64,000 nucleotides of DNA. It comes from Erythrobacter litoralis HTCC2594 (GTDB lineage Bacteria > Pseudomonadota > Alphaproteobacteria > Sphingomonadales > Sphingomonadaceae). Location of the stretch: positions 935,501 through 999,500 of the forward strand of contig NC_007722.1 of the NCBI RefSeq assembly GCF_000013005.1. Reading direction: 5' to 3'. Made by a program: the position numbers and the translations under genes. The notes below the pieces were generated by a model. The model did not search any database. It was not told the origin of the DNA and was given only the letters and a program-made list of their open reading frames with translations. Positions 1-64,000 of the stretch are shown here, piece after piece (within the stretch, counting starts at the first letter, position 1; the number at the start of each line of letters is the position of its first letter).

Positions 1-952
1 CATCGCCGACGTGCAGCAGATCGTCTCCGGCGCAATTGGCGGTGCCAATGTGGCCCGTACAGTCGAAGGCCTCGCAAGATACCCGATCAATGTTCGCTAT
101 CCGCGCGAGATCCGCGACAGTGTCGACGAGCTGCGCAATCTGCCGGTGCTGACCCCGTCTGGTCAGCAGATCACGCTTGGTACCGTTGCGCAGGTGCGTG
201 TGACCAGCGGCCCGCCCATGCTCAAGAGCGAACAGGGCCGTCCCACAAGCTATGTCTATATCGATGTGCGCGGGCGCGATCTGTCTTCTGTGGTTGGCGA
301 TCTGCAGGAGGTTATCGCGGCCGAGGTCGATCTGCCTCCGGGCGTCAGCCTGTCCTATGCCGGGCAGTTTGAATATCTCACGCGGGCCTACGAACGTCTG
401 CAGATCGTCGTTCCGGCTACGCTCGCGATCATATTCCTGCTGCTTTACCTGATCTTCCGCCGGTTCGACGAGGCGCTGCTCATCATGGGCACCTTGCCGT
501 TCGCGCTGACAGGCGGCTTCTGGCTGCTTTACCTGATGGGATACAACCAGTCGGTCGCGACCGCCGTCGGCTTCATCGCGCTGGCCGGGGTGTCAGCCGA
601 ATTTGGCGTCATCATGCTGATCTATCTGAAAGCTGCGCTGGAGCGGCGCGGTGAGGACCCGGATGCGGAGGAAGTCTCCGCCGCCATCCGTGAAGGGGCA
701 TTGTTGCGCGTCCGGCCCAAGGCAATGACCGTCGCGGTCATCCTCGCCGGCCTGTTTCCGATCCTGATCGGCACTGGGGCTGGCTCCGAAGTGATGAGCC
801 GCATCGCCGCGCCGATGATCGGCGGGATGATCACCGCGCCGCTCCTGTCCATGTTCGTGCTTCCCGCAGCCTATCTGTTGCTGCGTCGTCCCCGGCCGGA
901 ACGGCCAACCCAACCCCAAGGAGAAGAAGAATGCGTCACACAACCCTCATAA
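1..952 (+). CDS. cusA: CusA/CzcA-type heavy-metal RND efflux pump, C-terminal part (5' end outside window)
   Basis: This is the last ~316 residues of an inner-membrane RND transporter that drives proton-coupled Cu(I)/Ag(I) export through a CusCBA-type tripartite complex. The reading frame is open to the window edge (codons from base 2), so the ATG-less start is simply truncation. Visible are the conserved periplasmic stretch [12 protein letters not shown]...[10 protein letters not shown] typical of CusA, then a run of membrane helices ([55 protein letters not shown]) and the C-terminal RVRPKAMT segment of heavy-metal RND pumps. The stop overlaps the next gene by 22 nt, so the two are one transcription unit. 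Copper is preferred over zinc/cobalt because of the following CusF-like gene and copper oxidase. Confidence 0.93.
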
Positions 953-1314
953 CCCTATTGGCCGCGCCGCTGGCGCTGGCAGCCTGCGATTCTGGCCAGG
1001 ACACTGCCGAGATGGAGGACATGCCGATGGCTGAAGATGCAATGATGATGGACGGCCAGGATATGCCGATGGCGGATACCGGCAACGCAATGCAGTCCGC
1101 GAGTGCGCAAGGCACCGTCACCGCCATCGACGCCGAAGCGGGTACGATCACCGTCGACCACGGCCCGGTTCCCGCAATCGAATGGCCGGCAATGACCATG
1201 GCGTTCGAAGCCGATGAGCAACTGCGCAGCGAAGTAAGCGTCGGTGAGGGCATTGCCTTTGAATTTCGTACTGGTTCTGAAGGCAGTGTGATCACGTCGA
1301 TCACGAAGGAGTAA
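931..1314 (+). CDS. cusF: CusF-like copper-binding lipoprotein
   Basis: 127-residue exported copper chaperone. The N-terminus is a lipoprotein signal ending in a lipobox (LALAAC, Cys about residue 19). A Met/Asp-rich linker follows ([15 protein letters not shown]), then a CusF_Ec-type beta-barrel domain from about residue 57. The motif WPAMTMAF, with a His a few residues earlier (VDHGP), supplies the His-Trp-Met-Met Cu(I)/Ag(I) site known in CusF. Known CusF hands copper to the CusB/CusA pump; here it overlaps the pump gene by 22 nt and has a good ribosome site (AAGGAGAAGAAG) just before its ATG. Unlike E. coli CusF it is predicted to be membrane-anchored by lipid and carries the extra Met-rich linker. 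Confidence 0.9.
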
Positions 1315-1370
1315 ATCGGTTGGGCGGTGCCAGGCAAATCTGGTGCCGCCCATCGCGAAACAGGAGGAGC

Positions 1371-2915
1371 ATGATCCGGACACCCCGCATAACCCAGGCA
1401 TTCCCCGTGGACCGCCGCACACTGATCAAAAGCGCTGGTTTTGCTGCTGCAGGCTTTGCCGCGTTCCCGCTTGCGGGATGCAAAGCGCAAGACGCATCGA
1501 TGCTGGACAGCACTGACGGATCCAATTTGCTCGCTATACCGCCCTTGCAGCGTGGCGAGATTGAGCAGGGCGCACGGGTTTTCCGCTTGTCTTTGACCCC
1601 AGGCCAGAAGGAATTCGTCACCGGTGTTGCTTCGCCCACCATCGGCATCGACGCACCCTATCTGGGACCGACGCTGGAAATGCGCCGGGGCGAGTGGGTG
1701 CAGTTCCATATCGACAACAAGCTGGCCGAAGGCGCTACGGTCCATTGGCATGGTTTCGAACTTCCTGCCGCAGCCGATGGCGGACCGCATCAGTTGATCC
1801 GTCCCGGCGAACGCTGGAGGCCTTCTTTCCAAGTTCGCCAGCGGGCTTCGCTCTACTGGTATCATTCACACTTGGAGCGCGGAGCCGGGCCGCAGGTCTA
1901 TGCCGGGCTCGCCGCGCCGATCTATGTTCGCGACGACGAGGAAGAGCGCCTCGACTTGCCGAGCGACTATGGCGTCGACGACATTCCGCTGATCGTGCAG
2001 GACCGCGTGATCGATGGATCCGGCCGCTTGGTGTACCCGCTGAGTATGCACGCGCGGATGATGGGCGTGCGCGGGAGCCGGATATTCGTCAACGGCACTG
2101 AAAACGCTGTGTTCGACGCACAGACAGGCCAATTGCGGCTGCGCATCCTCAATGGATCGAACGCCCGCCTTTACGATTTTTCGCTCGAAGGTGATCGTTC
2201 GATGCAACTGATCGCGAGCGATGGCGGCTTGCTCGATCGTTCGCACATCGTCCGCTCGGTCAGGCTCGCCCCGGGGGAGCGCGCGCAGGTAATTATCGAT
2301 CTCTCGGAAGGACGCCCGCTTCGCCTTCTTGCCAGCAGTCCCGAAAACGCCATGGGCATGATGGGCGGACGCGGAATGATGGGCGGCGGGATGATGGGGC
2401 GCGGCGATAGCGGCGATGCTTCCGCAGACGTGTTTCAAATCCTCGATATCAGGCCGGCAAGTTCGGCCCAGCGCATCAGGGTGCCGACACAACTGGCATC
2501 GCTTGCTCCAACCGACCCGTCGTCAGCCGTCCGAACCCGGCGTTTCGTTCTCGACATGGGCATGATGGGCGGCGGAATGTCCATTAACGGTGCTGCGATG
2601 GACATGAATGTGATCAACGAACGTGTGCCAGTCGGCCAATGGGAAATCTGGGAGATCGCCAACGCTTCGATGATGGCCCACCCGTTTCATATCCATAACG
2701 TCCAGTTTCGTGTGATCGACCGCGATGGCCGAGCGCCCCCACCATTGGAAACCAGTTTGAAGGATACCGTGATCGTCAACCCGCGCGAGCAGGTACGCCT
2801 TCTCCTGCGTTTTGAAGAACACACCGACCCAGACCTGCCCTACATGTATCACTGCCACATTCTCGAACACGAGGATGCAGGCATGATGGGGCAGTTCGTA
2901 GTCGTGAAGAGCTAG
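1371..2915 (+). CDS. Tat-exported multicopper oxidase (CueO/CopA type) with Met-rich loop
   Basis: 514-residue periplasmic multicopper oxidase, probably oxidising Cu(I) to the less toxic Cu(II). The ATG at 1371 is chosen because CAGGAGGAGC precedes it directly; an in-frame TTG at 1320 has no ribosome site. The N-terminus carries a twin-arginine-like signal (DRRTLIKSAGFAAAG) followed by LAGC, so it may also be lipidated. Copper ligands are visible as HWHG (about residue 124), YWYHSH, HPFHIH and HCHILEHEDAGMM (about residue 492). A Met/Gly-rich insert (GMMGGRGMMGGGMMGRG, about residues 323-341) resembles the methionine segments that feed copper to CueO. It is 12 nt upstream of the P-type ATPase gene and on the same strand as the Cus genes. 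Confidence 0.92.
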   Translation: MIRTPRITQAFPVDRRTLIKSAGFAAAGFAAFPLAGCKAQDASMLDSTDGSNLLAIPPLQRGEIEQGARVFRLSLTPGQKEFVTGVASPTIGIDAPYLGPTLEMRRGEWVQFHIDNKLAEGATVHWHGFELPAAADGGPHQLIRPGERWRPSFQVRQRASLYWYHSHLERGAGPQVYAGLAAPIYVRDDEEERLDLPSDYGVDDIPLIVQDRVIDGSGRLVYPLSMHARMMGVRGSRIFVNGTENAVFDAQTGQLRLRILNGSNARLYDFSLEGDRSMQLIASDGGLLDRSHIVRSVRLAPGERAQVIIDLSEGRPLRLLASSPENAMGMMGGRGMMGGGMMGRGDSGDASADVFQILDIRPASSAQRIRVPTQLASLAPTDPSSAVRTRRFVLDMGMMGGGMSINGAAMDMNVINERVPVGQWEIWEIANASMMAHPFHIHNVQFRVIDRDGRAPPPLETSLKDTVIVNPREQVRLLLRFEEHTDPDLPYMYHCHILEHEDAGMMGQFVVVKS

Positions 2916-2927
2916 GAAGGACAGGCG

Positions 2928-5258
2928 ATGAGCAAGGACCAGAGTGTGATCGAGGGTACCGCGATCGACCCGGTATGCGGCATGAGCGTTGCAATCGACG
3001 GGGCTCAGCATATCGCGACGCATGAGGGCGCGACACACTATTTCTGTTCGCCGCGCTGTCACGACAAGTTCGTCACCGATCCCGAGCTCTATCTCTCGGG
3101 CGCGCATCTCGACGCGGTCGAGGATGTGCCCGAAGGCACGATCTACACCTGTCCGATGCACCCTGAAATCCGCCAGCCCGGGCCGGGTTCATGCCCGATT
3201 TGCGGCATGGCGCTCGAACCGGAAACCGTTTCGCTGGGCGATGGCCCCGACCCCGAACTGGTCGACATGCTGCGTAGGTTCTGGTGGAGCGCGCTGCTCA
3301 CGCTGCCTCTGTTCGTCTATGCGATGAGCGACATGGCACCGGGGCTCAGTTTCGACCGTCTGATAGAACCGGCCTGGGCGCAGTGGGCGCAATTTGCGCT
3401 CGCAACCCCGGTGGTTCTATGGGGCGCCTGGCCGTTCTTCGTTCGGGCCATCCAGTCGCTCAAGACGCGCAATCTCAACATGTTCACCCTGATCGGGTTC
3501 GGCGTGGCCATCGCCTATCTTTTTAGCGTCGTGGCGACGGTCGCGCCCGATCTGTTCCCTGCAGCGTTCCGCGACCATTCGGGACGGGTCGGGGTCTATT
3601 TCGAGGCGGCAGCGGTCATCACGACGCTCGTTCTGCTCGGACAGGTCCTCGAGCTCAAGGCCAGGGGTTCGACCTCGAGCGCCTTGCGCGCACTGCTCGA
3701 GCTGGCACCGCCCAGCGCGGTCAAGATCTTTGGCTCAGGCGACGAGCGCGAGGTGCCGCTCGATCAGCTAACCACAGGCGATCGTCTGCGCGTTCGACCC
3801 GGCGACAAGGTTCCCGTCGATGGCGAAATCGAGGAGGGATCGAGCGCGATCGATGAATCCATGATCAGCGGCGAACCGCTTCCGGTCGCCAAACAGGCTG
3901 GCGACATTGTCATCGGCGGCACGGTCAACCAGACTGGAGGGTTCGTCATGCGCGCAACCGGCGTGGGCAAGGACACGATGCTGTCCAAGATCGTCCAGAT
4001 GGTGGCCGACGCGCAGCGCAGCCGCGCACCGATCCAGCGGCTCGCCGATCAGGTGGCTGGCTGGTTTGTGCCTGCGGTGGTTGTGATCGCCATCGCCACC
4101 TTCGTGGTCTGGGCAATCTGGGGTCCCGCCCCTGCGCTTGCCTACGCATTGGTCAATGCCATTGCGGTCCTGATCATCGCTTGTCCCTGCGCGCTTGGCC
4201 TCGCTACGCCGATGTCGATCATGACAGGCACAGGCAAGGGTGCCCAGCACGGCATCCTGATCCGCAATGCCGAAGCGCTGGAGACACTCGAGAAGATCGA
4301 TACGCTGGTGGTCGACAAGACCGGCACGTTGACGATAGGCAAGCCCGATCTGGTGGCGGTGAAGCCTGCAGACGGCATCGACGAAACTGAATTCCTGGCA
4401 GCGGTTGCAGGTGTCGAAATGGGCAGCGAGCATCCGCTGGCCCATGCCATCGTCGAAGGCGCAAAAGCGCGCGGCGTCTCGCCCGCCAATGCCACGGATC
4501 TCGCTTCGACGACCGGGGAAGGTGTTGAAGCCAATGTCCAGGGGGGCCGGGTTGCGATCGGCAACGAAAAGATGATGCGGCGCGTCGGGATCGATGACGA
4601 GGCCTGGCTCGGCTCGGCCGAAAATGGCCGCAAGCAGGGTCAGACGGTGATGTTCGTTGCGTTCGATGGCCGTCCGGCAGGGCTCATCGCGGTGGCCGAT
4701 CCGATCAAGCCTACCAGTGCAGCGGCCATTGCGGCTCTGCACAAGCGCGATATCCGGGTCGTTATGCTCACGGGCGACAGCCGCGGCACTGCCGAAGCGG
4801 TCGCGCGCGAAATGGGTATCGACGAGGTACACGCCAATGTCTCGCCCGAAGACAAGCACCGCAAGATCGAAGAGCTGAAAGCGCAAGGTCGCCGGGTCGG
4901 CATGGCCGGGGACGGGATCAACGATGCTCCTGCGCTGGCTGCCGCCGATGTTGGTATTGCCATGGGCACTGGTACCGATGTGGCGATCGAAAGCGCCGGG
5001 GTCACACTGGTTCGTGGTGATTTGACAGGAGTGGTGCAGGCCACCGTGCTGTCGCGCGGAACGATGCGCAACATCCGGCAGAACCTGTTTTTCGCCTTCG
5101 CTTACAATACGCTCGGCATTCCGGTCGCAGCAGGCGTACTGTTTCCATTCTTCGGAGTGCTACTCAGCCCGATGATCGCGGCAGCGGCGATGAGCTTGTC
5201 TTCGGTGTCTGTGATCGGCAACGCCCTGCGTCTGCGCGGCTTGAGCTTCGCCCGGTGA
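2928..5258 (+). CDS. Copper-translocating P1B-type ATPase with YHS and heavy-metal-binding N-terminus
   Basis: 776-residue inner-membrane ATPase expected to pump Cu(I) out of the cytoplasm. Domains in order: a YHS domain (DPVCGM...[11 protein letters not shown], residues ~11-48), a short heavy-metal-binding segment (YTCPMHPEI...[10 protein letters not shown], ~74-100), membrane helices, actuator domain (SMISGEPLP), the metal-selecting CPC motif in [11 protein letters not shown] (~418), phosphorylation site DKTGT (~462), and hinge GDGINDAP (~661). The last helices hold the YN and MSxSS residues of Cu(I) pumps. The YHS plus CPMHP N-terminus replaces the usual HMA domain and is typical of the SilP/CopA branch in copper islands. 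ATG at 2928 follows AGGAAGG. Confidence 0.95.
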
Positions 5259-5304
5259 ACAGCAGTGTTGATCCTTCGGACAATTCGGTTCGAAAAGGCA
5301 GCGA

Positions 5305-6108
5305 TCACGTTATGGCTGTTATCGCCCATTGGCCGCTTATGAAGATGCCAACGAGGATGATGACCGCCGCGAATATAAAGTTCAGCGCTCGTTTGCGCTT
5401 AGCCAACAGGTTCGATGCGCGAGTACCCAGCCAGCCGCCTATACCGCCGCCGCCGATGAAAAACGCGGCAATCTCCCAATCGACGAGTCCGTCGAGGGCG
5501 TAATTGGCGGCTGTGGTCGTACCGAAAGCGGCTACAGAGACCAGCGAGGAGCCGATCGCGTTGAGAATCGGCATGGCCGTCGCGGCAACCAGACCCGGCA
5601 CCACCAGAAAGCCCCCGCCGATACCGAAGAAACCGGACAGTCCGCCTACCAGCAATCCTCCGAACGCGAGGCGCGGGGTGAGGCGCAGCGCCGTGGCTCG
5701 GGTGAGCTGGACATCCGGGTCGGATCCGCCCGATTTCTCGCGCAGCATCGAGAGGCCGACGACAATCATCACCAGACCGAACAGGCCCAAAAGCAGATCG
5801 CCCGATGTAATTTTTCCCAGGCTTGATCCGGCGGCAGCTCCGACAACGCCGAATGCTGCGAATAGGCCTGCGCAGCGCCACTTCACATTGCCGCCTCGCG
5901 CATGGAACAATAAGTTTGCCAAGGCGCTGGCCGCCACCGCAGCAGCGGACGTGGCGATAGCGACATGGGTGTCGTGAACACCGACGACATACACAAGCAA
6001 CGGCACTGCGAGGATCGATCCCCCACCGCCGAGTAGTCCAAGCGAAAAGCCCACGAGGAGGCCCGAGGTAAGCGATAGGAGCGCCACGATGACGCCGATA
6101 TCCATCAT
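5305..6108 (-). CDS. TauE/SafE family sulfur-anion permease
   Basis: 267-residue membrane protein of the TauE/SafE (DUF81) family, which exports sulfite or related sulfur oxyanions. Two internally similar halves are visible, each starting with a Gly-rich turn (GFSLGLLGGGGSILAVPLLVYVVG near the N-terminus, GGLSGFFGIGGGFLVVPGLV in the second half), giving about 8 helices. The start is one of two adjacent ATGs (6108 or 6105); neither has a strong ribosome site. It lies 31 nt downstream of the ArsR-type regulator on the same strand, so the pair probably forms one operon. BigR operons of Xylella and Agrobacterium have the same partner, which supports a role in removing sulfite made by the neighbouring persulfide dioxygenase. 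Confidence 0.9.
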   Translation of the reverse strand: MMDIGVIVALLSLTSGLLVGFSLGLLGGGGSILAVPLLVYVVGVHDTHVAIATSAAAVAASALANLLFHARGGNVKWRCAGLFAAFGVVGAAAGSSLGKITSGDLLLGLFGLVMIVVGLSMLREKSGGSDPDVQLTRATALRLTPRLAFGGLLVGGLSGFFGIGGGFLVVPGLVAATAMPILNAIGSSLVSVAAFGTTTAANYALDGLVDWEIAAFFIGGGGIGGWLGTRASNLLAKRKRALNFIFAAVIILVGIFISGQWAITAIT

Positions 6109-6139
6109 CCGGGATTGTCCAACATAACTGAAAGCCTGT

Positions 6140-6469
6140 TCAATGGCCGTCTGCTGGACCGGTCGTATCGTCGGCGGAGCTGCAATAGATGGCGTAGAGC
6201 GTTTCCAGCACCCGGCGCGGCGCATCGCCGCAAAGCGAATAATGGATCGTGCGGCCATCGCGCCGCGCTGCGACCAGGCCATCCTTCCGCATAAGCGCCA
6301 GATGCTGCGAAACCACGGTTTCCCGAAGTTCCAGCAGTTCGGCCAGCTCGCCCACGCTGCGCTCGCCTTCAACCAATTGGCAGGCGATCATCAGGCGGTT
6401 GTGGCTGCCCAGCGCCTTGAGCAATGCCACCGCCTTTTCGGCTTGATCGCGAATATCTTCGGCTTTCAT
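6140..6469 (-). CDS. BigR/SqrR-like ArsR-family persulfide-responsive repressor
   Basis: 109-residue winged-helix regulator of the ArsR family (KALGSHNRLMIACQL, recognition helix ELRETVVSQHLALMRKDGLVAARRDGRTIHY). Cysteines are at residues 30, 80 and 96. Cys30 and Cys96 are 66 residues apart, the same spacing as the sulfide-sensing pair Cys41/Cys107 of Rhodobacter SqrR (known), which form a tetrasulfide bridge and release DNA when persulfides rise. There is no metal-binding ELCVCDL motif of arsenic or zinc sensors. It is transcribed away from the DUF442/persulfide dioxygenase genes, and a palindrome overlaps its start codon, so it probably represses both directions. Identification as a sulfur rather than metal sensor rests on the Cys spacing and the neighbours. 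Confidence 0.85.
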   Translation of the reverse strand: MKAEDIRDQAEKAVALLKALGSHNRLMIACQLVEGERSVGELAELLELRETVVSQHLALMRKDGLVAARRDGRTIHYSLCGDAPRRVLETLYAIYCSSADDTTGPADGH

Positions 6470-6492
6470 ACTTGCATATATGCGAAGGTATG
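6467..6492. promoter_or_regulatory. Palindromic operator candidate for the BigR/SqrR-like repressor
   Basis: The perfect 10-bp palindrome GCATATATGC (6474-6483) is flanked by CATAC on the left and GTATG on the right, which are complementary though offset by 2 nt. It lies between the divergent repressor and DUF442 genes and overlaps the repressor's start codon. An AT-rich dyad in this place is what ArsR-family autorepressors bind. Binding itself is inferred. Confidence 0.6.
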
Positions 6493-6568
6493 AATATAAA
6501 GTCAATCGTAATCTGCTGCCGCGCAATCGCGGACCCGGACCTTTGAACCTGAACCAGGATGATGCCTT

Positions 6569-7021
6569 ATGACCCAAATCAAGATCCTCAATGGCAGATT
6601 CGCCGTCTCGACCGCTCCGCCTTCCGAGGGCGACCTGCGCGCATTGGCGGAGGATGGTTACAAGGCGGTCGTCAACCTGCGCTGCCAGGATGAGGCGGAT
6701 CAGCCTCTCGCCCCGGACCGCGAAGGTGAAGTGGTGGCATCGCTCGGCCTTGAATATTGTCACTTGCCGGTGGCGGGCGGCACCATATCGGACGAGCTCG
6801 TCGATGAGTTCAGGGCCAGTGTCGAAGCGCTTCCGAAGCCGGTGCTGGTCCATTGCGCCTCGGGCAAGCGCGCAGGAGCCTTCACAATAATGCATCTGGC
6901 GTCGCAGCAGGGAATGAGCGGCGATGCGACCCTACAGAAGGCGGCGGATATGGGCTTCGTGTGCGACGAACCGGCGCTGGAAAACTTCGTCCGTAATTAC
7001 GTCGACCGGGCGCAGGACTGA
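6569..7021 (+). CDS. DUF442 (TIGR01244) sulfurtransferase/phosphatase-like protein
   Basis: 150-residue cytoplasmic protein of the beta-lactamase-hydrolase-like N-terminal family (DUF442). The fold is tyrosine-phosphatase-like, but the active loop HCASGKRAG has the CX4R spacing of rhodaneses, fitting sulfur transfer. In many bacteria this domain is fused to, or encoded beside, a persulfide dioxygenase, and here that enzyme is the next gene 44 nt downstream. The ATG is preceded by CCAGGA. It is divergent from the BigR/SqrR-like repressor, so it is probably derepressed by sulfide or persulfide stress. The exact sulfur donor and acceptor cannot be read from the sequence. Confidence 0.85.
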   Translation: MTQIKILNGRFAVSTAPPSEGDLRALAEDGYKAVVNLRCQDEADQPLAPDREGEVVASLGLEYCHLPVAGGTISDELVDEFRASVEALPKPVLVHCASGKRAGAFTIMHLASQQGMSGDATLQKAADMGFVCDEPALENFVRNYVDRAQD

Positions 7022-7065
7022 CCTACGCAGAACCGCTCTCAACCAGCATACGAAAAGACTATTCG

Positions 7066-7974
7066 ATGAAACCCGACATAGAGGCATTTTTCGACACGAA
7101 CACGAACACCGTGACCTATGTCGTGTCCGATCCTGCAACCAAGGCGTGCGCGGTGATCGATCCGGTGCTCGATTTCGATGCCGCAGCGGCGCGAACGGCG
7201 ACTAAGTCCGCCGATAAAGTGATCGAATTCGTCCGGCAAATGGATTTCAAGTGCGAGTGGATCCTGGAAACCCATGTCCATGCCGATCACCTTTCCGCCG
7301 CACCCTACATCCGCCGCGCACTAGGCGGCAAACTTGCTATTGGTAGCGAGATCACCGTCACGCAGAACACCTTCGGGCCGATATTCAATGCCGGAGTGGA
7401 CCTGCCACGCGATGGACGCCAGTTCGACCATTTGTTTGCCGATAATGACAGCTTTGACCTAGGCGCCATATCGGCCCAGGCACTCCATACGCCGGGACAT
7501 ACGCCCGCGTGCATGACCTATGTTATCGGAGACGCCGCCTTTGTCGGCGATACGCTGTTCATGCCCGATTACGGCACGGCGCGGGCCGATTTTCCCGGCG
7601 GCGATGCACGCACGCTCTATCGCTCTATTCGCCGGATTTTCGAGCTACCGGAGGAGACGCGGCTGTTTATGTGCCACGACTACCTGCCGGAGGGCCGCTC
7701 GCAGCACCAATGGGAAACGACGGTGAAAGAACAAAAGCACAGCAACATTCATATCCATGCCGGGGTCGACGAGAATGCATTTGTAGCCATGCGTGAGGAG
7801 CGCGACAACCAGCTGGGTATGCCGCGCCTCATCCTGCCATCAATCCAGGTCAACATTCGCGGAGGGAATATGCCTCGCGCAGAAGGAAACGGTACGATCT
7901 ATCTGAAACTGCCGGTCAACGTTTTGGGTGAACCACAGACGCCTCCCGAAGAAACTGGTCCGCGCACCCAATAA
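7066..7974 (+). CDS. Metallo-beta-lactamase-fold persulfide dioxygenase (Blh/ETHE1 group)
   Basis: 302-residue enzyme of the metallo-beta-lactamase fold in the Blh group, which oxidises glutathione persulfide to sulfite and glutathione using one Fe(II). The metal motif THVHADHLSAA is complete, followed by HTPGHTPACMTYV, GDTLFMPDYGTARADFPGGDA and MCHDYLP, matching the ETHE1-like pattern. It is second in an operon behind the DUF442 gene and ahead of a DoxX-type membrane protein. The sulfite product would be exported by the TauE/SafE protein on the other side of the regulator. The start ATG at 7066 has no strong ribosome site, but there is no better in-frame option close by. Confidence 0.9.
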   Translation: MKPDIEAFFDTNTNTVTYVVSDPATKACAVIDPVLDFDAAAARTATKSADKVIEFVRQMDFKCEWILETHVHADHLSAAPYIRRALGGKLAIGSEITVTQNTFGPIFNAGVDLPRDGRQFDHLFADNDSFDLGAISAQALHTPGHTPACMTYVIGDAAFVGDTLFMPDYGTARADFPGGDARTLYRSIRRIFELPEETRLFMCHDYLPEGRSQHQWETTVKEQKHSNIHIHAGVDENAFVAMREERDNQLGMPRLILPSIQVNIRGGNMPRAEGNGTIYLKLPVNVLGEPQTPPEETGPRTQ

Positions 7975-8014
7975 GTCTGCCATCGACGTATCAACCTGAG
8001 GGGGAAAGAACTCT

Positions 8015-8461
8015 ATGATCCGGAATATGGAAAACAGCCTAGCGACATGGGCCGCAAAAGTGCGATTGATCGATCCGGTCTTCCGCCTCTGTTTGAGCCT
8101 CATATTCATCATAGGCGGATTGGGGCATTTTCTTGCGCATGAATATATGCTGGGCCGGATGGCATTGTCGCCATGGAAAGATCACGTTGCTCTAATTGGA
8201 GATGCGTCCATTCTTTTGTGGCTGTCTGGCTTGGTTTTCATCGGTGCAGGAACATCACTGGCCTTGGGGTGGATGACCCGGCTCTCATGCACCGCGTTAT
8301 TTCTTACCCTCGTTCCGATAACTCTTGCGATCCATATCGCCCCAGGTCACACAGGTCCTTTGCTCAAAAATATCGCTATCCTGGGGGCGCTGGCATTCGT
8401 CTTCGTTCGAGGACCAGGAAGTCACTCGATGGATAAAGCGCCCGGTCGCGCTGCTCGTTGA
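8015..8461 (+). CDS. DoxX-family membrane protein
   Basis: 148-residue inner-membrane protein with about four hydrophobic helices (RLCLSLIFIIGGLGHFL, ALIGDASILLWLSGLVFIGAGTSLALG, LSCTALFLTLVPITLAIHI, LLKNIAILGALAFVFV). The GGLGHF turn in helix 1 and the HTGPLLKNIAILGALAF segment are typical of DoxX proteins, a family linked to thiosulfate:quinone oxidoreductase subunits and oxidative-stress complexes. The ATG at 8015 follows GAGGGGGAAAG. It is third in the DUF442-dioxygenase direction with a 40-nt gap. The link to sulfur oxidation is by family and context; the partner subunit DoxD/DoxA is not present here. Confidence 0.75.
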   Translation: MIRNMENSLATWAAKVRLIDPVFRLCLSLIFIIGGLGHFLAHEYMLGRMALSPWKDHVALIGDASILLWLSGLVFIGAGTSLALGWMTRLSCTALFLTLVPITLAIHIAPGHTGPLLKNIAILGALAFVFVRGPGSHSMDKAPGRAAR

Positions 8462-8492
8462 GCGAAGAGCAAGCTCACCTACCACATACGAG

Positions 8493-8514
8493 CAAAATCT
8501 CGCAAAAGATTTTG
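8493..8514. terminator. Bidirectional terminator candidate between convergent genes
   Basis: An 8-bp stem, CAAAATCT and AGATTTTG, with a 6-nt loop lies in the 78-nt gap between the convergent DoxX and CstB-like genes. The arm composition gives a short A/T tract in both directions. It could end both transcripts; the stem is short and AT-rich, so strength is uncertain. Confidence 0.5.
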
Positions 8515-8539
8515 GCTTGCTTTTCAAGATTTTGGCGCT

Positions 8540-9892
8540 TCAGCCGGAGGCGTTTGTCCACGCCCCCATAGAGCCCAGATAGATATCGAGGTGCTCGAAA
8601 CCCTTGCTGGCCAGCCAACCCGCCGCAACGCTCGCCCGCATGCCGCTCGCGCACATCAGCGTGTAGTGGCGGTCGCGGTCGAGCTCTTCCCACCGCGTGT
8701 TGAGCTCACCGACATAGATATGTCCTGAGCCGTCGATGCTTGCTTCTTGCCGTTCGTCCGCGTCGCGCACGTCGAGCAAGGTCCACTCGCCGCTGTCTTG
8801 ATCGAGCCTGCGCGCGACTTCCTCGGTGCCAATCATGGGAATGCTGCGCATCGCTTTGCCCTGTGCGGCGGCTGGAACCACGCCGACATAGCCGCCCACA
8901 ACATTATCGAGACCGATGCGCACCAGATGGGCCATGGCCTGGGCTAGCTGGCCTTCCTCGGAAGCAATGAGGGCGATCCTGTCGCCTTCACCGAGGAACC
9001 ATCCGGCAAAGGCCGGTATCATTCCAACCGGAAGGCACATGGCACCCGGCAGATGGCCGGCAGCGTAGGCGAGCGGCTCGCGCACATCGACCAGGTGATC
9101 GGCGCCGCTCTCGCTAAGGTCTTCCAGCCCCAGACGCCTTGGCCGCATGACGCGCGGCGCGGCATCGGACCCTGCAAGGTTGAGCCGCTCCATCAGCCGG
9201 AAATAGGGCGGCTGGTAGTGGTGCTCTGCTACCTTCGCCTCGATGAACTCGTCGCGGTCGGAGATGCGCAGGCGCGGGTTGTTGCGCCGCTCGTGGCCGA
9301 TTGTCGAGAATTCCCGGTCCGCCATTCCCGACCCGCAGACCGAGCCCGCACCATGCGCCGGGTAGATAATCGCCTGATCGCCGAGGCCGCAAAGTTTCTG
9401 CAGGGAGTCGAATAGAAGGCCCGCGACTTCTTCCTTGCGCTCGGGATAGAAATCGGTGCGCCCGACATCGCCGACGAACAGGGCATCGCCGGTAAAGACG
9501 CCGACCGGCCCCTCGGAATATTCGCTGTCATGGATGACGAAAGCGAGATGATCGTCGGTGTGTCCAGGTGTTTCAAGCACTTCGATCTTCAATTGACCCA
9601 GCTCGAAACAATCGCCTTCGCGCGCGGTCCTGGCAAAGATGACTTCGCCTGCCGCGTTGGGCCCGTGATAGACCGTGGCTCCTGTCAAATTGGCCAAGAT
9701 CGGCGAGCCGCTGAGCAGATCCTCATTGCGATGGGTTTCGAAGATATGCGTTATCTCCAGCCCTTCGGCCCGGGCCTTTTCGACATAGACCTCGCAGTCC
9801 CGGCGCGGATCGATGACCGCTGCCTTTCCGCCCGAGCCGATGATGTAGGAAAGGTGTGAGAGACCGGGGGTTTTGATTTTCTCCAGAAACAT
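8540..9892 (-). CDS. CstB-like metallo-beta-lactamase/rhodanese fusion with altered metal motif
   Basis: 450-residue cytoplasmic fusion resembling Staphylococcus CstB, a persulfide dioxygenase-sulfurtransferase. Residues ~1-250 are a metallo-beta-lactamase fold (GHTDDHLAF, GDALFVGDVGRTDF, YPAHGAGSVCG). Two rhodanese domains follow: the first (VDVREPLAYAAGHLPGA) has no active Cys, while the second ends in LMCASGMRASVAAGWL with an intact CX4R-type loop. The first metal motif reads THRNEDLLSG instead of HxHxDH, so two usual metal ligands are replaced by Asn and Leu. The start at 9892 is preferred over 9916 because AAGGAAG lies 8 nt before it. It is on the opposite strand to the other dioxygenase and has its own inverted repeat upstream. 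Confidence 0.85.
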   Translation of the reverse strand: MFLEKIKTPGLSHLSYIIGSGGKAAVIDPRRDCEVYVEKARAEGLEITHIFETHRNEDLLSGSPILANLTGATVYHGPNAAGEVIFARTAREGDCFELGQLKIEVLETPGHTDDHLAFVIHDSEYSEGPVGVFTGDALFVGDVGRTDFYPERKEEVAGLLFDSLQKLCGLGDQAIIYPAHGAGSVCGSGMADREFSTIGHERRNNPRLRISDRDEFIEAKVAEHHYQPPYFRLMERLNLAGSDAAPRVMRPRRLGLEDLSESGADHLVDVREPLAYAAGHLPGAMCLPVGMIPAFAGWFLGEGDRIALIASEEGQLAQAMAHLVRIGLDNVVGGYVGVVPAAAQGKAMRSIPMIGTEEVARRLDQDSGEWTLLDVRDADERQEASIDGSGHIYVGELNTRWEELDRDRHYTLMCASGMRASVAAGWLASKGFEHLDIYLGSMGAWTNASG

Positions 9893-9918
9893 GCGACTTC
9901 CTTGTCTGTTGCTCAAAG

Positions 9919-9944
9919 TCTGTAACGTTCGGGCTCGTTACAGA
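9919..9944. promoter_or_regulatory. 9-bp inverted repeat upstream of the CstB-like gene (operator candidate)
   Basis: TCTGTAACG and CGTTACAGA form perfect 9-bp arms around an 8-nt spacer, ending 27 nt upstream of the CstB-like start codon. A further half-site-like TGTTACGA follows at 9953-9960. The dyad has no T-tract in the direction of transcription, so an operator is likelier than a terminator. The binding protein is unknown; the site does not resemble the GCATATATGC palindrome at 6474. Confidence 0.5.
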
Positions 9945-9963
9945 TTGAAAAATGTTACGACGT

Positions 9964-10668
9964 TTAATCGATCCCGAGTTCGGCCTTGATGGCGGCAGGA
10001 CTTTCGAAACGTTCGGCTTCGGGCCTGCCGATGGCAGGCTTTGCGTTGATCCAGGTATCTTCGCACACGAATTCAAGCAGGCTCGCCGCTAGATCAGCAT
10101 GACGGCAGCGGAAACAGCCTTCTGCCAAGCGTTCGTCCGTAATGACGGCATCGCCGGTGTAAGGCTCATCCAGCAGCCAGCCCGGCCGTGCGGCCGTCCA
10201 TTTGGTGCCTTGGGCGTCGCTGAGCATCGCTTCCATGGCGCGCATCTGCTCGAGTATATTGAACAATGCAGGCTTGGCGGTGAGCTCAAACCAGGCCGGG
10301 ACGCTCGACTGATGTTCGACAAAGGCAGCGGAGATCACGGCAATGCGGTCGATCTTCGTCTGTGCCATCGCCCCGAGCAGGTTGCGCGTGCCATCGGTAT
10401 AAAGCGGCGGTGGATCGATCGCATTGCCCGGACCAAAAGCGACACCGAGGGTCGAGATAACCGCGCGGCAGCCATCGAGATCGCCAGCGAAATCGTCCGA
10501 CAGCACATCGCATTCGATATATTCGAAGTCGCCCACCCGCTCGTCTGGTCCGGGCACCGTGTGTTCGAAGGCGCGGATCGGTATGTCCCGGGCAAGGGCA
10601 TGCCTCAGTAGCTCGGTGCCGGTCTTCCCGCCTGCGCCGAAGACAGCGATGGGCCTCGTATCGGTCAT
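9964..10668 (-). CDS. NAD(P)-binding Rossmann-fold protein (atypical SDR/NmrA-like)
   Basis: 234-residue protein with an N-terminal Rossmann nucleotide-binding loop, VFGAGGKTGTELL, of the atypical short-chain dehydrogenase (NAD(P)H-binding, YwnB/NmrA-like) type. Later conserved points are VISTLG, RIAVISAAFV and the W-T-x-x-R-P-G-W-L stretch typical of these proteins. No classical YxxxK catalytic pair is evident, so redox sensing or quinone/flavin-type reduction is as possible as a dehydrogenase activity. AGGAACAAGCAG precedes the ATG. It is separated from its neighbours by a hairpin on one side and an inverted repeat on the other, so it is probably transcribed alone. Substrate unknown. Confidence 0.75.
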   Translation of the reverse strand: MTDTRPIAVFGAGGKTGTELLRHALARDIPIRAFEHTVPGPDERVGDFEYIECDVLSDDFAGDLDGCRAVISTLGVAFGPGNAIDPPPLYTDGTRNLLGAMAQTKIDRIAVISAAFVEHQSSVPAWFELTAKPALFNILEQMRAMEAMLSDAQGTKWTAARPGWLLDEPYTGDAVITDERLAEGCFRCRHADLAASLLEFVCEDTWINAKPAIGRPEAERFESPAAIKAELGID

Positions 10669-10716
10669 CTGCTTGTTCCTGTTAAAACTGGTGAGGGCGA
10701 CGAAGGGCGGAGGCGC

Positions 10717-10753
10717 GGGCGCATGGGGTAACCGACGGCCCGCCCATGCGCCC
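10717..10753. terminator. Strong hairpin at the end of the 14.4-10.8 kb operon
   Basis: GGGCGCATGGG and CCCATGCGCCC form a perfect 11-bp GC-rich stem with a 15-nt loop. It sits 9 nt after the stop of the minus-strand lipoprotein gene and before the next minus-strand gene. No T-run follows, so it may be a Rho-assisted terminator or an mRNA-stabilising 3' end. Confidence 0.55.
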
Positions 10754-10761
10754 TGCCAGTA

Positions 10762-11250
10762 TCAGGCTCCCTCGGCTGGACAGGTGGTATAGCCCCAAAA
10801 GCCAAACTCATCCTTGGCTCTTGGCGCTGCCACGATCATCTCCTGCATCTGCAGGCTCGCATCGCCTTCATCATCCAGCATGCGGGTTCTGATCCGAAGC
10901 TCACCGTTCGAATAGCTGCCGGGGCCATCGGCAGTGACGGGGATCAATTTGCCATTGATCTTGATTGCTCCGCCCCCGTCGCCGTCATAGACAAATGAGG
11001 GAAAGGCCACTTCGGTCAGGCGGAACTGGCAGGCCTGTCCTGCGCCCAGAGCAGCAAGGTCCGCGTCATTCATGGTCCCGGGAAGCATCAGGCCTGAGTC
11101 AACATTTGCCAGTGCACTGGCCGCATCCTCGATCGGCGCGGCAGTGGCAGGCGGGTCGAGCTGGGCTTCGCGGTCGTTGCCCGGAGCGGTGTTCGAATTG
11201 CAGGCGGCAAGCGGTAGCGCGATGAGCGCCGTGAAAGCTATCTTGTTCAT
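10762..11250 (-). CDS. Exported lipoprotein of unknown function
   Basis: 162-residue lipoprotein: the signal MNKIAFTALIALPLAAC ends in a lipobox with Cys at residue 17, then a low-complexity linker rich in Pro/Ala/Asp. The C-terminal part (GQACQFRLTEVAFPSFVYD...GGAIKINGKLIPV...GSYSNGELRIRTRML, ending WGYTTCPAEGA) looks like a small beta-rich domain with two Cys. Pfam family not recognised. The start codon overlaps the stop of the DUF305 gene by 4 nt (ATGA), with GAGGAG upstream, so it is translationally coupled as the last gene of the permease-to-lipoprotein operon. Its place in a probable ECF regulon suggests a cell-envelope stress role. Confidence 0.75.
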   Translation of the reverse strand: MNKIAFTALIALPLAACNSNTAPGNDREAQLDPPATAAPIEDAASALANVDSGLMLPGTMNDADLAALGAGQACQFRLTEVAFPSFVYDGDGGGAIKINGKLIPVTADGPGSYSNGELRIRTRMLDDEGDASLQMQEMIVAAPRAKDEFGFWGYTTCPAEGA

Positions 11251-11774
11251 GGCTGCATCTCCTCGGGCAGGCGTTCTTCGGTCCGAGGACCGTTCTGCTC
11301 GATATCGTCGATGAGATATTTCATCTCGGCGATTTCGCGGCGCTGGGCGACGATGATGGCCTGCGCGAGTTCGCGCACGCGAGGATCCTTCAGGCTCGCG
11401 CGTTCGCTGGTCATGATCGCGATCGAGTGGTGCGGGATCATCGCTGCCATATATTCGGTATCGTCGACGGTGGTCTGGCTGCGCACCAGCCACAGCGCGA
11501 GGGCGAACACGAAGGCGCCGACGCCCAGAATAATGAAGTTCTTGGTCCGGTCCTTGTACATGCCCCACATGAAGAGCAGCATGACAACCATCATCATCGC
11601 GCCCATGACAAACATCATCCAGAAGCGCGTTTCGCTCCAGAAAAGATCATCGACGGTAAAGGTGTTGGCATACATCAGGAAGAACATGATCACGGTCGAG
11701 GTCGACACCATGGCCATGAATCGCCAGTAGCTGCCGCCCCCTCCCTTGTCCGAGTGGGTCGTCTTTTCAGTCAT
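11247..11774 (-). CDS. Membrane protein with C-terminal DUF305 domain
   Basis: 175-residue protein with three to four membrane helices (FMAMVSTSTVIMFFLMYANTF, MMFVMGAMMMVVMLLFMWGMY, FIILGVGAFVFALALWLV) and a DUF305 domain after residue ~105. That domain shows the typical EYMAAMIPHHSIAIMTSERA motif, whose His pair and Met residues suggest metal binding. DUF305 proteins are frequent in copper and silver resistance loci. The start at 11774 follows AAAGGAGAAAAAGC. It overlaps both neighbours by 4 nt (ATGA at each end). The Met-rich helix 2-3 region is unusual (ten Met within about 30 residues). Confidence 0.88.
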   Translation of the reverse strand: MTEKTTHSDKGGGGSYWRFMAMVSTSTVIMFFLMYANTFTVDDLFWSETRFWMMFVMGAMMMVVMLLFMWGMYKDRTKNFIILGVGAFVFALALWLVRSQTTVDDTEYMAAMIPHHSIAIMTSERASLKDPRVRELAQAIIVAQRREIAEMKYLIDDIEQNGPRTEERLPEEMQP

Positions 11775-12184
11775 GCTTTTTCTCCTTTGTGCATCATGGT
11801 CCAGAATAGCTGCGCCGAGCAGCTGATGAGAGCGAAGCCGGTGAGGGCCTCGACGCCGGCCAGGACTCTCAGGTGCTCGGTCGGATAAATGTCGCCCAGG
11901 CCCAGTGTGGTCACGTTGATGAGCGAGAAATAGAAGTAGTCCATCCAGTCCATGGAAGGCGCCTTGTCGAAACCTCCCAGGCCCCATTGCGCGCCCAGCC
12001 AGAAACCTGCGGCAAAAAGGATCGCCACGAGGAAATGCGACGCGAGCACGAGCAGCGAAACGGCAAGCTTTGCCTGCGTATCGCGGCGCCGGTCGAGAAG
12101 CCGGTGACCGACACCCAGAATGGCAAGGTGCGAAGCGACAGCCGAGAGGAACAGAAAGACGGAGAGAAGGAGCGCGGTGATCAT
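11771..12184 (-). CDS. Two-helix ion-channel (Ion_trans_2-like) protein
   Basis: 137-residue membrane protein with N-terminal helix ITALLLSVFLFLSAVASHLAILGVG, a second helix, and a pore-type segment FYFSLINVTTLGLGDIYP before the last helix. TLGLGD resembles the potassium filter TVGYGD with changed residues, as in the small Ion_trans_2 family. Potassium selectivity is therefore not certain. The start at 12184 overlaps the upstream stop as ATGA, and its own stop overlaps the DUF305 start, so it is tightly coupled in the middle of a five-gene operon. A role in ion balance under metal stress is inference from context. Confidence 0.8.
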   Translation of the reverse strand: MITALLLSVFLFLSAVASHLAILGVGHRLLDRRRDTQAKLAVSLLVLASHFLVAILFAAGFWLGAQWGLGGFDKAPSMDWMDYFYFSLINVTTLGLGDIYPTEHLRVLAGVEALTGFALISCSAQLFWTMMHKGEKA

Positions 12185-12930
12185 GCGAGAAGCTTCGCGC
12201 CCATCCACAGACCCATTCCGATCATGAACAGATTTTCGGTCAGCGAGACAAAGCCGAGCGGCACATTGCTGCTGCCGCCCACGCAGGCGCATTTAAGCTC
12301 GCGCTTGTCGATGTAGACAGCCTTGAAGACGCTGACAGCGCCGACTGTGCCGATGAACAATGCCAGCGGGGCCGAGAGCCAGGTCAGCGCGCCCGCGGTC
12401 ATGAGAATGCCGGCAGCGGCTTCGCCGAACGGGTAGACGAAGCCATAGGGCACCCAGCGCCGTGCGAGCAGGTCGTAGTTGAGGAACATCGTCGAGAAAC
12501 TGCGCACGTCCTGAAGCTTCTGAACGGCGAGCAGGGTCATCGACAGGCTCACGAACCATTCTGCGGCCCGGACAGTGAAGAGGTCGTCAAAAAACGCCCA
12601 GCTCAGCCCTAGCGCGAGCAGCAGCGCGACCGCGAAAATCGCAATGACCGGCTGATAGCTGGTCTCGCCTTCCTCTGGCTGCGAACGACTCTTGCCGAAG
12701 AACTCGCGGACATCGTCATAGCCGCCAATGCGCTTGTCTTCGATAAAGGTCTGCGGGGTGGTCTCGACGTTGTGCTTGTCCTTGAATGCGTCGGTTTCCT
12801 CCCTGCTGGTCAGGTGATGATCCTCGACCTCGAAGCCTTGCCGTGTGAGGAGATCGACCGTCTTGATGCCATAGGGACAGACATGGTCCTCCATGACCAT
12901 ACGGTAGACCGCCGCTGTTCGGGTCGTCAT
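12181..12930 (-). CDS. Glutaredoxin-MauE/DoxX-like membrane fusion
   Basis: 249-residue fusion. Residues ~1-85 are a glutaredoxin-like domain with CPYG active motif (EDHVCPYGIKTVDLL) and the TTPQTFIEDKRIGGYDD signature of the glutathione/cis-Pro side. Residues ~95-249 are four helices of the MauE/methylamine-utilisation type with the pair CAC (ELKCACVGGSSNVPLGFVSLTEN). MauE-like proteins move disulfides across the membrane, so the fusion may pass thiol electrons to the periplasm. ATG 12930 is preferred because TGGAG lies 6 nt before it; ATG 12942 is the alternative. The stop overlaps the ion-channel start by 4 nt. The gap to the upstream permease is 112 nt with no ECF-type promoter, so it is probably in the same operon. 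Confidence 0.85.
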   Translation of the reverse strand: MTTRTAAVYRMVMEDHVCPYGIKTVDLLTRQGFEVEDHHLTSREETDAFKDKHNVETTPQTFIEDKRIGGYDDVREFFGKSRSQPEEGETSYQPVIAIFAVALLLALGLSWAFFDDLFTVRAAEWFVSLSMTLLAVQKLQDVRSFSTMFLNYDLLARRWVPYGFVYPFGEAAAGILMTAGALTWLSAPLALFIGTVGAVSVFKAVYIDKRELKCACVGGSSNVPLGFVSLTENLFMIGMGLWMGAKLLA

Positions 12931-13042
12931 GAATCGCTCCATCTGTTTTGCCTGACGTTTCTCGTGCTCAACGCCGGTTTTCGGTGAACGGTTTCGAAAA
13001 AGCCCGGCGTAAAAGCGGCAAAGCTGGTTGAAGAAGGTGCCA

Positions 13043-14395
13043 TCACCTTTTCTCTCCTGACCCATCATCTTCAGGAGATGCGGGCGCTTCGGAATTGCGC
13101 GAGAGGTAGATCCATTCTCCCACGAAGACTGCGACGATGCCGATCGCCGCGTAGGCGACAACGGCAGGATCGCTGCGCAATTTGGCCGCGGTAAAGGCTG
13201 CGAGGACCACGCCATCTGCCGCGAGCGCTGTCAGAAGTATTGTTGCGCGCGCGCCGACTTCCTTGCGCAGGTGGCGCAGGACGCCCCAGTGAACCAGCAT
13301 ATCCATGACGAGGTAGAAGAAGGCGCCCAGCGAGGCGATCCTTGACAGATCGAACAGGACCGCAAGCGTCCCGGCAATGACCACCGTATAGACCAGCATG
13401 TGGCTGCGAATCCCGCCGCTCATGCCGAAATGGCTGTGCGGGATCATCTTCATGTCGGTCAGCATCGCAAGCATGCGCGACACGGCAAATACGCTCGCTA
13501 TCACGCCCGAAGTGGTGGCGGCGATCGCGATCGCCACGGTGAAATAGAAGCCCAGTTCTCCCAGCGCCGGACGCGCCGCAGCCGCGAGCGAATAATCGCG
13601 CGCCTCGACGATCTCGGATATGCTCAGGCTCGAACCCACCGCCACTGCGACAAGCAGATAGATCACGATGCAGACGGCTATCGAGATCATGATGGTTCGG
13701 CCGACATTCTTGTGCGGGTCAACGATTTCGCCGCCGCTATTGGTAATCGTGGTGAAGCCTTTGAAGGCGAGGATCGAGAAAGCAACCGAGGCGAGCAGGG
13801 CTTCTGCATTGGTCAGCGAAACGGACTGCGAAAATGCGCCTGATGAAAATCCGCTGGCCCAGATCGCCGCGACTGCGAACAGCGCGATACCGCCGATCTT
13901 GATGGCGGACATGATGAGCGAGAAGCCGCTTACCGACTTGTTGCCCGCTGCATTGACGAGATAGGCGAAGATGATGAGTGCAAGCGCTGCCAGCGAAACG
14001 AGCCACCCGCTGCTTTCGAGGCCAAACGGGCGCAGCGCGTAAGTCGCAAAGGTGCGGGCCACGAGGCTTTCATTGATGACCATCGACAGAGCCATCAGGA
14101 GCGATGCCGACGCGGCAATGACGCCGGGTCCGTAGGCCTTCTGCAAGATCATCGCGATGCCGCCCGAAGACGGCCATTTGTTCGACATCTTGATATAGCT
14201 GTAGGCCGCCAGCGAAGTTACCAGCGCGCCGGCGATGAAAGACAGGGGGAAGAGCGGACCGGCGAGCTCGGCGATCTGCCCGGTCAGCGCGAATATGCCG
14301 GCACCGATCATGACGCCGGTACCCATCGCAACGCCGCCCAGCAGGGTTATCGAGCCAGCCGTTTCGCTTTGATTCTCGTGCTCATGGTCTTGCAA
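13043..14395 (-). CDS. APC-superfamily amino-acid permease
   Basis: 450-residue transporter with about 12 helices of the APC superfamily. The first helix GVAMGTGVMIGAGIFALTG carries the conserved G-[AS]-G-I-F substrate loop, and the region SILAFKGFTTITNSGGEIVDPHKNVGRTI matches the amino-acid permease consensus. The start is TTG at 14395 with AGGGG about 8 nt upstream; no in-frame ATG precedes it. It lies about 50 nt downstream of an ECF-type promoter element and is the first gene of a five-gene run ending at 10762. Substrate unknown; import of a Cys/His-type metal ligand or antiport of an amine is speculative. Permeases are not usual members of metal-stress regulons. Confidence 0.87.
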   Translation of the reverse strand: MQDHEHENQSETAGSITLLGGVAMGTGVMIGAGIFALTGQIAELAGPLFPLSFIAGALVTSLAAYSYIKMSNKWPSSGGIAMILQKAYGPGVIAASASLLMALSMVINESLVARTFATYALRPFGLESSGWLVSLAALALIIFAYLVNAAGNKSVSGFSLIMSAIKIGGIALFAVAAIWASGFSSGAFSQSVSLTNAEALLASVAFSILAFKGFTTITNSGGEIVDPHKNVGRTIMISIAVCIVIYLLVAVAVGSSLSISEIVEARDYSLAAAARPALGELGFYFTVAIAIAATTSGVIASVFAVSRMLAMLTDMKMIPHSHFGMSGGIRSHMLVYTVVIAGTLAVLFDLSRIASLGAFFYLVMDMLVHWGVLRHLRKEVGARATILLTALAADGVVLAAFTAAKLRSDPAVVAYAAIGIVAVFVGEWIYLSRNSEAPASPEDDGSGEKR

Positions 14396-14445
14396 GACTT
14401 TCCCCTGTCGATGGTCTCCCGTGAAAGAAAGATTATGTCGACCAG

Positions 14446-14472
14446 TACGTTCGCCCTTGCCGCGTCCCTCAA
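14446..14472 (-). promoter_or_regulatory. ECF-type promoter (element 3) for the permease operon
   Basis: Reading the minus strand: TTGAGGG (14472-14466), 16-nt spacer, CGTA (14449-14446). Four other copies with identical spacing occur in this region. The -10-like part is about 50 nt from the TTG start of the permease. Confidence 0.75.
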
Positions 14473-14607
14473 AAAACTTTCAGGACAAAGCCGGAGAGTT
14501 GCGTTTTGCTCGGGGCGCTCGAGCAAATTGCGGCCTAAAGCGGACTGCCTGCGCGACCGAAAAACGCTCCGCGAGTTTCAAGGCAAGCGGCCATCGCCGC
14601 CGATCTG

Positions 14608-14883
14608 CTACGTCCTGAATCGGTTCCGGAAAAATCGCAGCATTGGCACCCCAATGATCGCGATGTACCAACCGTACAAAAAGCTGCCGAGAGCGCCTGC
14701 CAGAAAGCCCGAGATGGTCAGCCATTCGAACCCGGGAAGCAGCGGCGCCCACGCTTCGTGCATGTGCGCCTGTTCGAGCGCGAGCAGGCCGAAACCGATG
14801 CAGATCAGGTAGCTGAAAAGCAGGAAGAGGCTGAGTGTCCAGCCCCATATCAGTATTGAGGTTTTGACCGAATAGTCCGACAT
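14608..14883 (-). CDS. DUF5676-type small membrane protein
   Basis: 91-residue protein with two long helices (LIWGWTLSLFLLFSYLICIGFGLL and ISGFLAGALGSFLYGWYIAIIGV) separated by an acidic/aromatic loop MHEAWAPLLPGFEWLT. The pattern LSLFLxxSYxxCxGF, the LLPGF loop and the YGWYxAxI end match the DUF5676 family, often found with copper and mercury genes. ATG 14883 follows ACGGAGGACC. It is 44 nt downstream of the DUF411 gene on the same strand, so it probably belongs to the methyltransferase-DUF411 operon. Function unknown. Confidence 0.82.
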   Translation of the reverse strand: MSDYSVKTSILIWGWTLSLFLLFSYLICIGFGLLALEQAHMHEAWAPLLPGFEWLTISGFLAGALGSFLYGWYIAIIGVPMLRFFRNRFRT

Positions 14884-14927
14884 GATGGTCCTCCGTTAGA
14901 GTTGGCGCGAAAATGGCTTGTCCATAG

Positions 14928-15395
14928 TCACGGGTAGGATGCGAACACGCTCCGCCCGCCTGGGCCGAAGGCGATGACATCATAGGGCTGCACCTGCTCT
15001 CCGACTTCCATTCCGGGCGAGCCAAGCGGCATTCCGGGCACAGCCAGGCCAGCAACGCCTTCGGGGCGTTCGCGCAATAGCTTCGCGACGGCATCGGCCG
15101 GCACGTGGCCTTCGATGATATAGCCATCGACTTCCATCGTGTGACACGACCACAGATCCTGTGGCACACCCTTGGCTGTCTTGAGCGCAGCCATGTCGTC
15201 GGTGTCGACCGAGGCGACCTCTGCTTCGAGCCCATGTTCGACGTGACCGGCCCAGCTGAGACAGCAGCCGCATCCTGCGTCGCGGAACATCGTGTAGGTC
15301 GCGGCCTGCGCTGCATTCGAGCAGGCTGCAAGGGCGAGGAGGAGCGAGGCCGCCAGCGAACGGCGTAGCGGTCTCGAATCTTTCGTGAGGTTCAT
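14928..15395 (-). CDS. DUF411 periplasmic metal-binding lipoprotein
   Basis: 155-residue exported protein of the DUF411 family, found in copper and silver resistance loci. The signal RRSLAASLLLALAAC ends in a lipobox. The mature domain has RDAGCGCCLSWAGHVE (CxCC metal site), the GVPQDLWSCHTMEVDGYIIEGHVPA block with CHT, and the Met/Pro-rich AVPGMPLGSPGME motif, all diagnostic of the family. The start ATG at 15395 overlaps the stop of the methyltransferase gene (ATGA), so it is coupled to it and sits under the minus-strand ECF-type promoter. It presumably binds copper in the periplasm; no biochemical role is established for certain. Confidence 0.9.
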   Translation of the reverse strand: MNLTKDSRPLRRSLAASLLLALAACSNAAQAATYTMFRDAGCGCCLSWAGHVEHGLEAEVASVDTDDMAALKTAKGVPQDLWSCHTMEVDGYIIEGHVPADAVAKLLRERPEGVAGLAVPGMPLGSPGMEVGEQVQPYDVIAFGPGGRSVFASYP

Positions 15396-16078
15396 TGGAC
15401 ATTGCCTTTCTTGATGCCGCGCCAGAGAGAAATGGTTCCGGTCGCGGTATGGATACGATCGAGCAATTCGGCGTCTGCGAAAATCTCGGCGAGCAATTTC
15501 TCGACGGCTCCGTCGGCGCTCGGCTGGGTGTCCTTCACGCCGTCGAGAAGCTGAACGCTCGAACGGAACAGCGCGCGCATGACTGGAGCATCCTGCCCCA
15601 TATAGTCGGCAATCAGCGCCATGCCCCCGGGGGCCAGAAGGTTCTCGATCTGCTCGAGGATCGCGCGTTTTTGCGAAACGGGCACCTGGTGAAGGACGAG
15701 ACTGCTGACGATCTTATCTGGTTGCCAGCCGTCGGAAAGCTCGAGACTGTCAAGAAAGCCGTTGTGCCACCGGACCATATCGACTCCGGCACCGAATTTG
15801 CGCTGCGCGATCGCCAGCGCGGCGGGGTCTGGCTCAACGCCGATGAAGCCGGCTTCGGGACAGCTGGCCATCAGCGCTCTGAGCAAGGTCCCGGTGCCGC
15901 ACCCGACATCGATGACCTTGTCGCCCGGCACCAATACGGCCTCTTCGACGATCGCGCGGCGCCACCGGCTCTCGCGCGTAAAGATTGCGATCGCGCGGTC
16001 ATAGAACGGCGTGAGCCAGCTTTTGCCCAGCGGCGGAGTGAACTCGCGTTCTTTTGACGGAACTGCCGCGCTTTTCAT
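15392..16078 (-). CDS. Class I SAM-dependent methyltransferase
   Basis: 228-residue cytoplasmic methyltransferase with motif I VIDVGCGTGTLL (~residues 54-65), an acidic end of beta-2 (GVEPDPAALAIAQRKF), motif DKIVSSLVLHQVP and LAPGGMALIADYMGQ. No arsenite-binding Cys set is visible, so it is not an ArsM. The closest general type is the ubiquinone/menaquinone-like Methyltransf_11/25 group; the substrate is unknown. GGGAG precedes the ATG by 8 nt. It is the first gene behind a minus-strand TTGAGGG-N16-CGTA promoter, back to back with the sigma operon, and overlaps the DUF411 gene by 4 nt. Confidence 0.85.
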   Translation of the reverse strand: MKSAAVPSKEREFTPPLGKSWLTPFYDRAIAIFTRESRWRRAIVEEAVLVPGDKVIDVGCGTGTLLRALMASCPEAGFIGVEPDPAALAIAQRKFGAGVDMVRWHNGFLDSLELSDGWQPDKIVSSLVLHQVPVSQKRAILEQIENLLAPGGMALIADYMGQDAPVMRALFRSSVQLLDGVKDTQPSADGAVEKLLAEIFADAELLDRIHTATGTISLWRGIKKGNVQ

Positions 16079-16134
16079 GCCATGGCTCCCATTCGACGCT
16101 GGTACATACCGCTGTTGCTACAGTTATCTCCTCT

Positions 16135-16161
16135 TACGCGTCGCCAACCCGCAGCCCTCAA
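16135..16161 (-). promoter_or_regulatory. ECF-type promoter (element 4) for the methyltransferase-DUF411 operon
   Basis: On the minus strand TTGAGGG (16161-16155), 16-nt spacer, CGTA (16138-16135). It is 57 nt from the methyltransferase start. Its -35-like part and that of the divergent sigma-operon promoter are mirror images 9 nt apart. Confidence 0.78.
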
Positions 16162-16170
16162 AAAAGAAAC

Positions 16171-16197
16171 TTGAGGGTTTGCGCGAAGTGTCGCGTA
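16171..16197 (+). promoter_or_regulatory. ECF-type promoter (element 1) for the cnrYXH-like operon
   Basis: TTGAGGG (16171-16177), 16-nt spacer, CGTA (16194-16197), 30 nt upstream of the anti-sigma start. This implies that the sigma factor activates its own operon. Confidence 0.8.
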
Positions 16198-16227
16198 TAG
16201 GAACCGTGCAACCGACAGGAGCAAGGG

Positions 16228-16524
16228 ATGCGTGAAAATCAGACACTCGATGCGATGCTCGGCACCATGGCCTCGCAGAAGGCTGGCGACGTGCCGCCCG
16301 ACTTCATGAACGGCGTCTGGCAGCGCGCGGGACAGCTTGGCGAAATTGCCGATCAGCGACGCAGAATGGCCTTGTTCGCCGGTCTGTTTGTCGTCGGGCT
16401 GGCAGCTGGCGCAGGGACCAGCGGATGGCCTTCCGAATATGGCGCTCCTACAGAAATTGTTGGCGAGAGCCTCGTTGGCGGAGAATCCCTGTCACCCGCT
16501 GCTTTGCTTCATGTGGGGTCATAG
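16228..16524 (+). CDS. CnrY-like anti-sigma factor (small single-span membrane protein)
   Basis: 98-residue protein with a soluble N-terminal ~46 residues (MRENQTLDAMLGTMASQKAG...DFMNGVWQRAGQLGEIADQRRR), one membrane helix (MALFAGLFVVGLAAGAG) and a short periplasmic tail. Size (CnrY is 95 residues), layout and gene order match CnrY of the Cupriavidus cnrYXH operon, where the N-terminus clamps the ECF sigma CnrH to the membrane. Sequence similarity cannot be tested here, so the call rests on order and topology. A good ribosome site (CAGGAGCAAGGG) precedes the ATG, which lies 30 nt after an ECF-type promoter. The next gene starts 4 nt after its stop. Confidence 0.75.
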   Translation: MRENQTLDAMLGTMASQKAGDVPPDFMNGVWQRAGQLGEIADQRRRMALFAGLFVVGLAAGAGTSGWPSEYGAPTEIVGESLVGGESLSPAALLHVGS

Positions 16525-16527
16525 GCG

Positions 16528-16962
16528 TTGAAGAAGTTTCACCTTGTCCTGGCGGTCCTGCTGGCGGCGCTCGCAGGATGTCTCGGAGCTTTTGCCGCCG
16601 ATCGCTGGGCCAACAACGATGCCGAGGGCAGCCTGCACCAGTTCGTGCACGATGAGCTGTCGCTCACGGCTGACCAGGAGCAGCGGCTCGATGCGCTCGA
16701 AGCGCGTTTCGCGGTAGAACAGGCAAGGCTCGAAGCCTCTGCGCGCGCAGCCAACGCCCAGCTCGCCCAGGCAATGGAAACCGAGCACGAATACGGGCCC
16801 GAAGTCAGTGCCGCGATCGACGAGGTGCATGCGCGCATGGGCGATTTGCAAAAAGCGACCGTGCGCCACGTCTTCGACATGCGGGAAATTCTCGATCCCG
16901 ATCAGCAGCTCCAGTTCGACCGGAAAGTGTCCGCGGCCCTCACGCGCGATCCGCGTGACTGA
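16528..16962 (+). CDS. CnrX/ZraP-like periplasmic heavy-metal sensor
   Basis: 144-residue protein with an N-terminal anchor (KKFHLVLAVLLAALAGCLGAFAADRW) and a periplasmic all-helical domain: HQFVHDELSLTADQEQRLDALEARFAVEQARLEASARAANAQL...DEVHARMGDLQKATVRHVFDMREILDPDQQLQFDRKV. The LTxDQ...LDPDQQ pattern and His residues (HQFVHDEL, HARM, RHVFDM) are those of the CnrX/ZraP heavy-metal sensor family, in which metal binding releases the anti-sigma hold. The start is TTG at 16528, 4 nt after the upstream stop. The Cys in LAGC could be lipidated. Copper is the likely signal given the target genes; nickel or cobalt cannot be excluded. Confidence 0.85.
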   Translation: MKKFHLVLAVLLAALAGCLGAFAADRWANNDAEGSLHQFVHDELSLTADQEQRLDALEARFAVEQARLEASARAANAQLAQAMETEHEYGPEVSAAIDEVHARMGDLQKATVRHVFDMREILDPDQQLQFDRKVSAALTRDPRD

Positions 16963-16968
16963 CCAGCC

Positions 16969-17535
16969 TTGGCAGCGGTGGATGACACTTCGAATGAAGC
17001 TCTGATCGGGCGGGCGATAGCCGGTGACAAGCGGGCGTTCACAGCTCTCGTCGAGAGCGAGATCGCCCGGTTGATTGCGCTTGCCACGCGCATGCTGGGT
17101 TCACCATCGCGGGCCGAAGATGTCGTTCAGGACGGTCTCGCGTCGGTCTGGCTGACTCGTCATCGCCTCGATCCGAGCAAGCCCATCGGTCCCTATTTGA
17201 CGACAATCGTTCTCAACCGGTGCCGCGACAGGCTCCGCCGCAGGAAAGTTATTGGCTTCCTTGGTTTGCCGGATGGGCGGGAAGCCGACGCCGTTGCCGA
17301 CGATGCTCCTAATCCCGAAAATGTTGCCGGAGCCCGCGAACAGCTGCGGCTGGTCCAGGCCGAAATCGGGCGCTTGCCGGTGCGCCTACAAGAGGCGCTC
17401 GTGCTGGTCACTGTCGAGGGGTACAGCCAGGCCGAGGCTGCCGAGCTGCTCGGCACCACCGAGAAAGCCGTCGAGACGCGCATCTATCGTGCGCGCAACC
17501 GGCTGAAGGAGCGGTTCGAAAAGTTTGAGGGGTAG
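16969..17535 (+). CDS. ECF sigma factor (CnrH-like)
   Basis: 188-residue sigma factor of the extracytoplasmic-function type. Region 2 reads LIALATRMLGSPSRAEDVVQDGLASVWLTRHRL, and region 4 LPVRLQEALVLVTVEGYSQAEAAELLGTTEKAVETRIYRARNRLKERF, which binds the -35 element. It is third in the anti-sigma/sensor/sigma order of cnrYXH. The start is a rare codon (TTG 16969 or GTG 16978), a few bases after the sensor stop. The -35-like TTGAGGG of the copA operon lies inside its last codons (KFEG-stop). It most likely recognises the TTGAGGG-N16-CGTA elements found at five places nearby, including its own operon. That pairing is inferred. Confidence 0.92.
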   Translation: MAAVDDTSNEALIGRAIAGDKRAFTALVESEIARLIALATRMLGSPSRAEDVVQDGLASVWLTRHRLDPSKPIGPYLTTIVLNRCRDRLRRRKVIGFLGLPDGREADAVADDAPNPENVAGAREQLRLVQAEIGRLPVRLQEALVLVTVEGYSQAEAAELLGTTEKAVETRIYRARNRLKERFEKFEG

Positions 17536-17551
17536 GGCAGGTGGCCGCGTA
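17525..17551 (+). promoter_or_regulatory. ECF-type promoter (element 2) for the copA-copB operon
   Basis: TTGAGGG (17525-17531) overlaps the last sigma-factor codons; a 16-nt spacer and CGTA (17548-17551) follow. The copA start is 32 nt downstream. Confidence 0.78.
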
Positions 17552-17583
17552 TGTGACGGTATACGCATTTTCAGGAGCCCCCT

Positions 17584-19395
17584 ATGCCTGCCCTCAATCG
17601 CCGAAAATTCCTTGGAACAAGTGCTAGCGGGCTGGGCCTGCTTGGCCTCTCCGGTGCCATGCCGGCCTGGGCGCGCGGCGCGGACATCCTGGCGGGTAAC
17701 GCTAGGAAAGGACTGGACGAGGTAGCGGGGCCGAATATCGACCTCACTGTCGCACGTTCTGCCTTCGCGACGGGTAACAGGCGCGGCGGCGCCATCGCCG
17801 TCAACGGCACGATCCCCGGTCCGCTGTTGCGTTTGCAAGAGGGCACGACCGTGCGGTTGAACGTTCATAATCAGCTCGAGGAAGATACCTCAATTCACTG
17901 GCACGGTCTGCTCGTGCCGTTCCAACTGGACGGTGTACCCGGCGTGAGCTTTCCCGGCGTCAAACCAGGCGAGACATTCACAGCGGAATTTCCCGTGCGG
18001 CAGGCAGGAACTTATTGGTGGCACTCGCATAGCGGGTTGCAGGAACAGGCCGGGCACTACGGCGCTATCGTGGTCGATCCCGCCGGACCCGATCCGGTGC
18101 AGGCCGACCGCGAATATATCGTGGTGCTGAGCGAATTCAGCGATATGTCGCCCCACACGATCTTCGACAAGCTCAAGAAGGGCGAAGGCTACTTCAACTA
18201 CAACCAGAACACCTGGACCGACGATTATCCGCTTTCGGGCGGGGACCGCCGGATGTGGGCGAGGATGCGCATGATGCCGACCGACATCCTCGATGTGTCG
18301 AGCGCTGCCTACACTTACCTCCTCAATGGTCACGGCCCGCTCGACAACCTGGAATATCTCTTCCGCCCCGGCGAGCGCGTACGCCTGCGCTTCATCAATG
18401 CCGGAGCCATGACCTTTTTCAATATCCGTATTCCCGGCTTACCGATGACTGTCGTGCAGGCGGACGGGAAGGATGTCGAACCGGTCGAGGTCGACGAGTT
18501 CCAGATCGGCGTTGCCGAAACCTACGATGTCGTCGTGACGCCGGGCGAGCAACAGGCTTACACGCTGGTGGCAGAGTCCATGGACCGCTCCGGCATGGGT
18601 ATTGCCACACTTGCGAGCACACCCGGCGCGCGCGCCGCCATACCTCCGCTGCGCGATCCCCCGCTGCTGACCATGGCCGATATGGGCATGAGCGGCATGG
18701 ACCATGGCTCCGGCGGCGATGCCGGCAAGACCGGAATGGACCACAGCAGTGGCGGTGACATGGCGGGAATGGACCATGGTTCGTCCGGCGATTCGGATAT
18801 GGCGGGCATGGCCGGAATGGCGGGAGGCATGCAGATGCGTGATATCTCGCGCTTGCCTCCCGATGTGAAGGTCGGACCCGGGCTAGACATGGTCTCGATG
18901 AACCCGGTCGACCGAATGGGCGATCCCGGCATCGGCCTCGCCGATGTCCCTCACCGCACGCTCGACTATCGCAAGCTCCGCTCGCTGACACCTCATCGGG
19001 AGGGCCGGACTCCCTCGCGGCGGATGGAAATCCATCTCACCGGGAACATGGAACGCTACATGTGGTCGTTTGACGGCAAGAAGTTTTCCGCCGTCTCCGA
19101 CGAGCCGATCCGGTTCGCCTATAACGAACGCGTGCGCGTGAAGCTCATCAACGACACGATGATGGCGCACCCGATCCATCTGCACGGGCACTTCTTCGAG
19201 CTGGTCAATGGCGCCCCGGCCGACCGTCAACCGCTCAAGCACACAGTTATCCTGCAGCCGGGTGGCAGCGCGCAGTTCGACCTGACGGCGGACGAGCCGG
19301 GCGACTGGGCCTTCCACTGCCACCTTCTCTACCACATGCATGCCGGGATGTTTCAGATTGTCACGGTTGCCAATCCGGACGGGAGCGAAGCATGA
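17584..19395 (+). CDS. copA: CopA/PcoA-type multicopper oxidase with His/Met-rich segment
   Basis: 603-residue periplasmic multicopper oxidase of the CopA/PcoA class, oxidising Cu(I) and binding several coppers. A Tat signal is present (LNRRKFLGTSASGLGLLGLSG). Copper-site motifs: IHWHGLLVPFQLDGVPGVSFPG (~residue 104), YWWHSHSGLQEQAGHYG, HPIHLHGHFFEL, and WAFHCHLLYHMHAGM (~residue 577). Between residues ~360 and 420 lies the family's Met/His repeat region (units of MDHGSGGD, MDHSSGGD, MDHGSSGD, MAGMAG). The stop overlaps the copB start by 4 nt. AGGAG precedes the ATG, 32 nt after an ECF-type promoter. It is the second multicopper oxidase of the window and of a different class from the one at 1371. 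Confidence 0.96.
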   Translation: MPALNRRKFLGTSASGLGLLGLSGAMPAWARGADILAGNARKGLDEVAGPNIDLTVARSAFATGNRRGGAIAVNGTIPGPLLRLQEGTTVRLNVHNQLEEDTSIHWHGLLVPFQLDGVPGVSFPGVKPGETFTAEFPVRQAGTYWWHSHSGLQEQAGHYGAIVVDPAGPDPVQADREYIVVLSEFSDMSPHTIFDKLKKGEGYFNYNQNTWTDDYPLSGGDRRMWARMRMMPTDILDVSSAAYTYLLNGHGPLDNLEYLFRPGERVRLRFINAGAMTFFNIRIPGLPMTVVQADGKDVEPVEVDEFQIGVAETYDVVVTPGEQQAYTLVAESMDRSGMGIATLASTPGARAAIPPLRDPPLLTMADMGMSGMDHGSGGDAGKTGMDHSSGGDMAGMDHGSSGDSDMAGMAGMAGGMQMRDISRLPPDVKVGPGLDMVSMNPVDRMGDPGIGLADVPHRTLDYRKLRSLTPHREGRTPSRRMEIHLTGNMERYMWSFDGKKFSAVSDEPIRFAYNERVRVKLINDTMMAHPIHLHGHFFELVNGAPADRQPLKHTVILQPGGSAQFDLTADEPGDWAFHCHLLYHMHAGMFQIVTVANPDGSEA

Positions 19396-20549
19396 AGACT
19401 TTCAATTTCAGCTTCTTCGCCTCCGTCGCAGCAGGTGCAGTCCTCGCTTCGCCCGCCGCAGCCCAGCATGCCGGTCACTCGCCGGCGGAGCCGCAGCAGA
19501 GCGCCGAGGCGCAGGCTGACGCCAAGGTAAAGTGCGAGGAGGAAGCCGCGCGCCATCGTGCGATGGGGCATCCGGTAACAGAGGGGGCGTGCGAACGTAC
19601 TGCCCAGCCTGAAGCTGCGATGGACCATTCGACGATGGATCATTCGCAGATGAATCACGGCGACATGGGGCAGGCGGAAGCCAGCAGCTCGTCGACAGAC
19701 CATGGGCAGATGGATCACAGCCAGATGAACCACGGGCAGACGGGATCGCAGGACATGCAGGGCATGGACCATTCGTGGATGCAGATGGGCTCGAACGACG
19801 ATATCCCGCTGCTGCCGCCTCCTCCCGAAGCCGGGAGCGGTCCCGCGCGCGCGGCGGTTGCGATCTGGGGCGAGGAAGCCATGAACGAAGCGCGGCGCGA
19901 ACTTGTACGCGAGACCGACGGCGGGATGCGCTTCTGGTTTCAGGGCGACCGGCTCGAATACCGCGCCCGCGAGGGAGCGGATGGATATCTTTGGGATATC
20001 CAGGGCTATTATGGCGGTGATATCGACAAGTTCTGGTTCAAGTCCGAGGGTGAAGGCAGCTTCGGTGAGCCTGTCGAGGGCGCCGAAGTCCAGGCGCTCT
20101 GGAGCCGGGCGATCGCTCCCTTCTTCGATTTCCAAGCCGGTGTCCGCCAGGATCTGACAGGGCCCGAGCGCACCCATGCGGTCATTGGAATACAGGGCAT
20201 TGCTCCCTACCAGTTCGAGGTAGACGTTGCAGCGTTCGTATCGAACAAAGGCAATGTGACGGCGCGTTTTGAGGGCGAGCTTGATCAGCGCATCACGCAG
20301 CGGCTGATCCTCCAGCCGCGTGCCGAAATCGCACTTTCGGTGCAGGATATTCCCGAACTCGGCATTGGCGCTGGCCTCGACCGGATCGAGGCAGGTCTGC
20401 GTCTTCGCTACGAGTTCGCACGCGAATTCGCGCCCTATGTTGGCGTATCCCAGGAATGGCGGATCGGTGACAGCGCCGATTATGCCCGCGCCGCAGGGGA
20501 AGACTCTAGCGTGACGAATTACGTCGTGGGAATTCGATTCTGGTTTTAA
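19392..20549 (+). CDS. copB: CopB/PcoB-type outer-membrane copper resistance protein
   Basis: 385-residue exported protein. After a signal peptide ending AAAQHAGH comes a His/Met-rich copper-binding linker (MDHSTMDHSQMNHGDMG, MDHSQMNHG, GMDHSWMQMG; residues ~75-140). The rest is a CopB beta-barrel domain starting near ARAAVAIWGEEAMNEARRELVRETDGG, with DRLEYRAREGADGYLWDIQGYYGGDIDKFWFKSEGEG, and ending in FW-F (VVGIRFWF), the aromatic terminus of outer-membrane barrels. It overlaps copA by 4 nt (ATGA). CopB is thought to bind or export copper at the outer membrane. Confidence 0.95.
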   Translation: MKTFNFSFFASVAAGAVLASPAAAQHAGHSPAEPQQSAEAQADAKVKCEEEAARHRAMGHPVTEGACERTAQPEAAMDHSTMDHSQMNHGDMGQAEASSSSTDHGQMDHSQMNHGQTGSQDMQGMDHSWMQMGSNDDIPLLPPPPEAGSGPARAAVAIWGEEAMNEARRELVRETDGGMRFWFQGDRLEYRAREGADGYLWDIQGYYGGDIDKFWFKSEGEGSFGEPVEGAEVQALWSRAIAPFFDFQAGVRQDLTGPERTHAVIGIQGIAPYQFEVDVAAFVSNKGNVTARFEGELDQRITQRLILQPRAEIALSVQDIPELGIGAGLDRIEAGLRLRYEFAREFAPYVGVSQEWRIGDSADYARAAGEDSSVTNYVVGIRFWF

Positions 20550-20565
20550 GAGAAGGAAATATACA

Positions 20566-21126
20566 ATGAGGACAAGACTATCCCTAAGCGCGGTCGCCCT
20601 GGCCTTGGCTGCAGGGGGCACTCCCGCCCTGGCACAATCCATGGACCATTCGGCGCATTCGGAACATTCGGTATCAACGCCGATGGACCATACGGAGCAG
20701 GGCATGAACCATGCCGAGCATATGGCTGCGATGAACGACGACGTCGCTGGGGCAGAAGCGGTTCTGACATCATATCGCGATGCCCTGACGTCGCGCGATG
20801 CAGAGGCCATGGCCGCGCTGTTTGCCGAGGAATCCTTCGTTTACGAAAACGGCAAGGCGGAAGGCAGCTTCACGCATTACATGGAGCATCACCTGGGACC
20901 GGAACTCGATGCAATAACCAGCTTCACCTTCGGCGAACCGACGCTCGCAGTCACCCGGATGGGACATATGGCTTATGGCCGCGAAACGTACACCTATCGG
21001 ATCGAACTGGCCGACGGCCGCGTAATCGACCGCGAAGGGGTTGCGACCTCGGTCCTCGCTCATGATGCAGATGGCTGGAAGATCGTTCAGTACCATTCAT
21101 CGTCACGCGCACCGCGTAACAACTGA
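20566..21126 (+). CDS. Periplasmic SnoaL/DUF4440-like (NTF2-fold) protein with His/Met-rich N-terminus
   Basis: 186-residue exported protein: signal peptide MRTRLSLSAVALALAAGGTPALAQ cut (about residue 24), then a His/Met segment (MDHSAHSEHS, MDHTEQGMNHAEHM) like that of CopB, then an NTF2-like domain (AVLTSYRDALTSRDAEAMAALFAEESFVYENGKAEGSFTHYMEHHLGPEL...RIELADGRVIDREGVATSVLAHDADGWKIVQYHSSSR). Such SnoaL/DUF4440 domains bind small ligands or act as isomerases, but here the MEHH and His/Met tail suggest copper binding. AAGGA stands 8 nt before the ATG, 16 nt after copB, so it belongs to the copAB operon. Confidence 0.85.
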   Translation: MRTRLSLSAVALALAAGGTPALAQSMDHSAHSEHSVSTPMDHTEQGMNHAEHMAAMNDDVAGAEAVLTSYRDALTSRDAEAMAALFAEESFVYENGKAEGSFTHYMEHHLGPELDAITSFTFGEPTLAVTRMGHMAYGRETYTYRIELADGRVIDREGVATSVLAHDADGWKIVQYHSSSRAPRNN

Positions 21127-21146
21127 TTTGATCGGGGGAACACCGA

Positions 21147-21881
21147 TTGGCGTTACGCTCTTTCAAGCTGCGTCTTCATGTGCTGGGCAGCAAGCTTCAC
21201 AAATGGCTGGCGATCTTTGTCGGCGTCCAGGTGCTCCTGTGGATGATCACCGGGGCGCTGATGTCGTTTCTCGACATCGAAGAGGTTCGGTCCGAACATG
21301 TCGTTTCGCGCGCGCCGGAGGTCCTGCCCGCTGATGCTGTCATGCCCCAATGGCTCGATAGCAGCGAGGGGGTGGTTTCCCTTGCGACGCGCGCGGTCGG
21401 CGGCAGGGCAGTAACCGAGGTCCGCCGGGACGATGGAAGCGTCACGCTCCGCGACCCGGATAGCGGGATGCTCCTCTCGCCCCTTCCCGCCGCGAGTGCA
21501 CGGGCCATCGCCCGACGTGCCTGGACCGGGCCATCGACCACCATAGCGACCACACGCCTCATCGAAGACGCTGTCGGGACCGAATTCCGGGGTCCGTTTC
21601 CGGCGTGGCAGATCACCTACGGCGATGAGGACAATACCCGCGTCTACATCGATGCATCGAGTGGCTCGGTGCTCGCTGCCCGCAGCGACACCTGGCGCCT
21701 GTTCGATTTTATCTGGGGGCTGCATATCATGGACTGGACGCAGCGCGACCGCATCAACAGCTGGTGGCTGCTACTGTTCGGGATCGGCGGGACGATTATC
21801 GCGGTTTCGGGCTTTGTCCTGCTTGCGAACCGGTTTCCCAGGATCAGGCGGCGGGCGAAACATGTGCCGAATGCACCCTGA
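21147..21881 (+). CDS. PepSY-domain membrane protein
   Basis: 244-residue protein of the PepSY-associated membrane family. An N-terminal helix follows LHVLGSKLHKWLAIFVGVQVLLWMITGALMSF (HKW...GALM is the PepSY_TM signature). A periplasmic PepSY-like part contains ITYGDEDNTRVYIDASSGSVLAARSDTWR, then a C-terminal pair of helices with LHIMDW. Family members are linked to reduction of metals or siderophores at the membrane. The start is TTG at 21147, with GGGGGAA upstream and 20 nt after the preceding gene. It is the last gene of the copAB operon; its partner is unknown. Confidence 0.85.
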   Translation: MALRSFKLRLHVLGSKLHKWLAIFVGVQVLLWMITGALMSFLDIEEVRSEHVVSRAPEVLPADAVMPQWLDSSEGVVSLATRAVGGRAVTEVRRDDGSVTLRDPDSGMLLSPLPAASARAIARRAWTGPSTTIATTRLIEDAVGTEFRGPFPAWQITYGDEDNTRVYIDASSGSVLAARSDTWRLFDFIWGLHIMDWTQRDRINSWWLLLFGIGGTIIAVSGFVLLANRFPRIRRRAKHVPNAP

Positions 21882-21894
21882 AGCCGCTCCCAGT

Positions 21895-22401
21895 TTAATC
21901 AGGTTCGGCTCGGGCAAAGCGGACCAGAAGGATCGTTAGCGCCGGCACGACCGTCCACATCGCGATCGGGATCAGCGCTAGTCCCGTCACTGGCTCGTGC
22001 GGCATCAACTCGCTGTAGCGCCAGCTCAGGAAACTGTTTGCCGGAAGCGATGTGGCGATCATTTCGACGGCGATTGCGACGACAAGCCCGAAGCCGAAAT
22101 AGACCGCATAGGGCATTTTGGCGGCTTGCCAGAGCCATGCGTGCCCGCCACGTAATGCTGCAAGGCTATAACCTGTCAGCAGGATCACGCCATCGCCCAG
22201 GCTTGCAATGCCGCAGCGAATGGTCCGCTCGAAGGGTTCGAGATCACCCGGCTCGAAGAATGGCATCTGGAAAATCTCCCAGACGAACGCGATCAGGCTC
22301 CCGCAAACAAAGATCAGCCAATGGGTCCTGGTCATGCTTCGGATACGCCGGAATGATGTGCGCAAGGAAATAGCAGCGGGCCGGAGTCCCACGTCCTGCA
22401 T
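21895..22401 (-). CDS. Four-helix membrane protein, family not recognised
   Basis: 168-residue protein with about four hydrophobic segments (THWLIFVCGSLIAFVWEIFQM, GVILLTGYSLAALRG, AVYFGFGLVVAIAVEMIAT, ALIPIAMWTVVPALTILLV). It shows no transporter motif known to me; WEIFQMPFFEP after helix 1 may be a metal- or lipid-facing loop. ATG 22401 has AAAGG 4 nt upstream; ATG 22335 (MTRTHWLIF) is a plausible shorter start. It ends 13 nt from the convergent PepSY gene and lies 27 nt after another small minus-strand gene, with which it may be co-transcribed. Confidence 0.65.
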   Translation of the reverse strand: MQDVGLRPAAISLRTSFRRIRSMTRTHWLIFVCGSLIAFVWEIFQMPFFEPGDLEPFERTIRCGIASLGDGVILLTGYSLAALRGGHAWLWQAAKMPYAVYFGFGLVVAIAVEMIATSLPANSFLSWRYSELMPHEPVTGLALIPIAMWTVVPALTILLVRFARAEPD

Positions 22402-22428
22402 AACGCCTTTGCTGCCCCAAAGCCTGGA

Positions 22429-22716
22429 TCAGTCACGGTCTTCGCGGCTCTCGGTCTTGGCCATGCGAGCAGCGCGTTCGAGAAATTTCCGCATGTCACC
22501 TGCTGCCAGTTCGGTAAGCGGATGTCGGCTCGCCTCAGGGCGCGGTTCGATCATGTCCGCTCGTTTCCTGATCTGTTCGATCTGTTCATCGCTCGCCCCG
22601 GACAAAAGGCCGAGAACTATGTTCTCGAGAGTTATGAGGCGAATGCGCATTTGCACCAGCTCGGCATGATCGGGCTCCGGGATATCCCAGCTGCCGTTCT
22701 CATTGACCGTGCTCAC
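22429..22716 (-). CDS. Small soluble protein of unknown function
   Basis: 95-residue, charged, mostly helical protein (VQMRIRLITLENIVLGLLSGASDEQIEQIRKRADM...LTELAAGDMRKFLERAARMAK) with no signal peptide and no family I recognise. The start is GTG at 22716, with GGAGAAG upstream at a suitable distance. It is the first gene of a two-gene minus-strand unit opposite to the copAB operon. The region upstream (22717-22858) shows no TTGAGGG-type element in this direction. Confidence 0.6.
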   Translation of the reverse strand: MSTVNENGSWDIPEPDHAELVQMRIRLITLENIVLGLLSGASDEQIEQIRKRADMIEPRPEASRHPLTELAAGDMRKFLERAARMAKTESREDRD

Positions 22717-22858
22717 GACTGCTTCTCCGACGGCTCTGCTGGCACCATGATACTCCCCATTCGTCGTTATCGGCTTCTCTCAAAAAGGTGGCCGAAAAAC
22801 AGCACCGCTGCAACCGGCCGTGCTTCGGCCCACCAGCCCCACCGCTGCTGCGGATTGT

Positions 22859-22885
22859 TTGAGGGGAAGAGATGGCGGCTGCGTA
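22859..22885 (+). promoter_or_regulatory. ECF-type promoter (element 5) for the His/Met-rich protein
   Basis: TTGAGGG (22859-22865), 16-nt spacer, CGTA (22882-22885), 54 nt upstream of the start codon. The gene has no other close promoter candidate. Confidence 0.75.
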
Positions 22886-22939
22886 AAGAGGATGAATGCA
22901 CACAGCATCCACCGCAAGACCGACGAAAGGAAATCGACC

Positions 22940-23329
22940 ATGAAACTGACAGTTCTAGCTTTCGCGCTCGCCACCGGCCTGGCAACCACCCCGGCAATGG
23001 CCCGGCAACAGCATGACCACGGGGATCAAGCGGCGGCGCAGCAGCAGTCACACGCTGGCCATATGATGCAGGATTCGGCGGCCATGACGGCCCACCGCGA
23101 GAAGATGGCTGAAATGCGCGCGCTGATGCAGCAGGCCCACGCGGCGAGCGATCCTGCCGAACGCCAAAGGCTTATGGCCGAACATCGTGCAAAAATGCAG
23201 GAACACATGGCGGGCATGATGCAGGGGGACAACGCCGATATGATGGCGGCCTGTCACCAGCACATGATGATGATGCATGACATGATGGAGCAGATGGCGG
23301 CTCACGAGAACATGGCGCAAGACGATTAG
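22940..23329 (+). CDS. Small His/Met-rich periplasmic protein (probable copper binder)
   Basis: 129-residue exported protein with a signal peptide (MKLTVLAFALATGLATTPAMA, cut near residue 21). The mature part is unusually rich in Met, His, Gln and Ala: QQHDHGDQ, HAGHMMQD, MAEHRAKMQEHMAGMMQG, and CHQHMMMMHDMMEQMAAHENM with a CHQH site followed by a four-Met run. Helical heptad-like spacing (MTAHREKMAEMRALMQQAH) suggests an alpha-helical hairpin. No known family is certain; it recalls CopK or Spy/ZraP-like periplasmic copper binders. AAAGG precedes the ATG. It has its own ECF-type promoter, suggesting high independent expression. Confidence 0.82.
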   Translation: MKLTVLAFALATGLATTPAMARQQHDHGDQAAAQQQSHAGHMMQDSAAMTAHREKMAEMRALMQQAHAASDPAERQRLMAEHRAKMQEHMAGMMQGDNADMMAACHQHMMMMHDMMEQMAAHENMAQDD

Positions 23330-23544
23330 GAGGCTGTGGCCGGGCTCTCGCTTTGTGCCTGAGCCTGGCCACACTCTTACCAGGGCGCGGTGCAAGGCAG
23401 GAGGCCCGACCATCTCGTGAGTAAAATTTGAACCCTCACGCGTGGACGAGCGCCGCGCTCTATCACCGCAAGAGATGAAGGTTCGCAGAGCCTTACAGAC
23501 ACAATAGGTTGCACGACCATCGCCAAGACCGGAGCCCGTAGAGA

Positions 23545-24216
23545 ATGAAACGAATACAATTCATGGCTATTGTAGCTGCCAGCTTGCTCTTCGTCGGACC
23601 AGTTCAGGCTCATGGCGACGAAAAGCATGGCGAAGAGACGAGCGCCGCGCCTGCCGCCGCGAATGGCGATGCGCATGACCATGCGGCCATGGAGCAGATG
23701 GGCGACGGCGGAGCGGTCGGCGAGCCCTCAGCCGCGCACGACGAAGCAAGTGGAGGCCATGACGAGGCTGGTGGCCAAGCTGATGAGGGCGATTCCGGCG
23801 TCATCGCCGTCCTGAAAAAACTGCATCCGGCGACCATCCACTTCCCGATCGCCCTGTTTCTCATGGCTGCTGCCACCGAGTTGTTCGTCATGCGCCGGAA
23901 AGATGCAGGGCTTGAGAGCGCGGTGCGCGTACTCGTCCACGGCGGAGCAATCGGCGCAGTCGTCGCAGTCCTGTTCGGATGGATCCACACCGGCCTTTGG
24001 TTCGGCGGCGATGCCGTCATGCAGGTCCATCGATGGAACGGGATGCTGATCGCGGTCCTCGGTCTGGCGATGGCCTATCTGGCGAGCCGTGCTTCCGCGA
24101 GCCGGACCGCGCTTCGCGCCGCAATCTTTGCCATGGCCGCTCTAGTGCTGGTGCAGGGATTTCTGGGCGGCGAGCTTGCGCACGGTGCCAATCATCTTGG
24201 TATCTCCTGGCTTTGA
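23545..24216 (+). CDS. DUF2231 membrane protein with His-rich N-terminus
   Basis: 223-residue protein: signal-like helix (MKRIQFMAIVAASLLFVGPVQA), then a His/Asp/Glu-rich periplasmic stretch (HGDEKHGEET, DAHDHAAMEQM, HDEASGGHDEAGG), then four helices of the DUF2231 type (KLHPATIHFPIALFLMAAATELFVM, VLVHGGAIGAVVAVLFGWIHTGLW, the RWNGML-containing helix, and LVLVQGFLGGELAHGANHLG). The HPATIHFP and GGELAHG motifs are family hallmarks, possibly heme- or metal-binding. GGAG lies before the ATG. No ECF-type element was found in the 215 nt upstream, so it may be independently regulated. Confidence 0.85.
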   Translation: MKRIQFMAIVAASLLFVGPVQAHGDEKHGEETSAAPAAANGDAHDHAAMEQMGDGGAVGEPSAAHDEASGGHDEAGGQADEGDSGVIAVLKKLHPATIHFPIALFLMAAATELFVMRRKDAGLESAVRVLVHGGAIGAVVAVLFGWIHTGLWFGGDAVMQVHRWNGMLIAVLGLAMAYLASRASASRTALRAAIFAMAALVLVQGFLGGELAHGANHLGISWL

Positions 24217-24224
24217 AGGATAGA

Positions 24225-24635
24225 ATGATGCGCAGATCGAATCGGAACGGGTTTGTTGCCCCCCTTGCTGCGGCGGCACTGGGGCTAGGGCTCGCTGCAT
24301 GTGATCAGACGCAGGACACTTCATCAGAAGCTGAAGCCTTGCCACTGTATACGGCCCCGCCGACCGAGAGCACAGGTCCTGGCGAAGGCGAAAGAGACAA
24401 CGCTGCCTCTCCCGCTGGAGAGGCCAACACGAACCGGTCGGATGAAGCTGTGACTGCCGGTAGGCAACCAGACCGACCGGCGAGCACTCCGGTAGTAGCG
24501 CCGTCTACTGCGGCCACTCCCCCGCCGATGAATGCGAAGCCTAGCGACACACCCGATCCGCATGCGGGCCACAATATGCCGTCCATGCCAGACCATGACA
24601 TGTCCTCGCTGTACGATCGGGCGGATGGTTCATGA
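24225..24635 (+). CDS. Lipoprotein with Pro/Thr-rich linker and C-terminal His/Met motif
   Basis: 136-residue lipoprotein: signal FVAPLAAAALGLGLAAC (lipobox LAAC), then a disordered linker rich in Pro, Ala, Thr, Glu, and a short end DPHAGHNMPSMPDHDMSSLYDR that repeats the HAGHNM/DHDM copper-type motif of the neighbours. Two ATGs are possible (24225, 24228); AAGGA is closer to ideal for 24228. It starts 8 nt after the DUF2231 gene and is co-transcribed with it. No catalytic domain is visible; it may display copper-binding residues on the membrane. Confidence 0.75.
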   Translation: MMRRSNRNGFVAPLAAAALGLGLAACDQTQDTSSEAEALPLYTAPPTESTGPGEGERDNAASPAGEANTNRSDEAVTAGRQPDRPASTPVVAPSTAATPPPMNAKPSDTPDPHAGHNMPSMPDHDMSSLYDRADGS

Positions 24636-24920
24636 CCTGGCGTTTCGCCTTCTGATCGGCCCGAAAACGGCCGACGCTCCTTTCACCTGTCACTACGAAT
24701 AACATGTCATCGTTTGCCAAAGGCGCTTTATCTCATCTGTCCGATTCTGGGGGTATTGATGGGGGTATTTGCGAGGTGATTCAAAAAGTTGATTAGGTAA
24801 ATCAGCATGTTATACGCTCCCTATATTTCCCTCCTCCGCTACCAATTTCCACGCAAATCATTCGTGCACGCTTGCCATAGCGGCGGCGCGTGTGGACTAT
24901 GCCAGGCGGGAGGGGCGTGG
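24636..24920. other. Gap at the accessory/core border, no gene seen
   Basis: 285 nt between the last copper-type gene and the acetate symporter genes. It holds a local AT-rich stretch and the direct repeat TGGGGGTATT (24748-24757 and 24760-24769). No tRNA, integrase or convincing small gene was found. This is where gene content changes from metal resistance to housekeeping. Confidence 0.6.
24748..24769. repeat. Direct repeat TGGGGGTATT x2, possible island-end mark
   Basis: Two identical 10-mers start 12 nt apart. From memory, similar GGGGGTAT repeats occur near the ends of tyrosine-recombinase islands in Proteobacteria. No tRNA copy or integrase is in view, so the link is weak. Confidence 0.45.
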
Positions 24921-25229
24921 ATGGCGGAAAACGAAACAGGTGCAGCGGGTACCGGCGGTGCATCGGCTTACTGGCGGGCCAATTTGCGCCTGCTCGGCGG
25001 CTTGCTGGTTGTCTGGTTCGCGGTGTCGTTCGGAGCAGGCATCCTGTTTCGCGACTTTCTCGACCGGTTCAGCATCGGTGGTTATCCGCTCGGGTTCTGG
25101 TTTGCGCAGCAGGGCTCGATCTACCTCTTCATCCTGCTGATCGTCATCTACAACTGGCGCATCCACCGGATCGAGCGGCGCTATCAATTGGACGACGACG
25201 ATGTCGATCCGCCGGGACCGCCGGGCTGA
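24921..25229 (+). CDS. DUF4212 small subunit of a sodium/solute symporter
   Basis: 102-residue membrane protein with two helices (LLGGLLVVWFAVSFGAGILF and WFAQQGSIYLFILLIVIYNWRI) and the RIERRY end. The YWRANLRLLGGLL start and FGAGILFRDFLDRFSIGGYPLGFWFAQQGS core are hallmarks of the DUF4212 family. Its members always stand before a VC_2705-type sodium:solute symporter, as here with a 6-nt gap. GGGAGGGG precedes the ATG at 24921; an open frame extends upstream to 24807 but has no ribosome site. Confidence 0.92.
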   Translation: MAENETGAAGTGGASAYWRANLRLLGGLLVVWFAVSFGAGILFRDFLDRFSIGGYPLGFWFAQQGSIYLFILLIVIYNWRIHRIERRYQLDDDDVDPPGPPG

Positions 25230-25235
25230 CGCGGC

Positions 25236-27011
25236 ATGGAAACGCAGACCCTGATCTACCTCTTCGTGGGCGCGAGCTTTGCGCTCTATATCGGTATCGC
25301 GATCTGGAGCCGGGCGAGTTCGACCAGCGATTTCTATGTCGCGGGCGGGGGTGTGAACCCGGTCGTCAACGGGATGGCGACCGCGGCCGACTGGATGAGC
25401 GCGGCGAGCTTCATTTCGATGGCCGGCCTGATCGCCTTCCTCGGCTATGATGCGAGCGTCTACCTGATGGGTTGGACCGGCGGCTATGTGCTGTTGGCGC
25501 TGCTGCTCGCGCCTTATCTGCGCAAGTTCGGGCAGTTCACCGTGCCCGCTTTCATCGGGACGCGGTATTATTCCAAGACCGCGCGGGTTGTCGCGGTGAT
25601 CTGCCTGATCTTCATCAGCTTCACCTATATTGCCGGTCAGATGCGCGGAGTGGGGATCGTGTTCTCGCGTTTCCTCGATGTCGATATCACGCTGGGCGTC
25701 ATCATCGGCATGGCGATCGTCTTCGTCTATGCCGTGCTGGGCGGGATGAAGGGCATCACCTACACGCAGGTGGCGCAATATTGCGTGCTGATCTTCGCCT
25801 ATATGGTGCCCGCGTTTTTCCTGAGCTTCATGATCACGGGCAACCCGGTCCCGCAATTCGGGCTCGGTAGCCAGGTCAACGACGGCTCCGGCCTATACGT
25901 CTTGGAGAAGCTGAACCTCGTGCTCGGCGATCTTGGATTCGGAGCCTACACCGATGGCTCCAAGAGCACGATCGACGTGTTCTGCATCACGCTCGCGCTG
26001 ATGGTCGGCACCGCCGGCCTGCCGCATGTGATCGTGCGCTTCTTCACTGTCCCCAAGGCGTCGGACGCGCGCAAGTCGGCGGGCTGGGCGCTGGTCTTCA
26101 TCGCATTGCTTTACACCACCGCACCCGCCGTCGGCGCCTTCGCGCGGCTCAACTTCATCGATACGGTGAACGAGACAAGCTATGTCGAGGCACCGGCTTG
26201 GTTCAGGAACTGGGAGAGCAACGGCCTCATCGCCTTTCAGGACAAGAACGGCGACGGCGTGATGCAATACCGCGCGGGCGATCCGTTCTCGGGTGCGCCG
26301 GAGTTCGGTGAGGGCAGCGGCCCCTCGGGCGAACGCATCGTCATTAACGACCCGGTCACCGACAGCGCAAACGAGGTCTATGTCGATCGCGACATCATGG
26401 TGCTCGCCAATCCCGAGATCGGCAATTTGCCCGGTTGGGTGATTGCGCTGGTGGCGGCGGGCGGGCTGGCCGCGGCGCTGTCCACAGCGGCGGGCCTGCT
26501 GCTGGTGATCTCGTCCTCGGTCAGCCACGATTTGCTCAAATCGACCTTCCGGCCCGGCATCTCGGAGAAGGGCGAGCTGCTGGCGGCACGGATCGCGGCG
26601 ACGGCGGCGATCGTGGTGGCCGGCTATCTCGGCATCTATCCGCCCGGCTGGGTTGCACAGGTGGTGGCCTTCGCCTTCGGTCTCGCCGCTGCGAGCCTGT
26701 TCCCGGCGATCTTCATGGGCATCTTCACCAAACGCATGAACCGCGAAGGCGCGATTGCCGGGATGGTGAGCGGGCTGGCCTTTACCTTCCTCTACATCGC
26801 CTATTTCAAGCTATGGCAGCCCGACGCGAATGTCGCGGCGAACTGGCTGTTCGGCATTTCGCCCGAGGGGATTGGCGTCGTCGGCATGCTGATCAATTTC
26901 GCGGTGGCGATTGCTGTCGCGAAAGTAACCGAGAGACCTCCGGCGGTGGTGGATGCGCTGGTCGAAAACCTCCGTGTCCCGCGAGGGGCGGGTGTGGCGC
27001 AGCGTCACTAG
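25236..27011 (+). CDS. Sodium:solute symporter (acetate/short acid type, VC_2705 family)
   Basis: 591-residue inner-membrane symporter with about 13 helices. Sodium:solute symporter signature points include SSTSDFYVAGGGVNPVVNGMATAADWMSAASFISMAG, GGMKGITYTQVAQYCVLIFAYMVPAFF and GLPHVIVRFFTVPKASDARKSAGWALVFIALLY. An insert in the middle (GNPVPQFGLGSQVNDGSGLYVLEKLN...GDPFSGAPEFGEGSGPSGERIVINDP) marks the VC_2705 subgroup that pairs with DUF4212. The convergent acs gene suggests that acetate is the solute, so it may be called actP-like. The C-terminus (RVPRGAGVAQRH) is short and soluble. Confidence 0.9.
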   Translation: METQTLIYLFVGASFALYIGIAIWSRASSTSDFYVAGGGVNPVVNGMATAADWMSAASFISMAGLIAFLGYDASVYLMGWTGGYVLLALLLAPYLRKFGQFTVPAFIGTRYYSKTARVVAVICLIFISFTYIAGQMRGVGIVFSRFLDVDITLGVIIGMAIVFVYAVLGGMKGITYTQVAQYCVLIFAYMVPAFFLSFMITGNPVPQFGLGSQVNDGSGLYVLEKLNLVLGDLGFGAYTDGSKSTIDVFCITLALMVGTAGLPHVIVRFFTVPKASDARKSAGWALVFIALLYTTAPAVGAFARLNFIDTVNETSYVEAPAWFRNWESNGLIAFQDKNGDGVMQYRAGDPFSGAPEFGEGSGPSGERIVINDPVTDSANEVYVDRDIMVLANPEIGNLPGWVIALVAAGGLAAALSTAAGLLLVISSSVSHDLLKSTFRPGISEKGELLAARIAATAAIVVAGYLGIYPPGWVAQVVAFAFGLAAASLFPAIFMGIFTKRMNREGAIAGMVSGLAFTFLYIAYFKLWQPDANVAANWLFGISPEGIGVVGMLINFAVAIAVAKVTERPPAVVDALVENLRVPRGAGVAQRH

Positions 27012-27027
27012 CGCAAATTTCCAAACT

Positions 27028-27122
27028 CCGTTCGGGCTGAGCCTGTCGGTAGCGGAGCTGGCCACAGGCCAACCGCAGTTGCAACGCTGTGGCTGCCCTT
27101 CGACAGGCTCAGAGCGAACGGG
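27028..27122. repeat. Dispersed inverted repeat between convergent genes
   Basis: CCGTTCGGGCTGAGCCTGTC (27028-27047) and its near-complement ending AGAGCGAACGGG (27096-27122) form a long dyad with an ~45-nt loop. A related dyad lies at 55335-55450. Here it can serve as a transcription end for both the symporter and acs. Confidence 0.7.
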
Positions 27123-27137
27123 TCTCCTTTCAATTGG

Positions 27138-29078
27138 CTACCGGTTCTTCCGCCCCTCGATCAGCGCATCGACGACACCCGGATCCGCCAGCGTCGAAGT
27201 GTCGCCGAGCGATCCGAATTCGTTCTCGCCGATCTTGCGCAGGATGCGGCGCATGATCTTGCCGCTGCGGGTCTTGGGCAGGGCGGGCGTGAAATGCAAG
27301 TGGTCTGGCGTCGCGATCGGGCCGATTTCCTTGCGCACCCACTGGCGCAGTTCGGCGCTCAGCTCGTCGCTTTCCTCGACTCCGTCCATCAGGGTGACGT
27401 AGCAATAGATGCCCTGGCCCTTGATATCGTGCGGGAAGCCGACGACCGCCGCTTCGCTGACCTTCGGATGCAGCACAAGCGCGCTTTCGACTTCGGCGGT
27501 GCCCATGCGGTGGCCGGAGACGTTGATAACATCGTCGACGCGGCCGGTGATCCAATAATAGCCGTCCTCGTCGCGTCGGCAGCCGTCGCCGGTGAAGTAC
27601 TTGCCCGGGTAGGTGCTGAAATAGGTCTGGATGAAGCGCTCGTGATCGCCATAGACCGTGCGCGCCTGGCCGGGCCAGCTATGCGTGATGCACAGGTTCC
27701 CGCTGGCCGCGCCCTCCAGCTCAGCACCTTCGTTGTCGACCAGTTGCGGCTGGACGCCGAAGAATGGCTTGCCTGCGCTTCCCGGCTTCATATCGTGCGC
27801 GGCGGGCAGGGTGGTGATCATGCAGCCGCCGGTTTCGGTCTGCCACCACGTATCGATGATGGGAATTCTCTCTTTGCCGACGGTCTCGTGATACCAGCGC
27901 CAGGCCTCGGGATTGATTGGTTCGCCGACGCTGCCGAGCAGGCGCAATGATGAGAGGTCGTGCTTCTCGACGTGATGGTCGCCTTCGCGCATCAGCGCGC
28001 GGATCGCGGTCGGGGCGGTGTAGAAGATATTGACCTTGTGCTTGGCGCAAACCTGCCAGAAGCGGTCGTGATCGGGGTAGTTCGGCACGCCTTCGAACAT
28101 CAGCGCAGTCGCGCCGTTCTGCAGGGGGCCGTAAACGATATAACTGTGCCCGGTGACCCAGCCGATATCGGCGGTGCACCAGAACACCTCGCCGTCGCGG
28201 TAGTCGAAGATGTAGCGGAAGGTGGTCTCGGTCCAGACGGCATAGCCCCCGGTGGTGTGCAGCACGCCCTTGGGTTTGCCGGTCGAGCCTGAGGTATAGA
28301 GGATGAAGAGCGGATCCTCGGCGTTCATCGGCTCGCACAGGCATTCATCGGACACCTCTGCGGACAGCTCGTGATACCAATGGTCGCGGCCATCGGTCAT
28401 CGACACGTCGCCGCCGGTATGACGCAGCACCAGCACGCCCTTGGCGGAGACTTTTTCCAGCGCCGAATCGACATTGGCCTTGAGCGGGATAGTCTTCGAC
28501 CCGCGCAGGCCCTCGTCGGCAGTGACGATCCAGTCGCTCTCGCAGTCGTCCACCCGTCCGGCGATGGCATCGGGAGAGAAGCCACCGAAGATCACCGAGT
28601 GGATCGCCCCGATCCGCGCGCAGGCAAGCATCGCGAAGGCGCCTTCGGGCACCATCGGCATGTAGATCGTGACGCGATCGCCCTTGGCGACGCCGAGTTT
28701 CTTGAGCGTGTTGGCCATGCGGATGACTTCGCGCTGGACATCCGCGTAGCTGAACGTGCGCACTTCGCCATCGGGCGAGTCTGGCTCGAAGATGATCGCT
28801 GTCCGATCCCCATTGCCGGCCTCGACATGCCTATCGACGGCGTTGTGGCAAATGTTGAGCGTGCCGTCTTCGAACCACTTGATATCGACGGGGTCGAAGC
28901 TCCAGTTGGCAATCTTCGACGGCTTCTGGAACCAGTCGATCCGCTCGGCCTGCTTGGCCCAGAAGGCATCACTGTCCTGCAGGCTGCTGGCATACATTTT
29001 CTCATATTGCTCGGCCGTGCAATTGGTGCCCTTCAGCGCGCTCGCTGGCCGCTGTACCCACTCGGATTGATCGCTCAT
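27138..29078 (-). CDS. acs: Acetyl-CoA synthetase (AMP-forming)
   Basis: 646-residue enzyme that activates acetate with ATP and CoA to acetyl-CoA via acetyl-AMP. Adenylate-forming motifs are in order: [22 protein letters not shown] (A3 P-loop), [10 protein letters not shown] (A5), [34 protein letters not shown] (A7-A8), and the C-terminal [14 protein letters not shown] with the lysine that is acetylated by Pat-type enzymes. The length is normal for Acs. GGGAGACACA precedes the ATG. It converges with the symporter gene, consistent with a joint acetate uptake/activation function although they are separate units. Confidence 0.97.
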
Positions 29079-29142
29079 TGTGTCTCCCGGCGCGGTGCCT
29101 GATGCTTGGTGTCAGAGTGTCGAAACGGCTTGCTGATACCAG

Positions 29143-29946
29143 CTAGCCACCAGTGAAGTTGGGTTCGCGCTTTTCAAGGAAAGCGTCGACAGCTTCGCCG
29201 TGGTCGTCGGTCGTGTGGGCGAGGGCCTGATAGGCCGCGCTGAGTTCGAGAATATCCGACATGCGGCTATGCTGAGCTTCGCGGAGCAGGCGCTTGGTCA
29301 GGCGCAGTGAGCGTGCCGGATTGGCGGCGATGCGTTCGGCAAGCTCCATCGCGGTGTCGAGCATTTGGTCGTCGGGCACGACACGGCTGACAAGGCCGAA
29401 GCTCTTGGCCTCTTCGGCGGAATAGCGATCGCCGGTCAAGAACATCTCTGCCGCCTGAGAATAGCCGACCACGCGCTGGAGCGACCATGCGCCGCCGTCG
29501 CCGGGGACGATCCCGACCTTGATGAAGCTGGCGGAATATTTCGCGCTTTCTGCGGAGATGCGGATGTCGCACAGGCAGGCGAGGTCGCAGCCGAGGCCCA
29601 CAGCATGACCGTTGACCGCCGCGATCAGCGGGACCTCGCAATCGAGGAAGGCGCGGGTGATGCGCTGGACGCCGCGGCGGTAATTGCTGCGCGTCTCGTC
29701 TGGTTTCTCGCGCGGTCCGATGCCGGACTTTTCCTTCATCGCCTTGATATTGCCGCCGGCGGAGAATCCCTTGCCGGTGCCGGTGAGGATTGCGCACGAC
29801 ACGCCCGCATCTTCGCCAATGGCGTGGAGCGCAGCGATCACATCCTCGCAGTCCTCCTGCGTGCCGATGGCGTTCAATGTCTCCGGGCTATTGAGCGTCA
29901 GCACTGCGACCTTGCCGTGCTTTTCCAGTTTCACGAAATCGCCCAC
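29143..29946 (-). CDS. Enoyl-CoA hydratase/isomerase family protein
   Basis: 267-residue crotonase-fold enzyme. Motifs: FVKLEKHGKVAVLTLNSPETLNAIG, ILTGTGKGFSAGGNIKAMKEK (CoA-binding GFSAGGNI), VPLIAAVNGHAVGLGCDLACLCDIRISAESAKYSASFIKVGIVPGDGGAWSLQRVVGYSQAAEMFLTGD. The start is GTG at 29946, with AGGAGAGGCCCG upstream; the open frame goes further, but without a ribosome site. The oxyanion-hole glycines are intact; the second catalytic Glu position reads D in PGDGGAW, so activity could be hydratase or a related crotonase reaction. It is near two acyl-CoA dehydrogenases on the other strand, fitting acyl-CoA breakdown. Confidence 0.9.
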   Translation of the reverse strand: MGDFVKLEKHGKVAVLTLNSPETLNAIGTQEDCEDVIAALHAIGEDAGVSCAILTGTGKGFSAGGNIKAMKEKSGIGPREKPDETRSNYRRGVQRITRAFLDCEVPLIAAVNGHAVGLGCDLACLCDIRISAESAKYSASFIKVGIVPGDGGAWSLQRVVGYSQAAEMFLTGDRYSAEEAKSFGLVSRVVPDDQMLDTAMELAERIAANPARSLRLTKRLLREAQHSRMSDILELSAAYQALAHTTDDHGEAVDAFLEKREPNFTGG

Positions 29947-30017
29947 CGGGCCTCTCCTCCTATAGCTTTCGCGCATCCCTAGCACGGCGGCGCGCGCAGG
30001 CCAGCCTTTGTGCCCCC

Positions 30018-31193
30018 TTGCTCTTGCCCAACGATTGGCACATCAACCGCGCCGTGCAGACTTTTGCTGTCCATCCTTTCGAAGCGGCGGAAAACGCGCA
30101 AGCCATCCGACAGGACCTGCGCGCCTTCCTCGCCGAGCACCAGCCGCAGGACGATCCGGTCCGCCGCGCCAATTGCTGGACGGAGTTCGATCCGGCGTTT
30201 TCGAAAGCGCTGGGTGCAGCCGGGTATATCGGCATGCTGTGGCCGGAGAACTATGGCGGTCACGAACGCGGACCGTTGGAGCGCTATATCGTGCTGGAGG
30301 AATTGCTGGCAGCGGGCGCACCCGTGGGCGCGCACTGGATCGCCGATCGCCAGACGGGGCCGCTGCTGCTGCGCTACGGCACCGAAGGGCAGCGCGAGAA
30401 ATACCTGCCGGGTTTCGCTGCGGGCACGATGTACGCCTGTATCGGGCTAAGCGAGCCGGGATCGGGCTCCGACTTGGCTTCGGTTCGCACCAGCGCCCGG
30501 CGCACTGACAACGGCTGGGTCATCAACGGCCAGAAGGTCTGGACCACCGGTGCGCACATCAGCCACGCCATGCTCGCGCTGGTGCGCAGCGAGGAAGGAA
30601 GCGAGCGGCAGGCTGGCCTCAGCCAGTTCCTGATCGATCTCGATTTGCCAGGCGTGACGATCCGCCCAATCATCGACATGTTCGGCACGCATCATTTCAA
30701 CGAGGTGTTCTTCGAGGACGTCGAGATACCACATGGCGCGTTGGTGGGGGCCGAGGGAGAGGGGTGGAAACAGGCGACCGCCGAATTGGCGCTCGAACGC
30801 TCGGGGCCGGAACGGTACCTCTCCAGCCACGCCTTGCTGGTCGAACTGATCGACAGCGCCGGTCCCGATGCGCCTCCCGAAGTGGTGGCGACCGTCGGCA
30901 GGCTGGTTTCCGAAATGTGGACGTTGCGCCAGATGTCGATGTCGGTCGCAGCCAAGCTGGCCGGCGGGGAGGACCCGGCGGTGGAAGCCTCCATCGTCAA
31001 GGACCTAGGCAATACGTTCGAGCAGGAACTGCCGCTTGCGATCCAGGCCGTCGTCGATGCCGATCTCGCCGACGACACCGTGCTGGCAAAGCTGCTGGCG
31101 ACCTTGCTGCAAGTCTCGCCCAGCTTCTCGCTACGCGGCGGGACACGCGAAATCCTCCGCGGCATTATCGCGCGCGGACTGGGCCTGAGATGA
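30018..31193 (+). CDS. Acyl-CoA dehydrogenase
   Basis: 391-residue FAD enzyme oxidising an acyl-CoA. Domain order is N-terminal helical (residues ~20-125, LGAAGYIGMLWPENYGGHERG), middle (ACIGLSEPGSGSDLASVRTSARRTDNGWVINGQKVWTTGAHISHAML), and C-terminal helical (GRLVSEMWTLRQMSMSVAAKL...GGTREILRGIIARGLGL). The start codon is uncertain: TTG at 30018, with GTG 30054 as alternative; none has a clear ribosome site. The stop overlaps the next gene as ATGA, so the two dehydrogenases are coupled and may form a heteromer, as in steroid/side-chain FadE pairs. Substrate unknown. Confidence 0.88.
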   Translation: MLLPNDWHINRAVQTFAVHPFEAAENAQAIRQDLRAFLAEHQPQDDPVRRANCWTEFDPAFSKALGAAGYIGMLWPENYGGHERGPLERYIVLEELLAAGAPVGAHWIADRQTGPLLLRYGTEGQREKYLPGFAAGTMYACIGLSEPGSGSDLASVRTSARRTDNGWVINGQKVWTTGAHISHAMLALVRSEEGSERQAGLSQFLIDLDLPGVTIRPIIDMFGTHHFNEVFFEDVEIPHGALVGAEGEGWKQATAELALERSGPERYLSSHALLVELIDSAGPDAPPEVVATVGRLVSEMWTLRQMSMSVAAKLAGGEDPAVEASIVKDLGNTFEQELPLAIQAVVDADLADDTVLAKLLATLLQVSPSFSLRGGTREILRGIIARGLGLR

Positions 31194-32143
31194 GCGAGAA
31201 CCGCGACCAGCTCGCCGAAATGGCGGATGGCTTGTTTGCGCAGCTGCGCGGGCAGGATTTCGATCAGGCGTGGCCGCTATTGGAAGAGGCCGGGTTCGGA
31301 CTGCTGCTTTTGCCGGAGGAGCAGGGCGGCTTCGGCGGTGACTGGGGCGACCTCGCGGCGGTCATGCGGCTGGCGGGCCAGCATGCGCTGGCAGCGCCCC
31401 TGGGTGAGCATATCGTGGCGCGGCACTTGCTCCATGAGGCAGGCGTGGACAGCGAGAGCTTTGTCGCGATCCAGTCGGGCGTTTCGGTGCCGTGGGGCAG
31501 GGTGGCTGGCAGCGTGGTCGTCGACGATAGCGGGACACTTGCCCTCGCGACCGGAGACTTTGACGAAGGCTCGAGCGCCGCCGGAGAGCCGCGCGATGTG
31601 CTGTCCATCACTGAGAGCAAGCCCCTCAACCTCACCGCTGACTTGCAGGCCTTGATCGCGTTCCTGCGCGTGTTTCAGACGGCGGGCGCGCTCGATGCGG
31701 CGTTGGAACTCGCCATCGATCATACCGGCCAGCGCCAGCAGTTCGGGCGACCGCTGTCGAAATTCCAGTCTGTCCAGCAGAGCATCGCGCTGCTCGCCAT
31801 CGAAGCGGCGGCAGTCAATTGCGCGGCGCAAGGCGCGGCAGCGGCGCTGGATCGCTTCGGTATCGGCGGTGAGGCGACATTCGAGATCGGCGCGGCCAAG
31901 CTGCGCGCCAATATCGCCATCAAGTCCGGTTCGGCCTTGGCGCACCAGGTGCACGGCGCAATCGGCTTTACGCAGGACTATCCGCTGCACGAGCTGACCC
32001 GCCGCATGATGGGCTGGCGCAGCGAAGGCGGCAATGACGCCTATTGGAGCGCGCGGCTCGGACGGCAGGCATTCGCATGGGGCGGCACCGGCCTATGGGA
32101 CGAGATGACGCGGCGTACCGACCCTCTAGTCGATCCTGCATAG
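31190..32143 (+). CDS. Acyl-CoA dehydrogenase, shorter partner subunit
   Basis: 317-residue acyl-CoA dehydrogenase-like protein that starts with ATG overlapping the upstream stop. It is shorter than normal (~380) because the middle beta-domain is reduced (SVPWGRVAGSVVVDDSGTLALATGDF). The C-terminal domain is clear: AIDHTGQRQQFGRPLSKFQSVQQSIALLAIEA and HQVHGAIGFTQDYPLHELTRRMMGWRSEGG. The reduced middle domain and strict coupling to a full-length dehydrogenase suggest an alpha2beta2-type acyl-CoA dehydrogenase in which FAD is shared. That architecture is known for paired FadE enzymes; here it is inferred. Confidence 0.85.
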   Translation: MSENRDQLAEMADGLFAQLRGQDFDQAWPLLEEAGFGLLLLPEEQGGFGGDWGDLAAVMRLAGQHALAAPLGEHIVARHLLHEAGVDSESFVAIQSGVSVPWGRVAGSVVVDDSGTLALATGDFDEGSSAAGEPRDVLSITESKPLNLTADLQALIAFLRVFQTAGALDAALELAIDHTGQRQQFGRPLSKFQSVQQSIALLAIEAAAVNCAAQGAAAALDRFGIGGEATFEIGAAKLRANIAIKSGSALAHQVHGAIGFTQDYPLHELTRRMMGWRSEGGNDAYWSARLGRQAFAWGGTGLWDEMTRRTDPLVDPA

Positions 32144-32199
32144 GTATCCTTCCGCCGCTCGCCTTGCACCGCGCTCGCAAGCCGCTATGCGTGTCGCCA

Positions 32200-32931
32200 A
32201 TGTTGCAGCGCAGCACTCTCCCACCGCCGCCGCCTCTGGCCGAACTGACCGAGCACGCCTTGTTCGTCGATTTCGATGGAACGCTGGTGAAGATTGCCGA
32301 GGGTCCCGACAAAATCGACGTCGCCAAGGACCTTGGATCGCGGCTGGCGCGGCTCGCCGCGAGGCTCGGCCAGCGGCTTGCCGTCGTGACAGGCCGCAGC
32401 CTCGAAAATCTCGAGAGTTTCCTCGACACCGCAGACTTTTATCGTGCGGGTTCGCATGGTGCGCATGTGGTCGCACCAAATGGCGCGATGTTGCGGGAGG
32501 CGCAGGCTCTGCCGGATGAGGTCATCGCAACGCTCAAGCGCTTCGCCGCTGAGCGTGGTCTGCTCTATGAGCGCAAAACCCACGGCGGTGCTATCCACTA
32601 CCGGGCCGAGCCATCGCAGAAGCGGGCAGTGCAGGACATCGCCGCGTCTGTGGCGAGCGAACACGGCCTTTCGGCCAAGCATGGCAAGTGCGTCGTCGAG
32701 CTGGTCTGGCCAGGCGCCGACAAGGGCGGGGCGGTACGATTGCTCGCCGAACGCGCGCCTTTCGCCGGAGCCAGACCCGTCTTCATCGGTGACGATGTTA
32801 CCGACGAAGACGGCATGGCCGCCGCCGCCGCGCTGGGCGGTTTCGGCATCGCTGTCGGCGAGCGCCCGAGCGACAACGCCATCTATCACCTGAATTCTGT
32901 GAAAGACGTCCACGCATGGCTGAAGCTGTAA
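32200..32931 (+). CDS. otsB: Trehalose-6-phosphate phosphatase
   Basis: 243-residue HAD-superfamily phosphatase that removes phosphate from trehalose 6-phosphate. HAD motif I is FVDFDGTLVKIA, then AVVTGRSLENLESFL, the cap region, and the late motif FIGDDVTDEDGMAAAAALGGFGIAVGE. ATG 32200 is chosen; GTG at 32191 is a close alternative. The stop and the next start share a base (TAATG). It is followed by a GH15 enzyme and otsA on the same strand, giving a complete trehalose set. Confidence 0.93.
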   Translation: MLQRSTLPPPPPLAELTEHALFVDFDGTLVKIAEGPDKIDVAKDLGSRLARLAARLGQRLAVVTGRSLENLESFLDTADFYRAGSHGAHVVAPNGAMLREAQALPDEVIATLKRFAAERGLLYERKTHGGAIHYRAEPSQKRAVQDIAASVASEHGLSAKHGKCVVELVWPGADKGGAVRLLAERAPFAGARPVFIGDDVTDEDGMAAAAALGGFGIAVGERPSDNAIYHLNSVKDVHAWLKL

Positions 32932-34727
32932 TGTCCGACCTGCAATTGTGGCCGATCGGCAATTGCCAGGTCTCCGGCCTGATCGACCGGACGGGCGCGC
33001 TGGTCTGGGGCTGTGTGCCGCGGGTCGATGGCGATCCGGTATTCTGCTCGCTGCTCAACGATGGCAATCGCGATTCCGGGATCTGGCGTTTCGAGCTCGA
33101 CGGGCAGGTCAGTGCGACACAGGAATACATTCGCAACACGCCGATCCTGATTACGCGACTTGAGGCAGAAGACGGCAGCGCGGTCGAAGTGCTCGATTTC
33201 TGTCCCCGCTACGAAGGCAAGGGTCGGATGTACCGCCCGGTCGCTTTCGGGCGCATCGTGCGGCCGATCGCCGGCAACCCGCGTATCAAGGTCGTGCTGC
33301 GACCGATGAAGAATTACGGCGCACAGACGGTCGAGACGACCAACGGCACCAACCATGTCCGCTATCTCGTCGGCCAGCAGGGCCTGCGGCTCAGCACCGA
33401 CGCGCCGGTCGGCTATGTGCTGGAAAACCGGACCTTCCGGATCGAGGACGATACGCATTTCTTCCTCGGACCGGACGAGCCCTTCGTCGGCAATCTTCGC
33501 GAGGAAATCCGGCGGATCGAGCAGTCCACCCGCAAATACTGGCAGGCCTGGGTGCGGGGGCTGGCGACGCCTTTCGAATGGCAGGACGAAGTCATCCGCT
33601 GCGCCATCACGCTCAAGCTGTGCCAGCACGAGGAAACCGGCGCGATCGTTGCCGCGCTGACCACCTCGATCCCCGAAGCGCCGCATTCGGAGCGCAACTG
33701 GGACTACCGCTACTGCTGGATCCGCGATTCCTATTACACCGTGCAGGCGCTCAACAGATTGGGCGCGCTCGACGTGTTGGAAAAGTATCTCGCGTACCTC
33801 AGGAATATCGTCGACAGCGCCAAGGGCGGCCAGATCCAGCCACTCTATTCGGTGATGGGCGAAAGCGAGCTCGACGAGACGACCGCCGCCTATCTCGCGG
33901 GCTATCGCGGGATGGGACCGGTGCGGGTCGGCAATGCCGCCTACAAACAGGTCCAGCACGATTGCTATGGCCAGATCGTGCTGCCGACGGTGCAGGGCTT
34001 CATCGACAAGCGCTTGTTGCGCATCGCCGACGACCATGACTTCGAAAGCCTCGAACAGGTGGGCGAGATGGCGTGGAAGATGCACGACCAGCCCGACGCC
34101 GGTCTGTGGGAATTCCGCACTCGCCAGGAAGTGCACACCTATTCAGCCGTCATGAGCTGGGCGGCCTGCGATCGATTGGCCGGAACCGCCGAGCGGCTCG
34201 GCAAGACCGAACGCGCGACGCTGTGGCGCGACCGGGCCGATGCGATCCGCGCGAGGATCGAGAAAGAGGCCTGGGTCGAAGGCGATAACAACGGTGATTC
34301 AGGGCATTATAAGGCGAGCTTCGAAAGCGATTATCTCGACGCCAGCCTGCTGCAGATGATCGATCTGCGCTTCCTCATGCCGGACGATCCGAGATTCCAG
34401 TCGACGTTTGCCGCTATCGAGAAGGAGCTGCGCCGCGGCGAACACATGCTTCGCTACGCCGCCGAGGACGATTTCGGCGCGCCCGAAACCGCTTTCAACG
34501 TCTGCACCTTCTGGCTGATCGAGGCGCTTCACCTTGCGGGGCGGAGCGAGGAGGCGCGCGGGCTGTTCTGCACCATGCTCGGCCACACGACCGGGTCGGG
34601 CATGCTCAGCGAGGATCTAGACTGGGAAACGGGCGAACTGTGGGGGAACTTCCCGCAGACCTACTCGCTGGTAGGTATAATCAACTGTGCGGGGCTGTTG
34701 TCCAAACCATGGAGCGAGGTGCGATGA
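32931..34727 (+). CDS. Glycoside hydrolase family 15 (glucoamylase/trehalase-like)
   Basis: 598-residue GH15 protein: an N-terminal beta-sandwich (DLQLWPIGNCQVSGLIDRTGALVWGCVPRVDGDPVF) and a C-terminal (alpha/alpha)6 barrel. Catalytic features include SERNWDYRYCWIRDSYYTVQALNRLG with the acid Glu region, and GSGMLSEDLDWETGELWGNFPQTYSLVGII with the base Glu. Such proteins in trehalose clusters act as trehalases in Mycobacterium (known); glucoamylase activity is the other option. The start ATG at 32931 overlaps the otsB stop; ATG 32916 is an alternative. It stands 1 nt before otsA, so all three are co-transcribed. Confidence 0.9.
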   Translation: MSDLQLWPIGNCQVSGLIDRTGALVWGCVPRVDGDPVFCSLLNDGNRDSGIWRFELDGQVSATQEYIRNTPILITRLEAEDGSAVEVLDFCPRYEGKGRMYRPVAFGRIVRPIAGNPRIKVVLRPMKNYGAQTVETTNGTNHVRYLVGQQGLRLSTDAPVGYVLENRTFRIEDDTHFFLGPDEPFVGNLREEIRRIEQSTRKYWQAWVRGLATPFEWQDEVIRCAITLKLCQHEETGAIVAALTTSIPEAPHSERNWDYRYCWIRDSYYTVQALNRLGALDVLEKYLAYLRNIVDSAKGGQIQPLYSVMGESELDETTAAYLAGYRGMGPVRVGNAAYKQVQHDCYGQIVLPTVQGFIDKRLLRIADDHDFESLEQVGEMAWKMHDQPDAGLWEFRTRQEVHTYSAVMSWAACDRLAGTAERLGKTERATLWRDRADAIRARIEKEAWVEGDNNGDSGHYKASFESDYLDASLLQMIDLRFLMPDDPRFQSTFAAIEKELRRGEHMLRYAAEDDFGAPETAFNVCTFWLIEALHLAGRSEEARGLFCTMLGHTTGSGMLSEDLDWETGELWGNFPQTYSLVGIINCAGLLSKPWSEVR

Positions 34728-34728
34728 A

Positions 34729-36114
34729 GTGAGCCGCCTGGTCGTCATTTCCAATCGCGTCGCCGTGCCCAAGGCGCGCGGCGCGGCGGGGGCGCAGGGC
34801 GGGCTGGCCGGCGCGCTCAACTCTGCGCTCAAGAAATTCGGCGGCATCTGGTTCGGCTGGTCGGGTCAGGAGAGCGAGGACCGCACCGGCAATATCAACC
34901 TGCAGCGCAACGACGGCGTGACGACCGCGACCATCGATCTCTCGACCCGCGATATCGACGAATATTACAACGGCTACGCCAATTCGACGCTGTGGCCGCT
35001 GTTTCACTATCGCCTTGATCTCACTGAATATGAACGCGAAACCGGCAAGGGCTACGAACGCGTCAACGAGCGGTTCGCGGAATGCGTAACCCCGCTGATC
35101 GAGGAAGACGACCTCGTCTGGGTGCACGACTACCACCTTCTGCCGCTGGGCGAACGGCTGCGCTCGCGCGGCCTCAAGAACCGCATCGGCTTCTTCCTCC
35201 ACATCCCCTGGCCACCGACGCGGCTGTTCGTCTCGCTGCCGTTCCATGACCGCTTGGTGAAGACCATGCTGGATTACGATGTGATCGGTTTCCAGACGCA
35301 GGAATGGCTGGAAAGCTTCCTGCATTATTGCTCCAAGGAGCTGGGCGCGGAGGTGGACGAGGAGACGGGCCGGATTTCCTACGAGGGCCGCACCGTGCTC
35401 GCCAAGGCCTATCCGATCGGTATCGACTGGGATCATTTCCAGGCGCAGGGCGAAACCGGTGAAGCGCGGCAGGCGCAGCAGCGCCTGATGTCATCCGTAC
35501 GCCACCGCACCGCGATGATCGGGGTCGACCGGCTCGATTATTCCAAGGGACTGCCGGAGCGTATCGACGGCATCGGGCGCTTCTTCGACCAGCATCCGGA
35601 TCGTGTACGTGACCTCGTCTTTATCCAGATTGCGCCGCCGAGCCGCGAGGATGTCGAGAGCTACCAGCAGATCCGCACCGTGCTCGAGCAGAAGAGCGGC
35701 CAGATCAATGGCGCGCGCTCCGAAGTCGATGTCGTACCGATCCGTTATGTCAACCGCGGCTACAGCCATGCCGAGCTGTATGGCTTCTTCCGCGCCAGCA
35801 AGATCGGGCTTGTCACGCCCCTTCGTGACGGAATGAACCTGGTGGCGAAAGAATATCTCGCCGCGCAGGACCCGGAAGACCCCGGCGTGCTGATCCTCTC
35901 GCGCTTTGCCGGCGCGGCGGCGCAGTTGCCCGATGCGGTACTGGTCAATCCGCATAGCCCCGACGATCTCAGCCATGCGATCAAGAAGGCGCTCGACATG
36001 CCGCTCGACGAGCGCAAGCGGCGCTACGAAGGCACGATCGGCACCGTGCGCGACGACAATGTGCAGGACTGGACCGAGGCGTTTACCAACGATCTCGCGT
36101 CGGTGCCGATCTAG
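34729..36114 (+). CDS. otsA: Trehalose-6-phosphate synthase
   Basis: 461-residue GT20 glycosyltransferase joining UDP-glucose and glucose 6-phosphate. It shows RLVVISNRVAVPK, GGLAGALNSALKKFGGIWFGWSG, LVWVHDYHLLPLGERLR, IGFFLHIPWPPTRLF and RDGMNLVAKEYLAAQDPEDPGVLILSRFAGAA, all hallmarks of OtsA. The start is GTG at 34729, 1 nt after the upstream stop; the open frame goes further upstream, but in the GH15 coding region. Trehalose in this family protects from osmotic and drying stress. Confidence 0.95.
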   Translation: MSRLVVISNRVAVPKARGAAGAQGGLAGALNSALKKFGGIWFGWSGQESEDRTGNINLQRNDGVTTATIDLSTRDIDEYYNGYANSTLWPLFHYRLDLTEYERETGKGYERVNERFAECVTPLIEEDDLVWVHDYHLLPLGERLRSRGLKNRIGFFLHIPWPPTRLFVSLPFHDRLVKTMLDYDVIGFQTQEWLESFLHYCSKELGAEVDEETGRISYEGRTVLAKAYPIGIDWDHFQAQGETGEARQAQQRLMSSVRHRTAMIGVDRLDYSKGLPERIDGIGRFFDQHPDRVRDLVFIQIAPPSREDVESYQQIRTVLEQKSGQINGARSEVDVVPIRYVNRGYSHAELYGFFRASKIGLVTPLRDGMNLVAKEYLAAQDPEDPGVLILSRFAGAAAQLPDAVLVNPHSPDDLSHAIKKALDMPLDERKRRYEGTIGTVRDDNVQDWTEAFTNDLASVPI

Positions 36115-36152
36115 GGTTGAGCGACCGGATACGCCGTGCCACTGGACTTTGC

Positions 36153-36932
36153 ATGACAGACAACCGCGTGCTGCCGCTGCAACAGGTCCATAATTTCCGC
36201 GATTACGGGGGCTATGCCACCGCCGGTGGGGGCAGGGTAAGGACCGGCCTGCTGTTCCGCTCCGGCCATCATTCCGAAGCCTCGGACGGCGATCTCGAGG
36301 CCATGCATGGGCTCGGTCTCGCGCATGTGATCGATCTGCGCGGCAATGGAGAGCGGACGAGCCACCCTGTGCGCCTCCCGAGCGGTTTCGCGGGCGAATT
36401 GCTCTATTTTGACGGCGAAACGGCCGGGCTTGGCGCGCATCTCGGTGCGCTCGATGGCGCTATGACGGCCGAGGACGCGCACCGGGCGATGGAGAAGCTC
36501 TATTCCACGCTTCCGCAGCGGACCAATTTGATCTGGGTTCTCAAACGCTATTTCGAAGCGCTTGCGGAGGGTAAGGGCGCAAGTCTCGTTCACTGCCATG
36601 CGGGCAAGGACCGCACCGGCATGGCGGTGGACTTGCTGCACCACGCGCTTGGCGTCCATCCTGACGACGCGATGGAGGATTTTCTGCTCACCAACCATGT
36701 CGGCGACCAGGATGCGCGGGTAGCCCAAAGCGCGCCGACAATCCGCGCGCGCTATGGCGATGTCGACGACGAGACGGTGCGCGTGGTGATGGGCGTCGAT
36801 GCGCGCTATCTACAGGCTTCGCGCAAGGCGGTGACCGAATCGCACGGTTCGGTCGACGGTTTTCTTGAAGATGTGCTTGGCGTCGACGAAGAAAGGCGCG
36901 CCGCGCTGCGCTTGCATCTGGTGGAAAGCTAA
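36153..36932 (+). CDS. Tyrosine-phosphatase-like protein (Y_phosphatase3)
   Basis: 259-residue protein of the bacterial dual-specificity/tyrosine phosphatase family 3. VHNFRDYGGYAT near the start and the catalytic loop VHCHAGKDRTGMAVDLL (HCxxGxxR with Cys, Asp, Arg) are intact. Family members act on phosphotyrosine or phosphoinositides; the substrate here is unknown. ATG 36153 is chosen over an upstream in-frame TTG at 36117 because the family domain starts about 8 residues later. It follows otsA by 38 nt on the same strand. Confidence 0.9.
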   Translation: MTDNRVLPLQQVHNFRDYGGYATAGGGRVRTGLLFRSGHHSEASDGDLEAMHGLGLAHVIDLRGNGERTSHPVRLPSGFAGELLYFDGETAGLGAHLGALDGAMTAEDAHRAMEKLYSTLPQRTNLIWVLKRYFEALAEGKGASLVHCHAGKDRTGMAVDLLHHALGVHPDDAMEDFLLTNHVGDQDARVAQSAPTIRARYGDVDDETVRVVMGVDARYLQASRKAVTESHGSVDGFLEDVLGVDEERRAALRLHLVES

Positions 36933-37021
36933 CCAGATCGGCTGGACCGGCGCAGGAGCAGCCCGCAGAGAGGGCTTTCGGCTCGCGGCAAGAGACCGCG
37001 CCCCAGACAGGACACGAGAAA

Positions 37022-38011
37022 ATGACTACCCATCGCACCAAGATGCTCATCATCGGTTCCGGCCCGGCCGGTTATTCCGCCGCGATCTATGGCGCGCGCG
37101 CGATGATGGAACCGATCGTGGTGCAGGGTATCCAGCCCGGCGGCCAGCTGACCATCACTACCGATGTCGAGAACTATCCCGGCTTCGAAGAGGTGATCCA
37201 GGGGCCGTGGCTGATGGAGCAGATGCAGAAGCAGGCCGAGCATGTCGGCACGCGCATGATGTGGGATACCATCGTCGACGTCGATATCGAGAACGGCTCG
37301 CCCTTCCGCGCCGTCGGCGACAGCGGCGATGAATATATCGGCGACGTGCTGATCATCGCCACCGGCGCGCAGGCCAAGTGGCTCGGCGTGCCCGGCGAGC
37401 AGGAACTCGGCGGCAAGGGCGTTTCCGCCTGTGCGACCTGCGACGGGTTCTTCTATCGCGGCAAGAAAGTCGCGGTCATCGGCGGTGGCAATACCGCGGT
37501 CGAGGAAGCGCTCTATCTTACCAATCATTCCGACGACGTGACGCTGATCCATCGCCGCGACGAGCTGCGCAGCGAGAAAATCCTGCAGGAGCGGCTGTTC
37601 AAGTCGGACAAGATCTCGACCCTGTGGAACAAAACCGTCGAGAGCTTCGAGGCGGGTGAAGACGGCATGCTGAGCCATCTCGTGCTCAAGGACACGCAGA
37701 CCGGCGAATTGTCCAACCTCGAAGTCGACGGAGCCTTCGTCGCGATCGGCCACGCGCCTGCGACCGAATTGTTCAAAGGCAAGCTGCCGATGGACGAAAC
37801 CGGCTATTTGCTGGTCGAGCCGGGCACGCCCAAGACCGCGATTCCGGGCGTATTTGCCGCCGGCGACGTGATGGATCACATCTATCGCCAGGCGGTCACC
37901 GCTGCGGGTGTGGGCTGCATGGCCGCGCTCGATGCAGAACGCTTCCTCGCAAACCTGGAAATCGACATCGACGGCCATGTCCACGCGCCTCAAACCGAGG
38001 CGGCGGAGTGA
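37022..38011 (+). CDS. trxB: Thioredoxin-disulfide reductase
   Basis: 329-residue FAD/NADPH enzyme reducing thioredoxin. FAD site GSGPAGYSAAIYGARAMMEPIV, redox pair CATC in SACATCDGFFYRGKKVAVIGGGNTAVEEALYL (NADPH loop GGGNTA), and the C-terminal AAGDVMDHIYRQAVTAAGVGCMAALDAE. The length is normal. It is separated from the phosphatase by 89 nt. A repeat element lies directly after its stop. Confidence 0.97.
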   Translation: MTTHRTKMLIIGSGPAGYSAAIYGARAMMEPIVVQGIQPGGQLTITTDVENYPGFEEVIQGPWLMEQMQKQAEHVGTRMMWDTIVDVDIENGSPFRAVGDSGDEYIGDVLIIATGAQAKWLGVPGEQELGGKGVSACATCDGFFYRGKKVAVIGGGNTAVEEALYLTNHSDDVTLIHRRDELRSEKILQERLFKSDKISTLWNKTVESFEAGEDGMLSHLVLKDTQTGELSNLEVDGAFVAIGHAPATELFKGKLPMDETGYLLVEPGTPKTAIPGVFAAGDVMDHIYRQAVTAAGVGCMAALDAERFLANLEIDIDGHVHAPQTEAAE

Positions 38012-38022
38012 ACTTCGGGCGA

Positions 38023-38096
38023 GCCCCAGCGTAGGCTGGGGCCTCCATCAGCCTGGCATCGCGCCAGTGGTATGAGGTCCCAGCCTCCGCTGGGAC
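38023..38096. repeat. Double-hairpin repeat element, intergenic copy
   Basis: Stem 1 is GCCCCAGC-GTAG-GCTGGGGC (38023-38042) and stem 2 is GTCCCAGC-CTCC-GCTGGGAC (38077-38096), 34 nt apart. The same two-stem layout with CCAGC/GCTGG arms occurs at 42706-42774 within nspC. It lies between trxB and the convergent MAPEG gene and resembles a REP-type (REPIN-like) element. Confidence 0.8.
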
Positions 38097-38107
38097 TCCC
38101 GCGTTTC

Positions 38108-38554
38108 TTACAAATGGATATCGAACACCGTCACGCTCGCGTGGAAGATCAACGCGATCAGCACCAGGCTCGAGAGCGCGAACAGGACGAAGCGAACCAG
38201 TACGGCATTGGCCGTGACCTGTACCAGCGAGTGGATCACTCGCAGGCCCATGTAGATCCAGCCCAGCAGCGCATTGACCCCGTCGCCCTGGCCGGTGATC
38301 GCCAGTACGATAGCGACCGCGTAGAACACCGTCGGCTGCTCGTGCAGGTGATTGTAATTGTCAGCCTTCCAATTGACTTTATCCGGCAGCTTTGCCCGCA
38401 GGGATGCCCCCGTAAGGCCGACCAGCTGCGATGGCGCGGGAATATCGGGCGCCTTGCTCATCGCCGGGATGCGGGTGGCATACATCCAAGCCCACATCAC
38501 CATGGTCCAGATTGCCAGCGCGACCACCGACTGGAGGACATTCATTCCGATCAT
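38108..38554 (-). CDS. MAPEG-family membrane protein (second copy)
   Basis: 148-residue protein with four helices and the motif PDKVNWKADNYNHLHEQPTVFYAVAIVLAITG, which matches the MAPEG (membrane-associated eicosanoid/glutathione metabolism) family. GGAG lies 8 nt before the ATG, which overlaps the stop of the first copy by 4 nt. The two share the WKAxNYxHLxEQPTxFY core but are well diverged elsewhere. Substrate unknown; bacterial MAPEG proteins often have glutathione transferase activity. Confidence 0.87.
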   Translation of the reverse strand: MIGMNVLQSVVALAIWTMVMWAWMYATRIPAMSKAPDIPAPSQLVGLTGASLRAKLPDKVNWKADNYNHLHEQPTVFYAVAIVLAITGQGDGVNALLGWIYMGLRVIHSLVQVTANAVLVRFVLFALSSLVLIALIFHASVTVFDIHL

Positions 38555-39000
38555 GCGAGAACTCCGGGATCGTGGAAGAGGGTCGCCATCGCGGCGCGGA
38601 TGGCGAGTATCGTGAGCGCGATAGTCGCCAGCAGGAAGATCAAGAAGCGGACCTTCACCACATTGACCGTTGCTTGATAGACCGAATGCACGATCCGCAG
38701 CGCCACGTAGATCCACGCTGCCAGCACATCCATCGCACCAGCGCCCATGATCGCGAGTATGACGACGGTCGGGTAGAAGATCGTCGGCTGTTCCATCAGG
38801 TGCGCGTAATTGTGCGCTTTCCAATTGATCTTGTCCGGGATCACGCCCTCCAGATCCTGTCCGCGCCCACCGGGCTTCGCGTCGCCCAGACCGCTGCCGG
38901 ACTTCGAGATCGCGGGCAGCCGGGTGCCGGCCATCCAGAACAGCATGATGATCGACCACAGCACCAGCACGGCGGCCGGTGCGAGCATTTGCGCTTGCAT
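38551..39000 (-). CDS. MAPEG-family membrane protein (first copy)
   Basis: 149-residue four-helix MAPEG protein with PDKINWKAHNYAHLMEQPTIFYPTVVILAIMG and LRIVHSVYQATVNVVKVRFLIFLLATI. ATG at 39000. It is the upstream member of a tandem pair; its stop codon overlaps the next start (ATGA). Both run opposite to trxB. Tandem retention suggests that the two form a heteromer or have different substrates. Confidence 0.87.
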   Translation of the reverse strand: MQAQMLAPAAVLVLWSIIMLFWMAGTRLPAISKSGSGLGDAKPGGRGQDLEGVIPDKINWKAHNYAHLMEQPTIFYPTVVILAIMGAGAMDVLAAWIYVALRIVHSVYQATVNVVKVRFLIFLLATIALTILAIRAAMATLFHDPGVLA

Positions 39001-39056
39001 GGGTTCCCCTTCCCTTATGGAACGGCTTTGGTGGCGGGGGCGCCGGGGATTGTCAA

Positions 39057-40001
39057 TCAGGCGGCAATGGTTGCCGCGAAGCTGGCGGCGTCGGTGTTGC
39101 CACCGGTGATCATCAGAACCGTGTGCGCGTCGAGCGACACCTTGCCTGCAATCGCCGCGGCCAGCGCTGCGGCACCGCCGGGTTCCACGACGAGGCGCAG
39201 GTGCGAAAACGCAAAGCGCTGCGCCGCGCGGACTTCATCGTCGCTGACGGTGACGCCGGGCTCCGAGCGTCCTTGCAAGACAGCGAGGTTGACCGGCTTG
39301 GTCGTCGTGGGCTGCAGCGCATCGCAGATGGTCGCAGGTGCATCGTCGCCAACGGCCACGATCTCGCCCGCTTTCAATGCTTGCCCGACCATGTCCCAGC
39401 CATCCGGCTCGACCGGCACGATCGCGCTGTCCGGGCAGGCGAGGGCGAGCCCAGCGGCCAAGCCTCCGCCGCCGCAACAAGCGACGATGCGCGAGGGCTG
39501 GCGACCCAGCTGTTCAGTAATCTCGATCCCTGCGCTGCCTTGTCCCTCGATGACCCACGGATCGCCAAAGGCGTGAACCAGCGTGCCGCCGCGTTCCGCA
39601 ATCAGCGTCGCGGCCACTTCATCGCGATCCTCGCCGGGGCGCTCATAGAGCACCACCTCGGCACCGAGCGCCTTGGTCGCTTCCAGCTTCACCTTCGGCG
39701 CATCGCGCGGCATCACGATGGTCGCGGCGATACCCAGCCGCCGTGCGGCCCAGGCCACGCCTCGCGCGTGATTGCCCGAGGACACCGCGACCACGCCGCG
39801 CGACCTCTCCTCCTCGCTCATCGCCGAGAGCCGATGCCACGCGCCACGGATCTTGAACGCGCCGACGGGCTGCAGGTTCTCCGCCTTTACCCAGCAATTT
39901 GTGCCGTCGATTTCGACCGGCAGCAGCGGGGTCGGCGGCAGGATGTCTGCGATCTTCGCGGCTGCTTCGAGCACGCCGTCGCGGGTGGGTTTTCGGATCA
40001 T
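39057..40001 (-). CDS. Threonine/serine dehydratase-like PLP enzyme (fold type II)
   Basis: 314-residue PLP enzyme. The lysine-bearing motif is KAENLQPVGAFKIRGAWHRL; GVVAVSSGNHARGVAWAARRLG and the phosphate-cup glycines CCGGGGLAAGLALA are intact. Without a C-terminal ACT domain it belongs to the catabolic threonine dehydratase/serine racemase branch. Start ATG 40001 (MIRKP) is favoured over 40019. It is divergent from the carboxynorspermidine synthase gene. Confidence 0.88.
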   Translation of the reverse strand: MIRKPTRDGVLEAAAKIADILPPTPLLPVEIDGTNCWVKAENLQPVGAFKIRGAWHRLSAMSEEERSRGVVAVSSGNHARGVAWAARRLGIAATIVMPRDAPKVKLEATKALGAEVVLYERPGEDRDEVAATLIAERGGTLVHAFGDPWVIEGQGSAGIEITEQLGRQPSRIVACCGGGGLAAGLALACPDSAIVPVEPDGWDMVGQALKAGEIVAVGDDAPATICDALQPTTTKPVNLAVLQGRSEPGVTVSDDEVRAAQRFAFSHLRLVVEPGGAAALAAAIAGKVSLDAHTVLMITGGNTDAASFAATIAA

Positions 40002-40063
40002 TTTGCCGTGATAGCGCATTCGACTAAGAGCAGCGCAAGATTCGCATTCGAAAGGCCCCCTCC

Positions 40064-41275
40064 ATGTCCACAGTCCTCGTAATCGGTGCCGGCGGCGTCA
40101 GCTCGGTCTGCGTCCACAAGATGGCGTTCAATTCCGACATCTTCACGAGCATCCACCTCGCCAGCCGCACCAAAAGCAAATGCGATGCCATCGCTGCCAG
40201 CGTGAAGGATCGCGCGGGTGTCGATGTGGCGACCTACGAAATCGACGCCGAAGAAGTCCCGGCCATGGTCAACCTGATCCGCAAGGTGCAGCCGAGCCTC
40301 GTGGTCAACCTGGCGCTGCCGTATCAGGACCTGCCGATCATGGATGCATGCCTCGAAGCGGGCGTCGATTACCTCGACACCGCCAATTACGAGCCTAAGG
40401 ACGAGGCCAAGTTCGAATATAAATGGCAATGGGTTTATCACGACCGTTTCAAGGATGCAGGGCTGATGGCGCTGCTCGGCTCGGGCTTCGATCCCGGCGT
40501 GACCAGCGTCTTCACCATGTGGCTGAAGAAGCACAAGCTAAAGACCATCCGCCAGCTCGACATCCTCGACTGCAATGGCGGCGATCACGGCCAGGCCTTT
40601 GCCACCAATTTCAATCCGGAAATCAACATCCGCGAAGTGACTGCGCCCGCGCGCCACTGGGAGAACGGCGAATTCGTCGAGACCCCCGCGATGGGCAAGA
40701 AGATCACCTTCGACTTCGAAGGCGTGGGCGAGAAGAACGCCTACATGATGTATCACGAGGAGCTGGAAAGCCTCGCCAAGTTCAATCCGGAGCTGGAGCG
40801 CGCGCGCTTCTGGATGACTTTCGGCGACGAATACATCAAGCACCTGACCGTGCTGCAGAATGTCGGCATGACTCGGATCGATCCGATCAAGTACAAGGGC
40901 CGCGAAATCATCCCGCTGCAATTCCTCGCCGCGGTGTTGCCCAAGCCCGAAACGCTGGGCGAAACGACCAAGGGCAACACCAACATCGGCGTCATCGCGA
41001 CCGGCGAAGCGCTCGACGGTTCAGGCGAGAAGACCTTCTACATCAATAATATCTGCAGCCACGAAGCCGCCTATGAGGAAACCGGCAACCAGGCCGTCAG
41101 CTACACCACCGGCGTCCCGGCAATGATCGGTTCGGCCATGATGGTGACCGGCAAGTGGAAAGGCGACGGTGTCTTCAACATGGAAGAGATGGACCCCGAT
41201 CCGTTCATGGAGATGCTCAATGAGCATGGCCTGCCGTGGCAGGTGAAGGAGCTGGACGGGCCGGTGGACTTCTAG
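40064..41275 (+). CDS. Carboxynorspermidine/carboxyspermidine synthase (saccharopine dehydrogenase-like)
   Basis: 403-residue NADPH enzyme condensing aspartate semialdehyde with a diamine in the alternative (nor)spermidine pathway. Rossmann start VLVIGAGGVSSVCVHKMA, ASRTKSKCDAIA, and NLALPYQDLPIMDACLEAGVDYLDTANYEP typical of the CASDH group. The C-terminal domain (CSHEAAYEETGNQAVSYTTGVPAMIGSAMM) is also as in CASDH. The next pathway gene, nspC, is 500 nt downstream; between them is the GxxExxY cassette. The pair identifies this branch rather than lysine synthesis. Confidence 0.93.
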   Translation: MSTVLVIGAGGVSSVCVHKMAFNSDIFTSIHLASRTKSKCDAIAASVKDRAGVDVATYEIDAEEVPAMVNLIRKVQPSLVVNLALPYQDLPIMDACLEAGVDYLDTANYEPKDEAKFEYKWQWVYHDRFKDAGLMALLGSGFDPGVTSVFTMWLKKHKLKTIRQLDILDCNGGDHGQAFATNFNPEINIREVTAPARHWENGEFVETPAMGKKITFDFEGVGEKNAYMMYHEELESLAKFNPELERARFWMTFGDEYIKHLTVLQNVGMTRIDPIKYKGREIIPLQFLAAVLPKPETLGETTKGNTNIGVIATGEALDGSGEKTFYINNICSHEAAYEETGNQAVSYTTGVPAMIGSAMMVTGKWKGDGVFNMEEMDPDPFMEMLNEHGLPWQVKELDGPVDF

Positions 41276-41282
41276 AGAATTT

Positions 41283-41756
41283 GGTTCGCGCAGAGAGCGC
41301 AGAGGAAAGGAGATCGCAGAGGTGCTGAATTGCAGCGTTGGGATTTCCTCCATCGTTATCGAGGAAGCTATCGGTATTCACAGGGAGCTGGGGCCAGGCT
41401 TATTCGAGACCGTTTATGAAACTGTGCTGGCGGGCAGGCTTGAAAAGCGTGGCTTACGGGTGGAACGGCAACTGCCTGTGCCCATTGAGTTTGATGGCCA
41501 CGCCTTCGGCGCGGCATTCAAGATCGATATTCTGGTCGAGGACGCGTTGATCCTCGAAATCAAGTCGGTCGAACAACTCAGCAAAGCCCATGCGAAGCAA
41601 TTGCTCACCTACCTGCGCCTCAGCAACCAGCCAGTAGGGCTGCTCCTCAATTTCTCTGCTGCCACAATGCGTGAAGGCATTAGAAGGTTGGTCAACAACT
41701 ATAAGGCTGAATAATCCCTCCGCGTCCTCCTTTCCTCTGCGCTCTCTGCGTGAACC
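41283..41756. mobile_element. Putative GxxExxY cassette bounded by 40-nt inverted repeats
   Basis: Left end 41283-41322 and right end 41717-41756 are inverted copies, identical at 36 of 40 positions (core GCAGAGAGCGCAGAGGAAAG). The ORF between starts at the inner edge of the left repeat and stops 3 nt before the right repeat; the left repeat also supplies its ribosome site (AAAGGAG). It separates two genes of one pathway. No transposase is present; the ORF product itself is PD-(D/E)XK-like. The mobile nature is inferred. Confidence 0.65.
41322..41714 (+). CDS. GxxExxY protein (PD-(D/E)XK nuclease-like)
   Basis: 130-residue protein of the GxxExxY family (PDDEXK_3). The name motif is present (ELGPGLFETVYETVL), followed by the nuclease-like pattern FKIDILVEDALILEIKSVEQL (Asp, then E-x-K) and LLTYLRLSNQPVGLLLNFS near the end. 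Function is not established; the fold suggests DNA cleavage or binding. The start is GTG at 41322, using AAAGGAG in the left inverted repeat. The gene interrupts a housekeeping operon, and its flanks are inverted repeats. Confidence 0.85.
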   Translation: MLNCSVGISSIVIEEAIGIHRELGPGLFETVYETVLAGRLEKRGLRVERQLPVPIEFDGHAFGAAFKIDILVEDALILEIKSVEQLSKAHAKQLLTYLRLSNQPVGLLLNFSAATMREGIRRLVNNYKAE

Positions 41757-41776
41757 TAAAAGGCAAAACGTCAAAA

Positions 41777-43024
41777 ATGGAAACCAAAGCCGGCGATCCG
41801 GGGGCTTTCGCCCATTTCGACCTGAATCGAGTCGATAGCCCCGCTTTCGTCGTCGATGCGGCAAAGTTGCGCGCCAATCTGCAAATACTCGCTGAAATCC
41901 GCGATGTGTCGGAGACCAAGATGCTCAGCGCGCTCAAGGCGTTCAGCATGTTTTCGGTTGCTCCGATCATCGGGGAATATCTCGACGGGGTTTGCACAAG
42001 CGGCCTCTTCGAAGCGCGGCTGGCGAGCGAGTTCTACGATGGCGAGATCAGCACCTATTGCGCGGCTTACAAGCCGGAGGATCTGGAAGAGGTCTGCCGC
42101 CTGTCCGACCATGTCATCTTCAATTCGCCGCAACAGATCGAGCGGGCGCGGCTGATCCTGGAGCAGGCACAGGTGACTGGCGGTGATTTCTCCGTCGGGC
42201 TGCGCATCAATCCGCAAGTGCCGACAGGCGAAGTGCCGCGCTACGACCCCTCCAGCCCGGGCTCGCGGCTCGGCTTCCCGATCGACCAGCTGACGCCGGA
42301 GATCATGGAAGGGATCGAAGGCATCCACTTCCACAATCTGTGCGAGCAGGATTTCGAGCCGCTGCATAGAACGTGGGACAAGGTCTTCGACGCAATCGAG
42401 CCGTGGTTTGGCCAGCTCAAATGGATCAACATGGGTGGCGGCCACCACATCACCCGCGCCGATTACCAGCGCGAGGAACTGGTCGAACTCCTCAAGGACG
42501 CGAAGGAAGACACAGGTGCGGAAATCTATCTCGAACCGGGTGAAGCGGTGGCGCTCGATGCGGGTATCCTCGTCGGGACGATCCTCGACAATGGCGTGAA
42601 CGAAGTGCCGTTTGCGATCACCGACGTCTCCGCCACCTGCCACATGCCCGACGTGATCGAGGCGCCCTACCGTCCGGCGATGTTGCATGAGAATATTGAA
42701 GCGAGTCCCAGCGAAAGCTGGGACCTTTCTCAAACTGGCTCTGAACCGAGGGAGGCTCCAGCCTTCGCTGGAGCTCAAGGAGCAGTGCGCCTCGGCGGTC
42801 CATCCTGCCTCGCCGGCGATGTGATTGGGGATTACCACCTGCCGGAGCCCAACGAGCCGGGCCAACGCATCGCCTTTCTCGATCAGGCGCATTATTCGAT
42901 GGTCAAGACCAACACCTTCAACGGTGTGCCGCTGCCGAGCATCTGGTTGTGGGACAGCGAGACCGACCAGCTCGAGCTCGTGAAGGAGTTCGGCTACGAG
43001 GACTTCCGCGACCGCCTGAGCTAG
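41777..43024 (+). CDS. nspC: Carboxynorspermidine decarboxylase with in-frame repeat insertion
   Basis: 415-residue PLP (fold type III) decarboxylase that makes (nor)spermidine from the carboxy-precursor. It shows FVVDAAKLRANLQIL, MLSALKAFSMFSV (PLP lysine), GLRINPQV, GIHFHNLCEQDFEPL, NMGGGHHIT, LEPGEAVALDAGILV and LGGPSCLAGDVIGDY. Between PYRPAMLHEN and VRLGGPSCLAG it has about 27 extra residues encoded by a double-hairpin repeat (42706-42774). The reading frame stays open and both flanks stay conserved. ATG 41777 is chosen; no ribosome site is evident, perhaps because the cassette upstream replaced the original leader. Confidence 0.93.
   Translation: METKAGDPGAFAHFDLNRVDSPAFVVDAAKLRANLQILAEIRDVSETKMLSALKAFSMFSVAPIIGEYLDGVCTSGLFEARLASEFYDGEISTYCAAYKPEDLEEVCRLSDHVIFNSPQQIERARLILEQAQVTGGDFSVGLRINPQVPTGEVPRYDPSSPGSRLGFPIDQLTPEIMEGIEGIHFHNLCEQDFEPLHRTWDKVFDAIEPWFGQLKWINMGGGHHITRADYQREELVELLKDAKEDTGAEIYLEPGEAVALDAGILVGTILDNGVNEVPFAITDVSATCHMPDVIEAPYRPAMLHENIEASPSESWDLSQTGSEPREAPAFAGAQGAVRLGGPSCLAGDVIGDYHLPEPNEPGQRIAFLDQAHYSMVKTNTFNGVPLPSIWLWDSETDQLELVKEFGYEDFRDRLS
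42706..42774. repeat. Double-hairpin repeat inside nspC (in frame)
   Basis: Stem 1 TCCCAGC-GAAA-GCTGGGA (42706-42723) and stem 2 GCTCCAGC-CTTC-GCTGGAGC (42755-42774), 31 nt apart; 69 nt = 23 codons. The layout matches the intergenic copy at 38023-38096. No stop codon arises in the nspC frame. Confidence 0.82.
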
Positions 43025-43033
43025 ACAGCGGGG

Positions 43034-44002
43034 CTAACCCGCCCGATCGTCGGCCCAGCCGAGCTGGCGGTTCACCTGCTGGGCGAGCCTTCCCATCGCC
43101 GCGAATTGCTCGGCGCAGCGCTCGACCATGAAGCGGTCGCTGGCCGGGTTCATCGTGCCGCTTTCGAACATGTTGCCGCTGCGCACGGCGACGATGATGT
43201 CGCCTTCGATGAACAGCGAGCAGATATCCCTGCCGTGGAACGCGCCCTCCATCGCGATCAGGCGCTCGACATAGAGCGGATCGACGAGATAGCGGGCCTC
43301 GACCTGGTCGTCGCTCCACACTTCGAAGGTGTCCTCGAAATCGGGATGGACCATGTCGACCGCGTCGAGCCGGTGTCCGTCGAACTTCACGCTATCCTTG
43401 CGCCCGCCCCAGCCGAACCAGCTCTTATGCTTGCCCGCGCGCTGCACGAGCGTGGTGCCGTGGAAGCGCTTGCCCGAGCCGATGCGGATGATTGCGCCGC
43501 GAAAGACGGTGACCCAGCGCCGGTTCTTGCCCGAGCCGCGCTTCTCCTGCAGGTGCGCTTCGTGCAGCAGGAAGCCGTAGCCGCCGAGTGTGCCGCTCCA
43601 GAAATCCTCGACGGAGGACTTCTGGTGCTTTGGCAACAGGCGGAACTGCTTGGCGAGTTCGAATTCGCGGCCCTCGTCGCCATCGTGACTGTAGGACATG
43701 CCCAGCGCATCGGCGATGCCTTCGTTGATGCCGATCTTGACCCGCTTTCTGGCGGCCCGAATGGGCGCGGTCGCCCAGCCGTAGATCAACGTGACGAGAA
43801 AGCCGCAGGCCCACAACTTGGGCACCAACTCGATCGGGATCGCGATCAGCCCGAACAGCATCAGCGGCCCGGCGATAATTGCCGCTTTCCACCCGCGCGA
43901 CCATGCCTGCTTGACCGCATCGGCGCGCGCGCCGCGTTGTTGCTCCAGGAATTGACCGAGCGGACCCGCCATCAAGTGATCGATGTCCGGCACGTCCACC
44001 AT
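43034..44002 (-). CDS. DUF3137 membrane protein
   Basis: 322-residue protein with a soluble N-terminus, two helices (AAIIAGPLMLFGLIAIPIELV and LWACGFLVTLIYGWATAPI) and a C-terminal DUF3137 domain (TVFRGAIIRI, DSVKFDGHRLDAVDMVHPDFEDTFEVWSDDQVEARYLVDPLYVERLIAMEGAF). ATG 44002 is favoured; 44038 is possible. The gene is divergent from lemA by 75 nt, a pairing common in Proteobacteria. Function unknown. Confidence 0.88.
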   Translation of the reverse strand: MVDVPDIDHLMAGPLGQFLEQQRGARADAVKQAWSRGWKAAIIAGPLMLFGLIAIPIELVPKLWACGFLVTLIYGWATAPIRAARKRVKIGINEGIADALGMSYSHDGDEGREFELAKQFRLLPKHQKSSVEDFWSGTLGGYGFLLHEAHLQEKRGSGKNRRWVTVFRGAIIRIGSGKRFHGTTLVQRAGKHKSWFGWGGRKDSVKFDGHRLDAVDMVHPDFEDTFEVWSDDQVEARYLVDPLYVERLIAMEGAFHGRDICSLFIEGDIIVAVRSGNMFESGTMNPASDRFMVERCAEQFAAMGRLAQQVNRQLGWADDRAG

Positions 44003-44077
44003 GCTTGTCGCTGCCCCCCTTGACCGCTTGCAGCCCATGGTCTCCTATGCGGGCCAGTCAGACAAGGGGGTGGGGCG

Positions 44078-44632
44078 ATGGAATTGGTGATTGGTATCGT
44101 GGTTCTGGCCGTGATCGCGTTGTTCGTGATCGGTATTTACAACCGGCTCGTTGGCCTGCGCCAGAACGTCAAGCAGGGTGTCGCCGATATCGACGCCCAG
44201 CTGCGCCAGCGGCACGATCTGATCCCCAATCTCGTCGAGACGGTGAAGGGCTACGCTTCGCACGAATCCGACACGCTTGAGCAGGTGACCGAAGCGCGCA
44301 ACCGTGCGGCGTCGGGCCAATTGTCGTCCTCCGACGAGGCGCAGTTGAAAGTCGCGCTCGACCGGCTGCTGGCGCTGGCGGAGAACTATCCCGACCTCAA
44401 GGCCAATACCAATTTCCAGGAATTGCAGCGCGAGTTGTCGCGCACCGAAGACAAGCTCGCCGCCGCCCGCCGCGCGCTCAACGCAGCGGTTTCGCGCTTC
44501 AATACCGCCCGCGAAAGCTTTCCGGCGGTGCTGTTTGCCGGAATGCTCGGCTTTCAGGAGGCGGACTTTCACCGTCTGGACGATAGCGAGCAGGGCGTGG
44601 TCGACCAGGTTCCGCAGGTCTCTTTCAACTAG
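44078..44632 (+). CDS. lemA: LemA family protein
   Basis: 184-residue protein with one N-terminal helix (LVIGIVVLAVIALFVIGIYNRLV) followed by the long LemA coiled-coil: GLRQNVKQGVADIDAQLRQRHDLIPNLVETVKGYASHE, KVALDRLLALAENYPDLKANTNFQELQRELSRTEDKLAAARRALNAAVSRFNT, FPAVLFAGMLGF. Membrane-anchored; associated with membrane stress and proteolysis. AAGGGGGTGGGG before the ATG is a strong ribosome site. Confidence 0.95.
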   Translation: MELVIGIVVLAVIALFVIGIYNRLVGLRQNVKQGVADIDAQLRQRHDLIPNLVETVKGYASHESDTLEQVTEARNRAASGQLSSSDEAQLKVALDRLLALAENYPDLKANTNFQELQRELSRTEDKLAAARRALNAAVSRFNTARESFPAVLFAGMLGFQEADFHRLDDSEQGVVDQVPQVSFN

Positions 44633-44689
44633 CGGACGGTCGATTTCGGAACACGCGCCAAGGGCGCTCATTGGTAAGGGAAACCGGCA

Positions 44690-44800
44690 CTTTTTCCTTG
44701 CGTCAGACCCCTCATAACCCTAGGGCGCGCGTTCCGCTGCCCCAGGGGGTCCTTAACCGCAAGGCAGCCTTGTTCAGAACTTACCTTCTGGGGGTCCCTT
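44690..44800 (+). ncRNA. speF-type leader RNA upstream of the ornithine/lysine decarboxylase
   Basis: The 170-nt leader contains GACCCC (44706-44711), which can pair either with GGGGTC at 44746-44751 or with GGGGTC at 44791-44796, next to the start codon. Two GGGGGTCC copies 45 nt apart and alternative pairing suggest a switch that opens or hides the ribosome site. A speF motif upstream of alphaproteobacterial ornithine decarboxylase genes is known (Rfam speF). Boundaries are approximate; the match is by position and structure, not by covariance search. Confidence 0.72.
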
Positions 44801-44803
44801 GAG

Positions 44804-46006
44804 TTGCACACCTTTCCCGACGCCAAGTCCGTAATCCGCGCCCTTGCGCCGGACGAGCCTGTCATCCTCAACCGCCCGCACGCCGCCCAGCGCGCCGCCC
44901 GCTTCTTCGTCGAGAAGTTTCCGGGCAAGGTGCTCTATGCGGTGAAGGCCAATCCTTCGCCGGATCTGCTCCAGATCCTGCGGGCGAGCGGCGTGACGCA
45001 TTATGATGTCGCCAGCATCGCCGAAGTGCGGCTGGTGCGCGATGCGCTGCCGGACGCCGTGTTATGCTTCATGCACCCGGTGAAGACCCCGCGCGCGATC
45101 GCCGAGGCTTACCACCAGCACGGCGTGCGCACTTTCAGCCTCGATACCGAGGAAGAGCTGGCCAAGATCGTCGAGGCTTGCAGCGACGCGCAGGGCAATC
45201 CGGCGAAAGATCTGAAGCTTTGCGTCCGTATCCGCGTCTCGTCCGACTATTCCGAGCTCTCGCTCGCCAGCAAGTTCGGCTGCGACCTGACCGAAGCGCC
45301 GGCCCTGCTGCAACTTGCGCGCCAGCATTGCGACTGGCTGGGCGTGTGCTTCCATGTCGGCAGCCAGGCGATGACGCCCTTCGCCTATGTCCAGGCGATC
45401 GAGCGTGTGCGCGCAGCCATCGCCGATGCCTCCGTGGTGATCGACATGATCGACGTCGGAGGAGGCTTCCCAAGCGTCTATCCGGGCATGGAGCCGCCGC
45501 CGCTGGAAGATTACTTCGCGATCATCCACAAGCATTTCGAAGCGCTGCCCATCGCCTACAATGCCGAGCTGTGGTGCGAGCCGGGCAGGGCGCTGTGTGC
45601 GGAATATTCCTCGCTGACCGTGCGCGTCGACAAACGCCGTGGTGAGGAACTGTACATCAATGACGGCGCGTATGGCGCGCTCTATGATGCCGCGCATGTC
45701 GGATGGAAATTCCCCGTCCGCGCGCTTGAGGACGACCTCATCAAGCCGGACATGCCCTTCGCCTTCTACGGCCCGACCTGCGACGATGCCGACTACATGG
45801 AAGGGCCGTTCAACCTGCCCGAAGACATCCAGGCCGGTGATTATATCGAAGTGGGCATGCTCGGCGCTTACGGAGCGGCGATGAAGACCGGCTTCAACGG
45901 CTTCGGCAATGCCGAGCAGATCGTGGTGGAGGACGAACCTATGGCCAGCCTGTACCGCGGCGATCGCGAACTGCCGGTCAGCGACAACGTAGTGAGCCTG
46001 CGCTGA
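44804..46006 (+). CDS. Ornithine/lysine decarboxylase (PLP fold type III)
   Basis: 400-residue decarboxylase producing putrescine (and perhaps cadaverine). Key parts: KVLYAVKANPSPDLLQIL (PLP lysine), GVTHYDVASIAEVRLV, SLASKFGCDLTEAPALLQLAR, LGVCFHVGSQAMTPFAY, IDVGGGFPSVYPGM, LWCEPGRALCAE, YGPTCDDADYMEGPF. The last is the CD pair of the ODC/LDC active site. TTG start at 44804, just behind the speF-like leader. The diamine feeds the CASDH/NspC pathway encoded 2-4 kb upstream. Its stop shares a base with the next start (TGATG). Confidence 0.93.
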   Translation: MHTFPDAKSVIRALAPDEPVILNRPHAAQRAARFFVEKFPGKVLYAVKANPSPDLLQILRASGVTHYDVASIAEVRLVRDALPDAVLCFMHPVKTPRAIAEAYHQHGVRTFSLDTEEELAKIVEACSDAQGNPAKDLKLCVRIRVSSDYSELSLASKFGCDLTEAPALLQLARQHCDWLGVCFHVGSQAMTPFAYVQAIERVRAAIADASVVIDMIDVGGGFPSVYPGMEPPPLEDYFAIIHKHFEALPIAYNAELWCEPGRALCAEYSSLTVRVDKRRGEELYINDGAYGALYDAAHVGWKFPVRALEDDLIKPDMPFAFYGPTCDDADYMEGPFNLPEDIQAGDYIEVGMLGAYGAAMKTGFNGFGNAEQIVVEDEPMASLYRGDRELPVSDNVVSLR

Positions 46007-47013
46007 TGCGCTTCCCGGCATTGTCGCTGGCGACTTCTTTCCTGTTCACGATCATCTCGCCAGCCGCAGCGGCCGCGGCACCGGTCATCTCCACGGACCA
46101 TACAGTCGCAGCGGTCGATGAGCGGGTAATCCACTTCTACGTCGACCGCCCCGATGTCGATGGCAAGGTGCCCCTTTTGGTGGTCATCGACGGTTCCGGT
46201 TGTCTGGGACAGCGTCGTCCCAGCTCATGGGGCGACTACGCTCCGACCGCAGGCGATCCCGTTCCCTTTGCCCGGCTGATGATCGAAAAGCCCGGGGTCG
46301 CAGCCGATGCCGCCGATCCCCAAGCGCAATGTTCGCAAGCCTTTCACGACTACTACACGATACAGAACCGTGTGCTCGACCATCTGAGGGTATTGCAGCA
46401 TCTGCAAGCGAAGGCCCCGTGGTGGGACGGACGCATTCTCCTCTGGGGCTGGTCCGACGGCGGCGATATCGGTGCGCAGATGCTGGTGTATCGACCGGAT
46501 ATCGAAAGGGCGGTGCTCGGCGCGATGGGCGGCGGTTTGACCATGGCCGAACATTTCGAGCGCTTCTGGGCGTGTCCACCGGAGATGGCGGATAAACGCG
46601 CCGAATGTCTGGCCGATCTGCGGGCGGATTTTGCGGGGATATTGGCCAATCCGAGCGGTAGCCTGGTCTGGAATGGAGAAAGCCACGCGACGTGGGCCTC
46701 CCGCCTGCGCTCGCGACTGAGTTCGCCGCTTGCGGACAACAGAGTGCCGCTTCTCATCGTGCATGGCGAACGCGACCACGAGAACACGCCGATCGAAAGC
46801 GCGCGGGCCTTGGTTGGGGACCTTGAGGCTAGCGGGAATACTACCTTCGAGTATTGGGAAATTGCGGGCATGGGCCATGGTTGGGACGCGCTGCCGCCGC
46901 TCCGACAACGGGCGCTGCGCGACGCTATGCTCGAATGGCTGTTCGCCGGTGCGATCGAGCCGGGCGCAAAGCAATTTGTAGTGAACGGCAGGGACGCTGC
47001 TCCAACCGAATGA
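46006..47013 (+). CDS. Exported alpha/beta hydrolase
   Basis: 335-residue secreted hydrolase: signal peptide MRFPALSLATSFLFTIISPAAAAA, then alpha/beta-hydrolase fold with nucleophile LLWGWSDGGDIGAQMLV (GxSxG), acid IVHGERDHENTP, and His IAGMGHGW. DGSGCLGQRRPS near the start may be the oxyanion region. Peptidase- or esterase-like; substrate unknown. It overlaps the decarboxylase stop by one base, so it is co-transcribed with it. A terminator-type hairpin follows. Confidence 0.82.
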   Translation: MRFPALSLATSFLFTIISPAAAAAAPVISTDHTVAAVDERVIHFYVDRPDVDGKVPLLVVIDGSGCLGQRRPSSWGDYAPTAGDPVPFARLMIEKPGVAADAADPQAQCSQAFHDYYTIQNRVLDHLRVLQHLQAKAPWWDGRILLWGWSDGGDIGAQMLVYRPDIERAVLGAMGGGLTMAEHFERFWACPPEMADKRAECLADLRADFAGILANPSGSLVWNGESHATWASRLRSRLSSPLADNRVPLLIVHGERDHENTPIESARALVGDLEASGNTTFEYWEIAGMGHGWDALPPLRQRALRDAMLEWLFAGAIEPGAKQFVVNGRDAAPTE

Positions 47014-47016
47014 AAA

Positions 47017-47049
47017 GACCGCCGCAGACGGGGATCTGTCGCGGCGGTC
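47017..47049. terminator. Terminator candidate after the hydrolase gene
   Basis: GACCGCCGC (47017-47025) and GCGGCGGTC (47041-47049) form a perfect 9-bp stem 4 nt after the stop codon, with a 15-nt loop; a weak T-rich stretch (CTGTTCTG) follows. The rest of this 264-nt convergent gap has no gene. Confidence 0.7.
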
Positions 47050-47245
47050 CTGTTCTGCGACCCTCTAGGGCCCGATGCGCGGTAGAGGCGGCTCGGTTCG
47101 CGCATCGTATTAGTGACCGGGCCAGTCAGAAGACGCTTCGGGAGGGACAGGAGGAAACTCTACCGGCCCGACCCAGTCACAATCCGGGCCTAGGCCTGTC
47201 TTTGCGAGAAGAAAATATGGACCTTGGCCCATGATGGACACAATA

Positions 47246-47273
47246 CCGTAGCGTCAGGGCCGTAGCGTCAGGA
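47246..47273. repeat. Tandem 14-bp repeat at the 3' end of EL222
   Basis: CCGTAGCGTCAGGG is followed at once by CCGTAGCGTCAGGA. It ends 4 nt from the EL222 stop codon. No function is evident. Confidence 0.7.
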
Positions 47274-47277
47274 CCGC

Positions 47278-47946
47278 TCAGATTCCGGCTTCGACGGCAA
47301 TGCGCACCAGATCGGCGCTGGTCTTCAGGTTGAGCTTTTCCATCACCAGCCCGCGGTGCATCTTGACGGTTTTCTCCGACAGGCCGAGCCGGGCCGCCAC
47401 TTCCTTGTTGCGCAAGCCCGATGCCACCAGCGTCGTAACCTCGAGCTGGCGCGGCGACAGCGTCTTGAGCATTTCCGCGGCGCGTTCGCGGCGCGCCATG
47501 CCCATGTTGGGCTGGTCGTCGTCGACTTCGACCTGGCTGCCGAGGAAATAGAGAAGCTCGTCGTCGTCATCGTAGATCGGTGCAACGAGCACGGCATTGC
47601 GGAACGGCGTGCCGTCCTTCTTGTAGTTCAGGATCTCGACCAGCACCGGCTTGTGCTCGCGCACGCCTTGGCGGATCTTGTCGGTCAGCCACGGCTCGGT
47701 GCCGGAACCTGCCAGGAATCGGCAATTGCGGCCGACGCATTCTTCTTCGGAATAGCCGGTCAGGTCGGTGAAGGCCTGGTTGATGGCGATCAGCGGATTG
47801 TCGGCGAGACGCGGATCGGACACGACCGATGCGATCGGGCTGGCCTCGATCAGGTCGAGGACCCACTGCGCCGGCGGTTGCACCTCAACGCGTGTGTCGT
47901 CTGCCCCGGGTGCCCCACTTCCATCGATCGGCCGATCTTGTCCCAT
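47278..47946 (-). CDS. Blue-light LOV-HTH transcription factor EL222
   Basis: 222-residue one-component light-activated DNA-binding protein. LOV domain: [29 protein letters not shown], with the flavin-adduct Cys at residue 75 ([11 protein letters not shown]), then [16 protein letters not shown] helical linker and a LuxR-type HTH follow ([43 protein letters not shown]). Length and Cys number match the characterised EL222 of Erythrobacter litoralis HTCC2594 (known: light releases the HTH, which dimerises and activates transcription). ATG 47946 gives exactly 222 residues; two earlier in-frame ATGs exist. It lies 56 nt downstream of a c-di-GMP enzyme gene on the same strand. Confidence 0.97.
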
Positions 47947-48002
47947 ATCCAACATATTGCTGCAACGCACAGCAATTGCAATGGTGCCGCGAGGGCTGTG
48001 AA

Positions 48003-50216
48003 CTACCTGTTGCCGACGATTACTTCGAGAAATTGCGGTTTGCCTTTCGGGACGCCGTGCAACTGTTCCATCGGGTAGGATCCATCGGGCAGTGCGGTCA
48101 GCGGCATGCCGGCAGCAGCCAGCGCATAGGGCGACACGCGGTGTCGCGTGACGAGGCCGCCGGCGCCGTCGCTGACCAGCGGGGTTTCGAATTCAACACC
48201 GATCATCGCTTCCTTGCTGCGGGTGACTTCGCACACGACCAGCTGTCCGGCCCCGAGGTCCAGCACCAACGCAGTCCCCTTTGGTACGCCGACAAGTCCT
48301 TCGATCCGTGCCCCGGTGGTGGAGAGATCGCGCATGACGGCGCGGTAATGATGGTCGCCGTGGATGATCCCGATCCTGCGGAAAACGCTGCGACGCTCGC
48401 GGCGGTGCATGTCGGGCCCGTCGGGCTCGATCTTGAACTCGCCGGAAGCCATCATCTGCAGGATCGTTTCCTGCGCCATGGCCCGAGCATAGAGCCAGCC
48501 CTGGATCAGCTTGGCACCCTTGGAGCGCACAATCTCGAGCTGGTCGAACGCTTCCACGCCTTCGACGGTCGTTTCCATGCCGAGCGCGTTGGAGAGGCCC
48601 ACGATGGCGGCGATAATCTTGGCGCTGTTCTTTTCCTGCTCGGTACAGGAATCGACGAAACTGCGATCGACCTTGATCTTGTCGAACGGAGCGGAGCGCA
48701 GGTAGCTGAGCGAGGAGTAGCCGGTGCCGAAATCGTCGAGCGCCAGCCTGACGCCGAGGCTCTTGAGCATCTTGAAAGTCTCTTCCGTCGCGTCGGTATC
48801 GCCCAAAAAGACGCTTTCGGTCAGCTCCAGCTCGAGCCGGTCGGCGTCGATCCCGGTATGTGCAAGCACGTTGGCGACGGTTTCGGGGAAACTCTTGCTG
48901 GCGAACTGCACGGCCGAAACATTGACCGCAACGCGCACCGATTTCGGCCACTGGAGCGCATCCTCGCAGGCCTGGCGCAGCGCCCATTCGCCCATCTGGA
49001 TGATCAGGTCCGATTCTTCCGCGACCGGAATGAAAACGTCCGGGCTGACGGACCCGCGTTCTTCGTGGTGCCAGCGCATCAGCGCTTCGAGACAGACCAC
49101 CTGGTTGTCGTCCGCGCGCACGACCGGCTGGTAATTGAGCTGGAGCTCGCCGGCCGCGAGAGCCTGCCTAAGGTCGTCGAGCAACGCCTGCCGTTCCTGC
49201 TCTTCGTCCTTCAGATCGGCGTGGTAGAAACGGAACTGGCCGCGCCCGCCGTTCTTGGCGGCGTAGAGCGCGAGGTCCGAACCCTTGACCAGTTCTTCCT
49301 TCTCGACCCCGTCATAGGGCGCGATGGCGATGCCGACAGAGGTGCCGATGATGGCGCGCTTGTCGTCTTCGACGGGGTAGGGCTGGGAGACGATCTTGAT
49401 GATCTTCTCGGCAATTTCCCCGAGCGTGCCGCGATCGTCGATATCGGGGAGGATGACCTGGAATTCGTCACCGCCGAGCCGCCCGATCTCGCCGCGATCG
49501 CCGATGATGGCGCGCAGCCGTTCGGAGGCCTGCACCAGCACGGCATCGCCGGCCGGGTGGCCCATCGTGTCGTTGACCTGCTTGAACTTGTCGAGGTCCA
49601 GCATCATCAGCGCGCAGGACCGCTTGGCGGTCTTGTAGGCAGCGAGGATATTCTCCAGCCGCTTGTTCATGTAGTGGCGGTTGGCGAGACCGGTCAGCGA
49701 GTCGTATTCGGCAAGCTTGGTGTCGACCAGCTTGCGCTCGTATTCGACCGTGATGTCTTTCGCATTGCCGCGATAGCCACAGAAATTGCCGGAGCCATCG
49801 AATTTGGGATGCGCGGTCAATGACCACCACGTCTGTTTCACGTCGCTGGCGGACTTTCGCAGCGCGAAACGGACAGTGAGGTCCTTGAGCTTGTTATGCG
49901 CCTTGAGCTGGAAATTGAGCGGGCGCGAAGTGCCGCCGTCGGGATCGTCGGGATCGGTCTCGAACAGCTCGACGAGCGGCGTCCCCAGCAATTCTTCCGG
50001 GCCGCGATCCAGATGCTGGCAGGCACCCTCGGTAAGGTAGATCAGCCGCCCGTCGGCATCGCTGGCCCAGATCCATCCGATGCCGGATTGCTCGATATCT
50101 TCGAGGACCTGCAAGCGACGCCTGGTGTCGCCGGGCCCGATGACGCCAGCGTCGTTCGCAGCCGAGCTTGCGTCTGAACCCGACGAGCGGCCCTGGAACA
50201 AACTGCGGACTGACAT
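48003..50216 (-). CDS. PAS-GGDEF-EAL-PilZ cyclic-di-GMP signalling protein
   Basis: 737-residue protein. Domains: PAS (residues ~35-160, [24 protein letters not shown]), GGDEF (~168-330) with intact [12 protein letters not shown] (~345-600) with [23 protein letters not shown] and [14 protein letters not shown] intact, and a C-terminal PilZ-like part ([33 protein letters not shown]). It can thus both make and break c-di-GMP and probably bind it. No membrane helices. It is directly upstream of EL222 on the same strand (56-nt gap), so a light-linked role is plausible but not shown. Confidence 0.94.
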
Positions 50217-50325
50217 ATTTCCTCGCCTTCACGGACAGCAACTGTCTCTGGAGAAGGTAGTATTACGTGAAAAATGGTTACCATCGGGCTAAGAAACGGC
50301 CCGTATCACAGGGGGGGACGGGCTA

Positions 50326-51195
50326 TCAGTCCCGGCGAAAAAACGGCTTGTCGCCGGCAATCGTTACCCGCTCCATTACCCTTTTCGCCGGGAAATAATC
50401 GCTGACCGCCAGGTGCTGGCACACGCGGTTGTCCCAGAAGGCGATCGACCCGGCCTTCCAGCGGAAACGGCATTGGATCTCGACGTCCCACGCGGTCTTG
50501 TAGAGGTGGTCGAGCAGCCAGCGGCTCTCATCGGGCGACAGCCCCTCGATATGGCTGGTGAAACCGTTGTTGACGTACACCACGCGCTCGCCGGTTTCCG
50601 GGTGCGTGCGGATGACCGGATGGCGCATCGGCGGGTACTTCTCGTGCAATTCTTCCGGCGTCTTGCCGAGGCGTTTGGCGAAGACGCGGCTGATATCGTG
50701 CACTGCCGTCAGTCCCTCGCAGAATTCGCGCATCTTCGGGCTGAGCCGCTCAAAGGCGAGGTGCATGTTGGCAAACAGCGTATCGCCGCCAACCTCGGGC
50801 ACTTCGCGCGCCAGCAGGATCGATCCGAGCGAGGGCTTCTCGCGCCAGGTCACGTCGGAATGCCAGTTGTTCTCCTGCCCCCGGCTCTTGGGTCCGTGGG
50901 CGATGCGCAGCACCTCGGGGTTGGGCTGGTCCCTCGGCGTCGCCGGATGCACTTCGAGCTTGCCGAAATGGCGCGCGAAAGCGATGTGCTGGTCTTGCGT
51001 CAGGTCCTGGTCGCGGAAGAAGATCACGCCGAATTTGAGCAGGGCCGCGCGGATTGCCGGGATGCTGTCACCGACGTCGCCCGCGCCGAGGTCGATATCA
51101 TGAATTTCCGCGCCGATGGCGGGTGTAAGCGGCCGGATGTCGAGCTTGCCGGTGTCCAGCGTTTCGCGATCGATGACGTCAGCACTCGAAGCCAT
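50326..51195 (-). CDS. TauD/TfdA-family Fe(II)/2-oxoglutarate dioxygenase
   Basis: 289-residue oxygenase. The iron ligands are NNWHSDVTW (HxD) and the distal His in RVCQHLAVSDYFP; the 2-oxoglutarate Arg is in AKRVMERVTI. The fold landmarks GAEIHDIDLGAGD and FFRDQDLTQDQHIAFARHFGKLEVHP are typical of TauD/TfdA. Such enzymes release sulfite from taurine or cleave aryloxy acids; the substrate here is not fixed by the sequence, and no taurine transporter is near. ATG 51195. Confidence 0.93.
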   Translation of the reverse strand: MASSADVIDRETLDTGKLDIRPLTPAIGAEIHDIDLGAGDVGDSIPAIRAALLKFGVIFFRDQDLTQDQHIAFARHFGKLEVHPATPRDQPNPEVLRIAHGPKSRGQENNWHSDVTWREKPSLGSILLAREVPEVGGDTLFANMHLAFERLSPKMREFCEGLTAVHDISRVFAKRLGKTPEELHEKYPPMRHPVIRTHPETGERVVYVNNGFTSHIEGLSPDESRWLLDHLYKTAWDVEIQCRFRWKAGSIAFWDNRVCQHLAVSDYFPAKRVMERVTIAGDKPFFRRD

Positions 51196-51321
51196 GGCAT
51201 TTTCTCCCTGTCGCCAGCATGCCGCCGGGCGGTCATGTGGTCAATCTGCAGAAGGGGGAAACGTCTGGTTGCGCGAGAATGCTTCGAGTGTATTGTGTAA
51301 CTAATACAACGGAGAGTTTCC

Positions 51322-52188
51322 ATGAAATTTCTGTCGCTTGTCGCCGCGTTGGCTTTGGCATTGGGCACTAATGCTGCCGCGCAGGAACCCGAAGACTCCG
51401 CCAACCCTGCGCCGGTCGAAGTGATGATCGTGGGCAGCTATCACTTCGCCAATCCGGGGCAGGACGTCGTCAACATGGAAGTGGACGACGTGCTTTCGCC
51501 CCAGCGTCAGCGAGAAATCGCGATCCTGTCCGAAACACTGGCGCAGTGGAAGCCGACCAAGATCATGGTCGAAAGCGTCGCCGAGGCGTCCAGCTTCGAA
51601 CTCGCTAATTTCGCCGAAGTCGACGAGCTTCTCGCGACGCGGCGGAACGAAAGCATCCAGATCGGCTATCGCATTGCCGACATGCTCGATCACAGGGCGG
51701 TCTACGGCATCGACGAGCGCGCCGATGCGGATGAGCCGAATTATTTCCCGATGGGCGAAGTGCAAGCGGTCGCCGCCGACACGGACCAGTCCGATATCGT
51801 CGCCGGACTGTTTGCAGTCGTCGAGAAGCGCGTAAGCGAAGAGCAGGCGAAACTGGCGGAGCAATCGATCGCGCAATCGCTGATCTGGCACAATGACCCG
51901 GACGTGGTCGATGCGGGACACGACGAAATCTATTACGGTCTCATTCCGATCGGCGACGGAGATCGCCAACCGGGCGCCGAGCTCAATGCCTACTGGTACA
52001 TGCGCAATGCCAAGATGTTCGGCAAGCTCGACATGGTCGCCGAGCCGGGTGACCGTGTCCTGCTGATTGTCGGTAGTGGCCACGCGACCTGGCTGCGTCA
52101 TTTCGCGAACCATGTGCCGGGTTACCGGATCGCGCCGTCGCTACCCTATATTCGCGCCGCCGCCATCGCTTCGAAGGCGGTCGACTAA
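51322..52188 (+). CDS. DUF5694 exported protein
   Basis: 288-residue secreted protein: signal MKFLSLVAALALALGTNAAAQ, then a conserved VEVMIVGSYHFANPGQDVVNMEVDDVLSPQRQREIAILSETLAQWKPTKIMVES block and a late IVGSGHATWLRHF motif, matching the DUF5694 family. His in SYHF and GSGHA suggest a metal or catalytic site, as in TraB/ChaN-like proteins, to which it may be distantly related. ACGGAGAG precedes the ATG. The stop overlaps the convergent nitroreductase stop by 4 nt. Confidence 0.82.
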   Translation: MKFLSLVAALALALGTNAAAQEPEDSANPAPVEVMIVGSYHFANPGQDVVNMEVDDVLSPQRQREIAILSETLAQWKPTKIMVESVAEASSFELANFAEVDELLATRRNESIQIGYRIADMLDHRAVYGIDERADADEPNYFPMGEVQAVAADTDQSDIVAGLFAVVEKRVSEEQAKLAEQSIAQSLIWHNDPDVVDAGHDEIYYGLIPIGDGDRQPGAELNAYWYMRNAKMFGKLDMVAEPGDRVLLIVGSGHATWLRHFANHVPGYRIAPSLPYIRAAAIASKAVD

Positions 52189-52880
52189 CTCTCGAAGCCC
52201 ACGAAACGCGCCGCTTCCGAAACCTCGCGGCGGGTGATCTTGACCGGATTGGCCGGGAAGTCCGGATCGGGCCAGCCCATCGCGACCGCTTTCATGATGA
52301 CCTGATCGTCGGGGATGGCGGCATGCTCGCGCACGACCGGCGACTGCATGATGCCCTGCGAATTGATGACGCAGCCAAGGCCCCGGCTCCATGCCGCATT
52401 GACCAGCGCGGTGGTGACCGCGCCGCAATCGAAGGCGGTGTCGTCGCTGTCGGACAACTCCTTGTCATAAGTCACGATCACGCAGACCGGCGCATCGAAT
52501 TGGCGGAAACCGCGCAGCACCCAGTCCTGGCGCTTTTCCTTGTCGTCGCGCTCGATGCCCATGGCTTCGAACAGCTGCACCGCACAGCCGACCTGCCGGT
52601 CGCGATGTTTGCCGGCAAAGGGCTGTCCGCGCCGGAACTCGCGGCTGTCGGGCACACCGGCGAGGATATTCTCGGTATTGCCCTTGCGTATCCGGTCGAG
52701 CGGTTCGCCGGTGATGACATGGAAGTGATAGGGCTGCGTGTTCATGGAGGAGGGCGATCGCATCGCCATCGCCAGCACTTCCTCGATCAGGTCCCGCGGC
52801 ACCGGCTTGTCCAGATACCCGCGGATCGAGCGCCGTCCGAGAACGACTTCGTCATATCTCTGGTCAGGGTTGCCGTACAC
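52185..52880 (-). CDS. Nitroreductase-family flavoprotein
   Basis: 231-residue FMN enzyme. RRSIRGYLDKPVPRDLIEEVLAMAMRSPSSMNTQPYHFHVITG is the FMN-binding start of the family, and GLGCVINSQGIMQSPVVREHAAIPDDQVIMKAVAMGWPDPDFPANPVKITRREVSE its C-terminal part. It uses NAD(P)H to reduce nitro or quinone groups; the substrate is unknown. The start is GTG at 52880, with GGGAGAGACAAGC upstream. Monocistronic. Confidence 0.92.
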   Translation of the reverse strand: MYGNPDQRYDEVVLGRRSIRGYLDKPVPRDLIEEVLAMAMRSPSSMNTQPYHFHVITGEPLDRIRKGNTENILAGVPDSREFRRGQPFAGKHRDRQVGCAVQLFEAMGIERDDKEKRQDWVLRGFRQFDAPVCVIVTYDKELSDSDDTAFDCGAVTTALVNAAWSRGLGCVINSQGIMQSPVVREHAAIPDDQVIMKAVAMGWPDPDFPANPVKITRREVSEAARFVGFES

Positions 52881-52958
52881 GCTTGTCTCTCCCGAATCTG
52901 TGTGCGGCAGAGCTAGCGCAGCGGAAGGGCAGGTCCAAGGACGCTACGGCAGCGGTCG

Positions 52959-53237
52959 CTAGGCGTCGACGAACTTCCGCGCCGATTGCCGACGATGCGG
53001 GCAGCCGGGCCAGCAACATGGACGTTTCTTGCCATCGAGCACTTCCTCGACCAGGCGTTGGCGTCGTTTCTCGCGGGTGGCTTCCTGTTTGGCGGAAATG
53101 GTCCAGCAGATAAATTCGTTTCGGCCGAGTTCGGTCAACGCGTCCCAGCGCGATTTGAGCTCGCCATCGGCAGCGAGCAGCTTTTCGATTTCAGGGGGCA
53201 TTTCGTGCCGAAAATCGGGATCGGCCGCCTGCGCCAC
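52959..53237 (-). CDS. YdeI/OmpD-associated (OmdA) family small protein
   Basis: 92-residue protein with the OmdA pattern: MPPEIEKLLAADGELKSRWDALTELGRNEFICWTISAKQEATREKRRQRLVEEVLDGKKRPCCWPGCPHR. The family has been linked to resistance to antimicrobial peptides, without mechanism. The start is uncertain: GTG 53237 or ATG 53201. It is just after hemA (3 nt between hemA stop and GTG) on the same strand. The C-terminus is Cys-rich (CCWPGC), which could bind metal. Confidence 0.72.
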   Translation of the reverse strand: MAQAADPDFRHEMPPEIEKLLAADGELKSRWDALTELGRNEFICWTISAKQEATREKRRQRLVEEVLDGKKRPCCWPGCPHRRQSARKFVDA

Positions 53238-53239
53238 GG

Positions 53240-54460
53240 CTAAGCGGCCTTGCGCAGGTCCAGCTCCAGCCTGTCCCATATCTCGACCAGTGCGCCGGTC
53301 AGCTCGTTCATCATCGCTTCGGTGTGCATCGGGCCGGGCGTGAAGCGCAGGCGCTCGGTGCCGCGCGGGACGGTCGGGAAATTGATCGGCTGCACATAGA
53401 CGCCGTATTCGGCGAGCAGGATGTCGCTGATCTTCTTGGCGCGGACAGGATCGCCGACCATCAGCGGAACGATATGAGTGGTGCTGTCCATCACCGGCAG
53501 GCCGGCTGCGCGGAATTTACCCTTGAGCAAATCCGCATTGGCCTGCTGCGCGTCGCGCTCTTCGCTCGACTGCTTGAGGTGCTTCACGCTGGCGAGCACA
53601 CCTGCCACCAGGGCAGGGCTGAGCGAGGTCGTGAAGATGAAGCCGGGGGCGTAAGAGCGGATGCAGTCGACGATCTTCTTGTCGGCCGCGATATAGCCGC
53701 CCATCACGCCGAAGGCCTTGCCCATCGTGCCTTCGATAATGTCGATCCGGTGCGCGGCCTCGTCGCGCTCGGAAATGCCACCGCCGTGTTCGCCATACAT
53801 GCCGACGGCGTGGACTTCGTCGACATAGGTGAGCGCGTTGTACTTCTCGGCCAGGTCGCAGATCGCGTGGATCGGGGCAACGTCGCCATCCATCGAATAG
53901 ACGCTTTCGAAAGCGATGACCTTGGGCGCGGCCTCGTCTTCGGCCGCCAGCAATTGCTCGAGATGGTCGAGATCGTTGTGGCGGAAAACGCGCTTCTCGC
54001 AGCCCGAATTGCGGATGCCCGCGATCATGCTGGCGTGGTTCAGTTCGTCCGAGAAAATCACGCAGCCCGGCAGCAGCTTGGCGAGGGTGCTGAGGGTCGC
54101 GTCGTTGGAGACATAGCCGCTGGTAAACAGCAGCGCGGCTTGCTTGCCGTGAAGGTCGGCCAGTTCGCCTTCAAGCTCGACATGGTAATGCGTGTTGCCG
54201 CCGATATTGCGCGTGCCGCCCGAACCCGCGCCGACATCGTGCAGCGCCTCTTCCATCGCTTCGATCACCTTGGGGTGCTGCCCCATGGCAAGGTAATCGT
54301 TCGAGCACCACACGGTGATCGGCTTGGGCCCGTTGTGGCCGTGGAAGCACCGCGCGTTGGGGTAAGCACCCTTGTTGCGCAGGATGTCGATGAACACCCG
54401 GTAGCGGCCCTCGGCATGAAGCCGATCGATCGCCTGGTCGAAGATCTGGTCGTAATTCAT
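53240..54460 (-). CDS. hemA: 5-aminolevulinate synthase
   Basis: 406-residue PLP enzyme forming 5-aminolevulinate from glycine and succinyl-CoA, the alphaproteobacterial C4 entry to heme and bacteriochlorophyll. It shows [66 protein letters not shown], and [13 protein letters not shown] with the PLP lysine. ATG 54460 (MNYDQIF) is the usual start of the family; an open frame extends 9 codons upstream. Confidence 0.97.
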
Positions 54461-54528
54461 GAGCTCGATGAGGGCCGATAATGCCAAAAGCCGCCGCTAT
54501 CCAGCGCGATCTTTGCGAATGATTCGCA

Positions 54529-55323
54529 TCAGAATGCCTCGATCGAGTCGAGACCGTATTGCGACAGACAATGTGCGAGGTCCGCTGCATCCTTCGCGCT
54601 GCCGGTCGTGATGAAACGATCCGGAGTGGTACGCGCGAACTGCTGGCCGTGGGTGACGGCGGCGATGCGGCGGGCGATACCTTCGGCACCATGCACCATT
54701 CGCACCTGCGGGCCGAAAACTTGCAACAACTCTTCTTCGAGCAGCGGAAAATGGGTGCAGGCGAGGACGAGCGTGTCGATCCTGTCGGCGTTCTCCGCTT
54801 CCAGCAGAGCGCGTACCTCCGCGCGCAGGCTATTCGTCCCCACTGTCTCGCCGCGCAGCTTGGCCTCGGCCAGGTCCACGAGGCCCGAAGCGGCGAAGCG
54901 GATCAGCACCGTGTCGCTGGCGAATTCCGCTTCGAGCCGGTCGACATAGGGCTGGCGCACGGTCGCAGCCGTGCCGAGCAGGCCGATTACGCCGGTCTCG
55001 GTCATTGCGGCAGCCGGCTTGATGGCGGGCACCGTGCCGATGATCGGTACTTCGAGAACTTCCCTCACCATGCCGAGCGCAATGGTGCTGGCGGTATTAC
55101 AGGCAATACAGATGGCGCGCGGTTGATAGCGTTCGCTCATCCGGCCCAGCAGGCCGCAGACCCGCGCGGCAACTTCCGCCTCGGTCTTGGTGCCATAGGG
55201 CAGGCCGGCATAGTCGGCGGCATAGATCACCGGCGCATTGGGCAGCACCTTGCGCAGTTCGGCCAGCACCGTCAGCCCGCCGACACCGGTGTCGAACAAC
55301 AGGATGGGAGATGACGCGTCCAA
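54529..55323 (-). CDS. murI: Glutamate racemase
   Basis: 264-residue enzyme giving D-glutamate for peptidoglycan. LLFDTGVGGLTVLAELRK (catalytic Asp region), AADYAGLPYGTKTEAEV, CIACNTASTIAL (first Cys) and LVLACTHFPLLEEEL (second Cys) are all present. The start is TTG at 55323. In place of the usual Ser the motif reads DTGVGG, a common variant. Divergent from plsY across a repeat-filled gap. Confidence 0.95.
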   Translation of the reverse strand: MDASSPILLFDTGVGGLTVLAELRKVLPNAPVIYAADYAGLPYGTKTEAEVAARVCGLLGRMSERYQPRAICIACNTASTIALGMVREVLEVPIIGTVPAIKPAAAMTETGVIGLLGTAATVRQPYVDRLEAEFASDTVLIRFAASGLVDLAEAKLRGETVGTNSLRAEVRALLEAENADRIDTLVLACTHFPLLEEELLQVFGPQVRMVHGAEGIARRIAAVTHGQQFARTTPDRFITTGSAKDAADLAHCLSQYGLDSIEAF

Positions 55324-55334
55324 AATAGAGATTT

Positions 55335-55450
55335 CCGTTCGCCCTGAGCTTGTCGAAGGGCCGTACTTACTTTTAGAGCAAGGTCAAAGACGAAGGGCAG
55401 GGCTTCGGAGTCGCAGACGGCGCGACGCGCCACCAGCTCAGCCCGAACGG
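55335..55450. repeat. Dispersed inverted repeat in the murI-plsY divergent gap
   Basis: CCGTTCGCCCTGAGCTTGTC (55335-55354) and its complement-type end CTCAGCCCGAACGG (55437-55450) frame the gap. The same sequence type is found at 27028-27122. Here it lies between two divergent genes, where promoters must be, rather than after genes. Confidence 0.65.
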
Positions 55451-55482
55451 ATAGAGATATATTTCTCTGGGAGGCCCGTTTC

Positions 55483-56076
55483 ATGGACTACAATCTCGAC
55501 CCGTCGATCGCTGCGCTGATCGGATATGCCTTCGGGTCGATCCCGTTCGGCCTGTTGCTGACGCGGATGGCCGGGATGGGCGACGTACGCTCCATCGGCA
55601 GCGGCAATATCGGTGCGACCAACGTCCTGCGCACGGGCAACAAGGGGCTGGCCGCGCTGACCTTGGTGCTCGACCTGGTCAAAGGCTTCGTACCGGTCTG
55701 GATCGCCTGGCGCTATTTCCAGAACGACATCGGCTGGGCCGCGCTGGGCGCGGTCGTGGGCCATTGCTTTCCAATCTGGCTGGGCTTCAAGGGCGGGAAG
55801 GGCGTCGCGACCAACGCCGGGGTCTGTTTCGGGCTCGGCTGGGGCATCGGCCTCGCCTACGCTTTCGTCTGGCTGGTGATGCTGGCGATCACGCGGATCA
55901 GTTCGGTCGCCGGCATGAGCGCGGTGGTCGCCGCCGCGGGGGCAGCGTGGTATTTCGGGAGACCGACATTCGTGCCGCCGCTGGTGATCATTGCGGTCAT
56001 CATCATCTGGCTGCACCGCGCCAATATCCGCCGCCTGCTGCGCGGAGAGGAACCCAGGGTGGGGAACAAACCGTAG
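55483..56076 (+). CDS. plsY: Glycerol-3-phosphate acyltransferase PlsY
   Basis: 197-residue membrane acyltransferase using acyl-phosphate to start phospholipid synthesis. It has about five helices, and three family motifs: SIPFGLLLTR, GSGNIGATNVLRTGNKGLAALTLVLDLVKGF, and GHCFPIWLGFKGGKGVATNAGV. GGGAGG lies before the ATG. It is followed after 6 nt by dprA on the same strand. Confidence 0.97.
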   Translation: MDYNLDPSIAALIGYAFGSIPFGLLLTRMAGMGDVRSIGSGNIGATNVLRTGNKGLAALTLVLDLVKGFVPVWIAWRYFQNDIGWAALGAVVGHCFPIWLGFKGGKGVATNAGVCFGLGWGIGLAYAFVWLVMLAITRISSVAGMSAVVAAAGAAWYFGRPTFVPPLVIIAVIIIWLHRANIRRLLRGEEPRVGNKP

Positions 56077-56082
56077 CGCTTG

Positions 56083-57186
56083 ATGGCAGAGGTCGCTCTC
56101 TCGCAAGCCGAAGCTTTCGCCCGCATCCGGCTGCTGCGCTCGCCGCATATCGGGCCGGTGAGCTATCGCCAGCTAATGGCGCGCTTCGGCACGGCGGAAG
56201 CTGCGCTGGAGGCGCTGCCCGATCTCGGCAAGAAAGGCGGCCGGCAATACAGGCCCGCGCCGCGCGACAGGATCGAGCGCGAAGTCGATGCGGTCCGCGA
56301 GGCAGGAGCGCGCTACCTGTTCCACGACCAGCCCGATTATCCCGCGCTGCTCGCCCAGCTCGACAGCGCGCCGCCTATCCTGACCTTTCGCGGCGACCTG
56401 GCCATTGCCGCACAGACATGCGTCGCCATGGTCGGCGCCCGCAACGCCAGCGCGGCCTCGATCAAGCTGGCACGCGAATTCGCCAGCGCGCTGGCGGGCG
56501 AGGGGATTGCGGTCGTCTCAGGGCTCGCGCGCGGGATCGACGGGGCCTGCCACGAAGGGGCGTTTCCGGGGACGATCGGGGTCATCGCCAGCGGTATCGA
56601 CATCGCCTACCCGCCTCAACATGCCGAACTGCAGGAGCGGATCGCGAGCGAGGCGCTGCTCCTTGCCGAACAGCCACCGGGCACAGAGCCGCGCGGAAGC
56701 CACTTTCCCAGCCGCAACCGCATCATTGCCGGGCTGGCGGCGGGCACGCTGGTGGTCGAGGCTGCGCCCAAGTCCGGCTCGCTCATCACCGCGCGGTTGG
56801 CGGGCGAGGCGGGGAGGGAGGTCATGGCGATTCCCGGCTCCCCACTCGATGCGCGCTCGCAAGGGTGCAACCAGCTCATCCGCGACGGGGCTGTACTGGT
56901 GCAGCAGCCGGAAGACGTGGTCGAATTGCTGCAGGGCTTCGACGGCTCGCCGCGCTCGAGTTTTCGCGAAGCCGCCGCGCTGGAATTCGATCCCGCGCCG
57001 GAAGAGCTTGCCGAGGCCGAACCCGCCGACGTCGCGGGTCTGCTGACAACGGCACCGGTAGCGGTCGACGAATTGATCCGCCAGTCGGGCGAGCCCGCGG
57101 CAGCGGTACAACTCGCCTTACTCGAGCTTGAAATCTCGGGACAATTGACGCGGCACGCTGGCGGGCGTGTATCGCGCACGGCATAG
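56083..57186 (+). CDS. dprA: DNA processing protein DprA
   Basis: 367-residue protein that loads RecA on incoming single-stranded DNA during transformation. N-terminal SAM-like helical part (residues ~1-80), then Rossmann-like DNA_processg_A: MVGARNASAASIKLAREFASALAGEGIAVVSGLARGIDGACHEGAF, PSRNRIIAGLAAGTLVVEAAPKSGSLITARLAGEAGREVMAIPGSP, and a C-terminal winged-helix (VAVDELIRQSGEPAAAVQLALLELEISGQLTRHAGGRVSR). ATG 56083 is chosen; a TTG precedes it directly. Confidence 0.95.
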   Translation: MAEVALSQAEAFARIRLLRSPHIGPVSYRQLMARFGTAEAALEALPDLGKKGGRQYRPAPRDRIEREVDAVREAGARYLFHDQPDYPALLAQLDSAPPILTFRGDLAIAAQTCVAMVGARNASAASIKLAREFASALAGEGIAVVSGLARGIDGACHEGAFPGTIGVIASGIDIAYPPQHAELQERIASEALLLAEQPPGTEPRGSHFPSRNRIIAGLAAGTLVVEAAPKSGSLITARLAGEAGREVMAIPGSPLDARSQGCNQLIRDGAVLVQQPEDVVELLQGFDGSPRSSFREAAALEFDPAPEELAEAEPADVAGLLTTAPVAVDELIRQSGEPAAAVQLALLELEISGQLTRHAGGRVSRTA

Positions 57187-57220
57187 CGAGAGGTCTTTCC
57201 GGTCGAGTGGGGGTACGAAA

Positions 57221-57940
57221 ATGAAGAGAGATGCGGATTTCGCAGGGTTTCTGGGCGAGACCTTCGCCGTCGCCCGCGACGCGCTGCCATGGATGGCGGG
57301 ATACATCGCAATACTGACGCTCCTCAATTCCCTGCCCGCGTTGCTGTTCGGGATCGCTACCAGCGAATATTCGATTTCGTGGGGTTTCAAGATAGACGCC
57401 AACGTGATGGAAGCCGGCGCGCTTGCGGTGCTGCTGGTGATCGTGCTCGGCATCGTGACCTTTCTCATCCAGTACCTGTTTTTCGCGCACCTCCTCGCCC
57501 ATCGCGGCTATTCGATCGGGCGTAACCGCTTCCTTGGCTATTTGGGATTTTCGATCCTCTACGGGCTGGGGCTGCTGTTCGGTTTCCTGCTGTTGGTGAT
57601 TCCCGGCTTGATCCTGCTCGTCCGCTGGATCGCCGCGACTGGCTACGTCGTCGGCACGGAGACGCCGGTGCCGGAGGCGTTCGGCAAGAGCTGGGAAGCG
57701 ACGCGCGGGCATGGCTGGCCGCTGTTCTTTGCCATGATCGTGCTCGGCATCGCGACCGCCATAGCGGTCGCCGTGCTGGTGCTGCCGGTCGTCGCCATGG
57801 TCGGCGATGAGTCCGTGATCGCGATTGTCGCCGAAGTGCTTGGCCAGAACATCTATGGTGCGATGTTCCTCGCCTTCGGCGCGGCGGTCTTCTACCTGCT
57901 CAACGACGACACCGAAGCGGTGCGCGAAGTTTTTGATTGA
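57221..57940 (+). CDS. Multi-helix membrane protein, YciC/GDPD-membrane-domain-like
   Basis: 239-residue protein with about six hydrophobic segments (YIAILTLLNSLPALLFGI, GALAVLLVIVLGIVTFLIQYLFFAHLL, GFSILYGLGLLFGFLLLVIPGLILLVRWIAATGYV, FFAMIVLGIATAIAVAVLVLPVVAM). The VIPGLILLVRW...A...GYVV pattern and the late EAFGKSWEATRGHGW match the YciC/glycerophosphodiester-phosphodiesterase membrane-domain class. No enzyme site is visible. ATG 57221. It follows dprA by 34 nt. Confidence 0.7.
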   Translation: MKRDADFAGFLGETFAVARDALPWMAGYIAILTLLNSLPALLFGIATSEYSISWGFKIDANVMEAGALAVLLVIVLGIVTFLIQYLFFAHLLAHRGYSIGRNRFLGYLGFSILYGLGLLFGFLLLVIPGLILLVRWIAATGYVVGTETPVPEAFGKSWEATRGHGWPLFFAMIVLGIATAIAVAVLVLPVVAMVGDESVIAIVAEVLGQNIYGAMFLAFGAAVFYLLNDDTEAVREVFD

Positions 57941-57951
57941 ACTGAACGCGC

Positions 57952-57980
57952 GGGGTTGACGGATCGATTCCGTCGACCCC
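57952..57980. terminator. Hairpin between the membrane protein gene and topA
   Basis: GGGGTTGACGGA and TCCGTCGACCCC form a 12-bp stem (one G-U pair) with a 5-nt loop, 11 nt after the stop. No T-run follows; it may end or attenuate transcription into topA. Confidence 0.55.
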
Positions 57981-58030
57981 ACCTTCGCGCGTACATGCAC
58001 GTATACGCGTAAGGGACAGCGACCACCTCC

Positions 58031-60568
58031 ATGCAACTTGTTATCGTTGAATCGCCGGCCAAGGCGAAAACCATCGAGAAATATCTCGGCAAGGACTTCA
58101 AGGTTCTCGCCAGCTACGGCCATGTCCGCGACCTGCCGCCCAAGGATGGCAGCGTGCGGCCGGACGAGGATTTCGCGATGGACTGGGAGCTCTATCGCGA
58201 CAAGCAGAAGCGCTTCAAGGAAATCAGCGACGCGGCCAAGCAGGCCGACCGGCTGGTGCTCGCAACCGACCCCGACCGCGAAGGCGAGGCGATCAGCTGG
58301 CACGTCCAAGAATTGCTGGCCAAGCGCAAGGCGCTACCCGCCAAGGTCGATCGCGTCACTTTCAACGCCATCACCAAGAGCGCCGTTACCGAGGCGATGG
58401 GCAGGCCCCGCGAGCTCGACCAACCGCTGATCGACGCCTATCTGGCACGCCGCGCGCTCGACTACCTGTTCGGCTTTACGCTTTCGCCCGTTCTGTGGCG
58501 CAAGCTGCCCGGTGCGAAATCGGCGGGCCGCGTGCAGTCGGTTGCGCTGCGACTGATCGTCGATCGCGAGCGCGAGATCGAAGCGTTCAAGCCCGAAGAA
58601 TACTGGTCCGTCCTCGCCAGGTTCGAACATGACGGGACCGAATTCGATGCACGCATGGTGCGCTTCGACGGCAAGAAGCTCGACAAGATGACGCTGGGCA
58701 ATGAAGGTTCGGCGCTGGCGGCCAAGGCCGCCGTTGATGCCGGGCGCTTCACGGTCTCGGACATCGAGACCAAGCCATTGAAGCGCAATCCCGCGCCGCC
58801 GTTCACGACATCGACGCTGCAACAGGAAGCTGCGCGCAAGCTCGGCTTCTCGGCCAGCCACACGATGCGGTGCGCCCAGTCGCTCTATGAAGCGGGCGCG
58901 ATCACCTACATGCGGACCGACGGCGTGCAGATGGACGGCAGCGCGATCGCCGCCTGCCGCCACGCGATCGAAGAGCGATACGAAAGCGCGTACCTGCCCG
59001 AGAAACCGCGCTTCTACGCCACCAAGGCCAAGAACGCGCAGGAAGCCCACGAAGCGATCCGGCCGACCAATTTCAACCGCGACAGTGCTGGATCGGGCGA
59101 CGAGGCCAAGCTCTACGGCCTGATCTTCAAGCGCGCGATGGCGAGCCAGATGGCGACCGCGCAGCTGGAGCGCACGACCATTACGCTGGAAGACCCGACC
59201 GGCCAGCACGCGCTGCGGGCCACCGGGCAGGTGGTGAAGTTCCCCGGCTTCTTTGCGGTCTACCAGGAAGGCTTCGACGACAAGTCCGATGAGGACGAAG
59301 ACGGCCTGCTGCCCGCCATGCACAAGGGCGATGCGCCCGCCAAGAAGGGTGTCGAGGCCAACCAGCATTTCACCCAGCCGCCACCGCGTTTCTCCGAGGC
59401 CTCGCTGGTCAAGCGGCTGGAGGAGCTCGGCATCGGTCGGCCATCGACCTACGCCTCGACCATCCAGACTTTGCGCGACCGCGACTATGTGCGGATGGAG
59501 AAAAACCGTTTCTTTGCCGAGGAATCGGGCCGATTGCTCACAGCGTTCCTCGAACGGTTCTTCCCCAACTACGTCGCCTACGAATTCACCGCCGGGATGG
59601 AGGAAGAGCTCGACACCGTCAGCGACGGGCGCGAGGAATACAAGGAATTGCTCGCCAAGTTCTGGGCCGACTTCAAGCCCAAGGCCGACGAAGTCATGGA
59701 GAAACTGCCCTCGGAAGTAACCGAGGTGCTGGACGACTATCTCTCCGACTATCTCTTCCCGCCGACCGAAGACGGCACCGAACCACGCGCCTGCCCGCTG
59801 TGCCGGGACGAAGGGCGCGAGGGCGGGAGGCTTGCCTTGCGCGGCGGCCGCTATGGCGCGTTCGTCGCCTGCGCCAACTATCCAGAATGCAAGTATACCC
59901 GCCGCTTCGCCCAGCCGGGCGGCAACGAAAGCGCGGCGGACGACGGCATCATGGGCCAGCACCCGGAGACCGGCGAGGACATCGAGCGAAAGTCCGGCCG
60001 CTTCGGACCATACGTCCAGATGGGCGAGGGCAAGGAAGCCAAGCGCGCGAGCATCCCCAAGGACCTCGACGATTTCGATCTCGACTGGGCGGTCAAGCTG
60101 CTCGACCTGCCGCGCATCGTCGGCGCGCATCCGGAGACGGGCAAGGAAATCGAAGCGGCGATCGGGCGCTATGGCCCCTACCTCCGCCACGACGGCAAAT
60201 ACGGCAAGCTGCAGAGCACGCGCGACGTGTTCGAAGTCGGCATGAACGCCGCCGTCACGATCCTCGCCGAAGCCGCCAATCGCAAGGGTGGCGGTCGCGG
60301 CAAGGCGGAGCCTATCAAGACGCTCGGCGAACACCCGACCAGCGGCGGCGAGATGAAGGTCATGCCGGGGCGCTATGGTCCCTATGTCACCGATGGCACC
60401 ACCAATGCGACCATCCCCAAAGACATGAAGCCCGAGGATGTGAGTGAAGCGCAGGCGATCGAACTGATCGATGCCCGCGCCGCCAAAGGGCCGGTGAAGA
60501 AGAAACGCAAGAAAGCTCCTGCGAAGAAGAAAGCTGCACCCAAGAAGAAAGCAGCGGCGAAGAAGTGA
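58031..60568 (+). CDS. topA: DNA topoisomerase I
   Basis: 845-residue type IA topoisomerase relaxing negative supercoils. TOPRIM part starts VIVESPAKAKTIEKYLGKDFKVLASYGHVRDLPP, with the acidic ATDPDREGEAISWHV. The catalytic Tyr is in EAGAITYMRTDGVQMD. One Cys4 zinc ribbon is seen (CPLCRDEG...FVACANYPECKYTRR), followed by three TopA repeats of the type PETGxxIExxxGRxGPY without Cys. It ends in a Lys/Ala/Pro tail (KKKRKKAPAKKKAAPKKK), typical of GC-rich bacteria. ATG 58031. Confidence 0.97.
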   Translation: MQLVIVESPAKAKTIEKYLGKDFKVLASYGHVRDLPPKDGSVRPDEDFAMDWELYRDKQKRFKEISDAAKQADRLVLATDPDREGEAISWHVQELLAKRKALPAKVDRVTFNAITKSAVTEAMGRPRELDQPLIDAYLARRALDYLFGFTLSPVLWRKLPGAKSAGRVQSVALRLIVDREREIEAFKPEEYWSVLARFEHDGTEFDARMVRFDGKKLDKMTLGNEGSALAAKAAVDAGRFTVSDIETKPLKRNPAPPFTTSTLQQEAARKLGFSASHTMRCAQSLYEAGAITYMRTDGVQMDGSAIAACRHAIEERYESAYLPEKPRFYATKAKNAQEAHEAIRPTNFNRDSAGSGDEAKLYGLIFKRAMASQMATAQLERTTITLEDPTGQHALRATGQVVKFPGFFAVYQEGFDDKSDEDEDGLLPAMHKGDAPAKKGVEANQHFTQPPPRFSEASLVKRLEELGIGRPSTYASTIQTLRDRDYVRMEKNRFFAEESGRLLTAFLERFFPNYVAYEFTAGMEEELDTVSDGREEYKELLAKFWADFKPKADEVMEKLPSEVTEVLDDYLSDYLFPPTEDGTEPRACPLCRDEGREGGRLALRGGRYGAFVACANYPECKYTRRFAQPGGNESAADDGIMGQHPETGEDIERKSGRFGPYVQMGEGKEAKRASIPKDLDDFDLDWAVKLLDLPRIVGAHPETGKEIEAAIGRYGPYLRHDGKYGKLQSTRDVFEVGMNAAVTILAEAANRKGGGRGKAEPIKTLGEHPTSGGEMKVMPGRYGPYVTDGTTNATIPKDMKPEDVSEAQAIELIDARAAKGPVKKKRKKAPAKKKAAPKKKAAAKK

Positions 60569-60747
60569 GCAAGGACCGCTTTGAACGGCACAAGCAACCA
60601 TGGAATGGCGAAGAGGCGGGCAAATTGCGCCTCCTTGCATCCAAGGGGCAGGGCCTGAAGCAGATCGCGAAGGCCTTGGGTCGGAGCGAGGAGTCGACCA
60701 AGAGTTTCGCCAAGCAAAACAGAATCAAGATCGCGAGGAAACGCTAG
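60565..60747 (+). CDS. Small basic protein with HTH-like (SANT-type) core
   Basis: 60-residue basic protein: WNGEEAGKLRLLASKGQGLKQIAKALGRSEESTKSFAKQNRIKIAR. The pattern (Trp, Leu, then K-x-x-x-x-A-L-G-R-S-E-x-S-x-K) resembles the helix-turn-helix of GcrA/SANT-like DNA-binding proteins, i.e. x-I-A-K-x-L-G-R-S. The start GTG overlaps the topA stop by 4 nt (GTGA), so it is coupled to topA. No family name can be given with certainty. Confidence 0.62.
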   Translation: MSKDRFERHKQPWNGEEAGKLRLLASKGQGLKQIAKALGRSEESTKSFAKQNRIKIARKR

Positions 60748-60824
60748 CGGCGCTCGCGGATCGCCTGCGTTGGTAAATCCTTCAGAATTGGCGGTTAACA
60801 CGATCCCGAACACAGGGGCCGCAC

Positions 60825-61160
60825 GTGATCGAGATCGAAGTCCAGAACGAGACGCACCAGTCGCAGGATCGGCTGCGCTTTGCCGCCGTACCGCGTATCG
60901 GCGAAGGTCTTCGCCTGCGCGAAAAGAACGGCATGTGGGCGAGCTACGACGTGATCGACGTATGGTACCAGAAGGCCGATTTCGGCGATGTCTGGATGCC
61001 ATATCTCCATGTCCGCATGACCCCCGGCGAAACCGCTGGCGACAATGACGACGATGGGTATGGGGACGGCTACGACCGCGAATTCGACGACGATCTGGCC
61101 ATGCGGAGCGCAGCCTTTGCGAAACCGCGCGCACGGGGGATCGAACCATTCAAAATCTGA
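60825..61160 (+). CDS. Conserved-looking protein of unknown function
   Basis: 111-residue acidic protein, GTG start with CAGGGG upstream. The N-terminal half (EVQNETHQSQDRLRFAAVPRIGEGLRLREKNGMWASYDVIDVWYQKADFGDVWMPYLHVRM) looks like a compact beta-domain; then an Asp/Gly stretch (DNDDDGYGDGYDREFDDD) that could bind cations; a basic end. It precedes the response regulator; the two open frames are close and may be co-transcribed. Not recognised. Confidence 0.6.
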   Translation: MIEIEVQNETHQSQDRLRFAAVPRIGEGLRLREKNGMWASYDVIDVWYQKADFGDVWMPYLHVRMTPGETAGDNDDDGYGDGYDREFDDDLAMRSAAFAKPRARGIEPFKI

Positions 61161-61210
61161 TCAAACGCCGCACCGGGCCGACCAAGGACGGCACCGAAGC
61201 ACCGCAGGAA

Positions 61211-61741
61211 GTGGCCGTGCCCGCGCCGATGGACGGCGTGCCGGAAGTGCCGGTGCCTGCACCCGAAGCGCTGACATCGCAGGAAACCGAGGCGGTTGCC
61301 GAGGAACTCGAGCTCGATCCTGTCGAAGCCGCCGTCGCGGCGGCGCTGGCGGACAGGGACGGTGAGTACACCGCTGGTGGCAAACGCTGCCTCATCGTGG
61401 ACGACAGCCGCGTCGTGCGAAAACTCTCGCGCATGATCGCCGAGGATATGGGCTATCGCGTCGCCGAGGCCGAGAATGGCGAAGAAGCGCTGGCCCGCTG
61501 CGCCAAGGCGATGCCGGACCTGGTTATTACCGACTGGCAGATGCCGGTCATGAGTGGCGTCGATTTCGTCGCCAAACTGCGCGCCATCCCCGGCGCCGAC
61601 CGCACCAAAGTGATGTTCTGCACCTCCAAGGGCGAAACGACCGACATCCACGCAGGCATTTCGGCAGGCGCGGACGACTATATCGTCAAGCCGTTCGACG
61701 AGGCGAAGCTGAAAGCGAAGCTGGAGCGGTTGGTAACGTAA
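61211..61741 (+). CDS. Single-domain response regulator with long acidic N-terminus
   Basis: 176-residue CheY-like receiver preceded by ~55 residues rich in Pro, Ala, Glu (VPAPMDGVPEVPVPAPEAL...ETEAVAEELELDPVEAAVAAALAD). Receiver: CLIVDDSRVVRKLSRMIAEDMGYRVAEAENGEEAL, phospho-Asp in DLVITDWQMPVMSG, then VMFCTSKGE and DDYIVKPFDEAKL with the Lys. No output domain. The start is a GTG at 61211; GTG 61217 is also possible. The true start could be upstream, where no ATG/GTG/TTG is in frame before the preceding gene's stop. No kinase is nearby. Confidence 0.85.
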   Translation: MAVPAPMDGVPEVPVPAPEALTSQETEAVAEELELDPVEAAVAAALADRDGEYTAGGKRCLIVDDSRVVRKLSRMIAEDMGYRVAEAENGEEALARCAKAMPDLVITDWQMPVMSGVDFVAKLRAIPGADRTKVMFCTSKGETTDIHAGISAGADDYIVKPFDEAKLKAKLERLVT

Positions 61742-61800
61742 GCCTAATTCGTCGCGGAAATTGGGCTGGCACACTGACAACCTAAACCTATAACCGGCCA

Positions 61801-62058
61801 ATGGCGAAAAAGCGCATCATTGGTCGAATTGAATCCCTCAATACAGCCCTATGGCATGAAGCAATTCGGATTGAAAAACTCAAGCTGCGAGCTGAGGACT
61901 TAACCGCAGCCATTGAAGAAGCTCATTGGGCTTCAGCCCCTAGTGGATCGCTTCAGAAGTTTCGTGCGATGGAGTTCAAACTTATGGAGATCGAAAGCCA
62001 TCTCGAAGAACTTGCATGGAGTTTAGATGAGGTGGTCGACGACCTTACCGAACGCTAA
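61801..62058 (+). CDS. Short helical protein, orphan, lower GC
   Basis: 85-residue protein predicted to be almost all helix (LNTALWHEAIRIEKLKLRAEDLTAAIEEAHW...LQKFRAMEFKLMEIESHLEELAWSLDEVVDDL), perhaps a coiled-coil hairpin. The coding region is visibly poorer in G+C than its neighbours (for example codons CTC AAT ACA, TTA GAT), and there is no clear ribosome site, so recent gain is possible. Family not recognised. It ends 6 nt from the convergent era gene. Confidence 0.5.
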   Translation: MAKKRIIGRIESLNTALWHEAIRIEKLKLRAEDLTAAIEEAHWASAPSGSLQKFRAMEFKLMEIESHLEELAWSLDEVVDDLTER

Positions 62059-62064
62059 AAGAGC

Positions 62065-62979
62065 CTACCGCACCCAATCCAGCCCGATTTCTTCAAACAC
62101 CTCTTTGTTCTCGGCCCACTTCTCGTCGACTTTCACGTGCAGGAACAGGTGGACCGTCACGCCGAGAATCTCGCTCAGATCCTTGCGTGCCGCTTCGCCG
62201 ATGGCCTTGATGCGGCTTCCGCCCTTGCCGAGGACGATCGGGCGCTGGCTTTCGCGGGCGATGACGATTTGTTGGTGGATTTCCAGACTGCCATCCGGGC
62301 GCTGCTTGTACTGTTCGGGACGCACCGCGCTGTCATAGGGCAGTTCTTCGTGCAGCTGCTGGTATAATTGCTCGCGGGTGATCTCGGTCGCCAGCAGGCG
62401 TTCGCTGGCGTCGGAGACCTGATCTTCCGGGTAGTGCCACACGCCTTCGGGCATCAGCGCGGCGAGCGCATTTTTCATCTCCGGCACACCATCTCCTGTA
62501 AGCGCGGAAACGAAATAGATCTCGGCAAAGTCGACCTTTTGGGACAGGTCCTGTGCCAGCGCCAGCAGCGGCTCCTTCTTGGCGACATCGACTTTGTTGA
62601 GGACGAGGATCTTGCGCTCGGGCCGATCCTTCAGGCTTTCCAGCAACGGCTCCAGCTCGTGCCGCCGCTGCTTGACCGGATCGACCAGCAGCAGCACGGC
62701 ATCGGCGCTTTCGGCACCTTCCCAGGCTGCGCTCACCATCGCCCGGTCGAGCCGTCGCCGCGGCGCGAAAATGCCCGGCGTATCGACGAGGATCATCTGC
62801 GTCTTCGCGTCATCGCTTTCGTGCAGCGCAATGCCCAGCATGCGCGCACGCGTGGTCTGCGCCTTGGCGCTGGTGATCGCGACCTTCTGGCCGACCAGCT
62901 GGTTGACCAGCGTCGACTTGCCTGCATTGGGCGCACCCAGCACGGCCACGACACCGCATTTCGAAATTTTCTCAGTCAT
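62065..62979 (-). CDS. era: GTPase Era
   Basis: 304-residue GTPase for 16S rRNA/30S maturation. G1 GAPNAGKST, G3 DTPGI in ILVDTPGIFAP, G4 NKVD, and a C-terminal KH domain (IVIARESQRPIVLGKGGSRIKAIGEAARKDLSEILGVTVHLFLHVKV). ATG 62979 (MTEKISK) is the usual start; the open frame continues 21 codons upstream. It follows rnc on the same strand after 132 nt that contain a degenerate repeat-like stretch. Confidence 0.96.
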   Translation of the reverse strand: MTEKISKCGVVAVLGAPNAGKSTLVNQLVGQKVAITSAKAQTTRARMLGIALHESDDAKTQMILVDTPGIFAPRRRLDRAMVSAAWEGAESADAVLLLVDPVKQRRHELEPLLESLKDRPERKILVLNKVDVAKKEPLLALAQDLSQKVDFAEIYFVSALTGDGVPEMKNALAALMPEGVWHYPEDQVSDASERLLATEITREQLYQQLHEELPYDSAVRPEQYKQRPDGSLEIHQQIVIARESQRPIVLGKGGSRIKAIGEAARKDLSEILGVTVHLFLHVKVDEKWAENKEVFEEIGLDWVR

Positions 62980-63111
62980 ATGATCTCTCGACACGCGCTC
63001 GGCCTGCGGCCTCGGCTGCTGCTCGAGATGAACGGCAGTCAATGACCCCGTTCGTCCCGAGCGGACTTCGAGCGAGCCTGCAAGGCCTTGTCGAGAAGTC
63101 CAGTCGAGGGA

Positions 63112-63783
63112 TCACCCGAACTGCTCCATGAATTTCTTCGCTGCCTCGGTCTCGGCTTCCTGCTTGCTGCTGGCGGTCGCTTCCGCCGCGCCGACCTTGT
63201 GGACCTCGACCCGCACGGTGAATATCGCTGCGTGATCGGGGCCGGAACGGTCGACCAGCTCGTATTGCGGGGGCCGCCGCTGGTTGCCCGCGGCCCATTC
63301 CTGCAGCGCCGACTTGGGATGTTTCGAGCGGCCCGCCATGCCGTTCAGATCCTCGTCCCACAGGAGGTGGACCAGCGCGCAGGTCGGCCCGAAACCGGCA
63401 TCGAGATAATTCGCGCCGAGCAGCGCCTCGACCACGTCTCCGAGAATGTTGGTGCTCTGCGCCGCCCCATCCTCGCGCGCCTGCTTGCCGAGCACCAGGT
63501 GGTCGCTCAGCCCGATCCGTCGCCCGATCTTGGCGCAGGCGCCCTTGCTGACGAGCGCGTTCAGGCGCTGCGCCAGTGCGCCTTCCGATCCGCCGACCTT
63601 GCGAAAAAGGTGGTCGGAGATCGCCAGCCCCAGCACCCGGTCGCCGAGGAATTCGAGCCGCTGGTAGTCCCGCTCGGCCCCGGTGCTGCCGTGCGTCAAG
63701 GCTTCCAGCCACAGCTCGTCGTCTTCCACCGCGAAACCGGTATCGGCGAGCCATTGCAGGGTTTCGGGTGCGAGAATCGTCAT
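63112..63783 (-). CDS. rnc: Ribonuclease III
   Basis: 223-residue double-strand RNA nuclease. The RNase III signature is YQRLEFLGDRVLGLAISDHLF, and the second acidic cluster STNILGDVVEALLGANYLDAG. The dsRBD follows (HPKSALQEWAAGNQRRPPQYELVDRSGPDHAAIFTVRVEVHKVG...ASSKQEAETEAAKKFME). ATG 63783 overlaps the lepB stop as ATGA; GGGGAACGCCCT stands before it. Confidence 0.96.
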   Translation of the reverse strand: MTILAPETLQWLADTGFAVEDDELWLEALTHGSTGAERDYQRLEFLGDRVLGLAISDHLFRKVGGSEGALAQRLNALVSKGACAKIGRRIGLSDHLVLGKQAREDGAAQSTNILGDVVEALLGANYLDAGFGPTCALVHLLWDEDLNGMAGRSKHPKSALQEWAAGNQRRPPQYELVDRSGPDHAAIFTVRVEVHKVGAAEATASSKQEAETEAAKKFMEQFG

Positions 63784-64000
63784 AGGGCGTTCCCCATACG
63801 CTCGCCGCGAGCTGCCGTGAACCATGTCCAGGGCTTGAGCCATTCGGCGCCGCCATCGGTCGAGAACAGGACGCGGCGCGCCCTGCCGACCAGCAGGCCC
63901 TGCGAGAGCAGCCCAATGCCGCCCTGCGCTTCGGGCGGGAAGCGGCTGTCCTGCGAATTGTCGCGATTGTCGCCCAGCAGGAACAGCATGCCCTCGGGCA
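63780..64000 (-). CDS. lepB: Signal peptidase I, C-terminal part (5' end outside window)
   Basis: The last ~73 residues of LepB, open to the window edge. The family box D/E region PEGMLFLLGDNRDNSQDSRFPPEAQGGIGLLSQGLLVGRARRVLFS is clear (GDNRDNSxDSR). The catalytic Ser and Lys lie outside the window. The order lepB-rnc-era with ATGA overlap is the usual one in Alphaproteobacteria. Confidence 0.93.
   Translation of the reverse strand, partial: PEGMLFLLGDNRDNSQDSRFPPEAQGGIGLLSQGLLVGRARRVLFSTDGGAEWLKPWTWFTAARGERMGNAL

Follow-up and report, generated by a model that had tools for sequence, protein, structure and literature searches.

Five copies of TTGAGGG-N16-CGTA in Erythrobacter litoralis HTCC2594 are, with a probability of nearly nine in ten, promoters for the ECF sigma factor encoded at 16969-17535 of the window (the whole 64,000-nucleotide stretch analysed, to which all coordinates refer). 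That sigma factor would be held at the membrane by a CnrY-like anti-sigma factor (16228-16524) and released when a CnrX-like sensor (16528-16962) binds periplasmic metal, most likely copper. Once free, it would read RAGGG-N16-CGTA and raise its own operon together with four further units: copAB with the DUF4440 and PepSY genes; methyltransferase-DUF411; permease-Grx/MauE-channel-DUF305-DUF6692; and the gene of a Met/His-rich protein. An earlier note on this DNA had proposed that the elements are ECF promoters, served by a cnrH-like sigma factor, in a single copper regulon of about 15 genes. That reading is the best supported one, by conservation, and the predicted genes under the five promoters come to about 16; sigma binding and dependence, the copper signal, release and the unit boundaries are what we infer.

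The five elements and their genes

The five exact copies all lie within one 8.4-kb stretch, where the earlier note had placed them, and a scan of the whole 3,052,398-bp genome yields no others, nor does the genome hold any exact match to the reversed control pattern. When up to one mismatch is allowed the window holds 6 matches, whereas 100 dinucleotide shuffles average 0.52 and never exceed 2. The elements are listed here with transcript starts predicted by analogy with CH34 cnrYp and cnrCp.

16171-16197, + strand: promoter element 1, predicted to drive the anti-sigma/sensor/sigma operon from 16206
17525-17551, + strand: promoter element 2, predicted to drive the copAB unit from 17560
22859-22885, + strand: promoter element 3, predicted to drive the His/Met-rich protein gene from 22894
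16135-16161, - strand: promoter element 4, divergent, predicted to drive the methyltransferase-DUF411 unit from 16126
14446-14472, - strand: promoter element 5, predicted to drive the permease-Grx/MauE-channel-DUF305-DUF6692 unit from 14437

The distances from CGTA to the start codon, for elements 1-5, are 30, 32, 51, 56 and 50 nt; the range of 30-57 nt given earlier is therefore correct. Elements 4 and 1 form a divergent pair with their -35 elements back to back and 9 nt between them, and element 2 overlaps the final codons and stop of the sigma ORF. The genes of the predicted regulon are as follows.

16228-16524, +: putative anti-sigma factor (Y), 98 aa, from position and architecture by eye, no Pfam or NCBIfam match
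16528-16962, +: CnrX-like sensor (X) of periplasmic metal, TTG start (Metal_resist, PF13801)
16969-17535, +: CnrH-like ECF sigma factor (H), TTG start (PF04542, PF08281)
17584-19395, +: CopA multicopper oxidase (Pfam; TIGR01480)
19392-20549, +: CopB (PF05275)
20566-21126, +: His/Met-containing protein with a SnoaL_3/DUF4440 domain (Pfam)
21147-21881, +: PepSY membrane protein (PepSY_TM; Pfam)
22937-23329, +: His/Met-rich protein, no Pfam or NCBIfam match
23545-24216, +: DUF2231 membrane protein, possibly in the unit of the His/Met-rich protein
24210-24635, +: lipoprotein-like protein, possibly in the same unit, no Pfam match
15392-16078, -: class I SAM methyltransferase
14928-15395, -: DUF411 protein
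14608-14883, -: small membrane protein, DUF5676-like, no Pfam match
13043-14395, -: APC-type (amino-acid) permease, TTG start, start uncertain
12181-12978, -: glutaredoxin-MauE fusion within a longer open frame, start uncertain
11771-12190, -: two-helix ion channel
11247-11777, -: DUF305 protein
10762-11256, -: DUF6692 protein, lipoprotein-like

Pfam bears out the earlier naming of the sensor, sigma, copAB, DUF4440, PepSY, methyltransferase and DUF411 genes and of the permease-to-DUF6692 unit. The cnrY-like, His/Met-rich and DUF5676-like proteins have no Pfam match, and the last owes its label to an Aurantiacibacter plasmid, on which the aligned gene is annotated so. Co-transcription of the DUF2231 gene with the His/Met-rich gene is uncertain because a 215-nt gap separates them.

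More distant members were sought among one-mismatch sites and rejected, these being no commoner in the genome than control sites (17 beyond the five versus 16). All but one of the 17 lie inside open frames of at least 100 aa (in any frame), and the remaining one has no such frame downstream. The regulon thus looks closed, as judged from the genome sequence: five promoters, some 16 genes and no credible distant member. One of the one-mismatch sites, at 1244-1270, falls within a CusF-like coding sequence (by eye), ~100 nt before a second multicopper oxidase gene. It is kept in the DNA of 6/6 relatives compared, with its spacer also near letter-for-letter the same, as expected of coding sequence.

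Promoter layout and gene families in relatives

Around 80 homologs of the sigma gene (1.55 Mb) the exact motif occurs 145 times and the reversed pattern not once. The strict 16-nt spacing claimed earlier holds across these loci: with the same two blocks, spacings of 12-15 and 17-20 yield 0 or 1 site each, and 16 dominates completely. Taken over the relatives, the consensus relaxes to about N(T/C)(G/A)AGGG-N16-CGTA. Sites with at most one mismatch stand before the anti-sigma gene in 70 of the 80 loci (control 0), divergent from it in 70 (control 1), and where the sigma gene ends, ahead of copA, in 66 (control 0); such a site is missing from the sigma end in 14 loci and from each of the other two positions in 10. 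The same predicted promoter and gene layout is kept in many related bacteria.

Two counts based on open frames say less. Frames of at least 150 aa, in any frame, enclose 91 of the 145 exact sites versus 3427 of 4000 random positions, an intergenic shift in the expected direction on which we do not lean because frames in such GC-rich DNA are mostly spurious. For the same reason nothing is drawn from the finding that every one of the 145 sites has a frame of at least 60 aa within 160 nt.

The genes behind the 145 sites fall into 13 clusters, each named from one representative. CopA is the first gene downstream of the motif in 46 of the 80 loci; the other first genes encode anti-sigma factor, permease, DUF2231, methyltransferase, Met/His-rich, CopC, DUF411 and P-type ATPase proteins. 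In 9 of the 80 loci an exact site precedes a relative of the His/Met-rich protein. By this naming the families are mostly copper-linked, and efflux-pump genes of the cnrCBA kind are absent from the 13 clusters.

The sensor and its metal

The sensor is similar to NccX (5.8e-20) and to CnrX, which its structural model also matches, and it has the CnrX fold with all five primary metal ligands (H42, H46, E63, H119 and M123). These ligands alone do not show copper, since CnrX has the same five and responds to nickel and cobalt (as summarised in PMC7689651); CnrX itself has also been crystallised with copper bound (3epv, by its title). Both facts favour a system that works as described but whose true signal is a different metal in the periplasm, or a stress (nickel, cobalt, silver or envelope damage), with copper as only one of several. 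We consider this unlikely. The copper-linked families behind the motif, with no cnrCBA-kind cluster among them, argue against it, as do the neighbours of the sensor genes: across the phylum, copA lies near 18 of 23 sensor loci and cnrC near 2, and those 2 sensors both lack the pair His106/Met109 (CnrX numbering; H101 and M104 in the sensor's own numbering). That pair is present in 99/99 copper-type sensor rows and in 0/63 CnrX-like proteins. (Three of the 80 loci, L102, L159 and L161, gave no row; two of 65 CnrX matches, P0184 and P0185, were short and were left out.) Searches for further nickel-type sensors gave a match in 1 of 369 genomes of the class of G396 at E<=1e-6, which is G396 itself once more, and in 1 of 289 genomes of HTCC2594's own class at E<=1e-20, at a locus with copA.

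Where CnrX has Glu, Ala, His and Tyr, the sensor here has His106, Met109, Gln131 and Phe135. It is possible, and we put it forward tentatively, that an extra metal site around His106/Met109 (often with Glu91-His92) and the changes at 131 and 135 re-tuned an ancestral CnrYXH to copper, while a change of promoter spacing from 17 to 16 helps to separate nickel and copper circuits where both occur. The two sensor clades (the tree omits rows that are shorter than 120 aa or 90% alike) share their primary ligands and differ in gene neighbours, and so offer a clean pair for studying metal choice.

The sigma factor, other regulators and known systems

The 188-aa sigma factor has CnrH as its best PDB match (4cxf, 1.3e-25; the next family, SigE, follows at 6.1e-13), and no other homolog appears in the HTCC2594 genome at E<=1e-15. 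Its formal group may be ECF20 or the successor of that group. By eye, the putative anti-sigma factor consists of a short stretch in the cytoplasm, what looks like a single membrane helix and a periplasmic tail ending SPAALL. Of 32 relatives picked from the 80 loci, 31 carry the tail pattern (S/A)PxxLL, versus 0.4% of shuffles; CnrY, which ends SPFGLL, shares it. Against the PDB the protein finds chance porin matches only (E 1.6), and it escapes the NCBIfam CnrY/NccY model NF033790, which CH34 CnrY matches at 139 bits.

Another sigma factor or DNA-binding regulator might read the elements, the CnrH-like gene being merely a target; eight places in the genome do match the sigma region 2 family. 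This is quite improbable, however, because the motif tracks this particular sigma gene. It occurs 160 times in 149 family genomes (reversed pattern, 59), and 103 of 150 listed sites have a homolog of the sigma gene within 10 kb, 47 being away from one. Moreover, both blocks match the cnr promoters of Cupriavidus metallidurans, and none of 20 cluster proteins scanned with Pfam matches a response-regulator or repressor family (6 have no match at all). That the elements are alike through recent copying along with their genes, rather than through selection, is scarcely credible: the cluster is indeed ~90-98% identical in eight named relatives, but the exact sites comprise 72 clearly different 55-mers with widely varying spacers (the two blocks being searched as fixed), and the blocks and their positions are kept even next to sigma factors of only ~33-47% identity.

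Promoters read by the CnrH-like sigma factor also fit the layout of CnrYXH and NccYXH, the CnrH-type ECF systems of C. metallidurans for nickel and cobalt. Gene order Y-X-H is common to both, as are promoters before Y and just behind H; the divergent third promoter is found here, unlike in cnr/ncc. The common RAGGG and CGTA blocks are drawn from two CH34 promoters, cnrY and cnrC of pMOL28, both of which read RAGGG-N17-CGTA, a spacing of 17 as against 16 in HTCC2594. Their published transcript starts lie 9 nt after CGTA, but that of cnrY is labelled RpoD-type in Table 10 of PMC11647585 and is therefore not pure evidence for CnrH. Behind the switch are copAB and copper accessories here and cnrCBAT in cnr; the cnrCBA efflux genes do not follow the HTCC2594 switch. 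The earlier note had thought the motif undescribed for this family. Among the papers screened by title and start of abstract, none dealt with the motif or with a CnrYXH-type copper regulon, but the two cnr promoters are a precedent for its blocks.

Two copper-linked ECF systems are less close. CorE of Myxococcus xanthus is a copper-dependent sigma factor that, in the account given in PMC10141476, controls a multicopper oxidase gene, as predicted here; this ECF44 protein senses copper through its own cysteine-rich tail, without an anti-sigma factor. HTCC2594 has a separate sensor, and in its sigma factor, where the match to region 4 runs to residue 179, only 9 residues follow, with no cysteine among them and hence no such extension. 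SigAb-AabA-AabB of Acinetobacter baumannii, as outlined in PMC12153292, joins a copper-responsive ECF sigma factor to a small anti-sigma protein of the membrane that is compared with CnrY. There the sigma gene comes first, and the direct regulon is the system itself, relA and a small RNA, with no cop genes.

Six genomes from five other genera have the sigma-copA stretch at 89-91% identity, and in the same six a 1.1-kb part of the presumed rpoD is 84-89% identical. The sigma gene is missing from two genomes of HTCC2594's own genus, where the only match is to a copA relative, at ~70-83%. Horizontal transfer is only suggested by these sequence comparisons.

The three-gene switch looks like the nickel switch CnrYXH re-tuned for copper. 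It would gather about 16 genes into a single predicted copper regulon, whose transcript starts are predicted to the base pair, and would bring in little-known members: DUF6692, DUF4440, DUF5676-like, methyltransferase and Met/His-rich proteins. The analysis also suggests that many sphingomonads and erythrobacters control their copper resistance through a CnrH-type sigma factor.

Putative promoter sites in the window and in the host genome

The five TTGAGGG-N16-CGTA sites that the earlier note had placed in the window are all exact, and CGTA is separated from the start codons by 30, 32, 51, 56 and 50 nt (sites at 16171, 17525, 22859, 16135 and 14446, in that order), within the 30-57 nt that it had given. 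The sites and the units behind them are:

14446-14472 (-), 0 mismatches: permease, glutaredoxin-MauE, ion channel, DUF305, DUF6692
16135-16161 (-), 0 mismatches: methyltransferase, DUF411, small membrane protein
16171-16197 (+), 0 mismatches: sigma operon, with anti-sigma (98 aa), CnrX-like sensor and ECF sigma factor
17525-17551 (+), 0 mismatches: copA, copB, DUF4440/SnoaL protein, PepSY protein
22859-22885 (+), 0 mismatches: Met/His-rich protein; a DUF2231 and a lipoprotein-like protein may belong to the same unit

With unit boundaries inferred from gene spacing, the regulon of about 15 genes proposed earlier becomes one of 16, or of 18 if the two uncertain genes are counted. Members of the CopA and CopB families act in copper oxidation and retention, and the Met/His-rich, DUF305 and DUF411 proteins are probable copper binders. 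The -35 block of the 17525-17551 site is encoded within the last codons and the stop of the sigma gene (F-E-G-stop).

The host genome is a single contig of 3,052,398 bases, in which the only exact matches are the five in the window and the reversed (control) pattern has none. Allowing one mismatch adds 17 sites, while the control gains 16; 16 of these 17 fall inside open frames (any reading frame) 100 aa or longer, and the remaining one has no such frame downstream. Being no commoner than the control and placed in this way, the one-mismatch sites indicate that the regulon detectable with this motif is the cluster alone. One variant, GTGAGGG-N16-CGTA at 1244-1270 (+), lies within an apparent CusF-like gene, ~100 nt before the gene of a second multicopper oxidase, whose ATG is near 1372; the site is conserved, spacer included, in six of six relatives. 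Another multicopper oxidase gene, far from the cluster (L197, G000:C1 about 2893463-2895199, (-)), has none of the genome's 22 sites (<=1 mismatch) nearby.

Conservation of the sites among relatives

Eighty loci around sigma homologs (34-99% identical; the best 80 of 228 candidates from one scan of species genomes) contain 145 exact sites and no reversed-pattern sites in 1,546,871 bases. The strict spacing asserted in the earlier note is borne out: exact counts at spacings of 12 to 20 are 1, 0, 0, 0, 145, 1, 0, 0 and 0. The 145 sites comprise 101 distinct 55-mers, 72 of which differ from one another at >12/55 positions. Among these 72 the spacer is highly variable, with leanings to T at its second position (48/72) and G at its last (53/72), and an A/T-rich stretch lies upstream of TTGAGGG. 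Sites with <=1 mismatch recur before the anti-sigma gene (70/80 loci; control 0/80), beside it on the opposite strand (70/80; control 1/80) and at the sigma gene end (66/80; control 0/80), counts that are not of independent events, many loci being close relatives. Of 65 divergent pairs that could be recognised, 50 have their -35 blocks separated by 5-11 nt; the gap in the window is 9 nt. The looser consensus across relatives is N(T/C)(G/A)AGGG-N16-CGTA.

An exact match is present in 69, and a sigma homolog (E<=1e-15) in 83, of 149 family genomes, which total 160 exact matches against 59 of the reversed pattern. Of the 150 matches with listed positions, 103 have such a homolog within 10 kb; the other 47 are at about chance level, though a few may be real. 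Genomes G099 and G102 share a site ~22 kb from the sigma gene, with a spacer resembling that of the window site at 22859.

First frames behind the 145 exact sites (13 clusters; families named from one representative each), with numbers of loci
CopA: 46
Anti-sigma: 25
Permease: 17
DUF2231: 16
Methyltransferase: 14
Met/His-rich protein: 9
CopC: 5
DUF411: 3
P-type ATPase with metal-binding domains: 2 (same contig)
Second Met/His-rich protein: 1
Frames at the anti-sigma position: 7 (apparent wrong-frame guesses)

Judged from these assignments, the copper theme behind the sites is constant while gene content varies. The P-type ATPase with heavy-metal-binding domains, whose gene follows an exact site at -4582 in L133 and L135 (one contig of Novosphingobium subterraneum), is a likely additional regulon member. 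Sphingomonad plasmids also bear sigma relatives of about 37-43% identity, among them L165 on plasmid pISP0 of Sphingomonas sp. MM-1; the one plasmid that was read has copAB behind the sigma gene, copCD adjoining and an exact site at the sigma end.

The sensor and kinship with CnrYXH

The window system shares with CnrYXH its sensor fold, ligands, gene order and promoter blocks, and probably its mode of working. That it is itself a cnr/ncc nickel-cobalt determinant is ruled out, since the CnrY/NccY model does not match its anti-sigma and copAB replaces cnrCBA; CorE is likewise ruled out, its cysteine-rich tail being absent from the window sigma factor. We file the system as a copper-type sister of CnrYXH. 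Copper sigma factors already described in the literature include CorE and SigAb. Judged by titles and the openings of abstracts, the papers searched describe neither the motif nor a copper regulon of CnrYXH type; papers on ECF classification may contain a promoter logo for the group.

A CnrX search of 398 phylum genomes yielded 23 sensor loci, spread over 17 genomes. Within the 3.4-kb locus copA is a neighbour in 18/23, cnrC in 2/23 and neither in 3/23 (L184, L194 and L195, of which the last two overlap and are incomplete). RAGGG-CGTA sites stand at the expected places in 20 of the 23, with spacing 17 in L173 (cnrC adjoining), L188, L191 and one of two sites in L193, and 16 elsewhere; spacing 17 is thus not limited to the nickel type. 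L174 (cnrC behind), L194 and L195 yielded no RAGGG-N14-18-CGTA site. L174 is a sensor locus of the same class, and its promoters may differ.

We aligned two sets of sensors. One comprises 63 CnrX-like proteins retrieved with CnrX and presumed nickel/cobalt-type from their likeness to it rather than from genomic context; the other comprises 99 sensor rows not adjoining cnrC (77 from the 80 loci and 22 from the phylum set, duplicates included and the window sensor twice). Both sets conserve nearly all of the primary ligands. At positions 106, 109, 131 and 135 the 99 rows carry His, Met, Gln and Phe (99/99), against Glu, Ala, His and Tyr in the CnrX-like proteins (63/63); Glu91-His92 is frequent, not invariant, among the copper-type sensors. 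A tree of 127 sequences separates the two sets into two clades (split support 1.0), so that the residue split represents one evolutionary event, by itself no proof of function. In the window sensor model residues 101 and 104 (equivalent to 106 and 109) lie on helix 91-121, as do ligands 114 and 118; helix geometry, rather than coordinates, suggests that 106/109 may form a site of their own at a distance from the primary one.

Block structure and a proposed copper switch

Window positions of about 8538-24845 form a 16-kb block with 92-96% identity in six relatives (L083-L086, L089, L090), and two genomes of the host's own genus are without the sigma gene. The block looks mobile; no tRNA was found within the 64-kb window. 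Compared with 7206-24845, loci L087 and L088 are 98.4% identical over 7206-14472 and about 90-91% in later blocks. The first block stops exactly at the outer end of the 14446-14472 site and the last begins one base ahead of the 16171-16197 site; units may have been swapped at promoter borders.

We infer a switch in which copper in the periplasm would bind the CnrX-like sensor, which would then loosen the anti-sigma protein and so release the ECF sigma factor. Free sigma factor would activate its own operon and the four other units, and the separate promoter at the sigma gene end would allow copAB to rise apart from the sigma operon.
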